A stretch of 64,000 nucleotides of DNA from a virus: IMG/VR virus record IMGVR_UViG_3300035698_005399, positions 19,495 to 83,494 of that record; one strand, given 5' to 3'. Under the pieces are notes generated by a model. That model was not told the origin of the DNA. It did not search any database and saw nothing but the letters and a program-made list of their open reading frames with translations. This document shows positions 1 to 64,000 of this stretch, piece after piece (position 1 is the first letter of the stretch; each line of letters begins with the position of its first letter). The translations under genes and the position numbers were made by a program.

Positions 1-1280
1 GTTACGGTATAGATATTTCAACAGCTAGTCCTGGTGATTACTTGATTTACAGTGGAGATTCAGTAACATGGACAAGTGTTACACCAGGCGCTTATACATT
101 CCAGTGTTCTGAACTAGCTTCTTGTTCATTAACCGCGTTAGGTGACGTTACAGGCTCTCCTTCAGCAGGTCAGGCACTAGTTTATGATGCTGATTTTGGA
201 GTATGGTCTCCTGCTACTATTAGTGGAACCTTTGCGGGCATCACATTAGCTGCAGATTCAGGTACAAGCGAACTAGTAGAATCTGGTGATACCCTTACTC
301 TTGCTGGTGGTCTTGGTATTGATTCAGTTGTTAGTGCGTCAGACACAGTAACATTTAGTTTAAACGCATCTATAGATGATTTAACTGATGTAGATATCAC
401 AGGTGCTGCTAGTGGTGACATATTACAATTGAATGGTTCTGGTGATTGGGTACCACTTACTCCATCTACCATTACTGATACTAATATTGGACTAAATAAC
501 CTAACAGTACCTACTTTAACCAATAGGATATTATCAGGTACAACTACAACAAGTCTATTAACATTTAATAATTTTGGAACAATTAGTCTTCTTTCTATTA
601 ATGACTTAACTCTTGATTCTTCTTCTGGTGTAATTTCTATGGGTGATACAATTGTAACAGATGTATCAGCTATTAGATTTACAGATCGGTCAAATCCATC
701 AGATGCTTTTATGTGGAATATTGGTGAAGGTGGTAACAATACAGTCCAGACTCCTTATTCAGATGATCTATCTGTTCAATCAAGACTAGACTTTAATTAT
801 AATTCTGGAACATTACCACACCAATTTCAAATCTTTGAAGATGGTCATATTGGAATTAATCAAGCATACTACCTGCCAAATAATATTGTAGGAGCTTCTG
901 TTAATTATGTATTAACATTACTTGATGCTACTTCTGGCGAAACCGGATGGCAAGCAAGTTCGGGCTCAGGTGCAGTAGAACTATCAGATCTTACCGATGC
1001 TGATACTACTGGTTTAGCAGATGGAGACTTATTAGGATATGATGGTGCAAACTGGGTTCCAGTAACCCCATCACAATATGCAGTGGATTCAAGTACTGGA
1101 TTAACTTCTGGTACAATAGTTACTCTTTCTGCAGCTACAGTGAATTTAATCTTAGTGGCTAGAAATGGTCAAATTCTATATCCTGGAACAGACTATACCC
1201 ACACAACAGGATCAACAACTGTAACTTTTATACCAGCATTTTCTGGTGGAGAAGATGTAATAGTACATTACTTTAAATAA
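1..1280 (+). CDS. Tail fibre protein with repeats, 5' end cut by window
   Basis: This is the C-terminal part of a phage fibre-like structural protein. The frame is open from base 3, so the gene begins outside the window; the first start-like codon, TTG at 42, is probably internal. About 425 residues are visible. Three degenerate modules of the form LTD-x-D-x-T-x-x-x-x-G-D-x-L-x-Y-[DN]G-x-x-W-V-P occur near bases 129-213, 370-465 and 975-1070, with beta-rich spacers of low charge between them. The last 60 residues (a stretch like ILVARNGQILYPGTDY, then a TFIPAFSGGEDVIVHYF ending) resemble a small C-terminal beta domain common at the tips of phage fibres. The next fibre gene starts 6 bases downstream and shares the module. 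The protein presumably helps recognise the host surface; the receptor cannot be read from sequence. Confidence 0.75.
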   Translation, partial: YGIDISTASPGDYLIYSGDSVTWTSVTPGAYTFQCSELASCSLTALGDVTGSPSAGQALVYDADFGVWSPATISGTFAGITLAADSGTSELVESGDTLTLAGGLGIDSVVSASDTVTFSLNASIDDLTDVDITGAASGDILQLNGSGDWVPLTPSTITDTNIGLNNLTVPTLTNRILSGTTTTSLLTFNNFGTISLLSINDLTLDSSSGVISMGDTIVTDVSAIRFTDRSNPSDAFMWNIGEGGNNTVQTPYSDDLSVQSRLDFNYNSGTLPHQFQIFEDGHIGINQAYYLPNNIVGASVNYVLTLLDATSGETGWQASSGSGAVELSDLTDADTTGLADGDLLGYDGANWVPVTPSQYAVDSSTGLTSGTIVTLSAATVNLILVARNGQILYPGTDYTHTTGSTTVTFIPAFSGGEDVIVHYFK

Positions 1281-2256
1281 ATAAATATGTCAAGAATTAG
1301 ATTAGACATTCAATCAACATTATCTCCTGCAGCCAATCAGATAATGGCTACGGATTCTGGTGGTGCATTAATATTTGTTTCTGCGCCTACTGCTGATGGG
1401 CAATCTCTTATTAGAACAGGTGGTGTATTAGCATGGTCTACTATTGCTGGTTCATCTTATATTGGCGATGCTACAAGTCATACTGCAAACGGCAATCTAA
1501 ATATGAATACATTAAATATCAGTAATGCTGGTATTATTACTGCAGATAGAATTGCTCTAGCTGACCAAGGCGGAGATACACTTCCTTGGCTTATATACGA
1601 AGGACCAAGTAATGAATTTATTATTGAAAATAATTCTGCTCAAATGCTTAGTCTAACTACCAATTATGAATTAATTCTTGGCGGGTATGGTATTGGTGCT
1701 AGAACAGGAGCGGGTATAGCATATAATTTAGCAATAGATGGTAATGGTATGGTTATTGAAACTCCGGCTAGTGGGGTTGTGGGCGGAAGTACAGTATATG
1801 GTTCTGATGATGTACTTACTACAAACAGAATTGTATATACAAGAGATCTGGCGATATCTCCAACTGCTAATTTAACATTAACTTTTAGCGGATTAAACAA
1901 TGATATTGTTTTAGATGATGGTGTTATTTTTACTAATGCCATTACATTTAATGTAGCTGCTGCAGATAACTTAACCATTACTGAAGAAGAGGCGGCCAGC
2001 GTTAGTTATATAAGATTTAAAAAATCATCAACCGATTTACTATCTGTTGATGAAGATGGTAATATTCAATTTCATACATACACCTCTATAGGTAGTGTAG
2101 CAGGTACAGTAGTAAGCATATTAACCGCAGACAGTTCAGGTAATATTTTAAATACTGCTCCTGAAATTGATGTACTTGACAATGTTACTGCAGGATCACC
2201 TAGTAGTGGAGATGCTTTAATATATGATGGTGTTGATACATGGGTGTCACAACAAA
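129..2256 (+). repeat. Degenerate protein-level repeat shared by two fibre genes
   Basis: Four copies of a roughly 30-residue module, L-x-D-V-T-x-x-x-P-x-x-G-[DQ]-x-L-x-Y-D-x-x-x-x-x-W-x-[PS], occur near 129-213, 370-465, 975-1070 and 2167-2256. The first three are in the upstream fibre gene and the fourth is in the next gene. DNA identity between copies is low; the pattern shows at the protein level. Such modules usually act as beta-structured spacers in fibre shafts and suggest that the two fibre genes exchanged or duplicated segments. Confidence 0.6.
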
Positions 2257-2744
2257 TTACTCCTATTGATATTAATGCATTAAGTGGTGGATCATTAATA
2301 TTACAAGCACAACTATCACCCGGAGACACAATAGGATTTCCTACAACTACTCAATCAAGTGGCAACTTATGGGGAATATATTTCATGCAAGGTACAGCTG
2401 TACCTTGGGCCAGCAATGTTACTACTGGTACAAAACTCACAGGAGTAATAGTTATACCTAGCACTCTTGCTGCTTATAAGATTTATGGGTATGGTATTTC
2501 AACTATTGCGTCAGGTGCAGCAGAAGATATAACTACTACTCTATTAGTAAATGGCGGAACCACTACAGGTTCTTCTTCATTAAGTACAGCTACTTCTGCT
2601 GGAGCAGGCAAATTAGCAGCAAGTATAGTATTAGGTACTCCTGAGACAATGATAGCAGGGGACATAATTCAAATAGATGTAACAACAGTCAATGGGACAA
2701 CACCTACTGGCTTAGCATTTTACATTGAACTAAGAAGAGTATAA
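1287..2744 (+). CDS. Tail fibre / structural protein
   Basis: A 485-residue, Gly/Ser/Thr/Ala-rich beta-type protein with no signal peptide and very few cysteines, typical of phage fibres. The N-terminus (MSRIRLDIQSTL) is followed by low-complexity beta segments. One copy of the module found in the upstream fibre (VLDNVTAGSPSSGDALIYDG) lies near residue 295. The last 160 residues form a different domain with the pattern of a compact jelly-roll: alternating hydrophobic strands, a TGTKLTGVIVIPS segment and a terminal YIELRRV strand. The stop codon overlaps the start of the next gene (TAATG), so the two are probably translationally coupled. A role as a second receptor-binding or shaft protein is inferred from position and composition; no enzymatic motif is visible. 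Confidence 0.65.
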   Translation: MSRIRLDIQSTLSPAANQIMATDSGGALIFVSAPTADGQSLIRTGGVLAWSTIAGSSYIGDATSHTANGNLNMNTLNISNAGIITADRIALADQGGDTLPWLIYEGPSNEFIIENNSAQMLSLTTNYELILGGYGIGARTGAGIAYNLAIDGNGMVIETPASGVVGGSTVYGSDDVLTTNRIVYTRDLAISPTANLTLTFSGLNNDIVLDDGVIFTNAITFNVAAADNLTITEEEAASVSYIRFKKSSTDLLSVDEDGNIQFHTYTSIGSVAGTVVSILTADSSGNILNTAPEIDVLDNVTAGSPSSGDALIYDGVDTWVSQQITPIDINALSGGSLILQAQLSPGDTIGFPTTTQSSGNLWGIYFMQGTAVPWASNVTTGTKLTGVIVIPSTLAAYKIYGYGISTIASGAAEDITTTLLVNGGTTTGSSSLSTATSAGAGKLAASIVLGTPETMIAGDIIQIDVTTVNGTTPTGLAFYIELRRV

Positions 2745-5380
2745 TGGCACTACACATAGTATCGGGAGTAGAAACAATTAACTCAACTACATCTTATCCA
2801 GATGGAATTTCAATTCCGACTGGTACAACATTAATCCTTGAAGATGGCACTGATCTAGATACACCATTTATTAATATAACAGGAACATTATCCGCCACAG
2901 GAATTGGCGTAAATGATTCAGTTAAAATTAAATTGGCTGGAGATAGAGCTGTACCAACATCTGGCAATGATCCTACAGAAGGTAGAATTATGGTTATGAC
3001 TGGTGGTAATCTTTTATTAAAAGGACCAGATGCTAATCTCAAAACACCATTTACTAGATTACTTAGTACAGTTAATATAACAGATGATACAATTGTAGTC
3101 GGCGGCGTAATTGGATGGAAGGTAGGAGATACTCTTGGTATCTCGCAATCTACAATGTATGCATGGGAAACTGAAGAAAGAACTATTATCGGAATTAGTA
3201 TTACTGCTGGTGTATATACTCTTACATTAAACTCAGCTTTATATTATTCCCATTATGGCTCAAACAGTTCTACGTATGATATTACCACAAATGGTAAGAC
3301 AAAAACTATGGATGTCCGTACAGTTGTATCTAACTTAAGCAGACCCATTGAAGTATATACAGATGCTGCTGATGCATATGGTGCTCATATTATGAAAATG
3401 ACTGATGCTAATTCATTAGTATTAATAGGAACACAACTAAGCAGACTAGGTATGAGTGAGCCATCTACATTTCCTTATCAGCCATTTGGAGATACTGGTG
3501 GGCCATATGATAGATTTGATTCGCCTTCTGGATCAGGTTTACCTGGAAAATATAGTGTTCATTGGCATCACAATGGAGATAATTCTATTGGAGACTATTG
3601 TAAAAATGTTGTTACATATCGAAGTAGACATAAGTCATTTGTAATTCATGATTCAAATGGTGTTCTATTAGAAGACAATGTTGCTTATAGAGGATGGAAT
3701 CATCAATTCAGTCTTGGTGAAGATGGTAGAGCACAAGATTGTGTAGTCAATAGAAACTTAGTACAATACTTTAGAAGGATGTACAATGGTAGTGATCCCG
3801 GCACAAATGATACAGACTTCGCATTTAAATCTAATGGTGGCTCTCTAAGAGAAAATAGAGTTGCCGGTGGGTCATGGCAAAATGAAATGCACCCCGGTGC
3901 TTTTTGGATTACTACACCCAGTATTACTATGAGAGATAATATTGTCTCTGGTGGTATTGCTGGTATTGGTTTCTATTTTGATTTTGTAGGTTCCAGAGAT
4001 GATGGTACATTCTTAGAATTAGATCCTTCTGTTGAATATGATACTATGATTTTTGAAAGAAATCAAGCATCTAGTATTATTGCTGAAGGCGGTCATAAAT
4101 TTGGAACCACAAATGATCTTATACAAGGTATAAATTATACCAGTGTTGCAATTGGATTTTCATATAGAACTTCTGGTTTTGCATTGTGGATGGATCAATT
4201 TGATCCTGATAGACCTACTACTGGAAGAGGCAGCTTTGAATATCTAGTGAATGATTTTAAAGCTTATTCTTGTACTGGGTTTGTTTGGAGTGAATCACCA
4301 GCATTTAGATTAAGTGATTTTGCAGGATTCCATATTGGAACTGCAGGAATGGCAATGGGTGGTTTTTGGGAAGACGGTGTAATACTTAAAAGAGATCTTC
4401 TTAAAGAAGATGAATCTATTATTGCGGATACTAGAAATCCTGCACTACATCCAAACTTTGGAAATTTGAGTGATGATACTGCTCATTATGAAGGATACTT
4501 TTTAAATAGAGGTCTAGTATCTGGTGCTACAGTTTTAACTGATATGACTAATGTTCGTACTGCAGCATTTAATGTATGGAGTACAGATAAAACTGGTGGT
4601 ATGAAATTATTCAAACGCATGCATAGCATTAAGAATGTATATGTTGATGGATATATAAATTATATTAGAATTACTCATGCTCACGAAGGACCATTTTATT
4701 TAACCGATTGGAACATTGATAATAAAGATCCGAACTTAAATGCTACATTTGATAGAAGTGATATTGTTGTAGATTTGGGCCAAGATGGTTTAGGTAATAC
4801 TGATGGTTTAACTTCTGGTAAAGGTCCAGCACCACATTCACAAACAAGTGATGACGGTCAAATTAAATACCAAAGCACTAATCAATTTAATGCTGGCCTA
4901 TTTGACTTAGATAATAATTTATTATATACTGGTGATGGTACTACTCTCGCTGCAGATAAATACTATGTTGTTCGAGTAACTTCTAGATCATCTGATGTAT
5001 TAGGTATAATTGCTAATAAAGCAGATGGTGCTGCTACATGGTATGATACTAATCATGCTCTTACTTATAGACAAGTACATGAGATGTATGATATTTCTTC
5101 TACAGCAATTAAAGCAATTGGTTCTAATTTAACATATACTTCTTCCGCAGTAGATATACAAATAGACGCATATGGTTCGTTCGATGGAGCAGAAGCTACT
5201 ATTAATAGTAATGCTGTTACATATAATGCAAACAACTATAGAGACGGATTTAATGTTAATTATCTCTTGGGAGATGTGCAACCCCCAGTAGGTACTAATA
5301 ACGCAACGAATGTTTTTGCTGCAGACTTATATGTTGATAGCATAATCATAAATACAGTTTCAACACCATTATTCACATGA
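2744..5380 (+). CDS. G8-domain / CEMIP-like beta-helix tail spike
   Basis: An 878-residue protein. Residues about 1-115 form a beta-repeat region. Residues about 115-230 match the G8 domain pattern: GWKVGDTLGIS, a Glu pair (TEERTI), YTLTLNSALYYSH, then a strand pair ending GAHIM. Residues about 265-345 resemble the right-handed beta-helix core of the CEMIP/TMEM2 family: KYSVHWHHNGD (compare Y-P-I-H-F-H in that family), SFVIHDSNG, VLLEDNVAY. A second beta-rich half follows. CEMIP-family proteins bind or cleave hyaluronan in animals, and phage beta-helix spikes cleave capsule polysaccharides. I infer a tail spike that binds or depolymerises host surface glycans. It lies between fibre genes and a glycosidase-like gene, and its end overlaps the next start. 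Substrate and catalytic residues are not certain. Confidence 0.65.
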   Translation: MALHIVSGVETINSTTSYPDGISIPTGTTLILEDGTDLDTPFINITGTLSATGIGVNDSVKIKLAGDRAVPTSGNDPTEGRIMVMTGGNLLLKGPDANLKTPFTRLLSTVNITDDTIVVGGVIGWKVGDTLGISQSTMYAWETEERTIIGISITAGVYTLTLNSALYYSHYGSNSSTYDITTNGKTKTMDVRTVVSNLSRPIEVYTDAADAYGAHIMKMTDANSLVLIGTQLSRLGMSEPSTFPYQPFGDTGGPYDRFDSPSGSGLPGKYSVHWHHNGDNSIGDYCKNVVTYRSRHKSFVIHDSNGVLLEDNVAYRGWNHQFSLGEDGRAQDCVVNRNLVQYFRRMYNGSDPGTNDTDFAFKSNGGSLRENRVAGGSWQNEMHPGAFWITTPSITMRDNIVSGGIAGIGFYFDFVGSRDDGTFLELDPSVEYDTMIFERNQASSIIAEGGHKFGTTNDLIQGINYTSVAIGFSYRTSGFALWMDQFDPDRPTTGRGSFEYLVNDFKAYSCTGFVWSESPAFRLSDFAGFHIGTAGMAMGGFWEDGVILKRDLLKEDESIIADTRNPALHPNFGNLSDDTAHYEGYFLNRGLVSGATVLTDMTNVRTAAFNVWSTDKTGGMKLFKRMHSIKNVYVDGYINYIRITHAHEGPFYLTDWNIDNKDPNLNATFDRSDIVVDLGQDGLGNTDGLTSGKGPAPHSQTSDDGQIKYQSTNQFNAGLFDLDNNLLYTGDGTTLAADKYYVVRVTSRSSDVLGIIANKADGAATWYDTNHALTYRQVHEMYDISSTAIKAIGSNLTYTSSAVDIQIDAYGSFDGAEATINSNAVTYNANNYRDGFNVNYLLGDVQPPVGTNNATNVFAADLYVDSIIINTVSTPLFT

Positions 5381-7179
5381 GCGTAGTATTCACATTCAAC
5401 AATGTAGTAGTTGATAAAACCAAGAACATTTCCTTAATTGAAAATGGTTACTCTGAAGATATCCAGAATATATTTGGATTCTCTTTACAAGCATCTTTAG
5501 AAAGTACTTCAATAGGAACATTGGGCAACTATTTTCCTGATTCATCTGATGCACAAGCTATATTAACTGATTTACCAAGTCCTACATTTAGAACTCCTGG
5601 TGGAACAGATAGCTGGGCTACTTCTAGAAATGCTTCATATAATGGCGGAGGTAGTAGATATTTTGTTGATAATAATATTATGCCATTTGAAAGTAATGTT
5701 GTAGGCAATGTTATATATGACAATTCTATTGAAAAGGATAAAGTAGATAAATCTATTGATGATGAATTACAACCACACAATTTCTTTTTAAAATTTGAAG
5801 CTGGTATTGCTAGTATTAATGATTCTGGAAGCCACTCTTATGTAATTAATTATCATACTGATTGGAATGGTAGTAGCTATGACACAACTGAAATAGATGC
5901 TGCTTTAGCAATTGGCATATATGATTATGTAGAAATAGGAAACGAATTGAATGCTACAGGGTATGAGCTTACTTTTCCTACTGCAGATGAAACTTCTGAA
6001 GGCGGGCATGGATGGGATGTTGCAACACAAGATTATATCCAACAAAATAGAGATTTCTATAGAGATAGAACTACTTATTTGGAAACCCAAAAAGGAACTT
6101 ACGCTAATTTAAAGATACTAATGACGGCACCACCGCCACAATTTCTTTTATATCAGAAATTTAATGTCCCTCAAACATCATGGTCTAAAACTATTATTAG
6201 ACAAAAAGATTTTGTAGAAAAACTAGTAGCGGACCTTACCACTGGAGCTACTGTAATTGATGGATGGATTCATCATATCTATAATCAAGTAGGAGACTTT
6301 CTCTCTACTAGTACTCAGGGCACTCCTCCGGGAGTAAGAGATCCAAGTCAAACAATGGTTGAAAACGCATTAGCTTTTGTTAGTAAAGTAGATGTGTCAG
6401 GCCAACTAATTGGAGATTATCCTTATCATGGACTTAAAGGAAATTATGTAGAATACATTTTAAGGAATTACATTACTCCATATGAAGAAGCTTATCCAGG
6501 ATTAGACCATACAGTTACTGAATGGGCTTTTTCAAATGGTGGCACAGGTACAGTAGACACCATGCTTGCTGCAGCCAATGTAATGAAGTACTTATTGGCC
6601 TTCAATAGAATTAATGAAGTTATTGATGGTAAGATAACACTAGCAACATATCAAAAGTTTCTTTCTAAACCACCAGAACAACGTGTAGCAAACGATAGAG
6701 CCTATGCTTTATCAGTTATGTTTCCAGCACAAGCAACTAATTTCTGGAAGACTGCTGCTATTTATACAGCTACTGACTTTCAACCAAGTGTAGAACTTCA
6801 AGTATTCAAATTATTCAAGTCTGTAGAAGGCGGTACATTTATTGGAACCACAAAACATCTAGGCGATAACACAAGTTTAGTCATGGATGAAGATGTTGCT
6901 ATTGAACTATTTGAAGATAGTAGTAATAATCAATGGTTATACTACGTTAATGTAACAGATGAAGACATTACAATTAACATGTCTGGAACAAATACTTATG
7001 TTCAAGGTGACGGTGCAGCAGGCTTCTCTGCGAATTCAATCGCAGACGAATGGGTATCAGGCACTTATGCATATGATGGTATCAGCGCAGAGGTAACAAA
7101 CTACCCAATGATTTCAATTAATTCTGTTGGTTCAGATAACACTTTAAGGGCAAGAACTGTAGGAAGAATTGAACTTTAA
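5377..7179 (+). CDS. Virion-associated clan GH-A glycoside hydrolase-like protein
   Basis: A 600-residue protein with the layout of a TIM-barrel glycosidase followed by a C-terminal beta-sandwich. The acid/base motif at the end of strand 4 is YVEIGNELN (Glu190), the Asn-Glu pair diagnostic of clan GH-A (families such as GH5, GH39, GH51, GH79). A second Glu in VTEWAFSNG (Glu382) fits the strand 7 nucleophile. YHTDWNG near residue 160 and IDGWIHHIYN near 296 fit other barrel strands. Residues about 470-600 look like the small beta domain that often packs on these barrels. It lies directly downstream of the beta-helix spike with a 4-base overlap, so it is probably a tail-associated enzyme cleaving capsule or other surface glycan. 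The exact family and substrate cannot be assigned by eye. Confidence 0.6.
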   Translation: MSVVFTFNNVVVDKTKNISLIENGYSEDIQNIFGFSLQASLESTSIGTLGNYFPDSSDAQAILTDLPSPTFRTPGGTDSWATSRNASYNGGGSRYFVDNNIMPFESNVVGNVIYDNSIEKDKVDKSIDDELQPHNFFLKFEAGIASINDSGSHSYVINYHTDWNGSSYDTTEIDAALAIGIYDYVEIGNELNATGYELTFPTADETSEGGHGWDVATQDYIQQNRDFYRDRTTYLETQKGTYANLKILMTAPPPQFLLYQKFNVPQTSWSKTIIRQKDFVEKLVADLTTGATVIDGWIHHIYNQVGDFLSTSTQGTPPGVRDPSQTMVENALAFVSKVDVSGQLIGDYPYHGLKGNYVEYILRNYITPYEEAYPGLDHTVTEWAFSNGGTGTVDTMLAAANVMKYLLAFNRINEVIDGKITLATYQKFLSKPPEQRVANDRAYALSVMFPAQATNFWKTAAIYTATDFQPSVELQVFKLFKSVEGGTFIGTTKHLGDNTSLVMDEDVAIELFEDSSNNQWLYYVNVTDEDITINMSGTNTYVQGDGAAGFSANSIADEWVSGTYAYDGISAEVTNYPMISINSVGSDNTLRARTVGRIEL

Positions 7180-7204
7180 TGTTAAAAATATTGTTATAAT
7201 AGTT

Positions 7205-7501
7205 ATGGAAAACATTACACTTTCAAAAAGAAGCCAAGAAAAAATTCAATCTTTAATTGATAATAAAGATGGATTGGTAAAAGAATTACAAGACAAGGTT
7301 CAAAAGAACTATCAAGAAAATTTAAATGACCTTGAAAAAAGATTCTCTAGTCAGCTAGAAGCATTTATCAATGGCATTGTTAGTCAGTTGGCTGATGATG
7401 ATGGAGAATATGTTCTAACTAAAGAAGAGGATGAATTTGTCTTAAAACCTAAAACTCCAGAAGATGGCGATATTCAGCACGACGATAAGCAAAGCGAGTA
7501 A
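7205..7501 (+). CDS. Small coiled-coil protein
   Basis: I do not recognise a family. The frame opens at a TTG inside the previous gene, but the ATG at 7205 (MENITLSKRSQEK) gives a 98-residue protein that starts 25 bases after that gene ends, so I prefer it. Residues 5-65 have the heptad pattern of a helix-forming coiled coil rich in Lys, Glu and Gln. The tail is acidic and probably disordered (DGDIQHDDKQSE). The 3' end overlaps the next gene by 38 bases. It could be a trimerisation or chaperone-like helper for the fibre genes upstream; this is guessed from position only. Confidence 0.55.
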   Translation: MENITLSKRSQEKIQSLIDNKDGLVKELQDKVQKNYQENLNDLEKRFSSQLEAFINGIVSQLADDDGEYVLTKEEDEFVLKPKTPEDGDIQHDDKQSE

Positions 7502-8024
7502 TTGTGATACAGTTACATTAACAGATACATTTACCAGTGGGGCATTTAAGCTTACTGGTTTTTCTGCTGTATCAGCAGAACTAAATGTATATAGTCATCT
7601 TGCATTAACAACAATTACAACATACGATGTTATTGATGATACTATAGCAGGTGCTTATGGCACATTAACAATTAGTGGCGATGACTTAATAGTAACTACA
7701 TCAGCTTTCGCAGATGGTATTTGGTTCTTTGAATTCGAATATACGTATACTGATGTTACATTAAAAACTGAAACCGTATGTATATGTATTAATATTGATT
7801 GCGACATGCAACAAGATATTGTACAAAACATTAATACAAGATCTTTAACTACAGCAACCAATTGTGATACTTGTGATGATGATTCTTCATTACCTATTAA
7901 GTATCCAATGATGCACCATGCATTAGAGATTGCAGTAGAATGCCAACTGTGTGAAAAAGCAATTGATATTTTTGATTACTTGACATACAAAGTTGATTCA
8001 AATCAAGATTGCTTAGGATGTTAA
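7464..8024 (+). CDS. Cys-rich structural protein of unknown function
   Basis: An unrecognised 186-residue protein. The first 110 residues are beta-rich and fibre-like (Thr, Ser, Ala, Val). The C-terminal half is unusually rich in cysteine for a phage virion region: CICINIDC, NCDTC, CQLC and CLGC at the very end give several C-x-x-C pairs that could bind zinc or iron, or form disulfides. It starts inside the preceding small gene (38-base overlap) and its stop overlaps the next ATG (ATGTTAA). Its place between fibre genes and the lysis-type genes suggests a tail accessory protein. Confidence 0.6.
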   Translation: MAIFSTTISKASNCDTVTLTDTFTSGAFKLTGFSAVSAELNVYSHLALTTITTYDVIDDTIAGAYGTLTISGDDLIVTTSAFADGIWFFEFEYTYTDVTLKTETVCICINIDCDMQQDIVQNINTRSLTTATNCDTCDDDSSLPIKYPMMHHALEIAVECQLCEKAIDIFDYLTYKVDSNQDCLGC

Positions 8025-8218
8025 CACTTGAAAACTATACACTAAAACAACTACGGTTACAATACCCAACCGAATATAAAAAACAAATAGTTGATTTTGC
8101 CACACAATATATTTATTACGAAATGTATGGTTTGGAATCAAAATCAGAATTAATTTATGACTGTCTTGTTGAAAATACAGGATTGAATTATTTTATAGAA
8201 AACTATGCATTACTATAA
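8018..8218 (+). CDS. Small hypothetical protein
   Basis: A 66-residue, Tyr- and Leu-rich protein of unknown function, predicted helical, with no motif I recognise. I start it at the ATG at 8018 (MLTLENYTLKQL), which overlaps the stop codon of the Cys-rich gene, rather than at the in-frame TTG at 8009. It ends two bases before the next gene, consistent with a coupled operon. The regular spacing and normal composition make it likely to be real. Confidence 0.5.
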   Translation: MLTLENYTLKQLRLQYPTEYKKQIVDFATQYIYYEMYGLESKSELIYDCLVENTGLNYFIENYALL

Positions 8219-8220
8219 CA

Positions 8221-8577
8221 ATGACATCAATTTTATTAACAGCGACAGAAATATTAACCTATCTACCAGAAGGCATATTTGGATTAATAATTATTCTCTT
8301 AGTAATTGCTATTAGAGAATTATGGCAAAAAATTAATAAAAAAGAAGATTCGATTGCTATTTTAAATAGAGAACATACAAAACAAATGGCAGCAAAAGAT
8401 CAACTATATAAAGAAGCATTAGAGCATGTATTATTAGGATTAAAAGAATCCAACGAAATTGTTCATAAAATTACAATGAATATTAGTACAATGAACAAAC
8501 CATTAAGAGAAGATATAGCAGATCATGATAAACGAATATATACTCTAGTAACAGAAATTAAAAGCCTTATAAAATAA
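8221..8577 (+). CDS. Single-span membrane protein with coiled coil, possible holin or spanin-like
   Basis: A 118-residue protein with one clear membrane segment near the N-terminus (residues about 17-32, GIFGLIIILLVIAIRE). A charged, helical, coiled-coil-like domain fills the rest of the chain. One N-terminal span plus a cytoplasmic or periplasmic helix is a layout shared by some small holins and inner-membrane spanins, but no specific family signature is visible. A second membrane protein resembling 3TM-type holins lies 450 bases downstream, so the two may work together in lysis. Its last base overlaps the start of the PAS-domain gene. Confidence 0.5.
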   Translation: MTSILLTATEILTYLPEGIFGLIIILLVIAIRELWQKINKKEDSIAILNREHTKQMAAKDQLYKEALEHVLLGLKESNEIVHKITMNISTMNKPLREDIADHDKRIYTLVTEIKSLIK

Positions 8578-9038
8578 TGACCTATCAAAAAGAAATAGCA
8601 GAACAAATAAGTGATCTTATAGAAAAAAAAGGACTATTAGAATTATCTTATAAGGCATCTCAGGCATTCATTCAAGCTACCAAAGTATACTTGGTTATTT
8701 CAGATGCAAATGGCGGAAGGTTTATATGGATTAATCCAACATTAAAAGAAAAACTTGGTTTTGGATTCAAAGAACTAACTGAAAATAAAGCTATAGATTT
8801 TATTCATCCTGATGACGTACAAGCTACTATTAATGCACAAAATAAATTATATGGGAAAACAATTTCTCCTGTAGACGGATTTACAAATAGATACATTACC
8901 AAAAGAAAAAAAATTATTTATATTGAATGGGTTGAAAATATTCGTTTAAATGGTACATGGTTTTCTATTGCAATTGATTCAACTGAAGATAAGTATGTTG
9001 AACAGAAAAAACTATACCCTGAGTTATGGCAAGATTAA
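8577..9038 (+). CDS. Stand-alone PAS-domain protein
   Basis: A 153-residue protein with a short N-terminal helix (1-35) and one PAS fold covering residues about 36-145. The signature is clear: VYLVISDANGG, WINPTLKEKLGFGFKEL, DFIHPDDVQAT, then NRYITKRKKIIYIEW and a closing FSIAIDSTEDK. These correspond to the canonical N-x-x-x-x-x-x-L-G-[FY]-x-x-x-E-L, F-I-H-P-D-D, R-Y-x-x-K-x-G and D-I-T-E-x-K blocks. PAS domains bind small ligands, haem or flavin, or mediate protein contacts in sensors. No kinase, cyclase or HTH output domain is attached. It sits between two membrane-protein genes in the lysis/structural region and overlaps the downstream one by 13 bases. A role in timing lysis or in virion assembly is speculative. 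Confidence 0.75.
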   Translation: MTYQKEIAEQISDLIEKKGLLELSYKASQAFIQATKVYLVISDANGGRFIWINPTLKEKLGFGFKELTENKAIDFIHPDDVQATINAQNKLYGKTISPVDGFTNRYITKRKKIIYIEWVENIRLNGTWFSIAIDSTEDKYVEQKKLYPELWQD

Positions 9039-9628
9039 AAAGAAAAAACAGAATAGATACTGTCGTAGTAGAACCTGTTATAACAGAGCCTACTGAAGAT
9101 GCTCCATATGGCTATAAGAAGTCTGGTAAAGCTAAGAAACCACCATTAAAGGATAGAGAAGGCTGGCAGAAGTTTAAGGATGTCTTTCCTGATATAGGGG
9201 CAGGCATTTTTGATATTGCAGGAAACTTCATTCCGGGTGCAGATTCTATTGCTGATATGATTAGAGGATTAGATGGACCCTCTGAAGAAGATAAAGCAGC
9301 GGCATTAGCTTATGCTAAGCAACTAGAACTAGACATGTTTGAAGCAGAAGTTAAAGATAGGGATTCTGCTAGAACAATGAACACAGAGTCTTTAAAATCC
9401 ATAGACTCATTTGTTAGAAGATTTCCATATTACTTAGCAGCAGGTGTACTTTTGATAGCTATGGTATTCATGGGACTAATTCTATTTGGAGGATTTATTA
9501 TTGTGGGTGATGTAAGCTGGATGATTGTAGGCACACTGATGTCTGGATTCACAACCATTCTTGCATTCTTCTTTGGTAGCTCAATTGGTTCTAAGATGAA
9601 AGATGAGAAAGATAATATATTTAGATAA
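9026..9628 (+). CDS. Holin-like membrane protein (3TM/GTA-holin type)
   Basis: A 200-residue protein. The N-terminal 50 residues are basic and Pro-rich and probably flexible. A helical region around residues 95-125 contains KDRDSARTMNTES. Two membrane spans follow (about 134-158 and 164-185), ending in FFFGSSIGSKMKDEK. The R-D-S-A-R element before paired spans and the F-F-G-S-S-x-G-S-K tail match the pattern of the 3TM holin family associated with gene transfer agents. It would form membrane lesions that release lysozyme at the end of infection. The start overlaps the PAS gene and its stop abuts the nuclease gene (TAATG). Family assignment is by motif only. Confidence 0.6.
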   Translation: MARLKRKNRIDTVVVEPVITEPTEDAPYGYKKSGKAKKPPLKDREGWQKFKDVFPDIGAGIFDIAGNFIPGADSIADMIRGLDGPSEEDKAAALAYAKQLELDMFEAEVKDRDSARTMNTESLKSIDSFVRRFPYYLAAGVLLIAMVFMGLILFGGFIIVGDVSWMIVGTLMSGFTTILAFFFGSSIGSKMKDEKDNIFR

Positions 9629-10404
9629 TGAAACACACGGTAGAAACAACAAGGGAAATATTGGAAGAAACATTTAGCCAGTTAGTATTTGAAGAGGAGT
9701 TTCATACATACACTATAGGTGACAGAACATTACCCAGTGTATCAAAAAAACTTACAAGATTTTATGATGCTTTTGATTCAGATAAAGTAGCATTCTATTA
9801 TACAAAGAAATGGAATAAAAATAATCCAAATGAACAAAAGACAAAAGAACAAGTACTCCAAGAATGGAAAGATAAAAGCACTATTGCATTGGATAAAGGA
9901 AATGAAGTTCACGATTATGCTGAGTACTATCCTAAATTTCCAGAACCCGCCTACCTCGAACAAAGGGGTATCCTTGAATTCTTTAATAACTTACCCGATC
10001 ATTATGAAGTAGTTTATGTTGAGCTTAGAATGCACAATGATAGATTTGCAGGAACAGCCGACTTAATTCTATTGAATACAAAAACTAATAAACTAGTTAT
10101 TGTAGATTGGAAAACCAATAAGGATTTGTTTAAAAACTTTAAACGTAAGAAATTATTATATCCTTTTGAAGGATTATTAGATGCTCCTATTAATCGTTAT
10201 AAGATTCAACTGAATCATTATAAAATGTTAATAGAAGACATGACTGTCTTTGAAGTAGAAGACATGTGGGTTGCTTGGTTAACACAAAAAGAAGATCCTA
10301 CCAGAAAAGCTAAATATATTGGAGAGAATTACATCCTATATAAGGTTTACAACTGGAGTAAAAAACTAAAAAGGTATTATGAGCAGCTTGAAATCCATAT
10401 CTAG
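9628..10404 (+). CDS. PD-(D/E)XK superfamily nuclease (RecB/Cas4-like)
   Basis: A 258-residue nuclease. The visible catalytic set is H95 and the nearby acid in GNEVHDYAE, D145 in GTADLILL, D160 and K162 in IVDWKTNK, and the Q-x-x-x-Y element (IQLNHYKMLI), the order expected for RecB-family PD-(D/E)XK enzymes. No four-cysteine iron-sulfur cluster is seen, so it is not a typical Cas4. A PD-(D/E)XK nuclease in the virion block is a familiar feature of crAss-like phages and may act in genome processing or packaging. It ends with TAG, one sign that TAG is a normal stop here, and overlaps the next gene by 26 bases. Confidence 0.8.
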   Translation: MKHTVETTREILEETFSQLVFEEEFHTYTIGDRTLPSVSKKLTRFYDAFDSDKVAFYYTKKWNKNNPNEQKTKEQVLQEWKDKSTIALDKGNEVHDYAEYYPKFPEPAYLEQRGILEFFNNLPDHYEVVYVELRMHNDRFAGTADLILLNTKTNKLVIVDWKTNKDLFKNFKRKKLLYPFEGLLDAPINRYKIQLNHYKMLIEDMTVFEVEDMWVAWLTQKEDPTRKAKYIGENYILYKVYNWSKKLKRYYEQLEIHI

Positions 10405-11092
10405 TCACACCGATGCAATTAGAGCATTAGTTAAAGAAACATCAGATGATTCAATTTATTCTGATGAATTTTTATATAAGCTATTAGTTGATAGTAGAGC
10501 AACTATCCTTAGTCAAGAAATTACAAAGTATAAGTATATTTCTCAAGATAACTATCAGAGATTTTGCATGCCGCTTGATTCTACTAAGAATTCAGATTGT
10601 ATAGATTGCTTACCTATAGAAATTGCATGCGCAGGATTAGAAAATGTTTGGAAGAGTAGATATAAAATGCCTCTAGTAATTACTGGTAGAGATAAAGCTA
10701 TGCTATCAACATATAATGTAGATTTTACAATAAGTCTATCACCAAGTAACATGGAGCAAAGAAGTCTGCAGGAATATTCTAAAGTAAATCCTAATAGGGT
10801 TTCTTATGAAATGAATAATAACAGCTTCTTCTTATTTAATAGAGACTGGCTTGTTGTACAGTTTAAAGGAATTTTTCATGATCCATCTGAATTAAGTGAT
10901 ATTAGAGTATGTAATACAGAAGGTGTTGAAGGTGGAGGAAATTGTTTTGACCCAGACACAGACCATTTTCCATTAGATCCTACCTTGAACGATAGAGTTT
11001 ATAAATTCGTATTAGAAAAATTAGGATACTCCAAACAAATTCCAGATGACATTACTAATGACGGTAAATCTTCAATAAGCAATGAAGTCTGA
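10379..11092 (+). CDS. Conserved virion assembly protein (tail ring/adaptor candidate)
   Basis: A 237-residue protein I cannot place in a named family by eye. It has an N-terminal helical part (SSHTDAIRALVKETSDD, residues 9-50), several cysteines (CIDCLPIEIAC near 74-84) and a beta-rich middle with FFLFNRDWLVVQFKGIF. The acidic C-terminal end is probably disordered. It is the first of four genes with tight overlaps (10379 to 16698) leading to the nozzle-like protein. In crAss-like phages this position holds the head-completion and tail ring proteins, so a ring or adaptor role is inferred from context. Confidence 0.55.
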   Translation: MSSLKSISSHTDAIRALVKETSDDSIYSDEFLYKLLVDSRATILSQEITKYKYISQDNYQRFCMPLDSTKNSDCIDCLPIEIACAGLENVWKSRYKMPLVITGRDKAMLSTYNVDFTISLSPSNMEQRSLQEYSKVNPNRVSYEMNNNSFFLFNRDWLVVQFKGIFHDPSELSDIRVCNTEGVEGGGNCFDPDTDHFPLDPTLNDRVYKFVLEKLGYSKQIPDDITNDGKSSISNEV

Positions 11093-11504
11093 AACACTAA
11101 CTACAGCCAAAACATATAAGACCTATCAAGGTAAGCTTTCTAAAGAAGAGTACCTTACTATTAACGATAAGTTTAATAATATTCTTTTTGAAGAATTATT
11201 ACACACAGGAGATGCTATTACTTTACCCAAAGGAATGGGCCAACTGCAAGTTGTAAAGTTCAAGCCTACTAAGAAGCGAGCTGTAGACTTCAATGCAACC
11301 AAAAAATATGGTAAAACTATTTACCATGATAATGTAGAAACTGATGGATATGCTGCTAGATTACACTGGCATAAAAAGTCTTATCGTTTTAAAAATAAGT
11401 ATTTTTTTAGTTTTAGATTTACAAGACATCGTGTTAGATATGATGATTTCTCACTAACAAAATACATTAGAGAAAATGGTTTATACCACCTAACTGAGTT
11501 ATGA
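11082..11504 (+). CDS. Conserved basic phage protein, virion assembly region
   Basis: A 140-residue, strongly basic protein of unknown function. Its middle contains PKGMGQLQVVKFKPTK and an aromatic/basic stretch (YAARLHWHKKSYRFK, then FFSFRFTRHRVRYDDFS) that could contact nucleic acid or acidic virion proteins. It overlaps the previous gene by 11 bases and the next by 4 (ATGA), so it is part of the tail-assembly operon. A small structural or DNA-contacting role is inferred from charge and context. Confidence 0.55.
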   Translation: MKSETLTTAKTYKTYQGKLSKEEYLTINDKFNNILFEELLHTGDAITLPKGMGQLQVVKFKPTKKRAVDFNATKKYGKTIYHDNVETDGYAARLHWHKKSYRFKNKYFFSFRFTRHRVRYDDFSLTKYIRENGLYHLTEL

Positions 11505-12337
11505 CAAAAACCGTACAATACGTTCCATTAGAGGCTACACTACGACCAGTATATACTACGCTACCCAGCAGTAACATTGAATTTGATACCATCTTAGAAT
11601 GGGCCTATGATGCAATGGAAGCTATTGAAGTTAGATATACCTTCCAAGAAAATGTCGAATTCCTACAAGTTGTCAACCATAGAGCTATGGTGCCAGTTGG
11701 TTTAAAGTATATTGAACAATTACTATACAAGCTTAGTCTTGATAATGATGAAGAAGAAGTAATCTTGGACATCCTTAGACAAGACCAAGATGGTAATAAT
11801 GAAACACCAACCACAACTGCAGATCAATACTTCTTATCTCCTATAGTAAGAAGTAGCTGGAGTCCGCTTAGAGCTAGTACCAGCATCTGGACTAGACAAG
11901 TGCATTGTGCAGTTAGCCCAAATTTATATGCTACATCTGAACATGAATATACAATAGATCCAGGCGGTTGCATTACTACATCCTTTGAAGATGGGTTTAT
12001 AGCAATCGCTTGTTTGTCTCATCCTAAAAATTCCCAAGGTCAATTCCTTGTTCCTGATGAGAGAGATTATAGAAGGGCTGTTGAAAATTATATTCTATTC
12101 AAATATTGGGAGCTTAGATATAATATGAAAGAAGAAGGCGCAGATAAAAGAATGATGTATTACCAACAACAATGGGATATATTTGCTGCTAAAGTATCTG
12201 GAGATCTTATGTTATTCTCTTTAGATGGTTTACAGAACTTCCAAGATCAAATGTTACGTATTGGGCCAAACACAGATAGCTACCACTCAGGATATGGAAA
12301 TTTAGGTAGAAGAGAAGTGACAAAATTTCATAACTAA
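11501..12337 (+). CDS. Conserved tail ring/adaptor candidate
   Basis: A 278-residue protein without a family I can name. Its first 115 residues are mixed alpha/beta. A beta segment follows (residues about 115-175, with HEYTIDPGGCITTSFEDGF), then a long helical part from RDYRRAVENYILFKYWELRY to MLFSLDGLQNFQDQMLRIG. A helical bundle with an extended strand domain is common in head-closure and ring proteins below the portal. It sits immediately before the nozzle-like gene with TAATG coupling. I infer a tail ring or adaptor protein from position and secondary-structure pattern. Confidence 0.55.
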   Translation: MTKTVQYVPLEATLRPVYTTLPSSNIEFDTILEWAYDAMEAIEVRYTFQENVEFLQVVNHRAMVPVGLKYIEQLLYKLSLDNDEEEVILDILRQDQDGNNETPTTTADQYFLSPIVRSSWSPLRASTSIWTRQVHCAVSPNLYATSEHEYTIDPGGCITTSFEDGFIAIACLSHPKNSQGQFLVPDERDYRRAVENYILFKYWELRYNMKEEGADKRMMYYQQQWDIFAAKVSGDLMLFSLDGLQNFQDQMLRIGPNTDSYHSGYGNLGRREVTKFHN

Positions 12338-15300
12338 TGAATAATTTCAGTCAAGGAATGAATAGAGATGCAGGAGACAAGTTTAGGCCAAATTCATCTT
12401 GGCCTTTCGCATTGAATGCTGTTAATGTATCTCGTGATGGAAATAAATCTTCTATTATAAATGAAGAAGGTAATAAAACTTGTGGTGATTTACCAGAAGG
12501 ATTTGATATCATTGGCCATGCTGAATCTAATTCAGACCTGACCTATTTATTTTTAACTGATAATACAGTAAGTATAATTGCCACTATTGATAATAATTGC
12601 AATTATAATGAAATTGTTAGAAGTTCTTGTTTAAATTTTAAAGATTATCATGCTATCGATGCTCAATATAAAGAAGTAGATGGTTGTGAACCAGCTTTAT
12701 ATTGGGTAGATAATTTCAATTTAGATAAACAAGTTAATATTGCTGAACTTAGAACATACATTGATAATGATGCATTAGCAACTGCTTGGTTTGCTGCTAA
12801 TGGTACACCATTACCCAAAAGTTTTAAAGATGGATTTTATATTCAACAAGCAAATATATATGATGCTTGGAATTGTAATGCATTTAAACAAGTTAAAGAT
12901 ATTAAAGTTCCTGTAATTACATTCAATAAAATGCTAGATTCAGGTGGACAATTAGAAGCAGGTGCTTATCAAGTTGTTGTTAGATACATTGATTTAGATG
13001 ATAATAGAACAGATTGGTTTGCTCCTACATTACCTGTACCAATTATTGATGAGGATTATAATGGTCCTTATACATGTATTGATGGATGCCTAGCAGGTAC
13101 AACTACTAGTAAAGCACTTGAATATAATATTACTAATATAGATACATCATATCCTTATTTTGAAGTAGCTTATATTCATACTAGTGAAAATGTTGAAACT
13201 GCTTATATTGAAAGTAAGAATTCTACATTTAGTCTGACATTTTTACTTACTGGTACTGCAGAAGAACAACTTGATGTAGTTGATATCAATGTATCTACTG
13301 CAAAGTGGGCAGTGAGTAAAGGATTAATACAACATCACAATAAATTAATTAAATATGGTGTAAAGGAAAGAGATATTGATCACACGGCTTTTACTCGTAG
13401 TGCATTAAATATTAAAAGTAGATATTGGATATCTGATGTAGATCATGATCATAAAGAATTTGGTATTAAAACACCATATTATTACTCTAGAACTAGAGGT
13501 TATATGCGAGATGAAGTATATGCTTTTGCTGTAGTTTGGGTATTTAATGATGGTTCTAAAACAACACCTTATCATATTCCTGGTAGAGCTAAAGATACAA
13601 CTTCACAAGGAGTCGTAATGGGATATACAGGATTATTAAATACAAATGCTGGTGCCCATATAACAGGTGAATGGGATAGTACAACATATAGTGATGCATC
13701 ATCTTTCACAGGATGGTCTGCAGAAGACATTAAATATCTTCAAGACCAAGGTTATTCCGATACTGAAATTGAAAGATGGATGGTTTATAATACCGCATTA
13801 CCAGATGATACCCCCGCATCTGGTACTAATGGCTCAGGAGAGCTGGCCTTTTACGAATCCAAGGATTACACATATCCTGAAATCACTTCGTGTGATGGAA
13901 CCCGCGTATACGAGCAATTGTCTGGTACACCAATTCGCTACCATAAAATGCCTGATGCTACTCTTGAGCCGTTACACTATCAAGATACTAATGATAATAA
14001 TAATTTACTAACTAGAAGTTTAGGTATGGAATTTGATAATGTAGTACCCCCAGTAGAATATGCAGATCAAATCCAAGGTTATTATATTGTACGAGCTAAA
14101 GTTACACCAGAAAATCAAAGCATTATCTCCAAAGGAGTAATGTGGAATACTACTTATGTTGATCCATCATCAAATTTAAGATTTCCAAGACCTACTTACT
14201 GGTGGACTAGAAAAATAGCAACTACATTTGGTATTTCTGATTCTGAAAGAACCCATACTGAATTCTGGAGTAATGAATCAACATTTAATTCAGATGATTT
14301 GTCTAAAGCATCTCATTTTAAAATGGAAAATGAAATTTCGGGAGACAGAGGCGTTGTTTATTTAGGTAGTTGTGATGTTGGTGCTAGAGTAGCATTTCAG
14401 GATACTACATTTAATAAAAATCCATTAACTCCATCATACGGACATACCAATAGATCATTTAATACTAGTGGTTATCTTCCATTAAATTCCATTATTTCAG
14501 ATTTCTTTGGAGAAAATTTTTATAATGTAGGAAGAGAAACCAAATATCTTGTTCAATTTGAAGATGCCTATAGGCCACAAAGTCCTATAATATCTTCATC
14601 AGATAATTATGGAACCAATGAGACATTTGGTTATTATACTGCGGCTAAACAATTTCTACCAAATCAATATGGGAACATTGATGGTTTAATATACTACTCT
14701 TGTAGTACTATGCATTTAGCTACTGATCCTTTATATCATTTTAGAAGAATATTTGGTGGAGATACATTTATTAGTGAATTAAATTTTAGAAGATTTCAAG
14801 GTGAAAACCCTGCAGATTTTGATTTTAGTGGTTTGAGTGGATCTTGTGCTAGTCGTTCAGATATTATGGTAAGAGTAAATGCCGGATCTCATACTAAGTG
14901 CTATACTGAATCTAGAATTAATGCTGATCTACGGCATACATTAGGAGCAATAACAGTTGTAAATGATTCTAGTGGTGATCCAACTAATGTAGATGATGGG
15001 TATTTACCAAAAGCCATTTGTAAAAAATTACCATTTGACACAGATGATTACTATACAGAACAAATTGCTAAAGCTTGGGAAGTAGATAATACGTTTGAAT
15101 ATAATTCAGATTTTTCAAAAGAAAACGAATTGCTTCCAATATTTCCATTAAGTTTTACATTTGATTATTGTTCAGATTGTCAGGCCGAATATCCATATAG
15201 ATTTGTATGGAGTCAATCTGCATTTGGTCAAGAGCAAGTAGATAACTATAGTGTGTTCTTAGCTAATGATTTTAAAGATATTCCTCAACATAAAGGAAGA

Positions 15301-16698
15301 CTTGAAACAGCATTTATTAAATCACATCAGTTATATTTCTTAACTGAGCAAGCATTATTTATGCAACCTACTGATGATCAAGCCTTACAGACAAATGAAA
15401 ATGTTTTATACGTGGGCTCAGGAGCCTTTGGTAGACTTGATCCTAAAGAAGTAGTAAGTACTGATTATGGTTTTGCTGGTAGTGTTAGCCAATGGGCTGT
15501 AAAGACTACTGATGCCGGAACCTTCTGGCCTGATATTAATCAAGGTAAAGTATTTGTGTTATCCAATCAATTGAACGCCATATCAGAAGTTGGTATGGAA
15601 TCATGGTTTACAGAAAAAATGAATAATTCATTTGCTAATGCTTGGGAAAATAATGCTGGTAAACCATATCCTCTAGCTGATACACCACAAGCTTATAATG
15701 GTGTTGGTGCACAAATTAGTTATGACTTAAGATACAGACGACTCATATTAACATATAAAGACTGGGAAATTACACCTAGAGCACAAGCTCTAATTGGTAA
15801 TGGTAATCTAATTTATAATTTAGAAACAAGTAAATTTGAATTACTTGTACCTGATGCACTAATTGGTTTAGTGGGGAATAATAATCCTACTGAAATATCA
15901 ACCAGTAAATTTGCAGAAAGTACGGACGAAACATCAGAAACTCCACAAGCATTTGGTACTAGAGTATATGCCAGCTTTAATGTTGATGATATTAAAGAAT
16001 ACTTCCAGAACAAAAGCTTTACTGTAAGCTACAGTATGCATACCAATACATGGATTAGCTTTCATAGTTATATTCCATCTTATATCTTTAATACCAATCA
16101 ATTTTTCTTTACATCTGCTAATAATGGATTATGGAAGCATGATGAAAGAAATTTCCAAACTTTCTATGGCATCAAGAAAGACCATATCATTGAATATACA
16201 CATACAAGTAGTTTCCAAACACAGAAGTATGATAGTATTCATTATGTATCTGATGTACAAGACTATGATACAGCATTGAAGTCTTGGAAAGATGTTCCTG
16301 CTATTACGTTTGATAAAGTGATTGTATATACAGATACACAATCTACTGGTAAAACAGATATTATCAATGGTAGTGATAGTTACATTGAAGAACTCACATA
16401 CAACCCAGATAACATTACTGTACACAGGCATGATAGAACATGGAAGATGAATAAGATTAGAGATATGGTTGTGGACTATACTGTACCACTCTTTAGACTT
16501 AACGCTGCAGCATTAGAAGCTGATTACTTTATTGATAAAGTTCCTAATACAGCAGCTACATCAAGCACTAAAGATATCTATGAACAAGGTAGAATCAGGA
16601 ATAAATTTTGCAATACCAGATTGTTCTTTAATCCATTGAATGACTATCGTATTGTAACAGATATTGTAACAACAATGACTAGAAACTCTATTCGTTAA
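12337..16698 (+). CDS. Large tail nozzle/muzzle-like protein
   Basis: A 1,453-residue protein, mostly beta, with regularly spaced aromatic and Gly/Asp turns. Its N-terminus (NFSQGMNRDAGDKF, then NAVNVSRDGNKSSIINEEGN) resembles the opening of P22 gp10/T7 gp12-type tail proteins, where the chain runs through a beta-propeller. The propeller-like region recurs around residues 1000-1200 (for example GRLETAFIKSHQLYFLTEQALFMQ). In crAss-like virions the corresponding large protein forms the muzzle at the distal end of the short tail, through which DNA and internal proteins leave. It follows the ring candidates with a TAATG overlap. A 61-base gap after it is the longest non-coding stretch on the + strand. 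The specific name is inferred. Confidence 0.6.
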   Translation: MNNFSQGMNRDAGDKFRPNSSWPFALNAVNVSRDGNKSSIINEEGNKTCGDLPEGFDIIGHAESNSDLTYLFLTDNTVSIIATIDNNCNYNEIVRSSCLNFKDYHAIDAQYKEVDGCEPALYWVDNFNLDKQVNIAELRTYIDNDALATAWFAANGTPLPKSFKDGFYIQQANIYDAWNCNAFKQVKDIKVPVITFNKMLDSGGQLEAGAYQVVVRYIDLDDNRTDWFAPTLPVPIIDEDYNGPYTCIDGCLAGTTTSKALEYNITNIDTSYPYFEVAYIHTSENVETAYIESKNSTFSLTFLLTGTAEEQLDVVDINVSTAKWAVSKGLIQHHNKLIKYGVKERDIDHTAFTRSALNIKSRYWISDVDHDHKEFGIKTPYYYSRTRGYMRDEVYAFAVVWVFNDGSKTTPYHIPGRAKDTTSQGVVMGYTGLLNTNAGAHITGEWDSTTYSDASSFTGWSAEDIKYLQDQGYSDTEIERWMVYNTALPDDTPASGTNGSGELAFYESKDYTYPEITSCDGTRVYEQLSGTPIRYHKMPDATLEPLHYQDTNDNNNLLTRSLGMEFDNVVPPVEYADQIQGYYIVRAKVTPENQSIISKGVMWNTTYVDPSSNLRFPRPTYWWTRKIATTFGISDSERTHTEFWSNESTFNSDDLSKASHFKMENEISGDRGVVYLGSCDVGARVAFQDTTFNKNPLTPSYGHTNRSFNTSGYLPLNSIISDFFGENFYNVGRETKYLVQFEDAYRPQSPIISSSDNYGTNETFGYYTAAKQFLPNQYGNIDGLIYYSCSTMHLATDPLYHFRRIFGGDTFISELNFRRFQGENPADFDFSGLSGSCASRSDIMVRVNAGSHTKCYTESRINADLRHTLGAITVVNDSSGDPTNVDDGYLPKAICKKLPFDTDDYYTEQIAKAWEVDNTFEYNSDFSKENELLPIFPLSFTFDYCSDCQAEYPYRFVWSQSAFGQEQVDNYSVFLANDFKDIPQHKGRLETAFIKSHQLYFLTEQALFMQPTDDQALQTNENVLYVGSGAFGRLDPKEVVSTDYGFAGSVSQWAVKTTDAGTFWPDINQGKVFVLSNQLNAISEVGMESWFTEKMNNSFANAWENNAGKPYPLADTPQAYNGVGAQISYDLRYRRLILTYKDWEITPRAQALIGNGNLIYNLETSKFELLVPDALIGLVGNNNPTEISTSKFAESTDETSETPQAFGTRVYASFNVDDIKEYFQNKSFTVSYSMHTNTWISFHSYIPSYIFNTNQFFFTSANNGLWKHDERNFQTFYGIKKDHIIEYTHTSSFQTQKYDSIHYVSDVQDYDTALKSWKDVPAITFDKVIVYTDTQSTGKTDIINGSDSYIEELTYNPDNITVHRHDRTWKMNKIRDMVVDYTVPLFRLNAAALEADYFIDKVPNTAATSSTKDIYEQGRIRNKFCNTRLFFNPLNDYRIVTDIVTTMTRNSIR

Positions 16699-16723
16699 CA
16701 TGCGTGTTAAAATAATTTTAACA
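16695..16723 (+). promoter_or_regulatory. Nested inverted repeats before the cargo/polymerase genes
   Basis: The only sizeable + strand gap contains TTAACA-TGCG-TGTTAA (16695-16710) and, sharing its right arm, a perfect 9-base inverted repeat TGTTAAAAT-A-ATTTTAACA (16705-16723). No T-run follows, so it does not look like a simple terminator. Its position between the tail genes and the three cargo genes plus giant polymerase makes it a candidate operator, promoter element or RNA-processing hairpin. Function is inferred. Confidence 0.4.
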
Positions 16724-16759
16724 AAGGAAACTAAAACTTAAAAAAAATGGTTATATATT

Positions 16760-18058
16760 ATGATGCCTACTAACTATAATCGAATTAAGAAATTAGCCAA
16801 TGGTGGTGATACAGATGACCCACCTGCAAAAAGGTCTATGGCTACTGAACCAGGAGGCATACCTGCTAGATCAAGCCTATTACATCAAGGGATTCGTAGT
16901 ATGGCAGATGTAGCTCTCCCGCATAACGCTGCTCAACTCGTAGCACATTTGATTACTGGAGATCAAAACTATGGATTAAAAGATAGTACTCCGGGCGCAC
17001 GACATGCTTTAACTAGAGCCGCTTTAGCCTCAATGGCTAGAACTGGAAAGAATCAAGGCCAAATTACATATGAAGACTATGGCGAACAAATGCCATCTAC
17101 TATAGAACATTTTAATGCTTCAAAAGGAGAAGCAATGGGGGCTAGTGCTATGTCTATTGATTTTAGAGCAGCTACAGAATTTGGAAAAGCTGGTTACAGT
17201 TATGATCCAGAAACAGGCGATATTAAGTTTACAGATCGTTATGATTGGAATAAAGTAAAAGATCCCGGAGAAGGATATGGTGAAATACGAGCCATAGTAG
17301 GAGATATTGCTCCCAACATGGAGCAAGAAAAACAACCACCACAATACATTGGGCAAACTAATGTTAATGCATATAATCGTACTAAATTTTTATACCCTAA
17401 CACATATGATACATATAGCAGGTTTCATAAAGCTAATATGGGGCCAGTAGATAATGTTGTAGATGGTACAATAGATGGTGTAATAGACATATTTAAAGGT
17501 CGTTCAAATATAGTAAACAATGTACAAGAACAAATACAACAAGGTGCTGGGCAAGCACAAGAAGCAATTCAACAAGGAGCCAACCAATTGCAACAAGGTA
17601 TTGGTCAAGTCCGTAAACGATTAGGCTTTGAAGATGGTGGTAAAATAAATACTCCAATGAATCATAGATACAAGCGCGTTAAAAAAATGGCTGCTGGAGG
17701 TGGTATTGAACAAGGCATAAGTAGTATTGCTCCTTTGCTTAACTTTCTTCCTGGTGTTGGACAATTAGCAGCACCTATGATGGGTGCTCTTGCCCCTTTA
17801 TTTGGTGCAATGACTGAAACCAAACCCCTTATCCCATCCGCAGCACATTCAGCATCAAATCTGAACATAGCACCTAAGTCTTTAGCTAATGGTGGACCAA
17901 CACAATCACATAATGTTCATGGTGGTTTACTAAACTTTAATGGCCCATCACATGCTAAAGGAGGTATTCCTTTTCAAGGAGTAGAGGTTGAAGGTGGTGA
18001 AACTAATTGGAAAGATTATGTGTTTTCTGATAGACTAAAATACAAACATGCTAAATAA
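16760..18058 (+). CDS. Internal virion (cargo) protein with membrane-type segment
   Basis: A 432-residue protein of the type packed inside crAss-like virions next to the RNA polymerase gene. Residues 8-16 (RIKKLANGG) and 306-314 (RVKKMAAGG) are near-copies of one motif, with a third related site at 373-379 (KSLANGG). A middle domain contains the element TGDIKFTDRYDWN (152-164). Residues 256-284 are an amphipathic QQGA/QQGI repeat, and 320-351 are a Gly/Ala/Pro-rich hydrophobic stretch that could insert in a membrane. The C-terminus (GPSHAKGGIPF, VEVEGGE, DYVFSDRL) is shared in style with other phage internal proteins. No Shine-Dalgarno precedes either ATG (16760 or 16763). It overlaps the next gene by 11 bases. 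Ejection with the genome is inferred. Confidence 0.6.
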   Translation: MMPTNYNRIKKLANGGDTDDPPAKRSMATEPGGIPARSSLLHQGIRSMADVALPHNAAQLVAHLITGDQNYGLKDSTPGARHALTRAALASMARTGKNQGQITYEDYGEQMPSTIEHFNASKGEAMGASAMSIDFRAATEFGKAGYSYDPETGDIKFTDRYDWNKVKDPGEGYGEIRAIVGDIAPNMEQEKQPPQYIGQTNVNAYNRTKFLYPNTYDTYSRFHKANMGPVDNVVDGTIDGVIDIFKGRSNIVNNVQEQIQQGAGQAQEAIQQGANQLQQGIGQVRKRLGFEDGGKINTPMNHRYKRVKKMAAGGGIEQGISSIAPLLNFLPGVGQLAAPMMGALAPLFGAMTETKPLIPSAAHSASNLNIAPKSLANGGPTQSHNVHGGLLNFNGPSHAKGGIPFQGVEVEGGETNWKDYVFSDRLKYKHAK

Positions 18059-20312
18059 GAAATATAACAAAATGACCTTTGCTGATGTTAGCAAGGTAAT
18101 GGCTCGTAAGTATAAGGGTCAAGACTTTGATCCTATTGCACAAAGGACATTAGACATGCAGATGCAAGAACTAATGGCTTTAAATGAAGCTGCTAAGCCA
18201 CCAGAACCACAAGGTATGCAATTTGCTAACGGTGGTTCTGTAGATGATACACAAGATAATAAGAAAAGTAAAGCTGAGCTTAAAAGAGAAGAAAGAAGCA
18301 GATTTTCTGCAAATAACCAAGCAATATTTAGTGAAGAATTAGATAATGCTGGAATATTTGGTCTTAAACGAGCACAGATACTAGCACAAACAGCATTAGA
18401 ATCTGGAAATTTTGGGGAAACATATGGTAATCTATCAGAATATGGGGGAAATACTGAAGCTGCTGCCAGAAAATATTTTAAAAGATATGATGGCAAAAAT
18501 GGAAATACAGAACCAGGTGATGGTTATCGCTATAGAGGTAGAGGTAATATAATGACTACTGGAAGAAAGGGGTACAGGGAAGCTGGTGAAAGATTAGGAT
18601 TAGATTTAGAAAACAATCCTGATCTATTATTAGACCCCCGTAATGCTGCTTTAGCCGCCATAGATTATTGGGAGACCAATGTTGATGCTAGAATGAAAGG
18701 AAACTATTCAGATACAGCAACAGCCACTAGGGCTATTAGAGGAGATACAGGAGATACATTTCCCGAAGAAGCTCATTTTGAAAAAAGAGAAGCTTATTTT
18801 GCTAAACTTTCAAAATCAAATTCTGATAAAGCGGTTATAGTAAAACCAGAACCAGGGGGATATAAATGGAATCCTCAACGTAAATATACAACACCTCAAG
18901 CAGAACAAGCAAAACCACCAATGATAATGAAATATGGAGGATATCACAGAAATGTAAATAGAAGAAGTCTATCAACTGGTGGAAATTTATCAAAGATGAG
19001 CCCGTTGTTTAATAAGCCTTGGTTAGATGGTATGGGACGTGGTGCTGTTAACAGTGTATTAGGGGAAGCAGATAATCAAATGCAAGCGACAATTAATAGT
19101 AGTCCTTATAGTAGAAATATTAGAGCTGCAAATCTAACAAATTCATTAGCTCCAGATGTTAGTAATATGAATTTTCAAGAATCACTTGAAACTGTAGCAA
19201 TGGCAAATATGAATTTTCCAAGATTGCAAAATTTTATTGGAACAGGAGGAATAAGTAACACAGTAGCACAACCTAGTCCAGGTAATATTAATAATCAAGG
19301 ACAAACGAGTCAAGCACAACAAGTTGCTATGAGGAATACACAAATACCTGGAGGGACTAATGGTCTTGGGAGCAATACATGGTATCCTCAACCAAATCAA
19401 AGAAGTGCACAAGCAGCACAACGTGTTCAAACAGGACCATTTCAAGATAATGCTCCAGCACCAATGCCAGCACCATCACAAGGTCCAGTTGTACAATTTC
19501 CACAACAATCTAATCTTTTAAACACACCTAATTATAATGCCTCATTGACTCCAGATTATAGCAATCCTCCTCCACAAGAAGCAGATCTAGCTGATCCCAC
19601 AACTCCACAACAACGTCAAGGATTGTTTGGTGATATTACTACCGGAGATAAAATGCAATTGGCAAGTAGTATTCCTAGTGCAGCATATAATTTAATGCAG
19701 TCCTTTAAACCAGCAGAACAATATTCTCCTACTGTAAATGAACAAGCTGGTAAAGCCATGTCTCAATTAGACAACCTTAGTATTGATATGCAACCATTAA
19801 TTAATCAAAATAATCTAGCATTTAATACTGCTAGAAGACAACTTGGTAATCAAATGGGCGGTGGAGCATTAGCAGCTAATTTAGCTAATTTGACTTCCAA
19901 TACTAATCAGAATATGAATCAGGCTCAATTGTCTGGTCAACAACTAAATAATCAGTATAAGACTCAAGCCGCATCTACACGCATGAACTTGGGTGAAGCT
20001 GATAGAGCAGCAGCAGAACAGTCTAGAGGACTTAACATTGCAGCTAAGGCTACTAAGCAGAACTTTGCAGCAACAGCAGCAGGTCAACTTGGAGAAGGAT
20101 TGAATCAATCTGGACAAGCTCTTAACTCAGGCAAGTTTAATAAACTAGTAACAGGCTTGGCTAAATCTGCCAACTTCTACTTTAATTCAAATACTAATAC
20201 AATTGATATAGCATCATATAAAACAGATCACCCAGATGAATACGCTGCTGTTCTAGCACAATTTGGTGGTGATGAAAAGAAAGTAATAGCATACTTCCAA
20301 AAGAAAGGATAA
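18048..20312 (+). CDS. Virion cargo protein with GH19-type lysozyme domain
   Basis: A 754-residue protein. The N-terminal 65 residues (TFADVSKVMARKYKGQDFDPIAQRT, then QFANGGS) are typical of cargo proteins. Residues about 95-230 form a GH19 chitinase/endolysin-like domain: AQTALESGNF with candidate catalytic Glu118, NLSEYGG with Glu131, GDGYRYRGRG (158-166), then TGRKGYREAGERLGLDL and NPDLLLDP. GH19 domains in phages cleave the peptidoglycan sugar backbone. The remaining 500 residues are Gln/Asn/Pro-rich, low complexity and probably extended. The domain lies inside a cargo-type gene rather than beside the holins, so local wall opening during DNA entry is the likeliest role. The start overlaps the previous stop, and the stop is one base before the next gene. 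Confidence 0.75.
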   Translation: MLNKKYNKMTFADVSKVMARKYKGQDFDPIAQRTLDMQMQELMALNEAAKPPEPQGMQFANGGSVDDTQDNKKSKAELKREERSRFSANNQAIFSEELDNAGIFGLKRAQILAQTALESGNFGETYGNLSEYGGNTEAAARKYFKRYDGKNGNTEPGDGYRYRGRGNIMTTGRKGYREAGERLGLDLENNPDLLLDPRNAALAAIDYWETNVDARMKGNYSDTATATRAIRGDTGDTFPEEAHFEKREAYFAKLSKSNSDKAVIVKPEPGGYKWNPQRKYTTPQAEQAKPPMIMKYGGYHRNVNRRSLSTGGNLSKMSPLFNKPWLDGMGRGAVNSVLGEADNQMQATINSSPYSRNIRAANLTNSLAPDVSNMNFQESLETVAMANMNFPRLQNFIGTGGISNTVAQPSPGNINNQGQTSQAQQVAMRNTQIPGGTNGLGSNTWYPQPNQRSAQAAQRVQTGPFQDNAPAPMPAPSQGPVVQFPQQSNLLNTPNYNASLTPDYSNPPPQEADLADPTTPQQRQGLFGDITTGDKMQLASSIPSAAYNLMQSFKPAEQYSPTVNEQAGKAMSQLDNLSIDMQPLINQNNLAFNTARRQLGNQMGGGALAANLANLTSNTNQNMNQAQLSGQQLNNQYKTQAASTRMNLGEADRAAAEQSRGLNIAAKATKQNFAATAAGQLGEGLNQSGQALNSGKFNKLVTGLAKSANFYFNSNTNTIDIASYKTDHPDEYAAVLAQFGGDEKKVIAYFQKKG

Positions 20313-20313
20313 T

Positions 20314-22308
20314 ATGATCTCACCAGGAATGCAACCCGCACAAGGGCCAAGTCAACATAAATTCTATGAATTACCAGCTAATGAAATATTTAAGCTGGTT
20401 AATCAAAGACAATCAACTTATGACGTACAAGCAGAAAAACTTGGTGCCATGAGTGATATGATGAGTGCGTTAGACATTCATGAAAATTATCATCCAGAAT
20501 ATGGTAAGCAGGTAGAGGCTATTACTAGTGAAATTGATAGATTAACTAATGGTCAACATGACCTAACACAACCAGATGGGATTCGTTCACTAAACATGCT
20601 TAAGCGCCGTGTAGGTAGACAGTTTGGTCCAGATGGTGACTTTGGCATTATGGCGCAAGCAACTAGTCAATATAGAAAACAAGCTGCTCAATATGATGAA
20701 ACTTATAAAGATAATCAGAGATGGGCCGCTGCTTATAAAGAAGGATTATCACCCGCAGGATTAGAAAAAGATCCCATTACAGGACTTAGAAATCTTACAC
20801 CCTCACAGTCTTTATTTGCTGCCGAACCCGTAACACAAGAAGCCATAAATAAAGCTAGTATACAAGCCATCAGCGCGGTTGCTTCTAGTACTATTGGTCA
20901 AGAACTTGGAATTGTGGATGTTGAAGGTTTAGTTAAAGTCCTTAAATCAAGTTCAACCGAAGCCGTTCAAAAAAAGGAATTAATGAGGATATTGGATACA
21001 TATCTAGATGGTAATGGTGAATTGACTAAAAGTAGAATGATTGAAAATTTGATTGATATGAAGGGAAATCCTATATTTGATCAAATGTCTGAACAAGAAA
21101 GATTAGAAGATGCTGAAGAAATGGCTAGAGAAGATGTGCTATCTATAATTACAGGCATAGCAGATCCCGCAGCATGGGAGAAAATTAATAATTCAATCAG
21201 TGTGCTTAGTGGAGATGACAAAGACGACGGGAATAATATAAATGATCCTAGTGCAAAATATGAACCGGCTAAACCTGGAAATAAGGATGATGAACTAACT
21301 GGAAAAAAAGGACAAGAAGCACTAGGTCTTGTTAATTGGGACGGAAAAAATAATTCTATTCCTCCTGATTTTATGGAATATCACGATAAGGTTGAAGAAC
21401 GTATTCTAAATGGTGGTGGCCATAATACAGTAGAAATAAGAATGCAACAAACATATGATAGATATGAGCGTGAAGGTAATGAAAAAGGTGCCGCTAAAAT
21501 GTTAGAGAATATAAAATCACATGCTCAAGAAAGATATGATAAAGAATATGGTGGTAATAGAAAAAAATATGAAGAAATCACAACTAGATTAAATGACAAC
21601 GGGATTACATTTGCTACACCTGAAGAAGAAATTGCATTTGTACAAGAAGCTTATACAAATGTGTCTAGACAACTAAGTGCTCCTGTATTCATACCTAGAA
21701 ATCAATTAAAAGATAGTTGGTCAGGATTAAAAACTTCACTTGAAGAGGTTATGACTGTTAATCTTGATATGATGGTTACTCCTCACGATAGTTATTCTAA
21801 TGAACCACAAAAAATACATAAGTTTATTGCTGGGCCAGAAGGATTAGGACATGGGGTAGAACCATACGAAGCAAAAAGATTTACAAATCCACAAATTACT
21901 GGTATTCGAGATGATGGAAAGATAATAATGAAAGTTACTGTAAAGCACGGTAAAGTTCAAGAAGACGTATCATTTGCAACGAAAAGTAATATGGAAGCAT
22001 TTACCGAATCCACACGATTAAATAGTCAAGTATATGACATTCTTAATGATGAAGATAACAAATTAGCATTGAGCATGGGGGAGGCAATTGATCTGTATAC
22101 TCCCGCAACATATATGGTTACTGATACTGAATCAGGTGAACAAATTATGTTAGAAGAACCAAAAGTACAATTGGTATTAATTAATCCAGAAACACATGAG
22201 TTGTTTAGTGAGCCCCATGTCATAATGGATGGTGAATATGATATGCCATTATCAAGCTATAGAAGGCAAAACGAACAATACTTGATGGAAGTATTATCAC
22301 AATATTAA
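20314..22308 (+). CDS. Internal virion (cargo) protein, unknown fold
   Basis: A 664-residue protein between the lysozyme-bearing cargo gene and the giant polymerase. Residues 1-290 are predominantly helical and charged (for example MSDMMSALDIHENYHPEYGKQ). A low-complexity Asp/Asn/Lys linker follows near 300-330, then another helical segment to about 430 and a beta-rich C-terminal domain (about 470-660). No enzymatic motif is recognisable. In crAss-like phages two or three large proteins encoded just before the polymerase are packaged with it, so I infer the same here. The next gene starts 4 bases after its stop. Confidence 0.55.
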   Translation: MISPGMQPAQGPSQHKFYELPANEIFKLVNQRQSTYDVQAEKLGAMSDMMSALDIHENYHPEYGKQVEAITSEIDRLTNGQHDLTQPDGIRSLNMLKRRVGRQFGPDGDFGIMAQATSQYRKQAAQYDETYKDNQRWAAAYKEGLSPAGLEKDPITGLRNLTPSQSLFAAEPVTQEAINKASIQAISAVASSTIGQELGIVDVEGLVKVLKSSSTEAVQKKELMRILDTYLDGNGELTKSRMIENLIDMKGNPIFDQMSEQERLEDAEEMAREDVLSIITGIADPAAWEKINNSISVLSGDDKDDGNNINDPSAKYEPAKPGNKDDELTGKKGQEALGLVNWDGKNNSIPPDFMEYHDKVEERILNGGGHNTVEIRMQQTYDRYEREGNEKGAAKMLENIKSHAQERYDKEYGGNRKKYEEITTRLNDNGITFATPEEEIAFVQEAYTNVSRQLSAPVFIPRNQLKDSWSGLKTSLEEVMTVNLDMMVTPHDSYSNEPQKIHKFIAGPEGLGHGVEPYEAKRFTNPQITGIRDDGKIIMKVTVKHGKVQEDVSFATKSNMEAFTESTRLNSQVYDILNDEDNKLALSMGEAIDLYTPATYMVTDTESGEQIMLEEPKVQLVLINPETHELFSEPHVIMDGEYDMPLSSYRRQNEQYLMEVLSQY

Positions 22309-22312
22309 AATT

Positions 22313-25300
22313 ATGAGATCAGTTAATGCTGGTGGTTCTAAAGAGCCAATTAAAACAGGAGAAGTAGTTAATTCAGGTAATACTGATAATTCAATTGAAT
22401 TTAAAAAATTAAGATCTGTAAACCCCTCATCGGGTACAAGTTTTTATGCTCCTGATCCAAAAGGGCAACATCAAGGATTAAATCTAGAAGATACTTATAA
22501 TCAAGAATTAGTAAATAAGGTTATTGCAAATAATCAATCAGGTTATGATAAAGCATTTAATGCTATTGTTGGTGGTATTGCATCTGGTGGTTTAACTGCT
22601 GTTGAAGACTTGAGTTATATGGCTCAATCTGCCGCAGACCTTCTCAGTAAAGGTAAATTGATTGATGAGTGGGAAAGAAATGCTGTTGCTGAAGCAATGC
22701 AAAAAGCTAAAGAAAACTTATCAGAAGCGTTACCTATTTATGGTAATCCTATGGGATTTTGGAATTCTACTAAATCAGTACTTGATTCAGCTATTGGATT
22801 TGCATTACCCGGCGCTTTGGCTATTAAAGGTGTGTCTGCTATTCAGAAACTACCAAGAGCCTTACAGCTCGCAACACGTTCTAAGAGAGCACATGCTTAT
22901 TTAGAAATGATGCGAGCTAGTGGTGGAGTAGAAAGAATTACTAATGCTCTTGCCGCAGGTACTTTACAGAACCATGCTGAAGGTGTTATGATGGGAATGG
23001 AGGTATATGAAAATACTTTAAATAATCAATTAGAAGCAAATCCTAATGCTACAAAAGAACAAACAGATAGATATGAATTAGCAGCTAATGATGCTGCTGA
23101 TAGATTTTTAGTGGCTAACAGAGCAATGATTTTAAGTGACGCGTTTAGTTTACATGGTATTTATCAAGGTAAACAAATGGTGCGTAATTTAATGAATGCT
23201 CCAGGTTGGCAAAATAGATTTCGTCAATTTGGTACAAGCTTAGTTAAACCTAATGCTGACAACCTAATTTTACAAAATGCTAAAGAAGGCGTTGAAGAAA
23301 TCTATCAAGGTGTACAACAAAAGGAACAAGAATATCAAGCTTTAAAGAGTGCTAATTTAGATATTAGTACATATGAAGCAGAAACGTTTGATAGAATTTG
23401 GGGCTTTATTACAGAACCCACTACATTATATGAAGGACTATTAGGATTTGTTGGCGGTGGCGCACAGAGAATTATAACAGAGGCCGCAGCAGGCAAATTC
23501 TCTTCATCATCTAGAGCACAAAAGGCTCAAGCATATGAACAACAACAAGCAGTAATTCAAGCATCACAAGAATATCTAGATGGTTCATTGCGTGATGTTA
23601 GAAAAGTTGTAAATTTTGTAGAGCAAGCATCAGGAACAGAGTCTAGTGTACTAGGCGAAACAGTAATGGATAAAAAATTCATTGAAATTGCTGTAATGAA
23701 CTTTGAAGCAGGTACCACGGAATCATTAGAAAGACAATTAGATGCTATTATTGAGAATGAAGAAGGTACTTATGAAAAAGAAGCTATTAGTGATGCTAGA
23801 CGACATAAAGAATTATTAGGCAAATTAGAAACTCAATATATTAAATTTGCTAAGTATGAAAATCAATTAACTTTATTTGATAATAGACAAGCATACGATC
23901 TAACTAATAGATATGCTGATGATGTTAACAAGAGAAAGCAAATAGCATTTACAACATTACAAAAAGAAGCTGCCTTATTAGTTGAAGGACAAACTATTGC
24001 TCAAGATGAAAATGGTGTTATTAAAAATGCTCCATTCATACTTGATCCTACTTCAGATACTTTAATAGGTGTTGATGATGCAGCTAAAGAAAAATATGAA
24101 AAGGCTCTAAATCAATTAAAAGATACAGAAGCTTACAAAGAGTGGAAGGCTTTAAGTAATCAACATGATAAATTACTTGGTAAAAGAAAACTATTAAATG
24201 ATGCATATAAAAGAGATATTGATCCAACCAGACAAGTAGATTTATACAGAGTTAGAAAAGAAAAGGAAGAAAAAATTGTTAAAAGGGCTGCAGAAATTGT
24301 TCAAGAAGAAATTGATGCTGCACAAGAAGCAGCAGTAAATGAAAGTATAGAGAAGAAAAAAGCAGATGCTCCAACAAAAGCAAAAGCTAAGCCTACAGAA
24401 ACCACTGAAGAAAAAACTACTCCTCTTAGTGAACAAGAAGAAGCTGAACAATCATTTCTACCAGTACCTCTTGCTACTAATGAAGATGGTACTACACAAG
24501 AAGGACAAGATGAATCTACTACTGAATCATCATTAGAGGCCATGTCTAAAGAATTGACATCTACTGGTCTTATGACTGCTCCTGAACTTGATAGAGTTGA
24601 TGAGGCTAGAAAGATATTAGCTAAAATTAAAGCTGATATTGCAGAAGGTATTAAGAATGGTTTAACTGTAGAACAAATTGTAGCTCAGGTATTGTCTAAA
24701 GGATATAATTTTAGTTCAGATCAAATTGATAGTTTATATGATTATATTGAATCGCGTATTGAAAGATATAATAGATTAGGCGCACGAGATTCTTTAGATC
24801 CAATTGGTGATCTTAGAGAATTACATGAGGCTGAAGCATTAGCTGAAACAGAAGAAGAAAAAGGCGAAGTTGAAATTGCAATTGCAGAAATAAACAAGCC
24901 TTCGGTATTTGCACCAGTTGATGCTCAACAATTATTTGATCATTACATAGAAACTATTAAAGGAGCAATTACTCCTTGGAGTACAATAGAAGATATTATT
25001 GAAGCTCTTAAAGCTTCTGATGCTGATTTTGCTGATAGATATGAAAGAACTGATAAAGAAACTTTTCATGCTAAAATTGATAACTTAGTTACTGAATTTC
25101 TTAATGATGCGTTTGAAGAAGAAGTTGACCAAAATCAAAGACGTTTAGAAGACGATAGACAGAAAGATGAAGTTACTCAAGAAAAAGAAGATGCTGTTGA
25201 AAAAATTGATGAAAAAACCAAAGAAAGTACTGTTCTTAATTTGGAAGGTGCTGTTATTGGATTAACATATAGAGCTAGTATTTCGAGTAGTGGTGATGTT

Positions 25301-28300
25301 AATGCTGAAACAATTGAAGACTTAGAGGCATTTATTTTTGATAACCCTTGGTATAATAGTCTTATTCTTGACAGAGAGCATATTAAGGTTGGTTCAAAGC
25401 TTACATTAAGAGTAATAGACCATCGTAGAGATGGTAAAAAATGGACACATAAAGTAAAAGGCGTTGATGTAAACCAAGATGTATTTAAGGAAGAAGTTCC
25501 TATTGAAGAATATATGGACAAAGTATACATTGGTGCTTTTGATAGCAATGATGAAATGATTGGTTTAGTATATGCTCCATTCCAAGTATCAAATTTTAAA
25601 GGCAAGCAAGCTAATAGAAAAATTAGACAGGCTGTTGTTGAAAATGGTGATGTTGAAATGGAAGTAGATACTATTACGGCTGGTGCGATAGCTCGTATGG
25701 GCAAAAGGGCTGCTTTCGCAACTAATATGCCAGATAGTCCTATTTTATTAAATGATGGTACTATATTTACAGGCGATCACCCTCCTAAAGGATTTCCATT
25801 ATTATTTAAAGGAGAAGATATTAAGTCATATAGAGGTACTACATTTACTTATATTCAAACAGTGGATGGGCCAATTCCAATTCCTTTAAACGTAAATAAA
25901 GCTAGAAATATAGATGGCGTTATAGACATCTTGATTAAAGCTACAGAAAGCTTTTTCACACAAGATACTAAATCAGCAACAGAATTTAGAGACACCATTA
26001 AAGAAAAAACCAATATTGATATATTTAGTGAAGCAGGATTAAGAGCTTTCTTTAACAGATATGTATATGCTGCTGATGGCGGTATTATGAGCGATATGGC
26101 AAAAAGAAAATCTACATATGGTGGAGTTTCTATTTGGAATAGAGAAGGAGTATCTATTGTTGAATATGGTTTAGGTGGTGAAAAGAAAACAAATAGTTTC
26201 AGTGCTGCAAGAATGGAATCTAATCCAGAAAACTTGGGTGTGGCTATGAAATCTTTAAGAAATGCATTAGCTCATACTTTCCTTAAAGTAAATAAAGCTA
26301 ATCTGGATGGGTTAGATAGCAAATATACTGTATTAACTCTTGACAAAAATGGTAGCATTCATGATATAAATGAAGGAAAAACATATAGAGAATTTCTTGC
26401 AGAAAAAGTATTTGCAACAAATGTTGCTACACCTAAGCTAAGCAATGGTAAGAGAGCACACACCATTAGTGATGTGATTACATTGAAACCTGTAGGAGAG
26501 CAGCTTAAAAGAGCTGTAGAGAATCCTACTGTAGAAGTAAATGAAAAAGAAGAAGAAGCTATAGAAAATACTGCTGAAACTAGAGCAAAAGCAATCTTGG
26601 CCAAAAGGAAAGCTAAAAAAGCTAATACTGACTTAGATGATTATCTACCAGATTTTGATTCTGATAAATCTGATACTAAATCATCACCAGACATTATAAC
26701 TATAGATAATGACGATTTATTAATTGAACATCTTACTTCTACGGAACAGATTCAAATTATAGATTATCTTGCTTCTGAAATTGCTAATCTGGCATTACAA
26801 AGTGATAATCTTAAAGCACAAGATGCTGATATAAGTGAAGTATTTAGAGGTTTTGAAAAAAAGCTTAGAGATTCTGTTGAGACACAAGAATGGTTGGCTG
26901 GAATAGATGACACATTTAATTTAGAAGCAGCTAAAGCCAAAGTTAAATCTCTTATTGCTAGAATTGATTTTCTTGAAAAATTAGTTAAAAATAGATTATC
27001 TGTTATTGGTGTTGTTAATGAAAATAACACAGAAGTTGCCGATACTTTAATAGAACGTAATACTTATAGTGAAGGATTTAGTCTTACATTAAATCCTAAA
27101 GATACTGCGGGTGCTAAGCTTAAGTATTGGTTGATGCGAATCAAGATGGAAGCCAATGGAGAGACTGTTCAATCAGATTTTACAGAAACCACAGGTGTAG
27201 AATTTGATAGATATATCCCATATGATCATGCTTTTGAAGTATTGAGTGAAATTACTGCAGGACATCCTGCTGATTGGGATACTATGTTAGAAGTCATTAG
27301 AATAAATCAAGGTAATCTTGTTTGGTTACCAGGTTTATATAATGAGATAAAAGATGTAAAAGACGAACAATTACAGAATCAGTTTATTACTGCTATGACC
27401 AAGCGTAATACAAACATGAAGAAAGCAGCATTTCGTCGTAATGCAGAAAATGAATTCTTCTTTTCTGTTATAGATGAAAACTCTAACTCTGTCACACAAG
27501 CTACTTTGGAAAAATGGCAAATTAACTTCTTGAATAATGAAAAAATGTTCATTCATAAAGAAGGCAAAAAGACATTAGATAAAGATCGTTTAAAAGAATT
27601 AGAAAGAATTCATGATGCATTAACTCTTCGTTTGATTAAAAGTGAAAATGTGCCACTAGCAGAAATCAATGAGTTGTTAGGAGAATTTGGTATCTCTATA
27701 TCTAAAAAGATTTATGATAAGCTTGCTTCTAAAAATAAAGATGGTCATTTAACTCTTTTTAGAAATGGTGAAAAATACACTTATAATATAGCTCAAGTTT
27801 TTCAAGGATTTGGTCCATTTAGTAAAAAAATATTAATTGCCCCATTAGCAAAAGATGATAGTATTACTGACGAGTTTAACTTGTTTAGTGATAACAGTTT
27901 ATTTTCAATGGCTAGATATGTTGGTCAACATGATCCAACACTTTCTTCTAACAGTTTTAGAGTAGGTGATAAAAGTATTTATGCATATCGCCTAAACAAC
28001 TTGATTACTGAAAGAATAGAAGAATTAAAAGACCCGCGTAAAGCTTTGCCATTAATGAAAATGGCTTACAACAAACACGCCGGTATTTTAGAACACATGT
28101 ATAAAAAAGAAAAAGGTGAATTTGTCTTTGATGAAAACGGATTACCCATTATCAAAGATGAATCATTTGTTGACTTGTTTCAAATATCAGACTTATCACT
28201 AGAAGCATTAAAAGACCTAACCTCTTCATTAGAAGGTGCTGGTCTTATAGATCTAGATGAAGGTAGTCATGAATTTGCTAAAGTTATTTTATACCAAGCT

Positions 28301-31300
28301 AAACAAAGAAGACTCAAGCACTCTCAAAAAAGAGTTGGTACTATGTTATTTCCAACTTTTTCTGATAAGACTGGAGCAGACATGGTGCAAACTTATCTTG
28401 AAGATGTAGTTTTAAATGATGATGGTACTTTATCAGATCAAACTGCAGAACTAATCTATCAAAGAGTAGTTAGACCTGAAGTAAATAGAATTAAAGCAAA
28501 TGCGAATCGTAAAGAAAAATATAACATCAAGTCATATAATGCTGGTGCCGCGTTATTCTATGCGTTTCCAGAACTAAATGATAGAGAAGCATTCCCAGAA
28601 CTATATGATAAGGGTATACTTAAGCCTATGGATATAGTTTCAAAGGCCGCTATTAGAAGTGCTATTAAAGCGCACTATCAAAAACTAATTGATAATAAAG
28701 TAGCGGACTGGAAGAAGCATGGGTTAGATGATAAAATGGATAAAAACTATAAGAAATTATTAAGAGAATCTATTGCCCAAAAAAATATCACTCCAGAACA
28801 TATGCTTAGGGCTGCTGCCGCTGATTTTGAAGTAAACTATACATTGAACACAGCAGATATGTTCAAATTGTTTCATGGTGATCCAGCATTATATTTTAAA
28901 ATTAGCGATAAGGATGTCAAAAACAAACAAAAAAACAAAAAGAATTTAAATGCTGCTGACTATATACAAATTGTAAAAGATACATTTACTAACGTTGGTA
29001 AACGTCTAGCTGCAGATATTGCACCGGGTCAAAACATTGCATATGATTTCAAATCAAGTTTCAGAATGGTATTGTTACCAGATCAGAAAAGGGAATCAAC
29101 GTCTTTACCTTATTACGCAAGACTTAAGATCAAAGGACTCAATGACTACAAAGAAATTGAAGGCGCAGATGCTCAAGAATTTACTACATTCGCTGAGCAC
29201 TTGGAGATACTTTTCAAAATGGGTAAGCTACCTACTGGAGTTTATAAAAATGCGTTAGAGAAATATACCACCTGGGTCAAAAAAGAAAAGGCTGGAATAC
29301 CTCTTACAAAAGATGATTATATTAGTAAGAAAGATTTAGGATTGGTGATGCAACCACTTAAACCAGTATATACTAATAACATCGCAACCGATGGTGTTTA
29401 TCGTAGAATTTATATCAAGTCTTCATCCATTCCATTACTTCCACAGTTAACCAACGGTTTAGAAATAGACAAGTTGCGTAAAGCTATGGAAAGAGATGGT
29501 ATTGATAGAGCTGCATTTGGTACTGCGTTTAAAGTAGGTGCTCCACTTAATCCTATTGAGGGCATGTGGAATCCCGATAGTACAATTAATGAAGATACAC
29601 TTAGCTTCAAAGATTCTCCTGCAGTATTAGTTCTTCCTAGAAAAGGATTTAGAATTCAACAAGAGATTCCTGATAAGGATGAACAGGTTAACCCTGGTTC
29701 ACAGGAAAGAAAGCTTCTATTCACTGACCTATTGCATATAGATGGAATGAAAGAGTTGAAAAATGAATTTAATTCCGCTTGGGATTCATTATTTGAATTG
29801 CGTAAAAAGGTATTGTATAACGAACTAAATGATGAAAATAATAAACTAGATTTCAATAAGCTTCAGACAATGTTAAAGGAAGAAGCTGTATCTCGCAACT
29901 GGCCTATCAATGATAGACTAGCATTAGAAGTAATGAATGATCAGTTCACACTGCCTCTATGGGCAATGCAGTCTAGAGGACGTATTGAAGCATTACTTAA
30001 TAGTATTATTGACAATAAAATTCGTAAGATTAAGTTTCCAGGCAAATCATTTGTACTTGCCACAGAAGAAGGTTTTAGACAACTACAGGGAACTGATTTA
30101 AAAAACAGTGGTATTAAGTTTAATAAATATTGGAAGGGCGAATTAACACATACTTCTGCTGACAAACAAACAACTGATGTAATTGTTCCTTGGAAATATA
30201 CTAATGATAAAGGTGAAAAAATACCCATCCCTTTAACTTCAGAAGGACTGGTTGATACTGATAAATTAGGTGATGAAGATTTAGGTAGAATGTTTGGATT
30301 CCGTATCCCAACACAAGGCTTGAATTCAATGGCTAACATTCGTGTAGTAGGGTATTTACCTGCTGAAATGGGTGATGTTATTATTGCATCTAGAGATTTT
30401 ACAAAGCAAATGGGTTCTGACTTTGATGTTGATAAATTATATTCATACAGAAAGCATTACTATACTGATAATCAAGGTAAGATAAGAACCATTACAGAAA
30501 AGACTATTGCTGCAGATCTCCCCAAACATATGCAAAACAAGCTTGTAGAAATGAAGTTGATTAATAAAATAATTGACATTCACTATCAAGTAATGGATAA
30601 TTCAGATGTGGAAATCCAAAAAAGAATTGCAGAACCACTATCTTTTCAAGAACTTAAAAAACAAGACGCTGAAGGTAATGAAATTGGTCTTGCTAAAAAA
30701 CATGATGATTTAAGAAATCAAAATACTGATAAGAGTTTCTTCTCACCAATGTCAAGTAATTATCAAAGAGGTAAATTGATTAATGGTACTGCTGGTAAAG
30801 CTGGTGTTGGCGCATTCTCGTTAGACTCTGTGTTTAATGCTATGATTCAAGGTAGAAATGTAACTGTTACTAATTTCCAAAAGACTATGTTTGGAATTAC
30901 AACTAATGGTGATTTAAGTAGTCCGTTTGTTCTATCAGATAATGGTAGAACTAAAGGAGAAGTTGTATCAGGATATCAGTCTGCTGCAGTTGATAATGAA
31001 AACGAACAGATTCTTGACAAGTTAAATATTAATAAACATACATTTGCTTTCATTCGTGCAATGAATCAATTAGGGTATGAAGAATCTCATGCGGCAGCTA
31101 TTTTAAATCAGCCAATTATTAGAAAACTGGTTGCGAGATTAGGTGCAGCAGAATCTCCTTTGTCTGATGATCAAGTAAATGATGATAGTGTATTACTAGA
31201 CGAACTTACAAAAGAATTTGAAGAAATCAAAATAAACCCAGATATAAACTTATCTGTTGAAGAATATGAAAAGGCTATCCCAGGTGATAAGAGTGTTCCA

Positions 31301-34300
31301 TACTATGCACAAATTCAAATAGAGGCTATTGAAAACTTTCTTACTATACGTAAATTAGGTAGAAGATTAGGTACCTTTCAAGGCTTAATGAATACAGACT
31401 CTGCAGGTATTGGTAAGAACATGATGTTTACTTTTACCAAGTATAATGATGCTCAACAAGCGGCCAAGCAATCTATTACTTTAGATGGAGAAAAAGGTAA
31501 TATTACGAATATGGATTCGTTAATTAATCCCAATGCAGAAACTCCTACTAATGAATTTTCTAGTATGTCTAACAGACATATATTAAAGACTGCCTATGAA
31601 CTGTTTGGAGTATTTTTTCCATATAATACACCAGGCTTTAGAGAAATGGTTCACCAAACTAGTACTGTGTCCAATGAAGACTTTGATAGTAGTTTGAACC
31701 AGAAGACTAATAATAGAAATAAATTATTTAGTCACTTTATGAGCTATACATATAGTGCAATGTTTGAAGATAATGAAAAATTATATTTTGATTCAAAAGA
31801 TAAAAATGCACTAGGACAGAATATTTTAAAGTTACAACAATCTGAAATCAAAGGAAATAAATTCTTACGAAAACTTAAGGTTAGGTTACAGAGAGGAATA
31901 ATTCCAACAACCATTACTATTAATGCTACTAAAGAAGATTCAAGTCAAGATCTTGACACTCACATTGCATTTACTGAGCTATTAAATTCTACACAAGAAA
32001 TTGATGGGGTTAGGGTCAGTGATATGGCTAGAGATCTTATTAGTTACGCATACTTAACTGGTGGACATCAACAAGCCACACAGTTTACAAAATATATTCC
32101 TGTATCATATTTAGTGAATACAGATTTTGCTGACAAATTGAACAAATTAGATTTCAATAACAAGGCCGCTTTATTAAATATGAATCCCAATATTCCAATA
32201 GAAGAACCCTTCTATAAAAGATTGGCCGGATTTACTATTCAATATGCTCAACATAATCCTTGGGTGCTTACACAAGATTCTACATTAGATCATAACAAAG
32301 AAGTTATCTACGATAAAACTATTGTAGATGAAGCTCCTAGTATTGTATCAAAAAGAGTAGAAGAACCCAGTGGTAAAGCCAAATGGGTAATCTTCATAAA
32401 GACTGATATTAATGGTGAACCCGCGCTTATGCGTACTGATAAACTTGGTGGTTCTCAAACAAGAGAATATAACAAGAATGAACCCACATCTAACAATACT
32501 AAATTTGATAAGACTAAGAATAAGAAAGTCCTTCAACCTAGTCCTAAAAAAGTTGATTCTACACAACCTAAATTGGTTGAACCAGCAAATAAAACTAATC
32601 CATTAAATATTACTGCAGGCAAGAATACTGATAATATATTAATTAGTATCTTATCACATCCTGATATTTCACCAGAACTAAAAGCATACGCACAAGAGCT
32701 TGCCGAACTGGGTATTCTTAATGACAATATTACATGGAAGATACTTGATAAAAGTAATCCGGCTAAAGGAAAGCATCACGGAAATGCTAAAGGTTCTACT
32801 ATATTTATTAATCCTGATAGACATGCTACTGCAGAAGACTTAGCAGAAACCATATTACATGAATTGACACATGCTATTACAGCATATCAGATTCACTCAT
32901 ATGAAAAGAATAAAAACTCTGTATCACCTAAGATGCAAGAGTCAATGGCTAAGCTGGAACAATTCATGGATAAAGCTCAAGAAATATTTAAAGAGCAAAA
33001 AGAAGAATTAAAGAAGAAACTAAGTACTGAGGAATTTAATAAATTAGAATATGCGTTAGGATTAAATGCGGCTAATAAAACACCTTTATCTGGGGTAAGA
33101 GAATTACTTGCTACAGCACGTACTAATAAGACTGTAAAAGACTTTCTTAATAATAATATATGGCAAGGTAAGAAATCTTTAATGGAAAGATTCTTAGAAC
33201 TAATTAGTAGAATCTGGAAAGACCTTGGTATTAAAAATGGTGGTGATGTGAGCAAAGGAGTATTGGCAGAGATGTATAATATTGTTCAAGAAAGTAATAA
33301 TGTAGCAAAAAAGCCAGATATTAATGATTCAGCATTAGGAATTAAAGATGATGCTTATTCTGATAAATTACCAGCTTTTACTGGAGATCAATGGAATGCT
33401 AAGAATGCTGCTGAGATTGAATTAGGCATGCGTCACAAAGATGGTGCACCTAAGAGATATTCTAATTACGAAAGAGCGTTAGCTAGGCTACAGGCATTAC
33501 GCAAGAAGCACCCACATAAGAAGATGAAGATGGCCAAGGTCATGGGTGAACCAGGAGATAATAGAGTCTATTATTCACCAGCTTTAGAAAATGAAATGTA
33601 TGATGATTATCTTCCAATGTTTGATTTGGATGAAGAATCAAGAGTATATGCAGACTTAGAATCTGTTATCAAGTCACAATTACAAGAGGTTAATAGAAGA
33701 ATTGGTGAATATAAGAACATTCTTAGGAATGAGCATATGTCTATAGCAGATAAGAGAGATGCTGTTGCTGCAATGGATAGGTTAAACACTAGAAGAAAAG
33801 ATTTAGCTGAGTCAGTTAAAGCTTCTAAAAAACTAATCTCACCAAGAGAATTAGGTCCATTTGGAGAAAAGCATTTACAAGAGATTGAAGAAATTGTTGA
33901 TAAGGATGATATGAATGCTTCTGAGATAGAATATGCAAATAGACTAATTCACTTATGGCAAGCTGCTGGCAAGAGAGATTTAAGACCAGATGAAGAACAT
34001 GTCTTCTTAACAAGAGAAGAATTAGAAAACGATATGTGGTTTGATGGTGATGAAACTTTTGCTGGATTCAATTATTATGCTAATAAAGCTGCTAAGTTTA
34101 AAAGTAAGCTGGCTAATAGAGAACGCGCTATTGTTGGAAATTTTGTAAGAAAGTATACTAGAACTGAATTATCAGATGATGATATTTTTGGTGCTATTAC
34201 TGATGCATACTTATTATCCTCAATGACATTAGATGTATCTAGACATAATGATCCAATGCTTAATGCAATCTTTATTGGAATTAAATCTAAGATAAAAGCT

Positions 34301-37114
34301 GCTAACTTAGAATATGACCGCAAAGTAAAAGAATTTACAAAACTTATCAAAGTTGCTTTACCTGAGTTAAAGAAATTATCAGAAGGAAATAACCCTTATG
34401 AAATTTTCCTACAAAAGGATAAAGATGGTGAACTTACTGGGGGATTAATTTTTCCATTTAGTCAAGACTTCTTTGATAAAAGATCTGAACTAAGACATAA
34501 AAGTCTTAAATCTGATAAAGGATATGAGCAATTTGTAGATTGGAAGAGATCTAATCTAATGATAATGGACCCAAGGATTCTATTTCCAGATGTTGAATTA
34601 TTCAAGCGTCAACAATATAGTGATGCTATGCGCGAAAAACATATTGCTGAACTAAAAGAACAAATGGGAGAAGAAGTATATGAAAAGTATTACAAAGAAT
34701 TAGAAAATAAAATTGGTCAATTCAAAGCTACCTACGAATATAAGAAGATGACTTCTACTGATGAAGAATTTGAAAATTGGAATAAAGAAAATTCACCATA
34801 CTGGTATGCTAGACTAATCAATGATAAGAATAAAATTACAGGTTCTGATGGTAAGAATATCTATTCATATGGATGGGAATATACTGTAGAGATTCCTAGA
34901 AAAACTAATAAAGTTGGTAAAGAAACAGGCTGGTATGATAAGAACTATGATAAAGTTCATCAGAATAAAGCTGTTAGTGAGTTGTATGAATTTATATCAA
35001 GTCAATTGACTGAAATGACCTCATATTTACCACCACACATTACCAAAGATATGCGTATTAATACCCTACCAGACTTAGAAGCAGCATGGTTAGAAGAAGT
35101 AAATGGTAGTGGAATGTCTGCAGCAGTAGGCATGGGTCGTATGATGGATGATTTAAAAAGAGTACTACGTTCTGAAGATAACTTAGAACAAATCAATCAA
35201 CCATTAGATCCATTAACAAAGCAACAAGAACGTTTTGTTCATGCTAGAAATCCAAGTATGTTGGAAAGTAAAGCTACTCAAAAATTAAATATTGCCAAAG
35301 CTAAATATCTAGCGGATACAGGAAAGAACATGCCATTCAAAGTGCAAGTTGCTACCAAGAAAAAGATTGTTGATGAATTAGTAAGAAGCTCAAGAAGATC
35401 CTTAGATTTGGAAAAAATCCTAAGAGGATATATTGCATCATCTACATTGTTTAAGCATAAATCATCTTTACAAGATGAAGTCAAGCTTGTTGAGAATGTA
35501 TTTATGAAACGAGTGGAATATGAAACAAATTCTGTTGGTGATAAAGTAACAGATGGCTATGGTAGAGATATCTTATCTCGTGCTAATCTAGCAAACTATA
35601 AGTCAATGCTACAATATCACTTGGATCATTTCTACAATCTTCCTGCTGAAAAAATTATGGGTAAGACCAATAAAAAACTATTGCTCACTGAAGAAAAAGC
35701 GGTTAAGCAAAGTATTGATGAAGCACAAACTGCATTAAATGAATCTTTAGCAGCAGGCTCTATTGAGCAAGAAGAATATGATGTACAATCTAAATACTTA
35801 GAAGAACAACTTAAAGGACTTGGTGGTGTAGTAACTGGTTCTGGTATGGTAAATCTAGTATTGCGTTATATCCACTTTAAAGGTATGGGTTGGAACGTAT
35901 TCTCTGCATTTTCTAACATGGGATTTGGTGTAATGGCCAACCTAGTAGAAGCAGCAGATGGTAGAACATTTACTACAAAAGAATTCTGGCAGGCAATGAA
36001 AATTGTTAAAGGTAGTATATTTAAAAATGCTACATTTAATCAAATGCAAACTGCAGATGCCATTAAGATTAGAAGCATCATGGATAAATATGACTTCTTA
36101 AAGACAAGCAAGAACGAAGTATATCGTTCACAACTGCATAATCAATTTGAAAAAGGTAGATTTTTATCTCCATATAACTTAACTGATAGATCAGAATACT
36201 TTAACCAAGCACCTGTTGTTGTAGCTATTATGTTACATCAAAAGATTAAGAATCTTAAAGGAGAAGAAGTTAGTCTATGGGAAGCTTTTGATAAGAATGG
36301 TGAATTCAATACTGCAGAATATGGAACAAATTGGCTGGTAGAAAAAAAGGGGGGAAGTCCCAGCCCTGAGATATCTTTCAGTATTCAGGTTGACCAAGCA
36401 ATTAAGAGAATTCATGGTAACTATGATCCAGAGAGTCCTTTGCAACTTAAAGAAACAGCTTTAGGTAGAGCATCTGCACAATTTAGAACATGGTTGTTTG
36501 AAGGTATGGCTGGTAGATTTGATACAAGAGGTGATAAAAATGGCATCTATGATGATGCTGCTGGAATTTATCTTAAAGGTCGTTATGTTTCATTATTTCA
36601 AGTAATGAGAGGTAATGAGGAACATAGCGGAATTAGTAATCTACTATTTACTACAAAACAATTATTTAGAAAACTTGCATCTGCTGCTCCATTTGTAGAT
36701 ATGCCTACAGAATTTGATAAAAGATTCAGTGAGGTAGATGCTGCTAACATGAGAGGCAACTTACAAGAGCTTGTTACATATGGTGTCTTATTAGGTCTTG
36801 CTGCGCTTCTAAAAGGTGCTGCTGGAGATGATGATGATATGGCAATTGCCAATTTATTACTCAATCAACTTAATAGATTACAAACGGATGTTGAAATGTA
36901 TATTAATCCTGCCACTTGGACTAAAACTGTATTAGATGATCCAATTCCTGGTACAAAAGTAATATCAGATTTTAGCAGATGGATGATTTCAGCAACTGAA
37001 TTTGTTCAAGGTAAAGATGGTTCTGGAGAAAAAATGTTTGATAATACACTCAAAATGACTCCGGGTCCTGGTCAAATTAAAAGATTATTTGACGCATCAG
37101 AACAAGTATATTAA
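22313..37114 (+). CDS. Giant virion RNA polymerase-protease polyprotein
   Basis: A 4,933-residue protein. Residues 1-420 have the character of an internal virion protein, with Gly/Ala hydrophobic stretches at about 83-110 and 152-173. Residues about 590-770 are acidic coiled coil. The central part carries MGSDFDVDKLYSY: Asp2703, Asp2705 and Asp2707 match the D-x-D-x-D metal site of the double-psi beta-barrel RNA polymerases of crAss-like phages, which are packaged and injected to transcribe early genes. Around 3516 an HELTH zincin motif (His3516, Glu3517, His3520) with a later RELLA (Glu3597) suggests a zinc peptidase. The last ~1,300 residues are a further helical module with a hydrophobic stretch near 4820-4838. 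Known crAss-like polymerases are much shorter (about 2,200 residues in phi14:2), so this looks like a fusion, possibly self-processed. Confidence 0.75.
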   Translation: MRSVNAGGSKEPIKTGEVVNSGNTDNSIEFKKLRSVNPSSGTSFYAPDPKGQHQGLNLEDTYNQELVNKVIANNQSGYDKAFNAIVGGIASGGLTAVEDLSYMAQSAADLLSKGKLIDEWERNAVAEAMQKAKENLSEALPIYGNPMGFWNSTKSVLDSAIGFALPGALAIKGVSAIQKLPRALQLATRSKRAHAYLEMMRASGGVERITNALAAGTLQNHAEGVMMGMEVYENTLNNQLEANPNATKEQTDRYELAANDAADRFLVANRAMILSDAFSLHGIYQGKQMVRNLMNAPGWQNRFRQFGTSLVKPNADNLILQNAKEGVEEIYQGVQQKEQEYQALKSANLDISTYEAETFDRIWGFITEPTTLYEGLLGFVGGGAQRIITEAAAGKFSSSSRAQKAQAYEQQQAVIQASQEYLDGSLRDVRKVVNFVEQASGTESSVLGETVMDKKFIEIAVMNFEAGTTESLERQLDAIIENEEGTYEKEAISDARRHKELLGKLETQYIKFAKYENQLTLFDNRQAYDLTNRYADDVNKRKQIAFTTLQKEAALLVEGQTIAQDENGVIKNAPFILDPTSDTLIGVDDAAKEKYEKALNQLKDTEAYKEWKALSNQHDKLLGKRKLLNDAYKRDIDPTRQVDLYRVRKEKEEKIVKRAAEIVQEEIDAAQEAAVNESIEKKKADAPTKAKAKPTETTEEKTTPLSEQEEAEQSFLPVPLATNEDGTTQEGQDESTTESSLEAMSKELTSTGLMTAPELDRVDEARKILAKIKADIAEGIKNGLTVEQIVAQVLSKGYNFSSDQIDSLYDYIESRIERYNRLGARDSLDPIGDLRELHEAEALAETEEEKGEVEIAIAEINKPSVFAPVDAQQLFDHYIETIKGAITPWSTIEDIIEALKASDADFADRYERTDKETFHAKIDNLVTEFLNDAFEEEVDQNQRRLEDDRQKDEVTQEKEDAVEKIDEKTKESTVLNLEGAVIGLTYRASISSSGDVNAETIEDLEAFIFDNPWYNSLILDREHIKVGSKLTLRVIDHRRDGKKWTHKVKGVDVNQDVFKEEVPIEEYMDKVYIGAFDSNDEMIGLVYAPFQVSNFKGKQANRKIRQAVVENGDVEMEVDTITAGAIARMGKRAAFATNMPDSPILLNDGTIFTGDHPPKGFPLLFKGEDIKSYRGTTFTYIQTVDGPIPIPLNVNKARNIDGVIDILIKATESFFTQDTKSATEFRDTIKEKTNIDIFSEAGLRAFFNRYVYAADGGIMSDMAKRKSTYGGVSIWNREGVSIVEYGLGGEKKTNSFSAARMESNPENLGVAMKSLRNALAHTFLKVNKANLDGLDSKYTVLTLDKNGSIHDINEGKTYREFLAEKVFATNVATPKLSNGKRAHTISDVITLKPVGEQLKRAVENPTVEVNEKEEEAIENTAETRAKAILAKRKAKKANTDLDDYLPDFDSDKSDTKSSPDIITIDNDDLLIEHLTSTEQIQIIDYLASEIANLALQSDNLKAQDADISEVFRGFEKKLRDSVETQEWLAGIDDTFNLEAAKAKVKSLIARIDFLEKLVKNRLSVIGVVNENNTEVADTLIERNTYSEGFSLTLNPKDTAGAKLKYWLMRIKMEANGETVQSDFTETTGVEFDRYIPYDHAFEVLSEITAGHPADWDTMLEVIRINQGNLVWLPGLYNEIKDVKDEQLQNQFITAMTKRNTNMKKAAFRRNAENEFFFSVIDENSNSVTQATLEKWQINFLNNEKMFIHKEGKKTLDKDRLKELERIHDALTLRLIKSENVPLAEINELLGEFGISISKKIYDKLASKNKDGHLTLFRNGEKYTYNIAQVFQGFGPFSKKILIAPLAKDDSITDEFNLFSDNSLFSMARYVGQHDPTLSSNSFRVGDKSIYAYRLNNLITERIEELKDPRKALPLMKMAYNKHAGILEHMYKKEKGEFVFDENGLPIIKDESFVDLFQISDLSLEALKDLTSSLEGAGLIDLDEGSHEFAKVILYQAKQRRLKHSQKRVGTMLFPTFSDKTGADMVQTYLEDVVLNDDGTLSDQTAELIYQRVVRPEVNRIKANANRKEKYNIKSYNAGAALFYAFPELNDREAFPELYDKGILKPMDIVSKAAIRSAIKAHYQKLIDNKVADWKKHGLDDKMDKNYKKLLRESIAQKNITPEHMLRAAAADFEVNYTLNTADMFKLFHGDPALYFKISDKDVKNKQKNKKNLNAADYIQIVKDTFTNVGKRLAADIAPGQNIAYDFKSSFRMVLLPDQKRESTSLPYYARLKIKGLNDYKEIEGADAQEFTTFAEHLEILFKMGKLPTGVYKNALEKYTTWVKKEKAGIPLTKDDYISKKDLGLVMQPLKPVYTNNIATDGVYRRIYIKSSSIPLLPQLTNGLEIDKLRKAMERDGIDRAAFGTAFKVGAPLNPIEGMWNPDSTINEDTLSFKDSPAVLVLPRKGFRIQQEIPDKDEQVNPGSQERKLLFTDLLHIDGMKELKNEFNSAWDSLFELRKKVLYNELNDENNKLDFNKLQTMLKEEAVSRNWPINDRLALEVMNDQFTLPLWAMQSRGRIEALLNSIIDNKIRKIKFPGKSFVLATEEGFRQLQGTDLKNSGIKFNKYWKGELTHTSADKQTTDVIVPWKYTNDKGEKIPIPLTSEGLVDTDKLGDEDLGRMFGFRIPTQGLNSMANIRVVGYLPAEMGDVIIASRDFTKQMGSDFDVDKLYSYRKHYYTDNQGKIRTITEKTIAADLPKHMQNKLVEMKLINKIIDIHYQVMDNSDVEIQKRIAEPLSFQELKKQDAEGNEIGLAKKHDDLRNQNTDKSFFSPMSSNYQRGKLINGTAGKAGVGAFSLDSVFNAMIQGRNVTVTNFQKTMFGITTNGDLSSPFVLSDNGRTKGEVVSGYQSAAVDNENEQILDKLNINKHTFAFIRAMNQLGYEESHAAAILNQPIIRKLVARLGAAESPLSDDQVNDDSVLLDELTKEFEEIKINPDINLSVEEYEKAIPGDKSVPYYAQIQIEAIENFLTIRKLGRRLGTFQGLMNTDSAGIGKNMMFTFTKYNDAQQAAKQSITLDGEKGNITNMDSLINPNAETPTNEFSSMSNRHILKTAYELFGVFFPYNTPGFREMVHQTSTVSNEDFDSSLNQKTNNRNKLFSHFMSYTYSAMFEDNEKLYFDSKDKNALGQNILKLQQSEIKGNKFLRKLKVRLQRGIIPTTITINATKEDSSQDLDTHIAFTELLNSTQEIDGVRVSDMARDLISYAYLTGGHQQATQFTKYIPVSYLVNTDFADKLNKLDFNNKAALLNMNPNIPIEEPFYKRLAGFTIQYAQHNPWVLTQDSTLDHNKEVIYDKTIVDEAPSIVSKRVEEPSGKAKWVIFIKTDINGEPALMRTDKLGGSQTREYNKNEPTSNNTKFDKTKNKKVLQPSPKKVDSTQPKLVEPANKTNPLNITAGKNTDNILISILSHPDISPELKAYAQELAELGILNDNITWKILDKSNPAKGKHHGNAKGSTIFINPDRHATAEDLAETILHELTHAITAYQIHSYEKNKNSVSPKMQESMAKLEQFMDKAQEIFKEQKEELKKKLSTEEFNKLEYALGLNAANKTPLSGVRELLATARTNKTVKDFLNNNIWQGKKSLMERFLELISRIWKDLGIKNGGDVSKGVLAEMYNIVQESNNVAKKPDINDSALGIKDDAYSDKLPAFTGDQWNAKNAAEIELGMRHKDGAPKRYSNYERALARLQALRKKHPHKKMKMAKVMGEPGDNRVYYSPALENEMYDDYLPMFDLDEESRVYADLESVIKSQLQEVNRRIGEYKNILRNEHMSIADKRDAVAAMDRLNTRRKDLAESVKASKKLISPRELGPFGEKHLQEIEEIVDKDDMNASEIEYANRLIHLWQAAGKRDLRPDEEHVFLTREELENDMWFDGDETFAGFNYYANKAAKFKSKLANRERAIVGNFVRKYTRTELSDDDIFGAITDAYLLSSMTLDVSRHNDPMLNAIFIGIKSKIKAANLEYDRKVKEFTKLIKVALPELKKLSEGNNPYEIFLQKDKDGELTGGLIFPFSQDFFDKRSELRHKSLKSDKGYEQFVDWKRSNLMIMDPRILFPDVELFKRQQYSDAMREKHIAELKEQMGEEVYEKYYKELENKIGQFKATYEYKKMTSTDEEFENWNKENSPYWYARLINDKNKITGSDGKNIYSYGWEYTVEIPRKTNKVGKETGWYDKNYDKVHQNKAVSELYEFISSQLTEMTSYLPPHITKDMRINTLPDLEAAWLEEVNGSGMSAAVGMGRMMDDLKRVLRSEDNLEQINQPLDPLTKQQERFVHARNPSMLESKATQKLNIAKAKYLADTGKNMPFKVQVATKKKIVDELVRSSRRSLDLEKILRGYIASSTLFKHKSSLQDEVKLVENVFMKRVEYETNSVGDKVTDGYGRDILSRANLANYKSMLQYHLDHFYNLPAEKIMGKTNKKLLLTEEKAVKQSIDEAQTALNESLAAGSIEQEEYDVQSKYLEEQLKGLGGVVTGSGMVNLVLRYIHFKGMGWNVFSAFSNMGFGVMANLVEAADGRTFTTKEFWQAMKIVKGSIFKNATFNQMQTADAIKIRSIMDKYDFLKTSKNEVYRSQLHNQFEKGRFLSPYNLTDRSEYFNQAPVVVAIMLHQKIKNLKGEEVSLWEAFDKNGEFNTAEYGTNWLVEKKGGSPSPEISFSIQVDQAIKRIHGNYDPESPLQLKETALGRASAQFRTWLFEGMAGRFDTRGDKNGIYDDAAGIYLKGRYVSLFQVMRGNEEHSGISNLLFTTKQLFRKLASAAPFVDMPTEFDKRFSEVDAANMRGNLQELVTYGVLLGLAALLKGAAGDDDDMAIANLLLNQLNRLQTDVEMYINPATWTKTVLDDPIPGTKVISDFSRWMISATEFVQGKDGSGEKMFDNTLKMTPGPGQIKRLFDASEQVY
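30419..30433 (+). other. RNA polymerase active-site codons (DFDVD)
   Basis: These five codons encode Asp-Phe-Asp-Val-Asp, residues 2703-2707 of the giant protein, within MGSDFDVDKLYSYRK. Three alternating aspartates in this setting chelate the catalytic magnesium ions in two-barrel RNA polymerases, including the crAss-like virion enzyme. The fold itself cannot be proved by eye. Confidence 0.7.
32858..33103 (+). other. Zincin (HExxH...E) motif inside the giant protein
   Basis: Codons 32858-32872 encode His-Glu-Leu-Thr-His (3516-3520) in the context TILHELTHAITAY. A Glu at 33101-33103 (3597, in GVRELLATARTNKTVKDFL) is a good third zinc ligand. The spacing and the E-L-L-A-x-A-x-x-N element recall the metallopeptidase domains found in other very large mobile-element proteins. 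It could cleave the polyprotein itself or other virion proteins. Confidence 0.65.
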
Positions 37115-37117
37115 TAA

Positions 37118-37154
37118 AAACAAAGGGACTACAGAAATGTAAATCCCTTTGTTT
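37118..37154. terminator. Bidirectional terminator between converging blocks
   Basis: A perfect 11-bp stem, AAACAAAGGGA (37118-37128) with TCCCTTTGTTT (37144-37154), closes a 15-base loop. On the + strand it is followed by a T-rich run (TTTCTTTTTC), and on the - strand by TTTTTATTAAT. It lies 4 bases past the polymerase stop, and its right arm and loop lie inside the last codons of the converging - strand gene. It should end transcription from both sides. Confidence 0.85.
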
Positions 37155-37380
37155 CTTTTTCAAATTTATGGCCAAGATATTTAACAATATCTGTCTGACC
37201 ATAATATATACCATCACGAATTGATTGTTGATTATTGAGAAGTAGGCTAAGTAATTGGTCTACTTCTTGTTCATTTAGGTCTGACTCTAATTGACTTTCA
37301 AATTCACATTTATATGTTTCATCAAAAATACTACAATTTATTAAACGTTGGAGATTTGAAATATCATAAAGATCTAACAT
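37129..37380 (-). CDS. Small hypothetical protein
   Basis: An 83-residue acidic protein, the last gene of the - strand block. It is Leu- and Glu/Gln-rich and predicted helical (LESDLNEQEVDQLLSLLLNNQQ), with no motif I recognise. Its ATG overlaps the stop of the gene before it by one base, as in a coupled operon. Its final codons are built into the bidirectional terminator and end in TAG. Function unknown. Confidence 0.55.
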   Translation of the reverse strand: MLDLYDISNLQRLINCSIFDETYKCEFESQLESDLNEQEVDQLLSLLLNNQQSIRDGIYYGQTDIVKYLGHKFEKETKGFTFL

Positions 37381-37817
37381 TACTTAATCTTATTAAATTC
37401 GTCTGCTAAAAGTTCAGCTTCACTTTTTTGATGCGCTGCATCCCATCTTTGTATACCACTATGATTGGTTGCTCGAGTAGGCTGATATGGTTCATTACTT
37501 AGATCATCCATATTCCAACCATATAATTTCTCATTCTGCTTTATATCTATGTCCCGTGGTGCTGTATTCATTTTTCGAAATTCTGCATCTATAGCATGTA
37601 TATCAAGAATTGAAACATCATTTCCTGGTGTAGTACTTTCAACTTCTTCTGCAAAACTCCACAACTTGTTAGAACTAGTTTCTACAAGATTATAAAGAAC
37701 ATCTAATTCTGTTTCTGATATTTTACCAGACATCTCGCGTAAAGGATCATACAACGAATATGTAAGTTTGTCAATCATCACAATGACATCTTTTATCTTT
37801 TTTAAATTTTCATTCAT
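37380..37817 (-). CDS. Small hypothetical protein
   Basis: A 145-residue protein of unknown function. I choose the ATG at 37817 (MNENLKKIKDVIVM) because it overlaps the stop of the previous gene by 8 bases; an in-frame ATG at 37850 would add 11 residues and lengthen the overlap. The first 80 residues are helical. The C-terminal part holds conserved-looking aromatic and charged patches (NEKLYGWNMDDL, GIQRWDAAHQKSEAELLADEF). No enzymatic motif is visible. Confidence 0.55.
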   Translation of the reverse strand: MNENLKKIKDVIVMIDKLTYSLYDPLREMSGKISETELDVLYNLVETSSNKLWSFAEEVESTTPGNDVSILDIHAIDAEFRKMNTAPRDIDIKQNEKLYGWNMDDLSNEPYQPTRATNHSGIQRWDAAHQKSEAELLADEFNKIK

Positions 37818-37995
37818 CTTTTTCTCTTTTACTATATAATTCTCGGACAAATTCTCCTAGTTCAATATCAGAACCTTCTTTTTTAACATTCAATATTTTA
37901 TTCATTGTTGCTAAAATTTGAGCTTGTCTAAGTGTCATTCTATCAAATACCACATGTCCAAAATCTGGGTGGTCTACTATTACTTCATAACTCAT
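37810..37995 (-). CDS. Small hypothetical protein
   Basis: A 61-residue protein started at the ATG at 37995 (MSYEVIVDHPDFGHVVF), which overlaps the previous gene's stop; the frame also has an ATG at 38001. A beta-hairpin-like start is followed by a helix (TLRQAQILATMNKILN), giving a compact alpha/beta pattern. Unknown function; it belongs to a run of four small genes at the end of the block. Confidence 0.5.
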   Translation of the reverse strand: MSYEVIVDHPDFGHVVFDRMTLRQAQILATMNKILNVKKEGSDIELGEFVRELYSKREKDE

Positions 37996-38278
37996 GATCA
38001 ATTCTATTTAAATACGATTCTACTATTCTTGCACAACCAAATATATACATACCAAGTTCAACTATAGTATTCCAAAATACTTGTAATTCTTCTAGTGTAT
38101 AATATGCGTCTTCTTCCCCTAGTTGTTCTAAGTGTAATAAGTATATAAAATATTGATATTCTAATACATTTTTAATATCTAGTTGTTCAGCTTCGCATAA
38201 TTCGTTTAAGCTAGTGCAATACATGTCTATATTTGGGATTGCATATACATCATCTTCAGCGAAGCAACGATATTCCAT
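37985..38278 (-). CDS. Small acidic hypothetical protein
   Basis: A 97-residue, strongly acidic protein rich in Tyr, Leu and Glu, with five cysteines. It is predicted helical and has no family I can recognise. Its ATG overlaps the HAD gene stop by one base and its stop overlaps the next start, so it is co-translated with its neighbours. Acidic size and position could fit an inhibitor or DNA mimic, but nothing in the sequence proves this. Confidence 0.5.
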   Translation of the reverse strand: MEYRCFAEDDVYAIPNIDMYCTSLNELCEAEQLDIKNVLEYQYFIYLLHLEQLGEEDAYYTLEELQVFWNTIVELGMYIFGCARIVESYLNRIDHEL

Positions 38279-38658
38279 TAAAGTATATTATTTTGTTTTA
38301 GGAGTTTTTCCACACCATTCCAATTAACATATGGTCTTCTATTATTATCTACTGGATGAAACAAAGGTACTCCAATTGCAGCATCATCAATATAATAATT
38401 GGCATATGCTTTTGGAGAATCTGTCCATTCATGTTGTGAAGGATTTGCGTTTACACCAAACAAAGGAACCCCAATAGTTTCTTTCATAAATGCAACTGCT
38501 TCCTTCAATTCTTTTCCGCTACGCATCGTGTATAGGATAAGGTGATGTCCTTTTACTACTAATGCTTTTAATACACGTCTACAATGGGGAATTTCTGTAC
38601 CTATTTCTGGGTACACATGTTCCACTACTGTTCCGTCAAAATCTACTGCTATAATCAT
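38278..38658 (-). CDS. HAD-superfamily phosphatase
   Basis: A 126-residue member of the HAD superfamily, started at the ATG at 38658 (MIIAVDFDGTVVEH), which overlaps the reductase stop as TAATG; in-frame ATGs at 38664 and 38679 are less likely. Motif I is DFDGT with the nucleophile Asp and the next Asp. Motif II is the LYTMRSG segment and motif IV is YIDDAAIG. There is no large cap domain, so it is a small C0-type phosphatase. Directly downstream of ribonucleotide reductase, a role in nucleotide or phosphate metabolism is plausible, but the substrate is unknown. Confidence 0.75.
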   Translation of the reverse strand: MIIAVDFDGTVVEHVYPEIGTEIPHCRRVLKALVVKGHHLILYTMRSGKELKEAVAFMKETIGVPLFGVNANPSQHEWTDSPKAYANYYIDDAAIGVPLFHPVDNNRRPYVNWNGVEKLLKQNNIL

Positions 38659-41183
38659 TAACATTTGCTTTCTCCACAAGCCTTACATATTTGACAACCT
38701 TCTTCAAACACTACTTGATCACTACCACAGTTATCACAAACTACAGTAGACTTACTTCCATCAGGAATATATTTCTTTAGACATCGTGCAATTGCTTTAC
38801 TGAATGAAGTAATTCCACCTTTTGTTTTGTTTAATTGTTCGACAACAAATTTAATATCTGCACCATGTCTAAGAGCAGTTGATACCAATCTTGCAATAGC
38901 TTCTTGTTCGTCTGACATTGCGCTTGCAAAATCAAATGAATGTACACTACCAGATTGATATGTGTATCTACCTCTAGTTTCCTTTAAAAGTTCACCTTTG
39001 CCTGCTTTAAAATGTTCACCATGCATTACGAATACTTCGTATGGTTTACCATCAAATAAGCCAACCACAACATTATATGTATCTCCTTTAACACTTGTTA
39101 TATGAGATTCTGCAACTAATGCTTTAGGTCGTTTGGGCGCATCATTATAATCAAACGCAATCTGTTTAGATTCATCACTGATTAATACACCATCTCTACA
39201 ACCATCCCTATATATTGTTACACCTTTAAGGTTTTTCTTCCATGCTTCAATATAAATTTTAGCAACTTCATCTTTTGTTACATCTTTGGGAAGATTGATA
39301 GTAGAACTAATACTATGTGATGTATATTTTTGAATTACAGCTTGCATGTCTAACCTAGCCATCCAATTAATATCATTTGCTGTAGAACCAAACCAAGGAG
39401 ATTTTTCAAATAATTTTTGAACATTTTCTTTGCTTAGAGCAGCTACATTAATTCCTGGGTCTTTTTCAATCCAAAATTTAAATTGTGGATGTAATATTGG
39501 AAATTCTTGCCATTGATCACCATTCTTATCAGTAAAATCTACTCTTGTATTTTTATCTATAGGATTGATTTTCTTACGTCTTAAATAATAAGGCAAAAAT
39601 AATGGTTCGATTCCACTACTGGTCTGTGTTAAAATACTCATAGAACCGGCTGGTGCTACAGTAGACCAACTTACATTCCGTCTACCATATTTGATCATCC
39701 TTTCAACTTGTTCTGGAAATTCTTCCACAAGCATTTGATAGAAATCATTACGACCTTTAGTAAATCCGCCTCTATCTGTAAAGAATTCTAAATTAGAATC
39801 ATATCCTTCAAAACTACCTTTAAGAATAGCAAGATCAGTCATACAATCTAATTCAGCTTTCATCTTAAGCTTCATTATACTTTCTACTTTGGCCAATGCT
39901 TCTTTACTATCGTATTGAAGTCCCATTAAAGCAAGCATATCAGCTAGTGCGGTAAGACCACTACCAGTTCTACGCGAAGCTTTAGCAGTAGTATAAATAT
40001 TCTCCCATAGTTCTAATTCTGTAAGTTTAGAATCTTCAGGATCAGTTTTAATCTTTTCAATAATTCTAAGAACATAATCCAATTCCAAGTCTACAATTAA
40101 GTCAGACATGTATTGTAATTCATAGAATAAGCGATAGATCATAGCATCATCATGTCCAACAAGTGAAAGTAAATTCCGTAGAATGAGTCTGCACGCATCA
40201 TAAATCTGCATAAATATTTCCCCGCATGGATTTGTAGTAACTCCACGAAATTGGGGATAAACTCCATCAGGAGAATAATTCCAGTGTTTATCAATAAATA
40301 TTTGGCCCGGTTCAGCATTGTCCCAAGCATTTTCAACGATTTGTTCATATAATTCTTTTGCTTTAATTTTTTTGTAATATCCTAATGCTCCTTCTGTTAA
40401 TGTATTGTATTCAATAGAATCCAATTTAACACCAGAATCAAGATTTGGTGCTATATCACAAGGAAATCTTAAGATATAATCCTTATCTGCTAATACTGCC
40501 TCCATGAAATCATCACGAAGCATTACAGAAATGTTTGCGCCAGTAACTTTAGTTCGATCCTTCTTAATGTTTACAAATTCAAAGACATCTGGATGCCTAC
40601 AATCCATTGTAATCATTAATGCTCCCCTGCGTCCATTCTGAGCTACCTCTCGCGTGGTATTAGAAAATCTATGTGTGAAACTAACAGCTCCAGTAGAAGT
40701 CCTCGCAGCATTGGTCGTAGGAGTTTGTGATGGCCTTAGTGTAGATATATCAATGCCTACTCCACCACGCCTTTTCATAAGTTGAGCTAATTGCTCATCC
40801 TTTTTCATAATACCTCCATAACTATCTTCTGGTTGACCTACCACAAAACAATTACTCAAAGAACCAATCATATCAGTTCCTAATATTGCCATAATGCTTC
40901 CTTGTGGAACAATATGGTCAAAGTTTGTTAGATTGCTAAAGAAATAATCTTGGCCGTAATGATTAATTCTTGGGTATAACATTTTACCAAAACCTGATAA
41001 ATCATTAAAGTTTTTTTTAAACTTTTTTTGGTTAAACGTTTCAGTATGTTTTCTTAAAAACTCATGTGCCATCCTTTCATGGGTAGCATCAGGAGTTAGT
41101 TCGTTTTGATCAGCATACTTCGATATAAATACCGAGGCTGCTAATTCATCTTCTTTAAAATAATGTAATAATTCTTTGTTCAT
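38658..41183 (-). CDS. nrdJ: Class II (B12-dependent) ribonucleotide reductase
   Basis: An 841-residue enzyme that makes deoxyribonucleotides using adenosylcobalamin. It has the NPCGE active-site loop with the thiyl-radical Cys320, flanking Asn318 and Glu322. Cys112 (SLSNCFV) and Cys331 (YDACRL) are the likely redox pair. Further blocks are the RRGGVGIDIS segment near 139, GRRGALMITMDCRHPD near 185 and the phosphate-binding APAGSMSILTQTSSGIEP loop. A TSCPD-like domain is followed by a C-terminal zinc ribbon (CDNCG ... CQICKACGESKC), typical of NrdJ. No NrdB or NrdG gene is adjacent, consistent with class II. It supplies dNTPs for AT-rich genome replication and depends on host cobalamin. Upstream is a 50-base gap that may hold a promoter. 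Confidence 0.9.
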   Translation of the reverse strand: MNKELLHYFKEDELAASVFISKYADQNELTPDATHERMAHEFLRKHTETFNQKKFKKNFNDLSGFGKMLYPRINHYGQDYFFSNLTNFDHIVPQGSIMAILGTDMIGSLSNCFVVGQPEDSYGGIMKKDEQLAQLMKRRGGVGIDISTLRPSQTPTTNAARTSTGAVSFTHRFSNTTREVAQNGRRGALMITMDCRHPDVFEFVNIKKDRTKVTGANISVMLRDDFMEAVLADKDYILRFPCDIAPNLDSGVKLDSIEYNTLTEGALGYYKKIKAKELYEQIVENAWDNAEPGQIFIDKHWNYSPDGVYPQFRGVTTNPCGEIFMQIYDACRLILRNLLSLVGHDDAMIYRLFYELQYMSDLIVDLELDYVLRIIEKIKTDPEDSKLTELELWENIYTTAKASRRTGSGLTALADMLALMGLQYDSKEALAKVESIMKLKMKAELDCMTDLAILKGSFEGYDSNLEFFTDRGGFTKGRNDFYQMLVEEFPEQVERMIKYGRRNVSWSTVAPAGSMSILTQTSSGIEPLFLPYYLRRKKINPIDKNTRVDFTDKNGDQWQEFPILHPQFKFWIEKDPGINVAALSKENVQKLFEKSPWFGSTANDINWMARLDMQAVIQKYTSHSISSTINLPKDVTKDEVAKIYIEAWKKNLKGVTIYRDGCRDGVLISDESKQIAFDYNDAPKRPKALVAESHITSVKGDTYNVVVGLFDGKPYEVFVMHGEHFKAGKGELLKETRGRYTYQSGSVHSFDFASAMSDEQEAIARLVSTALRHGADIKFVVEQLNKTKGGITSFSKAIARCLKKYIPDGSKSTVVCDNCGSDQVVFEEGCQICKACGESKC

Positions 41184-41233
41184 AAACTATCTAAGCTTTG
41201 AGTAATATATAACGCTCAGATTTGTAAAAAGTT

Positions 41234-41542
41234 TCACGTAGGAAGAGTAATTTCAATTTGTTTTTTTAGCACGACTTCTTGATAATAATACGCCATTGCA
41301 TTGAACATAATGCCTCCAACATGATGTATGTTGTTTTCTGGATCTAGTTCTTCTCCATTACTTAGGGCATGTGCGTGTCGTAATAAGCTATCTATAAGCT
41401 TTTCCTTTGGGAATCCATCTTTCCAGTTGTCACGTTCATATTTTTGACAACCAAACATCATTACTTCAACCAAAGGAGTTAATGCTTCATAGTCTAATAA
41501 TGACCATTCTAATTTTCCTTCATTAAATCTTTGTGCACCCAT
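41234..41542 (-). CDS. MazG-like dNTP pyrophosphatase-type protein (DUF5664-like)
   Basis: A 102-residue all-helical protein matching the pattern of the dATP/dGTP diphosphohydrolase N-terminal family: RFNEGKLEWSLLDYEAL, FGCQKYERDNWKDGFP, LIDSLLRHAHALSNGEELDPEN, HHVGGIMFNAMAY. Conserved Lys/Tyr and the H-x-x-x-x-x-x-G-E-x-x-D block are clear. Such proteins hydrolyse or sense nucleoside triphosphates. It starts at 41542, overlapping the previous gene by 34 bases, because this start preserves the conserved N-terminal block. It probably tunes nucleotide pools together with NrdJ, dUTPase and ThyX. Confidence 0.7.
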   Translation of the reverse strand: MGAQRFNEGKLEWSLLDYEALTPLVEVMMFGCQKYERDNWKDGFPKEKLIDSLLRHAHALSNGEELDPENNIHHVGGIMFNAMAYYYQEVVLKKQIEITLPT

Positions 41543-42069
41543 AATAATGATTTATTAAATGTTTCTTCTTTCACGTTAATAAGAGAATCATATTCTTCTG
41601 CTTCAAAGTCATCTTTTAAGCCTAGATCTTTTATAATCTCTTCTCTTTTTTCCTCTGTTTTAGCTAAAATATGATATGCTTGTACAGGTCTACTACGAAC
41701 TTTAAAATTATCTTTTAAAAATTTAATAGTATACATCTCACTATACTTACTTTCTATAAAGGCTTCATATGCTTTTATATCAACTACTTTTATAACAATG
41801 ATAAAATGATCATTGCCAACCTCATAGTGGGTATCATAAATATCACATTCTACAATAGTTGGTAAAAGGAGATCCAAAATATTATTGCTATTCGTTTTCA
41901 CTAAAATAAATAACTTTTCTTTTGGGTCTCCTTGGTAATCAACATCGTTAATATAAGCATTAAACAAACAATCTTTTTGAGCAAGTTTATCCATTGCGTG
42001 AGATATACAACCATTCTCACTAAAATATACAGAAGGAAACAAGTATTTAAATGTTCTTGTTTTTTGCAT
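41509..42069 (-). CDS. Hypothetical phage protein
   Basis: A 186-residue protein of unknown function. It has a mixed alpha/beta pattern with good hydrophobic strands (EKLFILVKTNS, HFIIVIKVVDIKAYEAFI), then a charged helical C-terminal third (KTEEKREEIIKDLG). I see no catalytic motif. It overlaps the Hjc-like nuclease gene by 23 bases and the MazG-like gene by 34. Its place suggests an accessory role in DNA metabolism. Confidence 0.5.
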   Translation of the reverse strand: MQKTRTFKYLFPSVYFSENGCISHAMDKLAQKDCLFNAYINDVDYQGDPKEKLFILVKTNSNNILDLLLPTIVECDIYDTHYEVGNDHFIIVIKVVDIKAYEAFIESKYSEMYTIKFLKDNFKVRSRPVQAYHILAKTEEKREEIIKDLGLKDDFEAEEYDSLINVKEETFNKSLLWVHKDLMKEN

Positions 42070-42424
42070 TTTGTAACAATTCTACAAAGTCTTTTGCTTT
42101 CATAACAATTAACTCTTCTTCTTCTTTTTTCCCTTTCCTGTGTGCGATTATTACAGGATACTCCGATTCGGGACTATTTGGAGGTAGCATTGTACTAATT
42201 CTTGTTTCAATTTCATGTATTAGCTTAGGATAATTAATCCCGCTTGCTACATGTTTACATTGAAACAAGTAAGGTATAAATGCTAGGTCAACGCCGCAGT
42301 CGTCTAATAATCTGCTGGCATGTCTGGTTGTTTTGCAATGTTCGTGTCCTAATTGTCTGAATATTTTTGCCCATTTACGTTCATATCTATGACCTACTTC
42401 TCTATTTCTTTTTCCATTTATCAT
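42047..42424 (-). CDS. Hjc/PD-(D/E)XK-like nuclease, possible Holliday junction resolvase
   Basis: A 125-residue basic protein with a compact PD-(D/E)XK core: an early Glu in a helix (GHRYERKWAKIFRQLG, Glu15), an Asp in LDDCGVDLAF and the Q-x-K version of the second motif in YLFQCKHV. Size, order of residues and the basic N-terminus (MINGKRNREVGHRYER) resemble archaeal-type Hjc resolvases and their phage relatives. It would resolve branched DNA made during replication or recombination. It overlaps the unknown gene upstream by 4 bases. It could instead be a nicking endonuclease of the same fold. Confidence 0.6.
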   Translation of the reverse strand: MINGKRNREVGHRYERKWAKIFRQLGHEHCKTTRHASRLLDDCGVDLAFIPYLFQCKHVASGINYPKLIHEIETRISTMLPPNSPESEYPVIIAHRKGKKEEEELIVMKAKDFVELLQNAKNKNI

Positions 42425-43344
42425 AAATATGGAGTAGTTTTAACTAACTCCTTTATTGTTTTTACTTTATTTACGATTTCGTTCAATCCTAAATTTGCAA
42501 TTACATTTTCATCATTGTGCCAAAAATTATTAAGTTCTGTTAATGGTAAGCATCTAGTACGAATGCCTAAATTTTCAACATTGTTCAACAATTCTCTAAA
42601 TTTATTCTTATAGGTACTACTTTTTGTAGTATTATAAAACTCATCATTATACCAATATTCAAATGCTTCTACATCTATAGGCATATAATTATCAATAACA
42701 ATCCTATTTATAATATACTTTCGAAATTCCGGCTTAACCATTAAATTAGAATGAATAATCTTTTTATCTAAAATAGAACTACTATTCAAAATTTGAATTC
42801 CTGCATTTATCAATAAACTATAATTTATCCCATTAGATGAAAACTCATTACTCAAACTAAATCGCTGTTTTATTGGAACTATACCGTGCATCTCCTTTAT
42901 TTCAAATGTATTTGCATTTACATATTGATGTGTTATATAATTTTCAAGATTTGTTAAATGATCATATAGATCCACATCAATATTATTAGTAAAAGCAAGC
43001 AACTTAATACCCCGCTCAACACTACCACTTTCATAGAATTCATGATGCAAACCATCGTTAAGAATAATAGTTTTAAACATACTTCCTATTTGATTACTAA
43101 TAGTGTTAATATCAATATTTTCTTCAAATATATCATACATATTATTATGCACTGCTTTTTGAATTTTATTATTATAAGATTCTAATAAATGAGAAAATAC
43201 ATTATATGGAAAAGGAATTAATTTATCAAAATTAATACAGTTTAGAATATCTTTTTTGAAAAGATAACCTCGAAAATTTTCAAATTTATTATCGGCTTGT
43301 GTTTTTGTAATATCAATAATGATATCAATTCTAGAATTTTTAAT
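42421..43344 (-). CDS. Unknown protein at the end of the ubiquitin-like cluster, non-ATG start
   Basis: An open frame runs from a stop near 43357 to 42421 and contains no ATG, GTG, TTG or CTG before an internal GTG at 43152. The 64 codons above that GTG read as ordinary protein (SRIDIIIDITKTQ, ENFRGYLFKKDIL), so the protein most likely begins in this stretch. The best site is ATT at 43344, which overlaps the E1 stop codon as ATTAA and gives 307 residues. Alternatives are a +1 frameshift from the E1 gene at its A5 run, a sequencing indel, or a shorter 243-residue product from the GTG. The protein is Asn/Ile-rich alpha/beta with no family I recognise. As the last gene of the cluster it may be its substrate, adaptor or regulator. 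Confidence 0.55.
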   Translation of the reverse strand: MKNSRIDIIIDITKTQADNKFENFRGYLFKKDILNCINFDKLIPFPYNVFSHLLESYNNKIQKAVHNNMYDIFEENIDINTISNQIGSMFKTIILNDGLHHEFYESGSVERGIKLLAFTNNIDVDLYDHLTNLENYITHQYVNANTFEIKEMHGIVPIKQRFSLSNEFSSNGINYSLLINAGIQILNSSSILDKKIIHSNLMVKPEFRKYIINRIVIDNYMPIDVEAFEYWYNDEFYNTTKSSTYKNKFRELLNNVENLGIRTRCLPLTELNNFWHNDENVIANLGLNEIVNKVKTIKELVKTTPYL

Positions 43345-44089
43345 TTTTCGTCTCCGTTAATACACACGGTTCGCAACTATTGTTCCCATCTATAATTATA
43401 TTTTCTTGTGTTGTAAAAGTAAACATTGGTAATTCATAGCAAGTTTTAACTGGAAAACTAAACATTTCAACTTGAAGATTCTGATTTGCGATAATATTCA
43501 AATATAACTGTAACATATAAGCGCCAATAATGGCTCCATTATGAGATGTTGCCTTATAAGAACATGGTGCATCTTGTACCTCAGAATCATCAAAGAATTC
43601 AGCTTCATATTGTTCGATCTTATCTGGTGTAACACAATAAACAATACCTGTTTCTGCACTCATTCTACCATCTATAAACAAACAATTTTCACCACCATTA
43701 CTTTTAGTATGTTTTTTCCATGCATCAAACATTAAACGTCTTGCTTTCATGTTATCAAATGCTGAAAATACTACATCTGTTACAGTTGATTCTTCTACAA
43801 ATTCACCAACAGGAGTAATTTTCATTTCATCACACATTTTATCACAAACATCCATGACAGAATCTGATTTTAATGAACCAATATGATCTGTAAAATAAGC
43901 TTGTCCTCCAATATTATGCGTCTCAATGGTATCCATTTCATATAAATAAATGTTATACCCTACTCTACTTAAAAATATGGCAAGCCAGCTACCAATACCC
44001 CCGGCACCACCCAGAGTGACATGATTGTCACCTGAGTTGTACCAGTTAGCATCGGTAAATCTAGCATGCATTTCGTTTTTTTCACTCAT
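43340..44089 (-). CDS. E1-like/ThiF-family adenylating enzyme
   Basis: A 249-residue protein with the ThiF/MoeB/E1 fold. The nucleotide loop is LGGAGGIGSWLAIFLSR (Gly27-Gly33). Asp53 and the N-x-x-x-Q element follow (MDTIETHNIGGQAYF), then GSLKSD with Lys74 and the SAFDNMKARRLM segment with Asp112 and Arg117. These activate the C-terminus of a ubiquitin-like protein by AMP transfer. Cys176 (APCSYKATSHNG) is a candidate thioester cysteine. A terminal C-x-x-C (CEPCVL) may bind metal. It overlaps the JAMM gene by 4 bases, and a beta-grasp protein and an E2-like protein are in the same operon, so protein modification is more likely than thiamine or molybdopterin synthesis. Confidence 0.8.
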   Translation of the reverse strand: MSEKNEMHARFTDANWYNSGDNHVTLGGAGGIGSWLAIFLSRVGYNIYLYEMDTIETHNIGGQAYFTDHIGSLKSDSVMDVCDKMCDEMKITPVGEFVEESTVTDVVFSAFDNMKARRLMFDAWKKHTKSNGGENCLFIDGRMSAETGIVYCVTPDKIEQYEAEFFDDSEVQDAPCSYKATSHNGAIIGAYMLQLYLNIIANQNLQVEMFSFPVKTCYELPMFTFTTQENIIIDGNNSCEPCVLTETKN

Positions 44090-45276
44090 ATTGTCGATGT
44101 TGATAGTTTATATTTTGCGATTAAATCATCAAAAAATAATACTAAATCTTCTAATTTTTCTTTAGTAGCATTATCATAAATATTAATAGTAAGAAGCTGA
44201 CTTCTACAATTTGTAGCAAGAGCCAAATAATCAGCATCTTGATCAGCATCTACTGGGGAAATATTAAAATAATCTTGCGCTTCGTTTTCGAAACTATCTG
44301 CTAAAGCTTGAAAATAAGTATCAGTATTTTTAAGTGTAATTTTTCCAACTTTTAATACAGCATCATAAAGCAATAAAGCATGATATCCTGTTGCTGATAA
44401 TGTAATAAATTTACCTAAAAACTTTTTAACATCATAAGAAATATTTATTTGCGCCGCCAACGCCGGTGATTTTTCTTTTTGTGTTTTCCCTTCTTCTGAT
44501 GTGATTTTCCCTGCTGGGAAACCTGGTGTGTATCGAAATGTACCTTGTGTTCCTCCTCCAGCACCTCCATAGCTAGGATACTTCGGATAAGTCTTAACTA
44601 CTGGGATTAAATCTTGGAATCTTTCCTCCAATTTATCCCCAATATTAAAATTTGGTACTGGTTTTTCAATATCACAATTAACATAATAAATCAAATCTTT
44701 TTCTGGAACCTCTTTTGTAGTTGACCCAAAGATAGAAGTTGTTACTACACTAGTAGCTTCTTGTTTACCAGTAACACATAGTTTTGCAACAGGAGTATTA
44801 TTATAATTTACAATAAGCGATACATAATATTTGTGATTTGGAGCATTAATTCGAAGCTCATCCATATCAGTTCCGCTAAAGAAAGCTTCCATGTTATGAT
44901 GTGTATGAATATGACCCATAATCCAACGATCATCATCTGCTGTCTCCATTGGATCAGATTGAGGATACTCATCCCACATTTCGCTTAAATCTTTTGGATT
45001 ATATTCGTATTCAGTATAAGCAGCAGTTCCAATATTCATAAGATGAATAGCTTGTGCTTCTAATACCAAAGTTTTTGGGTCTAAGATGTCTCCTTCTTTA
45101 AAAGACCACAATAAAATACCAGACCACTCCAATCCTTTAATTCTACTTTGTGAATGCAACCATTTGACTTGATCCCATAGCTTAGGTGTAATAATTAATT
45201 TACACTTATCTACAATTGTTTGTTCTACAAACTCTTTCTTAACGGGTATTACCGCTACTGGTGTTTTTGTTGTCAT
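44086..45276 (-). CDS. JAMM/JAB-domain metallopeptidase
   Basis: A 396-residue protein. The N-terminal ~200 residues form a JAB/MPN+ domain: Glu50 in LEWSGILLW, then GHIHTHHNMEAFFSGTDMDEL, which gives His124, His126, Ser134 and Asp137 in the H-x-H-x7-S-x-x-D spacing of zinc-dependent deubiquitinases. A Gly/Pro-rich linker (about 235-280) leads to a helical C-terminal domain (about 285-396) with no family I know. It would mature the ubiquitin-like protein or remove it from targets. It overlaps the E2-like gene by 38 bases and the E1 gene by 4. The catalytic set is complete by eye. Confidence 0.8.
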   Translation of the reverse strand: MTTKTPVAVIPVKKEFVEQTIVDKCKLIITPKLWDQVKWLHSQSRIKGLEWSGILLWSFKEGDILDPKTLVLEAQAIHLMNIGTAAYTEYEYNPKDLSEMWDEYPQSDPMETADDDRWIMGHIHTHHNMEAFFSGTDMDELRINAPNHKYYVSLIVNYNNTPVAKLCVTGKQEATSVVTTSIFGSTTKEVPEKDLIYYVNCDIEKPVPNFNIGDKLEERFQDLIPVVKTYPKYPSYGGAGGGTQGTFRYTPGFPAGKITSEEGKTQKEKSPALAAQINISYDVKKFLGKFITLSATGYHALLLYDAVLKVGKITLKNTDTYFQALADSFENEAQDYFNISPVDADQDADYLALATNCRSQLLTINIYDNATKEKLEDLVLFFDDLIAKYKLSTSTI

Positions 45277-46279
45277 GTTTTAAATAAATATAATTTATGT
45301 ATTCTTCAAATAAATCTACAAATGATGGATTTAATTCGTAAATGATTTCTTGTTGTTCTTTAGTATCTTCTTTAAAAATACAAGGTTGAATATTTTTTCC
45401 TTTAAAATTTACCGATGCGGTTTCATTAATAAAATGATTTGCTTGTGCTTCTATATCTGCATGATTATATGAATTATTAGAACTACTGTTAAATTTTCGG
45501 TATGTATTGTTTTGTTTAATTAATAATACGTCATTCGATAGATCTTCATAATTTTCTTTACTAAGCTTCCAAGAAATAATTTTAAATCTATTCTTGGTTG
45601 CTATATAATTAATCTTAAATTTATCAATATGAGTCATTATATATGGAATACTATTGTGATAATAACCAGACAACGTGGTAATATTTTCTTTAAAATGATT
45701 ATAAGAAAAAGGAGCACCATATGATATCTTATTATTTAAACTTAAAATATTTCTAAGTTTGAAATAGGGCATTCCTTCAAGACTTTCCCATGATACATAA
45801 GAATTAACGGTATATAAAAAACTATAAAATGCGTTAATAAAATCATCATTGTTATCAATAGCTTTACCATTTTCCATGGAGTGTTCGTTAAACAATACTG
45901 CAATTGGACCAGAGCCCAAACAAAACTCATTATTAAATTCACGAATTATAGTTCCGGGATGCAAATGAGAATGACTATATCCAGAAGCACATTCTTCTAA
46001 TGTAAAAGTTGTTCTTGTTCCACTAAAATTATTATTTTTGCCAAACCAATATCTATAAGGATTAAGTAATATTACTGTACGTACATATAAGTCTCGTATA
46101 ATATGACTTTCTCCTTGAGAATTTGTAATGTTAATTTCAGGAAAGTGAATAATTAAATAATAGTCTTTATTATTTTTCTTATTATTTATTGGAGAAAGTT
46201 CATATCGTTCCGATGTATAAATTTCATCCAAAATTCGAACAGCATTTTCTAAAGTTTGATTTGTTGCTACATTAATCAT
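45239..46279 (-). CDS. E2-like (UBC/RWD-type) conjugating protein candidate
   Basis: A 346-residue protein. The N-terminal ~150 residues fit a prokaryotic E2 pattern: a helix (TLENAVRILDEIY), strands (DYYLIIHFPEI, RDLYVRTVILLNPY), then GYSHSHLHPGT and NEFCLGSGPI. His107-Pro108 followed 12 residues later by Cys120-Leu121-Gly matches the H-P ... C-L element around the catalytic cysteine of E2 enzymes. The remaining 190 residues are Asn/Lys-rich alpha/beta and unassigned. The gene sits between a coiled-coil gene and the JAMM gene and overlaps both. Identity as an E2 rests on this motif and on the neighbours; a structure prediction would settle it. Confidence 0.55.
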   Translation of the reverse strand: MINVATNQTLENAVRILDEIYTSERYELSPINNKKNNKDYYLIIHFPEINITNSQGESHIIRDLYVRTVILLNPYRYWFGKNNNFSGTRTTFTLEECASGYSHSHLHPGTIIREFNNEFCLGSGPIAVLFNEHSMENGKAIDNNDDFINAFYSFLYTVNSYVSWESLEGMPYFKLRNILSLNNKISYGAPFSYNHFKENITTLSGYYHNSIPYIMTHIDKFKINYIATKNRFKIISWKLSKENYEDLSNDVLLIKQNNTYRKFNSSSNNSYNHADIEAQANHFINETASVNFKGKNIQPCIFKEDTKEQQEIIYELNPSFVDLFEEYINYIYLKHDNKNTSSGNTR

Positions 46280-46671
46280 AATTTAAATTTTTGAAATTCA
46301 GTTAATAAATCGGCTTCTTCTTTGCTTAAATTATGGGTTGGTGGAACTTGTGCTTTCGCCGCAGGTTTCGGAGGTTCTACATATATTAATTTAGGCAATG
46401 GTTGTTGTTCTTGTGTTGATTCATTTGGGGAATAAGCATTTATTAATGTCTTGTATTTATCAATATTTGATTGCAGACTAGCCGCATCTTGAACGCATCT
46501 ATTATAATTATCAACATAATTATTATATTTGTCTTTTAGGTTTGATGAAGTTTTTTGTCTGACACTATTAATAACAGCAATCATATATTTTTTTTGCTTA
46601 TCAACCTGTGTTTCGCCAATAGTCTTTAAATCTTCATCCAACCTTGTGTATAAAGCATTTAAATTTTGCAT
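46276..46671 (-). CDS. Coiled-coil protein of the ubiquitin-like cluster
   Basis: A 131-residue protein. Residues 1-80 are helical with heptad spacing (LNALYTRLDEDLKTIGETQ ... LQSNIDKYKTLINAY). A Pro/Gln-rich linker (STQEQQPLPK, PPKPAAKAQVPP) precedes a short acidic/helical C-terminal segment (LSKEEADLLTEFQKFKL). It starts on the stop codon of the ubiquitin-like gene (TAATG) and overlaps the E2-like gene by 4 bases. The operon resembles PRTRC-type plasmid clusters, which also contain a coiled-coil member, so this could be an adaptor or a modification target. Function unknown. Confidence 0.6.
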   Translation of the reverse strand: MQNLNALYTRLDEDLKTIGETQVDKQKKYMIAVINSVRQKTSSNLKDKYNNYVDNYNRCVQDAASLQSNIDKYKTLINAYSPNESTQEQQPLPKLIYVEPPKPAAKAQVPPTHNLSKEEADLLTEFQKFKL

Positions 46672-46901
46672 TATTCTCCACTTTTTACTTTAGCGGGCAC
46701 CAAGAAAATAATCAAATCTCCATCTGGAAGTTGTGATTCGTTTGTTTCATATGAATTTTGATTTGCGCGGTTGATACCTTTCATACCATCTTCATAACCA
46801 GTAATAGATCCAATTAGGTTTCCCCAAGTCAAACCGTTCGACATACTAGTTAGCTCTTGTAGAGCATTTGTCTTACTATTAAAAAGTTTAATCGTTCTCA
46901 T
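46671..46901 (-). CDS. Ubiquitin-like beta-grasp protein
   Basis: A 76-residue protein, the same length as ubiquitin. It opens with a strand (MRTIKLFN), then a second strand and a helix (TWGNLIGSITGYEDG). It closes with ESQLPDGDLIIFLVPAKVKSGE, which follows the L-x-D-G-D-x-V-x-x-x-P ending of the MoaD/ThiS/ubiquitin-like fold. The chain ends Ser-Gly-Glu rather than Gly-Gly. It is the first gene of the run that continues with coiled-coil, E2-like, JAMM and E1 genes, which is the main reason to call it the modifier. It starts 8 bases after the UDG stop and overlaps the next ATG by one base. Confidence 0.6.
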   Translation of the reverse strand: MRTIKLFNSKTNALQELTSMSNGLTWGNLIGSITGYEDGMKGINRANQNSYETNESQLPDGDLIIFLVPAKVKSGE

Positions 46902-46909
46902 AATTTATT

Positions 46910-47620
46910 TTAAATTTTACCTTGCCAGTTTATTACTGACATTTTCATCTCTTGCAAAGCATTATTTATTTTTAAAAATACTTTACTACCTCTAAATTTC
47001 CTATTGTTATTGAAAGTATCTGCTGCAGGATGAGCCACTTTAATCTTATGTTTTGCTTTTGTAAAACAATGTGAGTGGGCCTGTGCCTGATTCCCTGTCA
47101 TAACAACAATAAGGTTTTCTTTATCCAATTGTACCAATAATTTTTCCATAAACGGCTTCCATAATTTCTTATGTGCGCCAGGTTGATTTAACCTTGTGGT
47201 CAAACTAGTATTTAGCAGTAAGACTCCTTGTTCACACCAGTGTAATAAATCAATATTTTGAAAAAAATTAAATTCATTTGTAATTAATTCAGTTTCAATT
47301 AATTCATCCATTATAATTGATAAAGATGGACTAAGTTCGGGTGATGTAATTACATTACCATATGCGATACCAGTAGCTACATTTGGTTGAGGATATGGTC
47401 CTTGCCCCAATATGATTACGCGAATATCTTGAACAGCAATGTATCTAAATACAGCAAATATATCTTCTGTTGCTGGAGTTACATTTGGCATATCATTTGA
47501 AATACCTGATAGAATTTGATAGAAATCATCTTCCGTTACAATTGGTTTTAATAACTCATACCATGAAGGTAATATGTTATTTTTAACAAGTAGTCTTTCT
47601 GCTAAACTTAGTTCACTCAT
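46910..47620 (-). CDS. ung: Family 1 uracil-DNA glycosylase with altered active site
   Basis: A 236-residue UDG. The water-activating loop, usually GQDPYH, reads GQGPYP (residues 72-77): the catalytic Asp is Gly74 and the His is Pro77, while Tyr76 is kept. Other family blocks are intact: ATGIAYGN, LLLNTSLTTRLNQPGAHKKLW, LIVVMTGNQAQAH and AHPAADTFNNNRKFRGSKVF with the expected His. Normal enzymes remove uracil from DNA. Losing the Asp usually cuts activity sharply, so this may be a weak enzyme, a uracil or AP-site reader, or a replication factor, as in poxviruses where UDG is part of the polymerase complex. It overlaps the phosphoesterase gene by 4 bases and directly precedes the ubiquitin-like operon. 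Confidence 0.8.
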   Translation of the reverse strand: MSELSLAERLLVKNNILPSWYELLKPIVTEDDFYQILSGISNDMPNVTPATEDIFAVFRYIAVQDIRVIILGQGPYPQPNVATGIAYGNVITSPELSPSLSIIMDELIETELITNEFNFFQNIDLLHWCEQGVLLLNTSLTTRLNQPGAHKKLWKPFMEKLLVQLDKENLIVVMTGNQAQAHSHCFTKAKHKIKVAHPAADTFNNNRKFRGSKVFLKINNALQEMKMSVINWQGKI

Positions 47621-48864
47621 AGTTTATGAATAATATTTGTTGTTTTCTTTTCTGCTGCCATCTTTACACCTGCTAAATCAGTTTCATAAATGTCATCATA
47701 TCTATCTTGCAAATCAATTTTAATACTATCAATTCCTGAAGAATCTAGTATGTGTATATTTTGAGATGCTCTAGATGCAAATTGTAATGCTTTATCACTA
47801 TATGTGTTTCCGCCAGATAATGATGATGCTCTAGCAAATGTATCACTAATATAAGCCGAATGAATATGTCCCATAATAACAAGGTCTATATTCACATCAT
47901 ACTGATTAGCATACTTACCCATAATTGACTGCACATCTTTTTGTGCAAGGTTGGATTTATTCAATCCATTTTGATGACCATGAATTAATAATATTTTATA
48001 TCCTATTAAATCTACAACCAGTTCTAAAGGATCACCTTGAATAAAATTAATTCCTTCTACATCTGCTAATAATAATTTAAGAGTATTAAATATATTAAAA
48101 TCATAATTATCAGTCACTAAGAATTCAGACCAATGAATATTTTCTGTTATTCTAGATTCGTTTCCAGTAACAAATGCTACATCAATAGGCCAATACTTAT
48201 TAAGATCAAATAAACATTGCTTGATAAGATCCACTGCAATAAAGGTAGCCTTTGCTCTATTAACTGCGGCATTCAATAATTCATCTAGCCTTCTATCACT
48301 ATTAATAATATCTCCAGTGCAAGCAAAGAATACTTTATCTACACCTAATGCTCTAAAATATTGAATCGCTTTTTGTGTAAAATATTTTAATCTACCAGAT
48401 GCAATTTTAAAATCATATTGATTATTATACATCTCAATGATTTCATTAAAATGAGCATCAGTAAAGTGAAATATTCCTACTACCTGTCCGTTTTGTTGTT
48501 CTATAGAATATGTATTAAACTTAGCACTCAGTTTATGTTCAGATAAACATTCTGTTAAGTTTTGTTGATATTCATCCAATGCCGCAATTATACGAGCATC
48601 ATCTCTAAACAATTTCTTTTCAATTCGTGAATGATCTTGCAGTTTTTGGATTTTAACAGCCATTTTACTTGCCTCATCATTCTCTTCTTTGTTAACTTTT
48701 CTGTCAATATCACTGATATAACGACATAAAGTTCTCTCTGATAAACCTAATTTATATTCTGTGATTAGTTTTCTTGCAACGTTTGTATAATATTTTTCTT
48801 CTTCAATGTATTGTAATACTATTTCTGTTAAATTAAGCTCAACAAGAGTATTGGTTTCTACCAC
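47617..48864 (-). CDS. SbcD/Mre11-like metallophosphoesterase with N-terminal HTH
   Basis: A 415-residue protein. Residues about 1-60 resemble a helix-turn-helix (YTNVARKLITEYKLGLSERTLCRYI). The phosphoesterase core starts at GIFHFTDAHFNE (Asp136, His138), followed by ACTGDIINSDRR (Asp185), VTGNES in place of the common GNH, LLIHGHQNG and VIMGHIHSAY, the metal-ligand order of the Mre11/SbcD/calcineurin family. It probably cuts or processes DNA ends during replication or recombination. The Glu in GNES replaces the usual His, so activity may differ from classical members. It lies between primase and UDG genes. Confidence 0.7.
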   Translation of the reverse strand: MVETNTLVELNLTEIVLQYIEEEKYYTNVARKLITEYKLGLSERTLCRYISDIDRKVNKEENDEASKMAVKIQKLQDHSRIEKKLFRDDARIIAALDEYQQNLTECLSEHKLSAKFNTYSIEQQNGQVVGIFHFTDAHFNEIIEMYNNQYDFKIASGRLKYFTQKAIQYFRALGVDKVFFACTGDIINSDRRLDELLNAAVNRAKATFIAVDLIKQCLFDLNKYWPIDVAFVTGNESRITENIHWSEFLVTDNYDFNIFNTLKLLLADVEGINFIQGDPLELVVDLIGYKILLIHGHQNGLNKSNLAQKDVQSIMGKYANQYDVNIDLVIMGHIHSAYISDTFARASSLSGGNTYSDKALQFASRASQNIHILDSSGIDSIKIDLQDRYDDIYETDLAGVKMAAEKKTTNIIHKL

Positions 48865-49863
48865 TTATTTTATATTCTTTTCTAAAAACTCCATTAAAGC
48901 TTCTTTACCATACGACTTGTAAAAGTCAGATGGATCTTTTACCAAACCTTCTGTTGTAGAAGTTATAGGTAAAGATATCATATTGAATCCACAACAATCT
49001 GATAATAATTGTGCATGCTTTAAGCCTGGCTCATCATTATCGTAAAAAATTGTAATATTTGCAAATCTATGTTCAAATTGCTCAATTAAATTTTCTGGAA
49101 TTATTGTATTTTCACTTTGCGGAGCTATTGCTGAATAGCCACATTCATATAGGGTCATAGCATCTTTCATAGAAGATGTAATGATTAGGTGTTCTCCATA
49201 TCCAGGTAATTGTTCATAACCTTGGATAACATGTGGAGGGCAATTGGTACGAAACTTAAATTCTTTATTTGTTACTTTTGGACGATACACTTTTACATGA
49301 TCGTCTGGAAATATATATGCATATTGCGGGTCAACTAAAGTATACTGATAATATAAAACTTGGTTTATCCAAGATCTATAACATGAGTATACATTAAATT
49401 TTTCTAACGTGGATTGTTTAATCCCAAAAAGGTTCCAGTATGCCAAATCTTCTGCCAGGAAAGGCATGTGTTCAATTTGAATGCGAACTTTTTTATGTTT
49501 GCTTATTCGTTGATTTGGTAAAAAAACATTACCGTTTGCAGGTTGTCCTTTATATTGAAGTTGTTCAATGTACTTGTCTTCTAGGCCCAAGTCGAAGTCA
49601 ATATTAATGATTTGTAAAGCCGCATAGAAATCACAATTGTTTATAATCTGAATGATTCTAAAACAATCTCCACTATATTCTCGATGAGCATAGTCACAAA
49701 AATATAATCTATCATATGTTTCTTTAAAGAAACACCCAGCATTGTCATCTGGTCGTAATGGATTTCTATATTTAGTATTAAGAGAGACTGAAAAGCCCAG
49801 ATATCTTTCGAATATCTTAGCTTGATCCAGCCTCTCTAATACAGTCTCTTTACTAAGCTGCAA
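48865..49863 (-). CDS. TOPRIM DNA primase-like protein
   Basis: A 332-residue protein. The N-terminal 90 residues resemble the primase zinc-binding region in outline (YRNPLRPDDNAGCFF, LYFCDY, GDCFRIIQ) but with few cysteines. The TOPRIM core contains LIITSSMKDAM near residue 226-236, where phages often have T-x-S-x-K-D in place of the glutamate motif, and the D-x-D pair Asp275/Asp277 in FYDNDEPG. It would lay RNA primers on the lagging strand. It follows the SSB-like gene by 3 bases and lies a few kilobases from DnaB, as expected for a replication operon. Confidence 0.75.
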   Translation of the reverse strand: MQLSKETVLERLDQAKIFERYLGFSVSLNTKYRNPLRPDDNAGCFFKETYDRLYFCDYAHREYSGDCFRIIQIINNCDFYAALQIINIDFDLGLEDKYIEQLQYKGQPANGNVFLPNQRISKHKKVRIQIEHMPFLAEDLAYWNLFGIKQSTLEKFNVYSCYRSWINQVLYYQYTLVDPQYAYIFPDDHVKVYRPKVTNKEFKFRTNCPPHVIQGYEQLPGYGEHLIITSSMKDAMTLYECGYSAIAPQSENTIIPENLIEQFEHRFANITIFYDNDEPGLKHAQLLSDCCGFNMISLPITSTTEGLVKDPSDFYKSYGKEALMEFLEKNIK

Positions 49864-49866
49864 TCA

Positions 49867-50697
49867 TTAGATATTTAATGCCCCACGGACATCAGCTTGG
49901 CTTGCAGGTTGTGTAGTCTGTGATGGCACAGCTTGAGTAGGATCAAATTCTTCTACTGCTAATGTATCTTGATAATTTCCTTTATAAGGATATCCGTTTT
50001 CTACATCTTTTTTAAGCAATGTGGTCATCCGTCTTGGAGAATCTCCTTCAGATAGAACAACTTTACGGTAGAAATCAACATTCCATACAGTATTGCCATC
50101 ATCCAGTTCTTTAGGTAGTTGTGCTACAAGTAATTGTACTTTCATTGTGCCGTCAGTACGTAGTCCAGATAATTCTGAAATATCACCAGCAACAAAGTCA
50201 GACCAATCAGTATCAACAACAATAGTATTGTTAGGATTCCGAGTATCAGACTTATACAACGCAATTAACATTGCATATAGATCAGCTTCACCAACATGAG
50301 CTGGTCTGAAATCAACTACACCATCTCTGGTATCTGGAAAAATCCATTTGTTGAATTTAGGACCAGCTAATTCTGCTACATCCGTAGCGTATGTACTAAG
50401 TCCATTGACACCCATAAATTGTGTCTTGCCTTTGGCAGAAGGATTTACTACAGAATCTGTCAGCCAAACTGGAAAATTCTTTACAATACCATACTGCTCA
50501 TTTTTAAACCAAAAATCTAATCGAATTCTAGGAGTACCTTCTCTGTCTGTATCGACATATGATGGTTCTCTTTCAATATCAAGTCCTAAAATATCACTCA
50601 ATTCATCTGTATCTGGGTTAAGTCCTACTAGTTCAAAGGTCATCACACCAGTATACATTTTTTTACTCTTTCGTTGTGTTGTTACATCAATACTCAT
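49867..50697 (-). CDS. Single-stranded DNA-binding protein candidate
   Basis: A 276-residue protein of the kind found beside primase and Sak4-like genes in crAss-like and other Bacteroidota phages. The N-terminus (MYTGVMTFELVGLNPDTDEL) and the following strands suggest an OB-type fold. The middle contains GDISELSGLRTDGTMKVQLLVAQL. The C-terminus is Pro/Gln-rich and flexible, ending ADVRGALNI rather than the classical acidic SSB tip. I infer SSB function from family resemblance and neighbours. Confidence 0.55.
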   Translation of the reverse strand: MSIDVTTQRKSKKMYTGVMTFELVGLNPDTDELSDILGLDIEREPSYVDTDREGTPRIRLDFWFKNEQYGIVKNFPVWLTDSVVNPSAKGKTQFMGVNGLSTYATDVAELAGPKFNKWIFPDTRDGVVDFRPAHVGEADLYAMLIALYKSDTRNPNNTIVVDTDWSDFVAGDISELSGLRTDGTMKVQLLVAQLPKELDDGNTVWNVDFYRKVVLSEGDSPRRMTTLLKKDVENGYPYKGNYQDTLAVEEFDPTQAVPSQTTQPASQADVRGALNI

Positions 50698-50699
50698 AT

Positions 50700-51197
50700 C
50701 TAATCTGTATTTAATTCTACTTGCTCTGCAGGTTCAGTTGCCATCAGTGCTTCTCTTACTCTCTTGCCCAATACATTGGCAAGATGATATACTTCTATTT
50801 CTTTATCTCCTACTGTAATCTTAGTTTTAACTAAACCAATATAATTATCTTCAATTGTATTTAAAGAGAATTTGGTAATTAAATATTCATATACTTGCTT
50901 ATTACGAAGAATATGATTACTGTTAAAATTATGACTGGGACAATCATATGTTTTCTTATTCTGATTGAAAAAGAAATATGTCTCAGTGGATTCGTTATCT
51001 GTAATGAAACTAATTTCATTATTATTTTCGTTGATTGCTAAGTCGGCCATTGCCTTCATGTTAACACTCAACGTATTTGTCTTTCTTTTTGCATTGGGAT
51101 CACGCGCAATCAAATGAATAGCGGGTGTCTCAGGATACATCTGTAGTTCTGGTTCTACGAATTTTTTAATATTCAATCCGAATGTAAAACTGCTCAT
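50700..51197 (-). CDS. Replication-region hypothetical protein
   Basis: A 165-residue protein between the Sak4-like ATPase and the SSB-like protein, with a 4-base overlap upstream and a 2-base gap downstream. It is mixed beta/alpha. Notable patches are MYPETPAIHLIARDPNAKRK, TYFFFNQNKKTYDCPS and LANVLGKRVREALM. I do not recognise the family. The acidic C-terminus (EPAEQVELNTD) could contact partner proteins. A recombination or replication accessory role is inferred from position. Confidence 0.5.
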   Translation of the reverse strand: MSSFTFGLNIKKFVEPELQMYPETPAIHLIARDPNAKRKTNTLSVNMKAMADLAINENNNEISFITDNESTETYFFFNQNKKTYDCPSHNFNSNHILRNKQVYEYLITKFSLNTIEDNYIGLVKTKITVGDKEIEVYHLANVLGKRVREALMATEPAEQVELNTD

Positions 51198-51976
51198 AAT
51201 TCTAAATAAATTTTATTCCAATATGTCTCAAGGCTTCCGTCATCTAAAGTTTTAGAAATTAGCATGTCTTCACCACCACCTAGATGGCTACATCTTCCTC
51301 CACAAACCTTATCTTTATCTCCATCAAAAGAAATATATCCTTCGCTACCTTTTCTATGAAAGTAACCAATGACATCTACTCGTGATGCTATAATCTTAGC
51401 CAGTTTCCCAGTTAAGTTAATATCAATTGATTGGACAGCATCGCCGGTTTTGCTTGCGATAAATTTGTCTTTTACGTGGCAAATGAAAATAATTTCATCA
51501 GCCCAATTTGCCATGTCGTCGTATAATTCTAATACCCAATTACGGGAATGACGATATCCATACCCATCGGGTAATTCATGAACAGTTTGCCAACTTGGAT
51601 CTGCTGGTCCACTCAAGCCAAGATTAAATTTCTTACCTTGTGGTGTGTTCATATAACGATAAGTGCCTGCTAATTCGGCCCACTCATCTACTTTGGTTAA
51701 CGTATCAATTACAATACGCTTATATGGCCTCTCAGCCTTTAACTTATCACCCAGTGCTCTTAGTGTTACTAAGTTCTGAGTGGTATTTCCAGTATTAATG
51801 TCATACCTTAAAGCATTGACATAATCTGCTCCGCCAGGTTCTAATTCAATTATTAGAGTGTCGGGCAATGCTGCACAAATTGCAGTTTTTCCTGATTTTG
51901 GTATACCATAAATCAAAAATGTATTAGGGCTAGAAACATTAGCTTCAGCCGCTTGTGTAGGTAAAATAATATCCAT
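51194..51976 (-). CDS. RecA-like ATPase, Sak4-type recombination protein
   Basis: A 260-residue P-loop ATPase: Walker A GIPKSGKT (24-31), Walker B RIVIDTLT near residue 88-95, and a sensor-type strand IIFICHVKDKF. The compact RecA core without extra domains fits the Sak4/AAA_24 group of phage recombination ATPases. Neighbouring SSB-like and DnaB genes support a role in annealing or strand exchange during replication. A C-x-G-x-C element and His (VCGGRCSHLGGG) near residue 228-238 is unusual and might bind metal. It ends one base before the DnaB start region. Confidence 0.7.
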   Translation of the reverse strand: MDIILPTQAAEANVSSPNTFLIYGIPKSGKTAICAALPDTLIIELEPGGADYVNALRYDINTGNTTQNLVTLRALGDKLKAERPYKRIVIDTLTKVDEWAELAGTYRYMNTPQGKKFNLGLSGPADPSWQTVHELPDGYGYRHSRNWVLELYDDMANWADEIIFICHVKDKFIASKTGDAVQSIDINLTGKLAKIIASRVDVIGYFHRKGSEGYISFDGDKDKVCGGRCSHLGGGEDMLISKTLDDGSLETYWNKIYLEL

Positions 51977-53143
51977 TTATTTCATTGATCTTAAATATTC
52001 TGGGTAATCTGGTATATTTGTAGGTAATTCAGCAAAGACATTTACAGCACCATTATAATATAATGCTAGTCTATGATGAGAAGGTCCGAATCTATTTTTT
52101 AAAATTTTAGCATTTCTATAATTATCTTGCATTTGTGATACATCATAACCACGATGATTTTGTATTTCAAAGCGATTTGGTGCAAATATGCCAATAACTA
52201 TATGTGCGTCTCGTTGAGTTTTCTTATTATCACCAAGACCATCTAGACTTGGTTCCAATTTAGATTCAATGCTGTTTCCACCAAATGTAAATTGTTGTTT
52301 CTCTTGATCTGCTGCTTGTTGTTGTACTAATACAGAAGCATATTTCCAATGCTTAGTAATTTGTTTACGACTGTAATCACTACTCCAAGATTGTATGGCT
52401 TGCATGGTGCTACCGCCACGTTCTCCTTGTAATAAGGATATGTGATCTACAATAACAATTTCATACTTATTAGCATTGGTGGGTACATAGTGAGAATATT
52501 TCCAAATATTTCTTTGTCCTTCAGATAAAGCATAATATTCGGTATGAGGAATAAAAACGCCATCACTAACTTTTAATTTAGTATAATAATGAATTCCATT
52601 ATCTTGACTGTATTCTCTCAAATACTTATATATCCCATACGGATTATCAATACTATCTACCAAATCTAAATAAGGTAAATAATCACGTTCAATTATTACA
52701 GCAATACTTTCAATAATGTTTAAATCTTCTGGACTTAAAGTAGAATTGGCATGTCTGCTAAATAAATCATCTTGACTATAAATTTTTCCATAATCAATAT
52801 ATGCCTTGTTTATAATTAAACTATTTACAAATTCTTCTGCACTTTCTTCCAATGCAAAGTAATGTATTTTTAGATCTAATACATTTGTATCGGCAATACC
52901 TAATACAAATTCTATAGCATCTAATACATACATCCTTTTCGTAAGTTGTGTTTTACCAACACCACTATTAGCTGTAATAATTGTTTGAGAACCTTTTACT
53001 ACACCTGGTAATAATTGATTCAGTTTTGGGAATGACTTAAAGGGGATTGCGTTAAATCCTCCTGTCTCCCTGATTTGATGATTGCTTCTAATTTGATTTA
53101 ATGTTCTTTGAACAATATTAATTCCTTGTTGTTCTTGACTCAT
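51977..53143 (-). CDS. dnaB: DnaB-family replicative helicase
   Basis: A 388-residue RecA-fold helicase. It has Walker A ANSGVGKT (58-65), a catalytic Glu in FALEESAEEF, Walker B EIVIVDHISLL, a sensor segment ASVLVQQQAADQEKQQF, and the LKNRFGP element near the C-terminus that precedes the DNA-binding loop in DnaB C-terminal domains. The long N-terminal domain of cellular DnaB is missing, as in many phage forms. It unwinds the fork ahead of the family B polymerase. It overlaps the upstream gene by 4 bases. Confidence 0.8.
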   Translation of the reverse strand: MSQEQQGINIVQRTLNQIRSNHQIRETGGFNAIPFKSFPKLNQLLPGVVKGSQTIITANSGVGKTQLTKRMYVLDAIEFVLGIADTNVLDLKIHYFALEESAEEFVNSLIINKAYIDYGKIYSQDDLFSRHANSTLSPEDLNIIESIAVIIERDYLPYLDLVDSIDNPYGIYKYLREYSQDNGIHYYTKLKVSDGVFIPHTEYYALSEGQRNIWKYSHYVPTNANKYEIVIVDHISLLQGERGGSTMQAIQSWSSDYSRKQITKHWKYASVLVQQQAADQEKQQFTFGGNSIESKLEPSLDGLGDNKKTQRDAHIVIGIFAPNRFEIQNHRGYDVSQMQDNYRNAKILKNRFGPSHHRLALYYNGAVNVFAELPTNIPDYPEYLRSMK

Positions 53144-53625
53144 AAATCTACATCAAATGGGTTTTCTATAAAAGTTTTATAAGCACCATTGTTTTTTATG
53201 TCTTCACATAATGCTGCTAACTTACTTCTACTTACTTTTCGTGCTGATGGATCTTGTTTGAATATAAAATAATCTGCTTGCATTAAAAAAGTAAAACTAC
53301 CTTCCATGCTATTAATATAAGCATCTCTAGCAAGATAAATTAAATCTTTATCATATTGGGGATATTCGGATAAAAATTGCTTCATCTTTTGTAGACATGC
53401 ATTTCTATCACCCATCGCACCAATCTTTTTACCTTTCCAAGCATTTCTCCAATCATCAATCCAGGCTTCAATATCACCTGTACTTTTTTTTACAAAATAT
53501 GCTTTTCCAACATTTGAAAAATATTTACCACTTTCTTCTATTAATAATCCAAGAGTTACGAATCGTTCAAAATCTTTTTCGGGGATTTGTATTTCTACAC
53601 CGGATTCATAAAACGTAACTTTCAT
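53140..53625 (-). CDS. Replication accessory protein, possible helicase partner
   Basis: A 161-residue protein lying between the SF2 helicase and DnaB genes, overlapping both by 4 bases. The N-terminal half is beta-rich. The C-terminal half is a helical bundle with DWRNAWKGKKIGAMGDRNACLQKMKQFLSEYP, DLIYLARDAYINSM and LMQADYFIFKQDPSARKVSRSKLAALCEDI, a pattern I have seen in phage proteins next to replicative helicases. A loader or partner role is inferred; no enzymatic motif is visible. Confidence 0.55.
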   Translation of the reverse strand: MKVTFYESGVEIQIPEKDFERFVTLGLLIEESGKYFSNVGKAYFVKKSTGDIEAWIDDWRNAWKGKKIGAMGDRNACLQKMKQFLSEYPQYDKDLIYLARDAYINSMEGSFTFLMQADYFIFKQDPSARKVSRSKLAALCEDIKNNGAYKTFIENPFDVDL

Positions 53626-54746
53626 ATATGTTCGCTCAAAATTATTGTTGGATCTCTAAGATCCAATCCTTCATTTGTTAAGGATTCTAACCACTTCTCT
53701 TCTTGTGTTGTCAATGTAACGATAATAAATATCTCTGCTACATGTCCTTCACGCCATCTCACAGCACGACCAATGCGTTGTACTGTATTGAGTAGTCTTC
53801 CATTATAACTATGTATAATGAGAGCGTCTACGTCTGTTAGATTAGCTCCTTCTTTAATCTTCTTCGCCGCACCAATTACAGAAATCTTTTTGTCATTAAA
53901 ATCTGTATATATCTTATTATTTGCTGGAGCTTTCTTGTTTGAATGTATAGCATATCTGGTAATCTTATCTAGCGCACTAGTAGATTCACCAAATAATACA
54001 ATTCGTTGACCTTTTAAACTTTTTAATATGTTCTTTGTAACAGGAACTTTACTGGGCAGGTTGTGTAAGAATCTCATTCGTCCAAATATAGCAAACCTTT
54101 CTTGGTCTGGGTTATTACTATATCTAAACATGCCAATTTTCTTTGTTAAAAAATCGTATTGTTTTTGTTCGGTTTGTTTAAAATATCCTTTTGCTTTGCT
54201 ACCGGCTTTCATTACTTTAGCTTTGTTATCTAATCTATGATAAACTAAAGTAATATTATACGGGGAGACGACTTTTTCTTCAATTGCTGTAGTAAAATCA
54301 TATTCAAATATCACAGGACATTTAATATCTACTAATAAAGGTTTTCTATCACTTTCAATTGTTGCACTTAATCCAATAATCTTATCGAAGGTGTTATTTT
54401 CAAAAAATTTGATATAACTTTCACTAAGACCATTATGAATTTCATCTGCAATAATTAAATTGTAATGTTCATTCTTTATTTTATAAGCTGATGCATAACA
54501 TACAGCTTCAATTGATTCAAAATCCTCTCCCCACTTTTCAAATTCTTTTCTCCAATCTACATCACGTAATTTTTCTGTTGGAACTAGTAGAATATTTCTA
54601 CCAGGATATTTGGCATGTGCCATAATTCCAACACGAGATTTACCTGATCCAGTACACATTGCCAATGTGCCTTTTCCTATACTGTCCCAAATATCAAAAG
54701 CTTCATTCTGAATCTGATCCTGACGAGTGTTCAACTTCGTCATCAT
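53622..54746 (-). CDS. SF2 DNA helicase (UvsW/Rad3-like DEIH type)
   Basis: A 374-residue superfamily 2 helicase with motif I MCTGSGKS (30-37), motif II DEIH (101-104), motif III GLSAT, motif V EGANLTDVDALI and motif VI QRIGRAVRWREG. It has the short two-RecA-domain form found in crAss-like replication modules. It could remodel branched DNA or R-loops or help origin firing. Two ATGs open the gene (54746 and 54743), and it overlaps a small gene by 44 bases. Confidence 0.8.
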   Translation of the reverse strand: MMTKLNTRQDQIQNEAFDIWDSIGKGTLAMCTGSGKSRVGIMAHAKYPGRNILLVPTEKLRDVDWRKEFEKWGEDFESIEAVCYASAYKIKNEHYNLIIADEIHNGLSESYIKFFENNTFDKIIGLSATIESDRKPLLVDIKCPVIFEYDFTTAIEEKVVSPYNITLVYHRLDNKAKVMKAGSKAKGYFKQTEQKQYDFLTKKIGMFRYSNNPDQERFAIFGRMRFLHNLPSKVPVTKNILKSLKGQRIVLFGESTSALDKITRYAIHSNKKAPANNKIYTDFNDKKISVIGAAKKIKEGANLTDVDALIIHSYNGRLLNTVQRIGRAVRWREGHVAEIFIIVTLTTQEEKWLESLTNEGLDLRDPTIILSEHI

Positions 54747-54903
54747 CTAAATTATGTTTATCTATTGATAAATTTAAATCATATTCTTGAGCAATCCATT
54801 CAATAACTCTATGACCATTAGCAAATGCTGTTAATGTATCATCATTCAAGCCTTTTAAATAATCCTCTAATGATTCTATATCTATTGCTGTTTTATCACT
54901 CAT
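54703..54903 (-). CDS. Small acidic hypothetical protein
   Basis: A 66-residue, highly acidic helical protein (IDIESLEDYLKGLNDD; tail DDDEVEHSSGSDSE) of unknown function. It overlaps the previous gene by 8 bases and the helicase by 44. The Asp/Glu/Ser tail probably is disordered. It could be a helicase cofactor, but the sequence does not show it. Confidence 0.5.
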   Translation of the reverse strand: MSDKTAIDIESLEDYLKGLNDDTLTAFANGHRVIEWIAQEYDLNLSIDKHNLDDDEVEHSSGSDSE

Positions 54904-55369
54904 CTTTATCTACAATATTATCTTCGATTAAACTATCTAATGTAATTTTATTTACATTAGTTGTTTTGTTATAAGAAGCTTCAATTCTTTTTACAACTTC
55001 ATCATCAAGTTCAATTTCAATTTCATCTGCATATGTTACCTCTAATATTTCTAAAGCGGCTTCCTGCTCATCAATACTATTAAGGTGTTTATTAAATTGT
55101 GGATGCCCGTGTTCATTAAACCATTTTTTAAAATGTCTAATTTCATGCTCATCAAAAGCACCACCAATAATAATTAATGTTTCAGGATCTTGTTCTTCAA
55201 TGTGTAATGTGCTTACTTCATAAAGCATTCTTGGACCATTAGCATATGCTGCTGCTACATGATCAGCAAAATCATCTTGTCCACAATGTTCCCACCAATC
55301 ATTAAATTCTTCAGCATGTATTGGTTGGAATCCTTTTAAGAGTATGCTATCGTTATAATTTGCTGTCAT
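54896..55369 (-). CDS. Acidic hypothetical protein
   Basis: A 157-residue acidic protein. I start it at the ATG at 55369 (MTANYNDSILLKGF), 7 bases after the dUTPase stop; an in-frame ATG at 55411 would lie inside the dUTPase gene. It has an alpha/beta start with aromatic residues (FNDWWEHCGQDDFADHV) and a segment AFDEHEIRHFKKWFNEHGH whose histidines could bind metal. The C-terminus is helical and acidic. No family recognised. Confidence 0.5.
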   Translation of the reverse strand: MTANYNDSILLKGFQPIHAEEFNDWWEHCGQDDFADHVAAAYANGPRMLYEVSTLHIEEQDPETLIIIGGAFDEHEIRHFKKWFNEHGHPQFNKHLNSIDEQEAALEILEVTYADEIEIELDDEVVKRIEASYNKTTNVNKITLDSLIEDNIVDKDE

Positions 55370-55376
55370 TTTTTTA

Positions 55377-55796
55377 TTATTTGCCTGTGCTTCCAAATCC
55401 ATCTTCGCCACGTTCAGTGGTACTTAATTCTTCAACTTCTTCATATTCAACAAGAGGAAGTGGTAAAATAACTAATTGTCCAATACGATCACCAACGTTA
55501 TAAGCAACTTGATAATAACCTCTGAAACGAAATGTAAGTTCACCACGATATCCACTGTCAATAACACCAACTGAATTTGTTAAACTCAAACTAGTTTTAT
55601 AAATAGAACTGCGTGGAAAAATTAATCCAACATGTCCTTCTGGAATTTCAACCGCAATGCCAGTCCTATATATAATTTGACCAGAATAATTATCCATCTC
55701 TTTTTCAATAGCAGTTAAATCTGCTCCAGCATCTCCTACTTTAGCAATCTTTGGAATTACTGCAGCAGGATGTAATTTTTTAAATTTAATTGTCAT
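55377..55796 (-). CDS. dut: dUTP pyrophosphatase
   Basis: A 139-residue trimeric-type dUTPase that converts dUTP to dUMP, keeping uracil out of DNA and feeding ThyX. All five motifs are visible: DAGADL (22-27), PRSS (61-64), GVIDSGYRGEL with Asp80, RIGQLVI, and the C-terminal RGEDGFGSTG arm. I choose the ATG at 55796 (MTIKFKKLHP), which overlaps the previous stop; upstream in-frame ATGs would only add a non-family leader inside the neighbour. Confidence 0.92.
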   Translation of the reverse strand: MTIKFKKLHPAAVIPKIAKVGDAGADLTAIEKEMDNYSGQIIYRTGIAVEIPEGHVGLIFPRSSIYKTSLSLTNSVGVIDSGYRGELTFRFRGYYQVAYNVGDRIGQLVILPLPLVEYEEVEELSTTERGEDGFGSTGK

Positions 55797-56016
55797 CTGC
55801 TTCAAAGTTTTCATCAAAATAATCTTTTGCAATTAACCAAATATCATCATGATTTTTTGGATTTCTTGCAATCATATCTCCAGTTTTAGGAGAACCATTT
55901 TCTTTACCTGTTTCTGAAATAGATAATCTACTCATAAACGATTCAGAATATAATGCATTAGGGTCATACTCGTGTAATTCAGCAACCTGAACCCTTTTAT
56001 ATTTCTTAAATTTCAT
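55786..56016 (-). CDS. Small conserved phage protein
   Basis: A 76-residue protein with a distinctive C-terminal half: SRLSISETGKENGSPKTGDMIARNPKNHDDIWLIAKDYFDENFE. I have seen this G-S-P-x-x-G-D-M-I-A-R-N-P-x-x-H-x-D pattern in other phage small proteins, but I know no function for it. It overlaps the gene before it by 4 bases and the dUTPase by 11, so it belongs to the nucleotide-metabolism run. Confidence 0.6.
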   Translation of the reverse strand: MKFKKYKRVQVAELHEYDPNALYSESFMSRLSISETGKENGSPKTGDMIARNPKNHDDIWLIAKDYFDENFEADDN

Positions 56017-56279
56017 AATGTTATTTCTTTCCAGTGACTTGGTATCTGATTCATTGCTGATGAATCTTCAAATTGTTCGTCATCCAACATACTGTCTCTT
56101 GTGTGATATTCATCATGTGTATTACACCAATATGCTGATACCCATCCAGAAACATCATCTAAGAAACCTATTCTTATACCTCTGGGATTCCAATCAGGAT
56201 GTTTCCAATTTTCATTAAATAACAAGACTTCTATTCCTGGCTCGGGGGTTCCCATTTTTATTGATTTCCAGTCTTTCAT
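56013..56279 (-). CDS. DUF551-like small protein
   Basis: An 88-residue Trp-rich protein (DWKSIKMGTPEPGIEVLLFNENW, GWVSAYWCNTHDEYHT, IPSHWKEI). The opening W-x-x-I-x-x-G-x-P-x-x-G-x-x-V-L-L and the closing P-x-H-W follow the pattern of DUF551-type proteins common in phages and prophages, whose function is unknown. It overlaps the ThyX gene by 4 bases. Confidence 0.6.
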   Translation of the reverse strand: MKDWKSIKMGTPEPGIEVLLFNENWKHPDWNPRGIRIGFLDDVSGWVSAYWCNTHDEYHTRDSMLDDEQFEDSSAMNQIPSHWKEITL

Positions 56280-57364
56280 AATGTTATATTTTCTCCTTTA
56301 AATGTTTTACGAAGTTGAATGAATCCTCTGAAATTACCAGACCATCCTAAATTATCATTATGGCTTTCAACAAATTTACTACCATCAGTATCTGTAGCAA
56401 CATAAGCACCCCCTCTTATGTTATCATTATATTCATTACCTGTCATAACCTTAGCACAATGTTCAAATGGACTCCAATGACCTGATGTAGATAAGCGTTC
56501 ATAAAGTTTAAGATCAGCTTCATAATCATCTTTACCTTCGAAGTTATTATAGCTAATTCTAGCACATCGTGCTGTAGCTATTTTAATTCGCACCGCATCC
56601 ATGTCTGAACGATTTGCTAAATTATTCCCCATTAATTTAACTAAACTAGCAGTAGCATGAATGCCATCACCAAAAGGAATATGCCATTCTCCAGATTTAA
56701 GCTCTTTAGGAGTAGACTCATTACGAGCATCCCACATAGCTTCAGCTACAGCTTGAATATGAATTTCAGCTTCTGATTTATTGATTTCTAACCATTCGAT
56801 TGGTGTGTAATTATCAATATCATCTGAATAAACTGCCATCTTTAAATCTTTCTTACTTCTAAAAGTATGATCTTGCCAATTACTGCCTCTATCAGATATA
56901 TCTTCGGATAGACTAATCGTATACTGAGGACATCTAAGAGCAAAGAAATTCTCCCACTCAGTAGCTGTTACAATAACTTTGTGATACATAAATGGTTCAA
57001 GTAATCTATTGCAAAGTTGTTTAGTTGCACCTTGACCATTTAATTCATGACTAGTGCTAACAGCTCTATCTCTTCCTTGTAACCAAGAATTTTCTAAATA
57101 TGTTATTTCTCTTTCGTTAGTTATATATTCAGTTCCTTGCATCCCTTTATGATCCTTTTGCCAAGCAATAGGAATAAAAGGATTCTCTTGTACTAACTCA
57201 AGCATCTTCTTAAAAGGAATCGCCCTACTACTTCCGCTGTTTCTAGAGAACCTTCTGTGAGTATTGAACTCAGCTAAAACGATTCTAGGAAAATTGAGTA
57301 CCATTGTGGTAATTCTATCTCCTTGTGGATTCCTTGAGTCTGCTATTACTTTGGCGTTAATCAT
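56276..57364 (-). CDS. thyX: Flavin-dependent thymidylate synthase
   Basis: A 362-residue ThyX-type enzyme that makes dTMP from dUMP using FAD and methylene-tetrahydrofolate. The N-terminal block FNTHRRFSRNSGSSRAIP (33-50) is the ThyX signature in the extended form found in phages. Other blocks are SHELNGQGATKQLCNRLLEPF, WENFFALRCP and GHWSPFEHCAKVM. It is longer than bacterial ThyX (about 220-250 residues), with insertions in the middle and at the end. With dUTPase and NrdJ it forms a self-sufficient thymidine supply. Its start overlaps the small membrane protein gene by 8 bases. Confidence 0.8.
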   Translation of the reverse strand: MINAKVIADSRNPQGDRITTMVLNFPRIVLAEFNTHRRFSRNSGSSRAIPFKKMLELVQENPFIPIAWQKDHKGMQGTEYITNEREITYLENSWLQGRDRAVSTSHELNGQGATKQLCNRLLEPFMYHKVIVTATEWENFFALRCPQYTISLSEDISDRGSNWQDHTFRSKKDLKMAVYSDDIDNYTPIEWLEINKSEAEIHIQAVAEAMWDARNESTPKELKSGEWHIPFGDGIHATASLVKLMGNNLANRSDMDAVRIKIATARCARISYNNFEGKDDYEADLKLYERLSTSGHWSPFEHCAKVMTGNEYNDNIRGGAYVATDTDGSKFVESHNDNLGWSGNFRGFIQLRKTFKGENITL

Positions 57365-57554
57365 GGTTTTTTTTTGTTATATATAATGCCCAATTACCAA
57401 TTACTATTGAAATTGGCCAGAGGAATGCTCCTATAATTGAAATAAAAACAGATAATGCTGTAGTGGGTTCATCAAGTATTCTTTTGGTTAATAACACAGA
57501 CGTTATTGAATTTAGTACCATATATAGGTACATTATAATAAATAAAGTTGTCAT
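57357..57554 (-). CDS. Small two-span membrane protein
   Basis: A 65-residue hydrophobic protein with two predicted membrane spans (residues about 4-22 and 34-58) joined by a short charged turn (LTKRILDEPTT), ending in a basic tail (ITKKNHD). No family is recognised. It lies in the replication block rather than the lysis region. It might act at the host membrane early in infection, for example in superinfection exclusion, but that is only a guess from topology and position. Confidence 0.55.
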   Translation of the reverse strand: MTTLFIIMYLYMVLNSITSVLLTKRILDEPTTALSVFISIIGAFLWPISIVIGNWALYITKKNHD

Positions 57555-57556
57555 AA

Positions 57557-57850
57557 TTATGTTTGAATTTTAAGTGTTTTTTGTTTGCATTTTGGAAACA
57601 AGGGCCTTGCAATTCTGACAATATCAACTAAACAAGAATGTTTGATATTTTCACCAATTGTCATACAACCTAATCGTATTGCACCAGATCCAGTAAAAAG
57701 TTCATGTAAACGTTCAATTTCTTTCTTGGCTCCTTTTTTAGTAAATGATTTAGCAGGTGTATATATAAAATGGCGATCTTCAAATCCACATTCGTCTGGT
57801 AAATATACTGTTGCTTCTAAATGATAATTTTTTTTCTCTTTCTTTTTCAT
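57557..57850 (-). CDS. Small basic hypothetical protein
   Basis: A 97-residue basic protein with Lys-rich ends (MKKKEKKNYHLEA; KCKQKTLKIQT). The middle (YTPAKSFTKKGAKKEIERLHELF, GCMTIGENIKHSCLVDIVRIARPLF) is alpha/beta. It starts on the stop codon of the polymerase gene and ends just before the membrane protein gene. Four cysteines are scattered without a clear metal motif. Function unknown; DNA or RNA contact is possible from charge. Confidence 0.5.
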   Translation of the reverse strand: MKKKEKKNYHLEATVYLPDECGFEDRHFIYTPAKSFTKKGAKKEIERLHELFTGSGAIRLGCMTIGENIKHSCLVDIVRIARPLFPKCKQKTLKIQT

Positions 57851-58914
57851 TAAAATAAAGTTTTTTGAAAATTGTTATTTAGCTTTAAGATAATGTCATT
57901 TGCACGTTTAGTATAATAACCATAATTAATATTATAGTCGTCTGAACCAAAAAAATCATTAAATAATGTAATCTTGAATCCTGCTACCAAACTTACTCTT
58001 TTATCTTGAGCTTTATATTTTTTATATAGATACCCTCCAGTATTACTAACGTAATATCTATTGTTTTTTTGGAGATTGTCTATTTTATAATTACCATCAT
58101 TAAAATAATGATGTTCTGTTTGAAATTGTGGTCCTGTTTTTTGAGCCATACAAAAATCATAAATATTATCATGATTCTTAAAGAACTCTAATATATCAGC
58201 ACCATTAATTAAATGCTCGTATATAGCTTTTGCTATAACTGGAGCATCATACCCACCACTTAAATTTTCACTTGTTGAAAAGTCACCTTTAATTTTAACA
58301 TTATCATATTCGTCTACAATAAGATAATTATTAACATCTTTAATGTACATTTTCTTGTACTCAACAAATTCTAAAATAAATCCGGTCTCTTCTTGCCACT
58401 CTTTAGAAATCTGATAATACGTATCAGTTAATGAACGATCAAATAGACAAGTTATACCATCAGTATTACTATAAACACATTTGATACCAGCTAGACTTAG
58501 CTTTTCAACAAGCATAAGTAAGAATAGTTGACCATTAAGTGTCACACTATACATTGCTTGTTTGTCTAATAAATAACTATAATCATTACCTAGCTTACCA
58601 TATATACTGTTGATGGCTATCTTTAAAGCTTCTGCTTTAAGCGCCATCTTGGGGTCTTCCTTCTTGAGAACTTTAGCTTTAAGCCGCTGCTGCATAATAT
58701 CATTAACAATATGATAAAAATCTTTACCTAAATGTTCTGGATAAATGCCCAATTCTACAAGAATAGCTGGATAGAACGAACTTGCATCCGCATCCAGTAT
58801 AATTTCATTTGCTTTAGGAATAATAATTCCAGGTTTGCTTTCACTATGTAGACCTCCCTTTGCCATAGTATGCATCAAACCATCTATCGCTATTCTTCGT
58901 TTAAAGTCAAGCAT
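57850..58914 (-). CDS. polB: Family B DNA polymerase, polymerase domain
   Basis: A 354-residue polymerase half. Motif A is DADASSFYPAIL with the catalytic Asp, motif B is LKIAINSIYGKLGN and motif C is VYSNTDGI, with Asn-Thr-Asp in place of the usual Asp-Thr-Asp. KKMYIKD and IKGDF segments fit the thumb side. It starts at an ATG (58914) that lies inside the end of the exonuclease cistron, 25 bases of overlap, in the -1 frame. A slippery heptamer at the overlap could fuse the two halves into one ~606-residue enzyme; separate translation as two subunits is the alternative. Replicative DNA synthesis is the role. Confidence 0.8.
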   Translation of the reverse strand: MLDFKRRIAIDGLMHTMAKGGLHSESKPGIIIPKANEIILDADASSFYPAILVELGIYPEHLGKDFYHIVNDIMQQRLKAKVLKKEDPKMALKAEALKIAINSIYGKLGNDYSYLLDKQAMYSVTLNGQLFLLMLVEKLSLAGIKCVYSNTDGITCLFDRSLTDTYYQISKEWQEETGFILEFVEYKKMYIKDVNNYLIVDEYDNVKIKGDFSTSENLSGGYDAPVIAKAIYEHLINGADILEFFKNHDNIYDFCMAQKTGPQFQTEHHYFNDGNYKIDNLQKNNRYYVSNTGGYLYKKYKAQDKRVSLVAGFKITLFNDFFGSDDYNINYGYYTKRANDIILKLNNNFQKTLF

Positions 58915-59669
58915 TGTATTTCAATTGTTTTTAAATCATCGAGTAGATGTTTTAATTGATCTGTTTGAAATACGATTTTGTCTGATATACAATCTTTAAA
59001 GTGTACTGTTTGTCTTTTAGTGCTAAGATATCTAAACCTTCTTGGTTCCAATCCTGTGGCGTCAGCATAAAGCTTTTCCATTAATTTATCTCCAACACCG
59101 GCTCTACTTTTGTTAATTACATTTACATTGTAATTTGCACCAACGTCTATTCTAAGGTTTATTTCTGGTAAAATTCTAAAAAATAATTTCTTAGTAATTA
59201 ATACATCGTTTAAATTATATTGTAGGATTTCCTCAATTTGGTTTTCAGAAATGATACTTTCGTGATGTAAAGGAAAGTCTTGAATTTTAGGCCATTGCAT
59301 ATTAATGGCGCATTGTTTCAAACTAATACCTTTTGCGTCGTGGTGTAATATCTTATATAAATCTACAGTCAAATATCCAAGTTTAGCTTGTTGCTTCTTT
59401 TCACTTTCGATAATTTTCTGTGTTGTTTTATATAATTGTTGATTAGACTGCCCTTGGTTAAATGCTTTTAATAAAACATCATCAAATTCTAGATTATTAT
59501 AACCTACAAGTGATGTAATTGTTTCATAAAATGAATTGTAATTTGCTATACTTTCACTATATTCATCATTCAATTTGTATATTGTAAAGCTATCTTCAGA
59601 ATGAAGGTCTACAAATATAATTGAAAAAAAATTGGGGAATACTTCAATATCATAAGCATAAGAACTCAT
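58890..59669 (-). CDS. polB: Family B DNA polymerase, 3'-5' exonuclease domain
   Basis: A 259-residue proofreading half. Exo I is YAYDIEVFPNFF with Asp and Glu at the start, Exo II is LVGYNNLEFDD, and Exo III is QYNLNDVLIT with Tyr and Asp. The C-terminal part (residues about 195-257) leads into the palm of a family B enzyme but stops at TAG (58892-58890) just after the heptamer TTTAAAC. I start it at the ATG at 59669 (MSSYAYDIEVF); an upstream start at 59708 would sit inside the terminator hairpin. The hairpin just upstream means the gene may need its own promoter or read-through. Confidence 0.8.
   Translation of the reverse strand: MSSYAYDIEVFPNFFSIIFVDLHSEDSFTIYKLNDEYSESIANYNSFYETITSLVGYNNLEFDDVLLKAFNQGQSNQQLYKTTQKIIESEKKQQAKLGYLTVDLYKILHHDAKGISLKQCAINMQWPKIQDFPLHHESIISENQIEEILQYNLNDVLITKKLFFRILPEINLRIDVGANYNVNVINKSRAGVGDKLMEKLYADATGLEPRRFRYLSTKRQTVHFKDCISDKIVFQTDQLKHLLDDLKTIEIQCLTLNEE
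58899..58905 (-). promoter_or_regulatory. polB: Candidate -1 ribosomal frameshift site TTTAAAC
   Basis: On the - strand the exonuclease frame reads ...ttg-act-tta-aac-gaa-gaa-tag. The bases T-TTA-AAC are a canonical X-XXY-YYZ heptamer in the correct phase. A -1 slip gives ttt-aaa-cga-aga, which is exactly the polymerase frame, and the exonuclease stop follows 6 bases later. A weak 6-bp stem (ACTATG with CATAGT) lies about 25 bases further on; no strong pseudoknot is obvious. Confidence 0.5.
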
Positions 59670-59672
59670 AAT

Positions 59673-59706
59673 AAAAAAGGGGAGTAACAAATTAATGTCA
59701 CTCCCC
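59673..59706 (-). terminator. Intrinsic terminator between the small gene and polB
   Basis: In the - strand RNA, GGGGAGUGAC and GUUACUCCCC form a 10-bp stem with one G-U pair around an 8-base loop, followed by six U. It sits 7 bases after the end of the 97-residue gene and directly before the ATG of the exonuclease cistron. This is a strong intrinsic terminator shape and should reduce transcription into polB. Confidence 0.85.
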
Positions 59707-59712
59707 AATTAT

Positions 59713-60006
59713 TTAGGCTTTGGCTGCGCCAAAATCCATTTGCAGACCTAGTTCTTCTGCAGCAGCTTGATATGCTTCCAAATCATCTTTAGCATCTGCT
59801 AAATCACGTTGGGCTTCTACATAACGTGCTGGATTGAAAGGTACGCTTACAGCTTTAACCAAAGCACTTTGTGCTCGGCTTACTGCACGTCCTGCAGTTG
59901 CAATTGCGTTAATCATTTCACCAGCAGCTTCTTGTACTTGGTATTCTACTAATCCGGCCTCTTTTTGCTCTTTGCTACGACCGATGGTTTCTCTAAATGT
60001 TGCCAT
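59713..60006 (-). CDS. Small Ala-rich helical protein, hairpin-bracketed
   Basis: A 97-residue protein rich in Ala, Glu and Gln, predicted almost entirely helical (MINAIATAGRAVSRAQSALVKAV, YVEAQRDLADAKDDLEAYQAAAEELG). No family recognised. A terminator-like hairpin overlaps the end of the gene before it (60024-60041) and a strong terminator follows it (59673-59706), so its mRNA may be made or stabilised separately. Codons look more GC-rich than in neighbours. These signs suggest an abundant product, such as a DNA-binding or scaffolding protein. Confidence 0.6.
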   Translation of the reverse strand: MATFRETIGRSKEQKEAGLVEYQVQEAAGEMINAIATAGRAVSRAQSALVKAVSVPFNPARYVEAQRDLADAKDDLEAYQAAAEELGLQMDFGAAKA

Positions 60007-60017
60007 GTTAAATTAAA

Positions 60018-60296
60018 TTAAAAGGGGTGTTTTGCAACCCCATATTTTGGAATATAATTCCTAATGTTGCGATTTTTATCGCGTCTTCTTCTTAATTGGA
60101 ATCTCTCTGTTGGAGGAGCATTGAATTCTTGTGAATCATTCAGCTTCATACTACTACGATATTCACGCATTAAATCATCTGGTGATAATATTTTTGCGTT
60201 CATATAATGCTTTGCTTGTTTAATCTGCGCTTCATTGATTAATGCATCTTCCGCCATCCTCAAGAGATCTTCCAAACTATCCTTGGTTTTACTCAT
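60018..60296 (-). CDS. Small basic hypothetical protein
   Basis: A 92-residue protein with a helical N-terminal half (SLEDLLRMAEDALINEAQIKQAKHYM) and a basic C-terminal half (FQLRRRRDKNRNIRNY, ending in KYGVAKHPF). The Arg-rich stretch may bind nucleic acid. It overlaps the NAMPT gene by 8 bases. No family recognised. Confidence 0.5.
   Translation of the reverse strand: MSKTKDSLEDLLRMAEDALINEAQIKQAKHYMNAKILSPDDLMREYRSSMKLNDSQEFNAPPTERFQLRRRRDKNRNIRNYIPKYGVAKHPF
60024..60041 (-). terminator. Weak terminator-like hairpin
   Basis: In the - strand RNA a 5-bp GGGGU/ACCCC stem around an 8-base loop is followed by UUUUAAUUUAAUUU. It spans the last codons of the 92-residue gene and lies 18 bases before the next ATG. 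The short stem makes it weak; it may instead be an RNA-processing or stabilising hairpin. Confidence 0.5.
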
Positions 60297-61734
60297 TGTT
60301 CATCTCTTTTAAAAATTTGTCCAGACTATAATTATTCAATATTTCTTCAAATGTATAATCTTTAACTAGTTCTCCAGTATCAAAAACAGTTTCAAGAGTA
60401 TCCTTATATCCATCATAAGCTAGGTCCATGTGATTGACTGTCATGTAATTAGTTAATTTATTACTGGTATACCCAGGTACTAACTTCATTTGACCAGTTT
60501 TACTTTTTTTACCGCTTGATGTTACAGGATTCTTTTGAATATTAATTGGTCCATCTGAATATTCAGCATAAGACGCTTTAATAGCAAAAGAGATATCATC
60601 CCTTGTGTGTTCTCTCAATAAACCTCCTCCAGAACCTACTACGATATTTGCAGCAGACCAACCATCATTGCAGACAGCTTTATATAATTCTGTAATACTA
60701 TTAATATTCATGCCATCTCCTTGAATAAGACCCACATTGTGATTTATAACTTTATATCCGTTATGAAAAATATATCCAAAAACTTCCGCTAATATAGGCA
60801 ATAAAGTGAGATTAACTTCAATAGGATTGCCGCTGTCTGGACGTAGTACAAATCTACCTGTTCTAGCAATAATTTTACTTTTCACCTCTTCGTGACCTAA
60901 TACGTTACGTGCGAAATTATATATATCGTAACTGTCACCTACACAACTGATGATGGCATCATCTGGTGTTACATCTAATAAATGTAACACATATTCAACT
61001 TCCTTATCTGGTCCAAAGGATGTGGGCACACTATGCTCAGAAGCTAATACAGATATTAGTCGGGGATGATTCTTATGATAATAAATATCTAAAGCTCTAT
61101 CTCCAACTGTTGTATCTGAACCATACCCATTAAGCAATTGTGCTGCTCCACCTCTATATGCTTCTTGAAAGCAACTTGTTCCTCTGAAACCAAAATCATT
61201 AATTGCATACATCAACATATCCAATGCATTAGAATCCCTATAATAAGGATAAATATTCTTTAAGATATGTAATCCATGCGTCGCTACTACGATAGGATAC
61301 CACGTATGTGTAATTAAAGTCTCCATACTATTCAGCAAAGGTGCGAACAAAGGGTCCAGACTTTCCATAGTGAAAAGCACATTAGACTTGTTTACAATCT
61401 TTCCTTCTGGTACAGCCTTAATTTTCATAGGCAATTTCCCATCATATCGTTTGAGAATTTCAACCCAAGCAGTTTTATTGAAATAGTTGTAATCTTTTCC
61501 AAACCAAAAACTTGCATATCGTTCTGCTTCTTCAATCTTCTCTAAAGTTATTACTTGTCCTACAAAGTGATCTTTTAAGACCATCTGTAATCCAAAAAAA
61601 GTAATCCAGTCGTATTTTGAACCTGTTCTAGCTTCGCCATAACTGTACATCTTTTGCAAATTACTTAGATGCTGTTTCCAGTGAGTAAGTTTATAAGCAT
61701 CTGTATCTATAATAATATTTTCTTGTAATATCAT
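60289..61734 (-). CDS. nadV: Nicotinamide phosphoribosyltransferase (NAMPT)
   Basis: A 481-residue enzyme, close to the usual ~490, that joins nicotinamide and PRPP to make NMN. Visible signature blocks are DFGFRGTS (with Asp180), ASEHSVPTSFG with His234 (the phosphorylated His of human NAMPT), RPDSGNP (298-304, substrate loop), IQGDGMN and VGSGGGLL (phosphate binding). It is the first step of NAD+ salvage, and the Nudix and NMNAT genes lie directly upstream in the same operon with 4-10 base overlaps. In phages such genes have been linked to rebuilding NAD+ after defence systems destroy it. Dimeric cytoplasmic enzyme expected. Confidence 0.92.
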   Translation of the reverse strand: MILQENIIIDTDAYKLTHWKQHLSNLQKMYSYGEARTGSKYDWITFFGLQMVLKDHFVGQVITLEKIEEAERYASFWFGKDYNYFNKTAWVEILKRYDGKLPMKIKAVPEGKIVNKSNVLFTMESLDPLFAPLLNSMETLITHTWYPIVVATHGLHILKNIYPYYRDSNALDMLMYAINDFGFRGTSCFQEAYRGGAAQLLNGYGSDTTVGDRALDIYYHKNHPRLISVLASEHSVPTSFGPDKEVEYVLHLLDVTPDDAIISCVGDSYDIYNFARNVLGHEEVKSKIIARTGRFVLRPDSGNPIEVNLTLLPILAEVFGYIFHNGYKVINHNVGLIQGDGMNINSITELYKAVCNDGWSAANIVVGSGGGLLREHTRDDISFAIKASYAEYSDGPINIQKNPVTSSGKKSKTGQMKLVPGYTSNKLTNYMTVNHMDLAYDGYKDTLETVFDTGELVKDYTFEEILNNYSLDKFLKEMNNE

Positions 61735-62231
61735 CGTGTTAATCTATAAATATCTCTTTCTTTAATTGCCCGCTTCATTAAAATTTCATGATTGGGAATT
61801 AACTTGCCTATCGAATTATAAGGTCTACGAGGAATTAAATATGAGCCATCAGTATTAAATTCAAATTCTTCAAGTTTATCTAAATCATCAAATGCAGTAG
61901 GAGTTCCAACAAAACGCCCACACATAAATACATGAGTAATCATTGAATGTGGAGTGTCTCTATATCTACTATCATCAATACGCATATTAAATGCATATCT
62001 TAGGTCAGTAGCATGACATCCAGTTTCTTCAAAGAATTCTCTATACGCTGCTTCTTCAATAGAAACATCTTCGGGATCAACAAATCCACCAGGAAATCTT
62101 CGAAGATTACCATCTTCTTTCTTTTGACCAAGTAAAATTTTACCATCCCTAATGCAAATAATATCTACTGTATTAAAAGCAGTAGGAAATTTGACAAAAT
62201 GATCTGGATTTGTTATAATATTACTGTTCAT
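61731..62231 (-). CDS. Nudix hydrolase, probable NAD-pathway type
   Basis: A 166-residue Nudix protein. The box is PGGFVDPEDVSIEEAAYREFFEETG (47-71), slightly longer than the standard spacing, with the R-E-x-x-E-E-T-G core intact. The fold begins with VDIICIRDGKILLGQKK. Flanked by NAMPT and NMNAT genes with overlaps on both sides, it resembles ADP-ribose pyrophosphatases that partner NMNAT. It could clear ADP-ribose made by NADases or defence enzymes and return phosphoribose for NAMPT. The exact substrate is not determined. Confidence 0.8.
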   Translation of the reverse strand: MNSNIITNPDHFVKFPTAFNTVDIICIRDGKILLGQKKEDGNLRRFPGGFVDPEDVSIEEAAYREFFEETGCHATDLRYAFNMRIDDSRYRDTPHSMITHVFMCGRFVGTPTAFDDLDKLEEFEFNTDGSYLIPRRPYNSIGKLIPNHEILMKRAIKERDIYRLTR

Positions 62232-63387
62232 AGTTAAAATCTAATTTTTCTGTAGTACTAGTTTCACACCCACTAATGTATTTAGTACATTCCTCATAGG
62301 ATTTAGCACAACTACAAGGATTGCTTCTTTCTTCTGTAGAACTTTTACCATCTCTAGTAAATACAATAGTGGTAAGTTTTTTAAAATGTTCATCAGAAAT
62401 CTTCTCCCTGACATCTTCGCCCATAACAAATACAGGTGTAAAATCAAGAATTCTTTCTTTAAACATGGTGTGGTTATTCATAAACATTGAAGAATCTGTT
62501 ACCATAATATAATCTGCGTCTGCAGTATTACGTAACATATTAATTCGTTTATGGATTTCGGCCACGCTAAGTTTTGCTTTATCGTAATTATAAATACTCA
62601 ATAACAATACTGTAATATTTTCTTCAGATACATCGTCTAATACTTTAGCATGTCCTGAATGCCAAGGATTAAAGCTACCTTTGTATACTACAGCCTTAGT
62701 AGTACCACGCAAAGCCTCTTCCATTCTAACAAACTTGTTTTGCTTTACATCAAATGTTACAAAAGAATGTGTTAGATTCTTAAACATTAATTCAAAGTCA
62801 ACTGTTAATTCGGGCTCACCATAATTGAAATTACCAGTATAAGCCATGTCAACATATCCTAAAATAGTATCAGAATTACCAGTAATCATGTAATGGAGCA
62901 ATCCCAAATGGTAATAGCTTGCATTAGCTGCACCAAATACTCGATCTGCTTTAATGTTACGACTAACACCAGTATTGACATAAGGTGGTGCTGTTACATG
63001 AAACAATCCAATACGTTCTTTGTAATAGATACAAATCCATCCATGATTAGCTACACCACGTCCTACTTGCCATGATGCCGCAAAACATAAATTTTCATCT
63101 TTAATTCTTGCAAAATTAAATTTATCGGTATACCACTTACCTACGAGACGCATAACTCTTTCATCTGAAACAGAACGAACTATTTTATCAGATGGTACTT
63201 CGTGTTCTTGGCGGTCCTTACCATAGTAACTTATATATTGTGCAATAGTCTTACTTGCTCCAGGCTCACTCCACAAGGCTCTATAGAGCCCCATGTCTGT
63301 ACCTAAATCATAGAAGCTACCATATGCATCCGAGTTATGGATTTGTTGTATAAGTTCTGATTCGATTAAGTTATTGGGATTATCCAT
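62221..63387 (-). CDS. CinA-like domain fused to NMN adenylyltransferase
   Basis: A 388-residue protein with two parts. Residues about 1-165 resemble the CinA/PncC C-terminal (NMN deamidase-type) fold: ESELIQQIHNSD, EPGASKTIAQYISYYG, SVSDERVMRLVG, and a LCFAASWQVGRGVANHGWICIYY core. Residues about 230-360 are a nucleotidyltransferase with GSFNPWHSGH (237-246), the adenylate-binding G-x-F-N-P-x-H-x-G-H motif, and SSTEERS near residue 345, matching the S-S-T-x-x-R motif of NMNAT enzymes. The C-terminal 30 residues hold five cysteines. Together with NAMPT this gives nicotinamide to NMN to NAD+. Whether the CinA-like half still deamidates NMN is unknown, because its active-site residues are not evident to me. 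Confidence 0.75.
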   Translation of the reverse strand: MDNPNNLIESELIQQIHNSDAYGSFYDLGTDMGLYRALWSEPGASKTIAQYISYYGKDRQEHEVPSDKIVRSVSDERVMRLVGKWYTDKFNFARIKDENLCFAASWQVGRGVANHGWICIYYKERIGLFHVTAPPYVNTGVSRNIKADRVFGAANASYYHLGLLHYMITGNSDTILGYVDMAYTGNFNYGEPELTVDFELMFKNLTHSFVTFDVKQNKFVRMEEALRGTTKAVVYKGSFNPWHSGHAKVLDDVSEENITVLLLSIYNYDKAKLSVAEIHKRINMLRNTADADYIMVTDSSMFMNNHTMFKERILDFTPVFVMGEDVREKISDEHFKKLTTIVFTRDGKSSTEERSNPCSCAKSYEECTKYISGCETSTTEKLDFNYEQ

Positions 63388-63574
63388 ATATTTTAATTGT
63401 TATTGGTTGTAATTTAAAAAATCCAGGGTACTTTGTAAATTCATCATTGGTTATTTTATTTGCGATTTCTTCAGCAGCTAATAAATCATTTGTCCTTATA
63501 TAAGATCCACCACTAAAACCAATTCTGTCTTCTGATCGCATTAGCTTATATAAATTTAGTGTTTCAATAATCAT
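63380..63574 (-). CDS. Small hypothetical protein
   Basis: A 64-residue protein started at the ATG at 63574 (MIIETLNLYKLMRSED); an in-frame TTG at 63601 is less likely. It has an alpha/beta pattern (GFSGGSYIRTNDLLAAEEIANKI, then LQPITIKIYG). It overlaps the CinA/NMNAT gene by 8 bases, so it belongs to the NAD operon. Unknown function. Confidence 0.5.
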   Translation of the reverse strand: MIIETLNLYKLMRSEDRIGFSGGSYIRTNDLLAAEEIANKITNDEFTKYPGFFKLQPITIKIYG

Positions 63575-63607
63575 AATTCTAATATTTAGTTTGGGGTACA
63601 AGGCTAG

Positions 63608-63901
63608 TTATTCCTCATAATTATCTTTAGTCAAAAATTCAACAAAAGAATCTAATTCTTTGTGGGCCAATACAATGTCACATACAGGTAAATCTCCATG
63701 TACCAACACGTAAATTGCATCTTTAATCCGTTTCCAAACGTTGTGTCTATTGCCACCAAGATAACTAATATAGACCTCATTTCTTTTATTATAGGTTACT
63801 GTTTGGACCAGCACCCCTTCAGTACCACAATCACATAGAAAAAACTTATTCCTTATTTGTATTTTTTTTTTTTTTTTTTTTAAGATATTTTGTTTTAGCA
63901 T
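63608..63901 (-). CDS. Hypothetical protein with poly-Lys N-terminus, start uncertain
   Basis: A 97-residue frame whose N-terminus (MLKQNIL followed by six Lys) is made by a 20-base A run at 63881-63862. The rest is alpha/beta (FFLCDCGTEGVLVQTVTY, VYISYLGGNRHNVWKRIKDAIYVLVHG) with a C-x-C-G element. It looks like a genuine small protein, but the only ATG lies inside the upstream frame. If the run were 19 A, it would be the continuation of the gene entering from the window edge. No family recognised. Confidence 0.5.
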   Translation of the reverse strand: MLKQNILKKKKKKIQIRNKFFLCDCGTEGVLVQTVTYNKRNEVYISYLGGNRHNVWKRIKDAIYVLVHGDLPVCDIVLAHKELDSFVEFLTKDNYEE

Positions 63902-64000
63902 TAACCATACCAGGATAATTTTTATAAGCTATTTTACTTAAATTATACTTGCCAGTATCAACATTCATAATAAAAGCATTACCTTTATTACCATAACCAG
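63846..64000 (-). CDS. Partial gene entering from the window edge
   Basis: From base 63998 downward one - strand frame is open (GYGNKGNAFIMNVDTGKYNLSKIA ..., about 39 codons of natural-looking protein). It then runs through the poly-A tract as six Lys and stops at TAA (63848-63846). The 5' end lies outside the window. Either this is the true C-terminus, or an A-run indel hides a fusion with the next gene. No function can be assigned. Confidence 0.5.
   Translation of the reverse strand, partial: GYGNKGNAFIMNVDTGKYNLSKIAYKNYPGMVNAKTKYLKKKKKKNTNKE
63862..63881 (-). repeat. 20-base homopolymer A run (coding strand)
   Basis: Twenty consecutive T on the + strand, read as A on the coding strand. 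It lies where two open frames meet and is by far the longest homopolymer in the window. Such tracts are prone to sequencing error and to polymerase slippage. Confidence 0.9.

Follow-up and report, generated by a model that had tools for sequence, protein, structure and literature searches.

A CinA-like domain fused to a predicted NMN adenylyltransferase in a putative NAD+-salvage cassette of a crAss-like phage

The locus and its phage

The window analyzed here, a stretch of 64,000 nucleotides, comprises bases 19495-83494 of a viral record totalling 83,494 bases. Three consecutive open reading frames (ORFs) on its minus strand, P0001, P0002 and P0003, encode a two-domain fusion protein, a Nudix hydrolase and a nicotinamide phosphoribosyltransferase (NAMPT) (Table 1). 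The fusion and Nudix genes overlap by 11 nt and the Nudix and NAMPT genes by 4 nt, confirming at these coordinates the original prediction that NAMPT, Nudix and a predicted NMN adenylyltransferase (NMNAT) fused to a CinA/PncC-like domain are consecutive and overlapping.

Table 1. Features of the three-gene block and its flanking ORFs, in window positions
Feature	Position	Strand	Evidence
73-aa ORF preceding the fusion, 8 nt overlap with fusion start	63380..63601	-	no Pfam or PHROG match
CinA-like/adenylyltransferase fusion gene (P0001), 388 aa	62221..63387	-	profile of 17 family members, P0001 excluded: 67.9 bits, residues 11-336 (both halves)
N-terminal CinA/PncC-like domain, residues about 1-224	62716..63387	-	hhalign to family N-terminus
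NMN/NaMN-adenylyltransferase (AT) domain (predicted), residues about 225-356	62320..62715	-	PF01467, 5e-9
ATP-site motif 1 GSFNPWHSGH, fusion residues 237-246	62650..62679	-	
ATP-site motif 2 SSTEER, fusion residues 349-354	62326..62343	-	
Stand-alone Nudix hydrolase (P0002), NatV (NadM-Nudix) type, 166 aa	61731..62231	-	PF00293, 2e-14
Nudix box GGFVDPEDVSIEEAAYREFFEETG, residues 48-71 of P0002	62019..62090	-	sequence
NAMPT/NadV (P0003), 481 aa	60289..61734	-	Pfam, PHROG and solved Nampt matches
92-aa ORF after NAMPT, 8 nt overlap with NAMPT	60018..60296	-	no significant Pfam or PHROG match

The crAss-like character of the phage is evident from a capsid protein of the Pfam family Crass_capsid (4.4e-63) and a DNA polymerase nearest to Crassvirales. 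The cassette adjoins replication genes, among them those for DNA polymerase and ThyX, and a ribonucleotide reductase is also encoded by the phage. No such cassette was found near the polymerase in the closest phages by DNA polymerase (cr107_1, crAss002, L079 and L080). Two minus-strand ORFs, one for the exonuclease and one for the polymerase part (58890-59708 and 57850-58914, respectively), make up the family B DNA polymerase; they lie in different frames and overlap by 25 nt, unlike the single polymerase gene of cr107_1 and crAss002. The split may be natural, or it may reflect a programmed frameshift or an assembly error. Elsewhere in the window, adjacent and overlapping ThiF (E1-like) and JAB-domain genes (43340-44089 and 44086-45276, minus strand) suggest that this crAss-like phage encodes a pair for ubiquitin-like conjugation and deconjugation. 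One ORF of 4933 aa (22313-37114, plus strand), very large among phage proteins, is probably a giant virion protein as in crAss-like phages.

NAMPT and a Nudix gene detached from NadM

P0003 carries the Pfam domains NAMPT_N (7e-28) and NAPRTase (4e-27) and matches the PHROG nicotinamide phosphoribosyl transferase (1e-118) and solved Nampt (6tac; 5.6e-95, 322 bits). It also matches the Namat entries 9W5X and 9W5W (9e-43). A Namat (NARP1) identity was ruled out at 150 bits for 9W5X versus 322 bits for Nampt, and no Adps was noticed on inspection of the cassette neighbors. P0003 is nearer to Nampt than to Namat, and a NARP2-like route of Nampt plus NMNAT therefore fits better than NARP1.

The Nudix box of P0002 has an intact REFFEETG core with slightly longer spacing than canonical. 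Against a NatV profile made from four NadM-Nudix proteins (A4), P0002 matches positions 163-276 of 310 only (6.8e-30). Nothing in the 83,494-base record, which may be incomplete so that NadM could lie outside it, matches the NadM half of this profile, and no NadR exceeded its curated cut-off in this phage or in phages G002, G004, G258, G259 and G260. By its profile match, P0002 corresponds to the Nudix half of the NadM-Nudix (NatV) protein usual in phages, here detached, and the CinA-fused adenylyltransferase seems to take the place of the absent NadM half. Of the 22 viral NAMPT loci examined, most have their Nudix match in a NatV-sized ORF, and NadM-Nudix is encoded beside NAMPT in the inspected phage records LR756502, LR756504 and Tunturi_5.

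The adenylyltransferase half of the fusion

The only Pfam match in P0001 is CTP_transf_like (residues 234-346, 5e-9). Both ATP-site motifs, (H/T)xxH and SSTxxR, are intact, as GSFNPWHSGH and SSTEER. A degenerate second motif, ISGCET, that emerged from the MAFFT alignment was rejected, since SSTEER is present earlier in the protein. The AT half scores 61-63 bits with the AT profile of its own family versus 34 bits with NadD, Foldseek matches it to an NaMN adenylyltransferase (5llt, 1e-4), and the family profile matches Staphylococcus aureus NadD (2h29, 2.4e-9). The fusion does not reach the curated cut-offs for NadD, NadR or NadM (best TIGR00482, 27.6 bits versus a cut-off of 112). A PHROG match to heptose adenylyltransferase is weak (0.0037) and is explained by the shared nucleotidyltransferase fold. 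The sequence does not reveal whether NMN or NaMN is preferred; the highest scores come from NadD-type profiles. A tree of AT domains places P0001 with the relatives L072 and L075 (support 0.895), in a topology whose deeper branching is unreliable because another relative (L076) falls with NadD. Residues 357-388 (62224-62319, minus strand) form a cysteine-containing C-terminal tail (CSC...C...C) absent from aligned relatives.

Relatives in viruses and bacteria

Used alone as a query, P0001 found no relative in phage and viral collections. Three ORFs of the same size among NAMPT neighbors match its C-terminal half, and profiles built from these gave further relatives. Scans of viral contigs with the fusion profile, made without NAMPT in the query, yielded 10 full-length viral relatives in other contigs, not all of them independent (L006, L020 and L025 are one cluster). 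NAMPT lies within about 6 kb of nine of these, overlapping the fusion gene in one case; the record of the tenth (L068) holds no NAMPT (PF18127). The pairing of CinA fusion and NAMPT recurs in unrelated phages. Not every fusion replaces NadM: three closely related phages (G001, G003 and G005) also hold a complete NatV. G002, like the phage described here, has only the Nudix half of NatV; the NatV profile found no NadM half in G004, G258, G259 or G260. Apart from the three with complete NatV, the NAMPT-bearing viral relatives have at most the Nudix half or an unrelated Nudix, with no NadR above the cut-off. Two loci differ in their Nudix genes. In contig L028, from a relative phage, the fusion is directly preceded by a Nudix that is NudE-like and a NAMPT that is divergent (2789-4918), so that this three-gene set draws on different Nudix stock. 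In L027, which belongs to the contig of L013, NAMPT is separated from the NatV-type Nudix by another small Nudix-like ORF (6574-6999).

The fusion also occurs in bacteria. A full-length protein was found in 6 of 246 sampled Planctomycetota genomes, the Planctomycetota carriers being L029, L031 and L057-L061, and the L029 protein is 29-36% identical to viral relatives (alignment A3). NAMPT is absent from all seven Planctomycetota genomes that carry the fusion; therefore, the bacterial or ancestral role may not be NAMPT-fed NMN salvage. No function is reported for the Planctomycetota proteins in the literature searched. Similar two-domain proteins, with a CinA-like domain and a nucleotidyltransferase, occur in plants.

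The CinA-like half of the fusion

Neither Pfam nor PHROG gave a separate match to the N-terminal half of P0001. Aligned by hhalign to the family N-terminal profile, built without P0001, this half matched over residues 9-152 (P = 7e-5), with a score of 35.9 versus a maximum of 20.0 in 60 shuffles. Escherichia coli PncC matched the same profile at P = 1.2e-4 (score 33.1 versus a shuffle maximum of 22.8), and Pfam CinA reached 0.076 on the fusion family. An AlphaFold model of the L028 relative (pLDDT 85.7) matched the CinA structures 4ct8, 2a9s and 5kvk, as well as the NaMN/NMN adenylyltransferases 3e27 and human NMNAT (1nup). In the model of P0001 itself the N-terminal half has low confidence (pLDDT mostly 30-50), yet it matches CinA 5vu3 (E = 2.7e-3), a result that is not independent of the relatives because they were in its alignment. 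The family is thus CinA-like in its N-terminal half, as originally predicted, with the window copy the weaker case and its CinA-like nature shown only via relatives.

PncC holds the phosphate through a Tyr and through the Gly and Ser of its GxS block, and its general base is the Lys in YxNxxK (PMC3855486, PMC4246079). We compared these sites in 18 full-length members, viral and bacterial, P0001 among them. All 18 retain the phosphate-site Gly, Ser and Tyr, including the window copy. The catalytic Lys is kept in none, the window copy again included, the conserved Asn of YxNxxK survives in bL061 only, and the TGIAGPxGG loop of PncC is lost in the family. The window copy additionally lacks the ESCTGG block (TGG loop). 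With the Lys missing in 18 of 18, an active NMN deamidase was rejected as improbable, and the original suggestion of NMN clean-up or a change of route by this half is unsupported. With the Lys lost and the Gly, Ser and Tyr kept, the domain is therefore probably a non-deamidating pseudo-PncC.

Such a pseudo-deamidase may still bind a 5'-phosphoribosyl ligand. From the retained residues, we consider the CinA half probably a module for dimerization and/or ligand binding, either NMN-holding or NMN-sensing. In the window copy, it is more decayed than in the family and may be mainly structural. A more specific idea, which we regard as unlikely, is that the pseudo-deamidase binds NMN and hands or gates it to the fused NMNAT, or pairs with host PncC and spoils it. 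If this were true, host PncC, whose active site comes from both subunits, would be disabled, phage NMN would not be drained into the deamidated pathway, and the fusion would be both an enzyme and a shield for its own substrate.

A putative NAD+-salvage cassette and alternative explanations

We think it quite probable that the block is a phage NAD+-salvage cassette in which NadM has been displaced by a CinA-fused NMNAT, most likely without NMN deamidase activity in its CinA half. NAMPT would convert nicotinamide and PRPP to NMN, and the C-terminal half of the fusion, presumably acting on NMN rather than NaMN, would combine NMN with ATP to give NAD+. The cassette would also dispose of the NAD+ breakdown product, and the predicted substrate of the Nudix enzyme is of the ADP-ribose type. 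The scheme would resemble NARP2 and the NadV/NatV set that many large phages carry, with NadM displaced by an enzyme of NadD/NMNAT fold joined to a CinA-like domain.

The cassette could be used against NADase defenses, as phage NAD+ reconstitution is reported as counter-defense by NARP1 and NARP2 (PMC11984713, PMC9503650). The leading alternative, that it boosts metabolism in general and supplies NAD+ for phage replication instead of countering such defenses, is possible, if not our favored view. The proximity of the cassette to replication genes such as those for DNA polymerase and ThyX, in a phage with ribonucleotide reductase, is in keeping with it, whereas the reported counter-defense role and a Nudix of predicted ADP-ribose type, which fits repair after NADase attack, speak for the other use. 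The two uses are not mutually exclusive.

We find it improbable that the fusion adenylates another phosphate compound, is not an NMNAT and lies near NAMPT incidentally. The breadth of the CTP_transf_like family, the presence of NatV in three of the phages and the lack of NAMPT in the bacterial carriers speak for it; however, 9 of the 10 viral relatives are near NAMPT, which was not part of the query that found them, most of those nine lack NadM, and the best profile and fold matches are to NaMN/NMN adenylyltransferases. A deamidated route, in which the CinA half converts NMN to NaMN, the NadD-like AT half makes NaAD and host NadE completes NAD+, would suit the best-scoring NadD-type profiles and the standard bacterial feeding of that pathway by PncC (PMC3680494), but it is very improbable given the missing general-base Lys (18 of 18), the Asn missing in all but bL061, the lost TGIAGPxGG loop and, in the window copy, the lost ESCTGG block.

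Significance for searches and function

In a survey of viral NAD+ metabolism, the phage synthesis enzymes are NadV with NadM (Nudix-fused) or NadR, and CinA is unmentioned (PMC9503650). The literature searched, most subscription papers being outside its coverage, yielded no paper that describes a CinA-NMNAT fusion. By its homology and motifs, the CinA-fused type seems to represent a third phage NMNAT beside NadM and NadR. Such a type would widen searches for NAD+-based counter-defense, which would miss the fusion because its N-terminal half is below the Pfam CinA cut-off and its AT half below the NadD cut-offs. The fusion also offers a direct test of the role of a pseudo-PncC domain, in both the viruses and the bacteria that share the protein.

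Comparison with known systems

The fusion shares with PncC the fold of its N-terminal half, at the family level, and the Gly, Ser and Tyr of the phosphate site, but it lacks the catalytic Lys, YxNxxK and TGIAGPxGG and has an AT partner in place of COG1058. The Planctomycetota proteins have the same two-domain architecture and motifs but are chromosomal, without NAMPT in the genomes tested. Like NARP2, the cassette combines a Nampt-type enzyme with an NMNAT candidate, recognized here by homology and motifs; unlike NARP2, it has an extra Nudix gene and a CinA-fused NMNAT. Phage NatV is a fusion of NMNAT and Nudix (PMC7139368, PMC9503650), and the KVP40 pair is reported to suffice for salvage (PMC7139368). 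NadV and NatV of KVP40 and many large phages likewise comprise NAMPT, an NMN adenylyltransferase and a NatV-type Nudix, with the same predicted pathway. Compared with that set, the locus has NAMPT but no NadM-Nudix fusion; its Nudix is a separate gene, NadM is missing, and an AT of NadD/NMNAT type is fused to a CinA-like domain. The original claim that this combination goes beyond the two-gene version rests on the CinA fusion and not on the Nudix, since KVP40-type natV already joins NMNAT and Nudix, and it was overstated because NAMPT, NMNAT and Nudix are the ordinary phage set. The departure from that set is in how the three activities are packaged.
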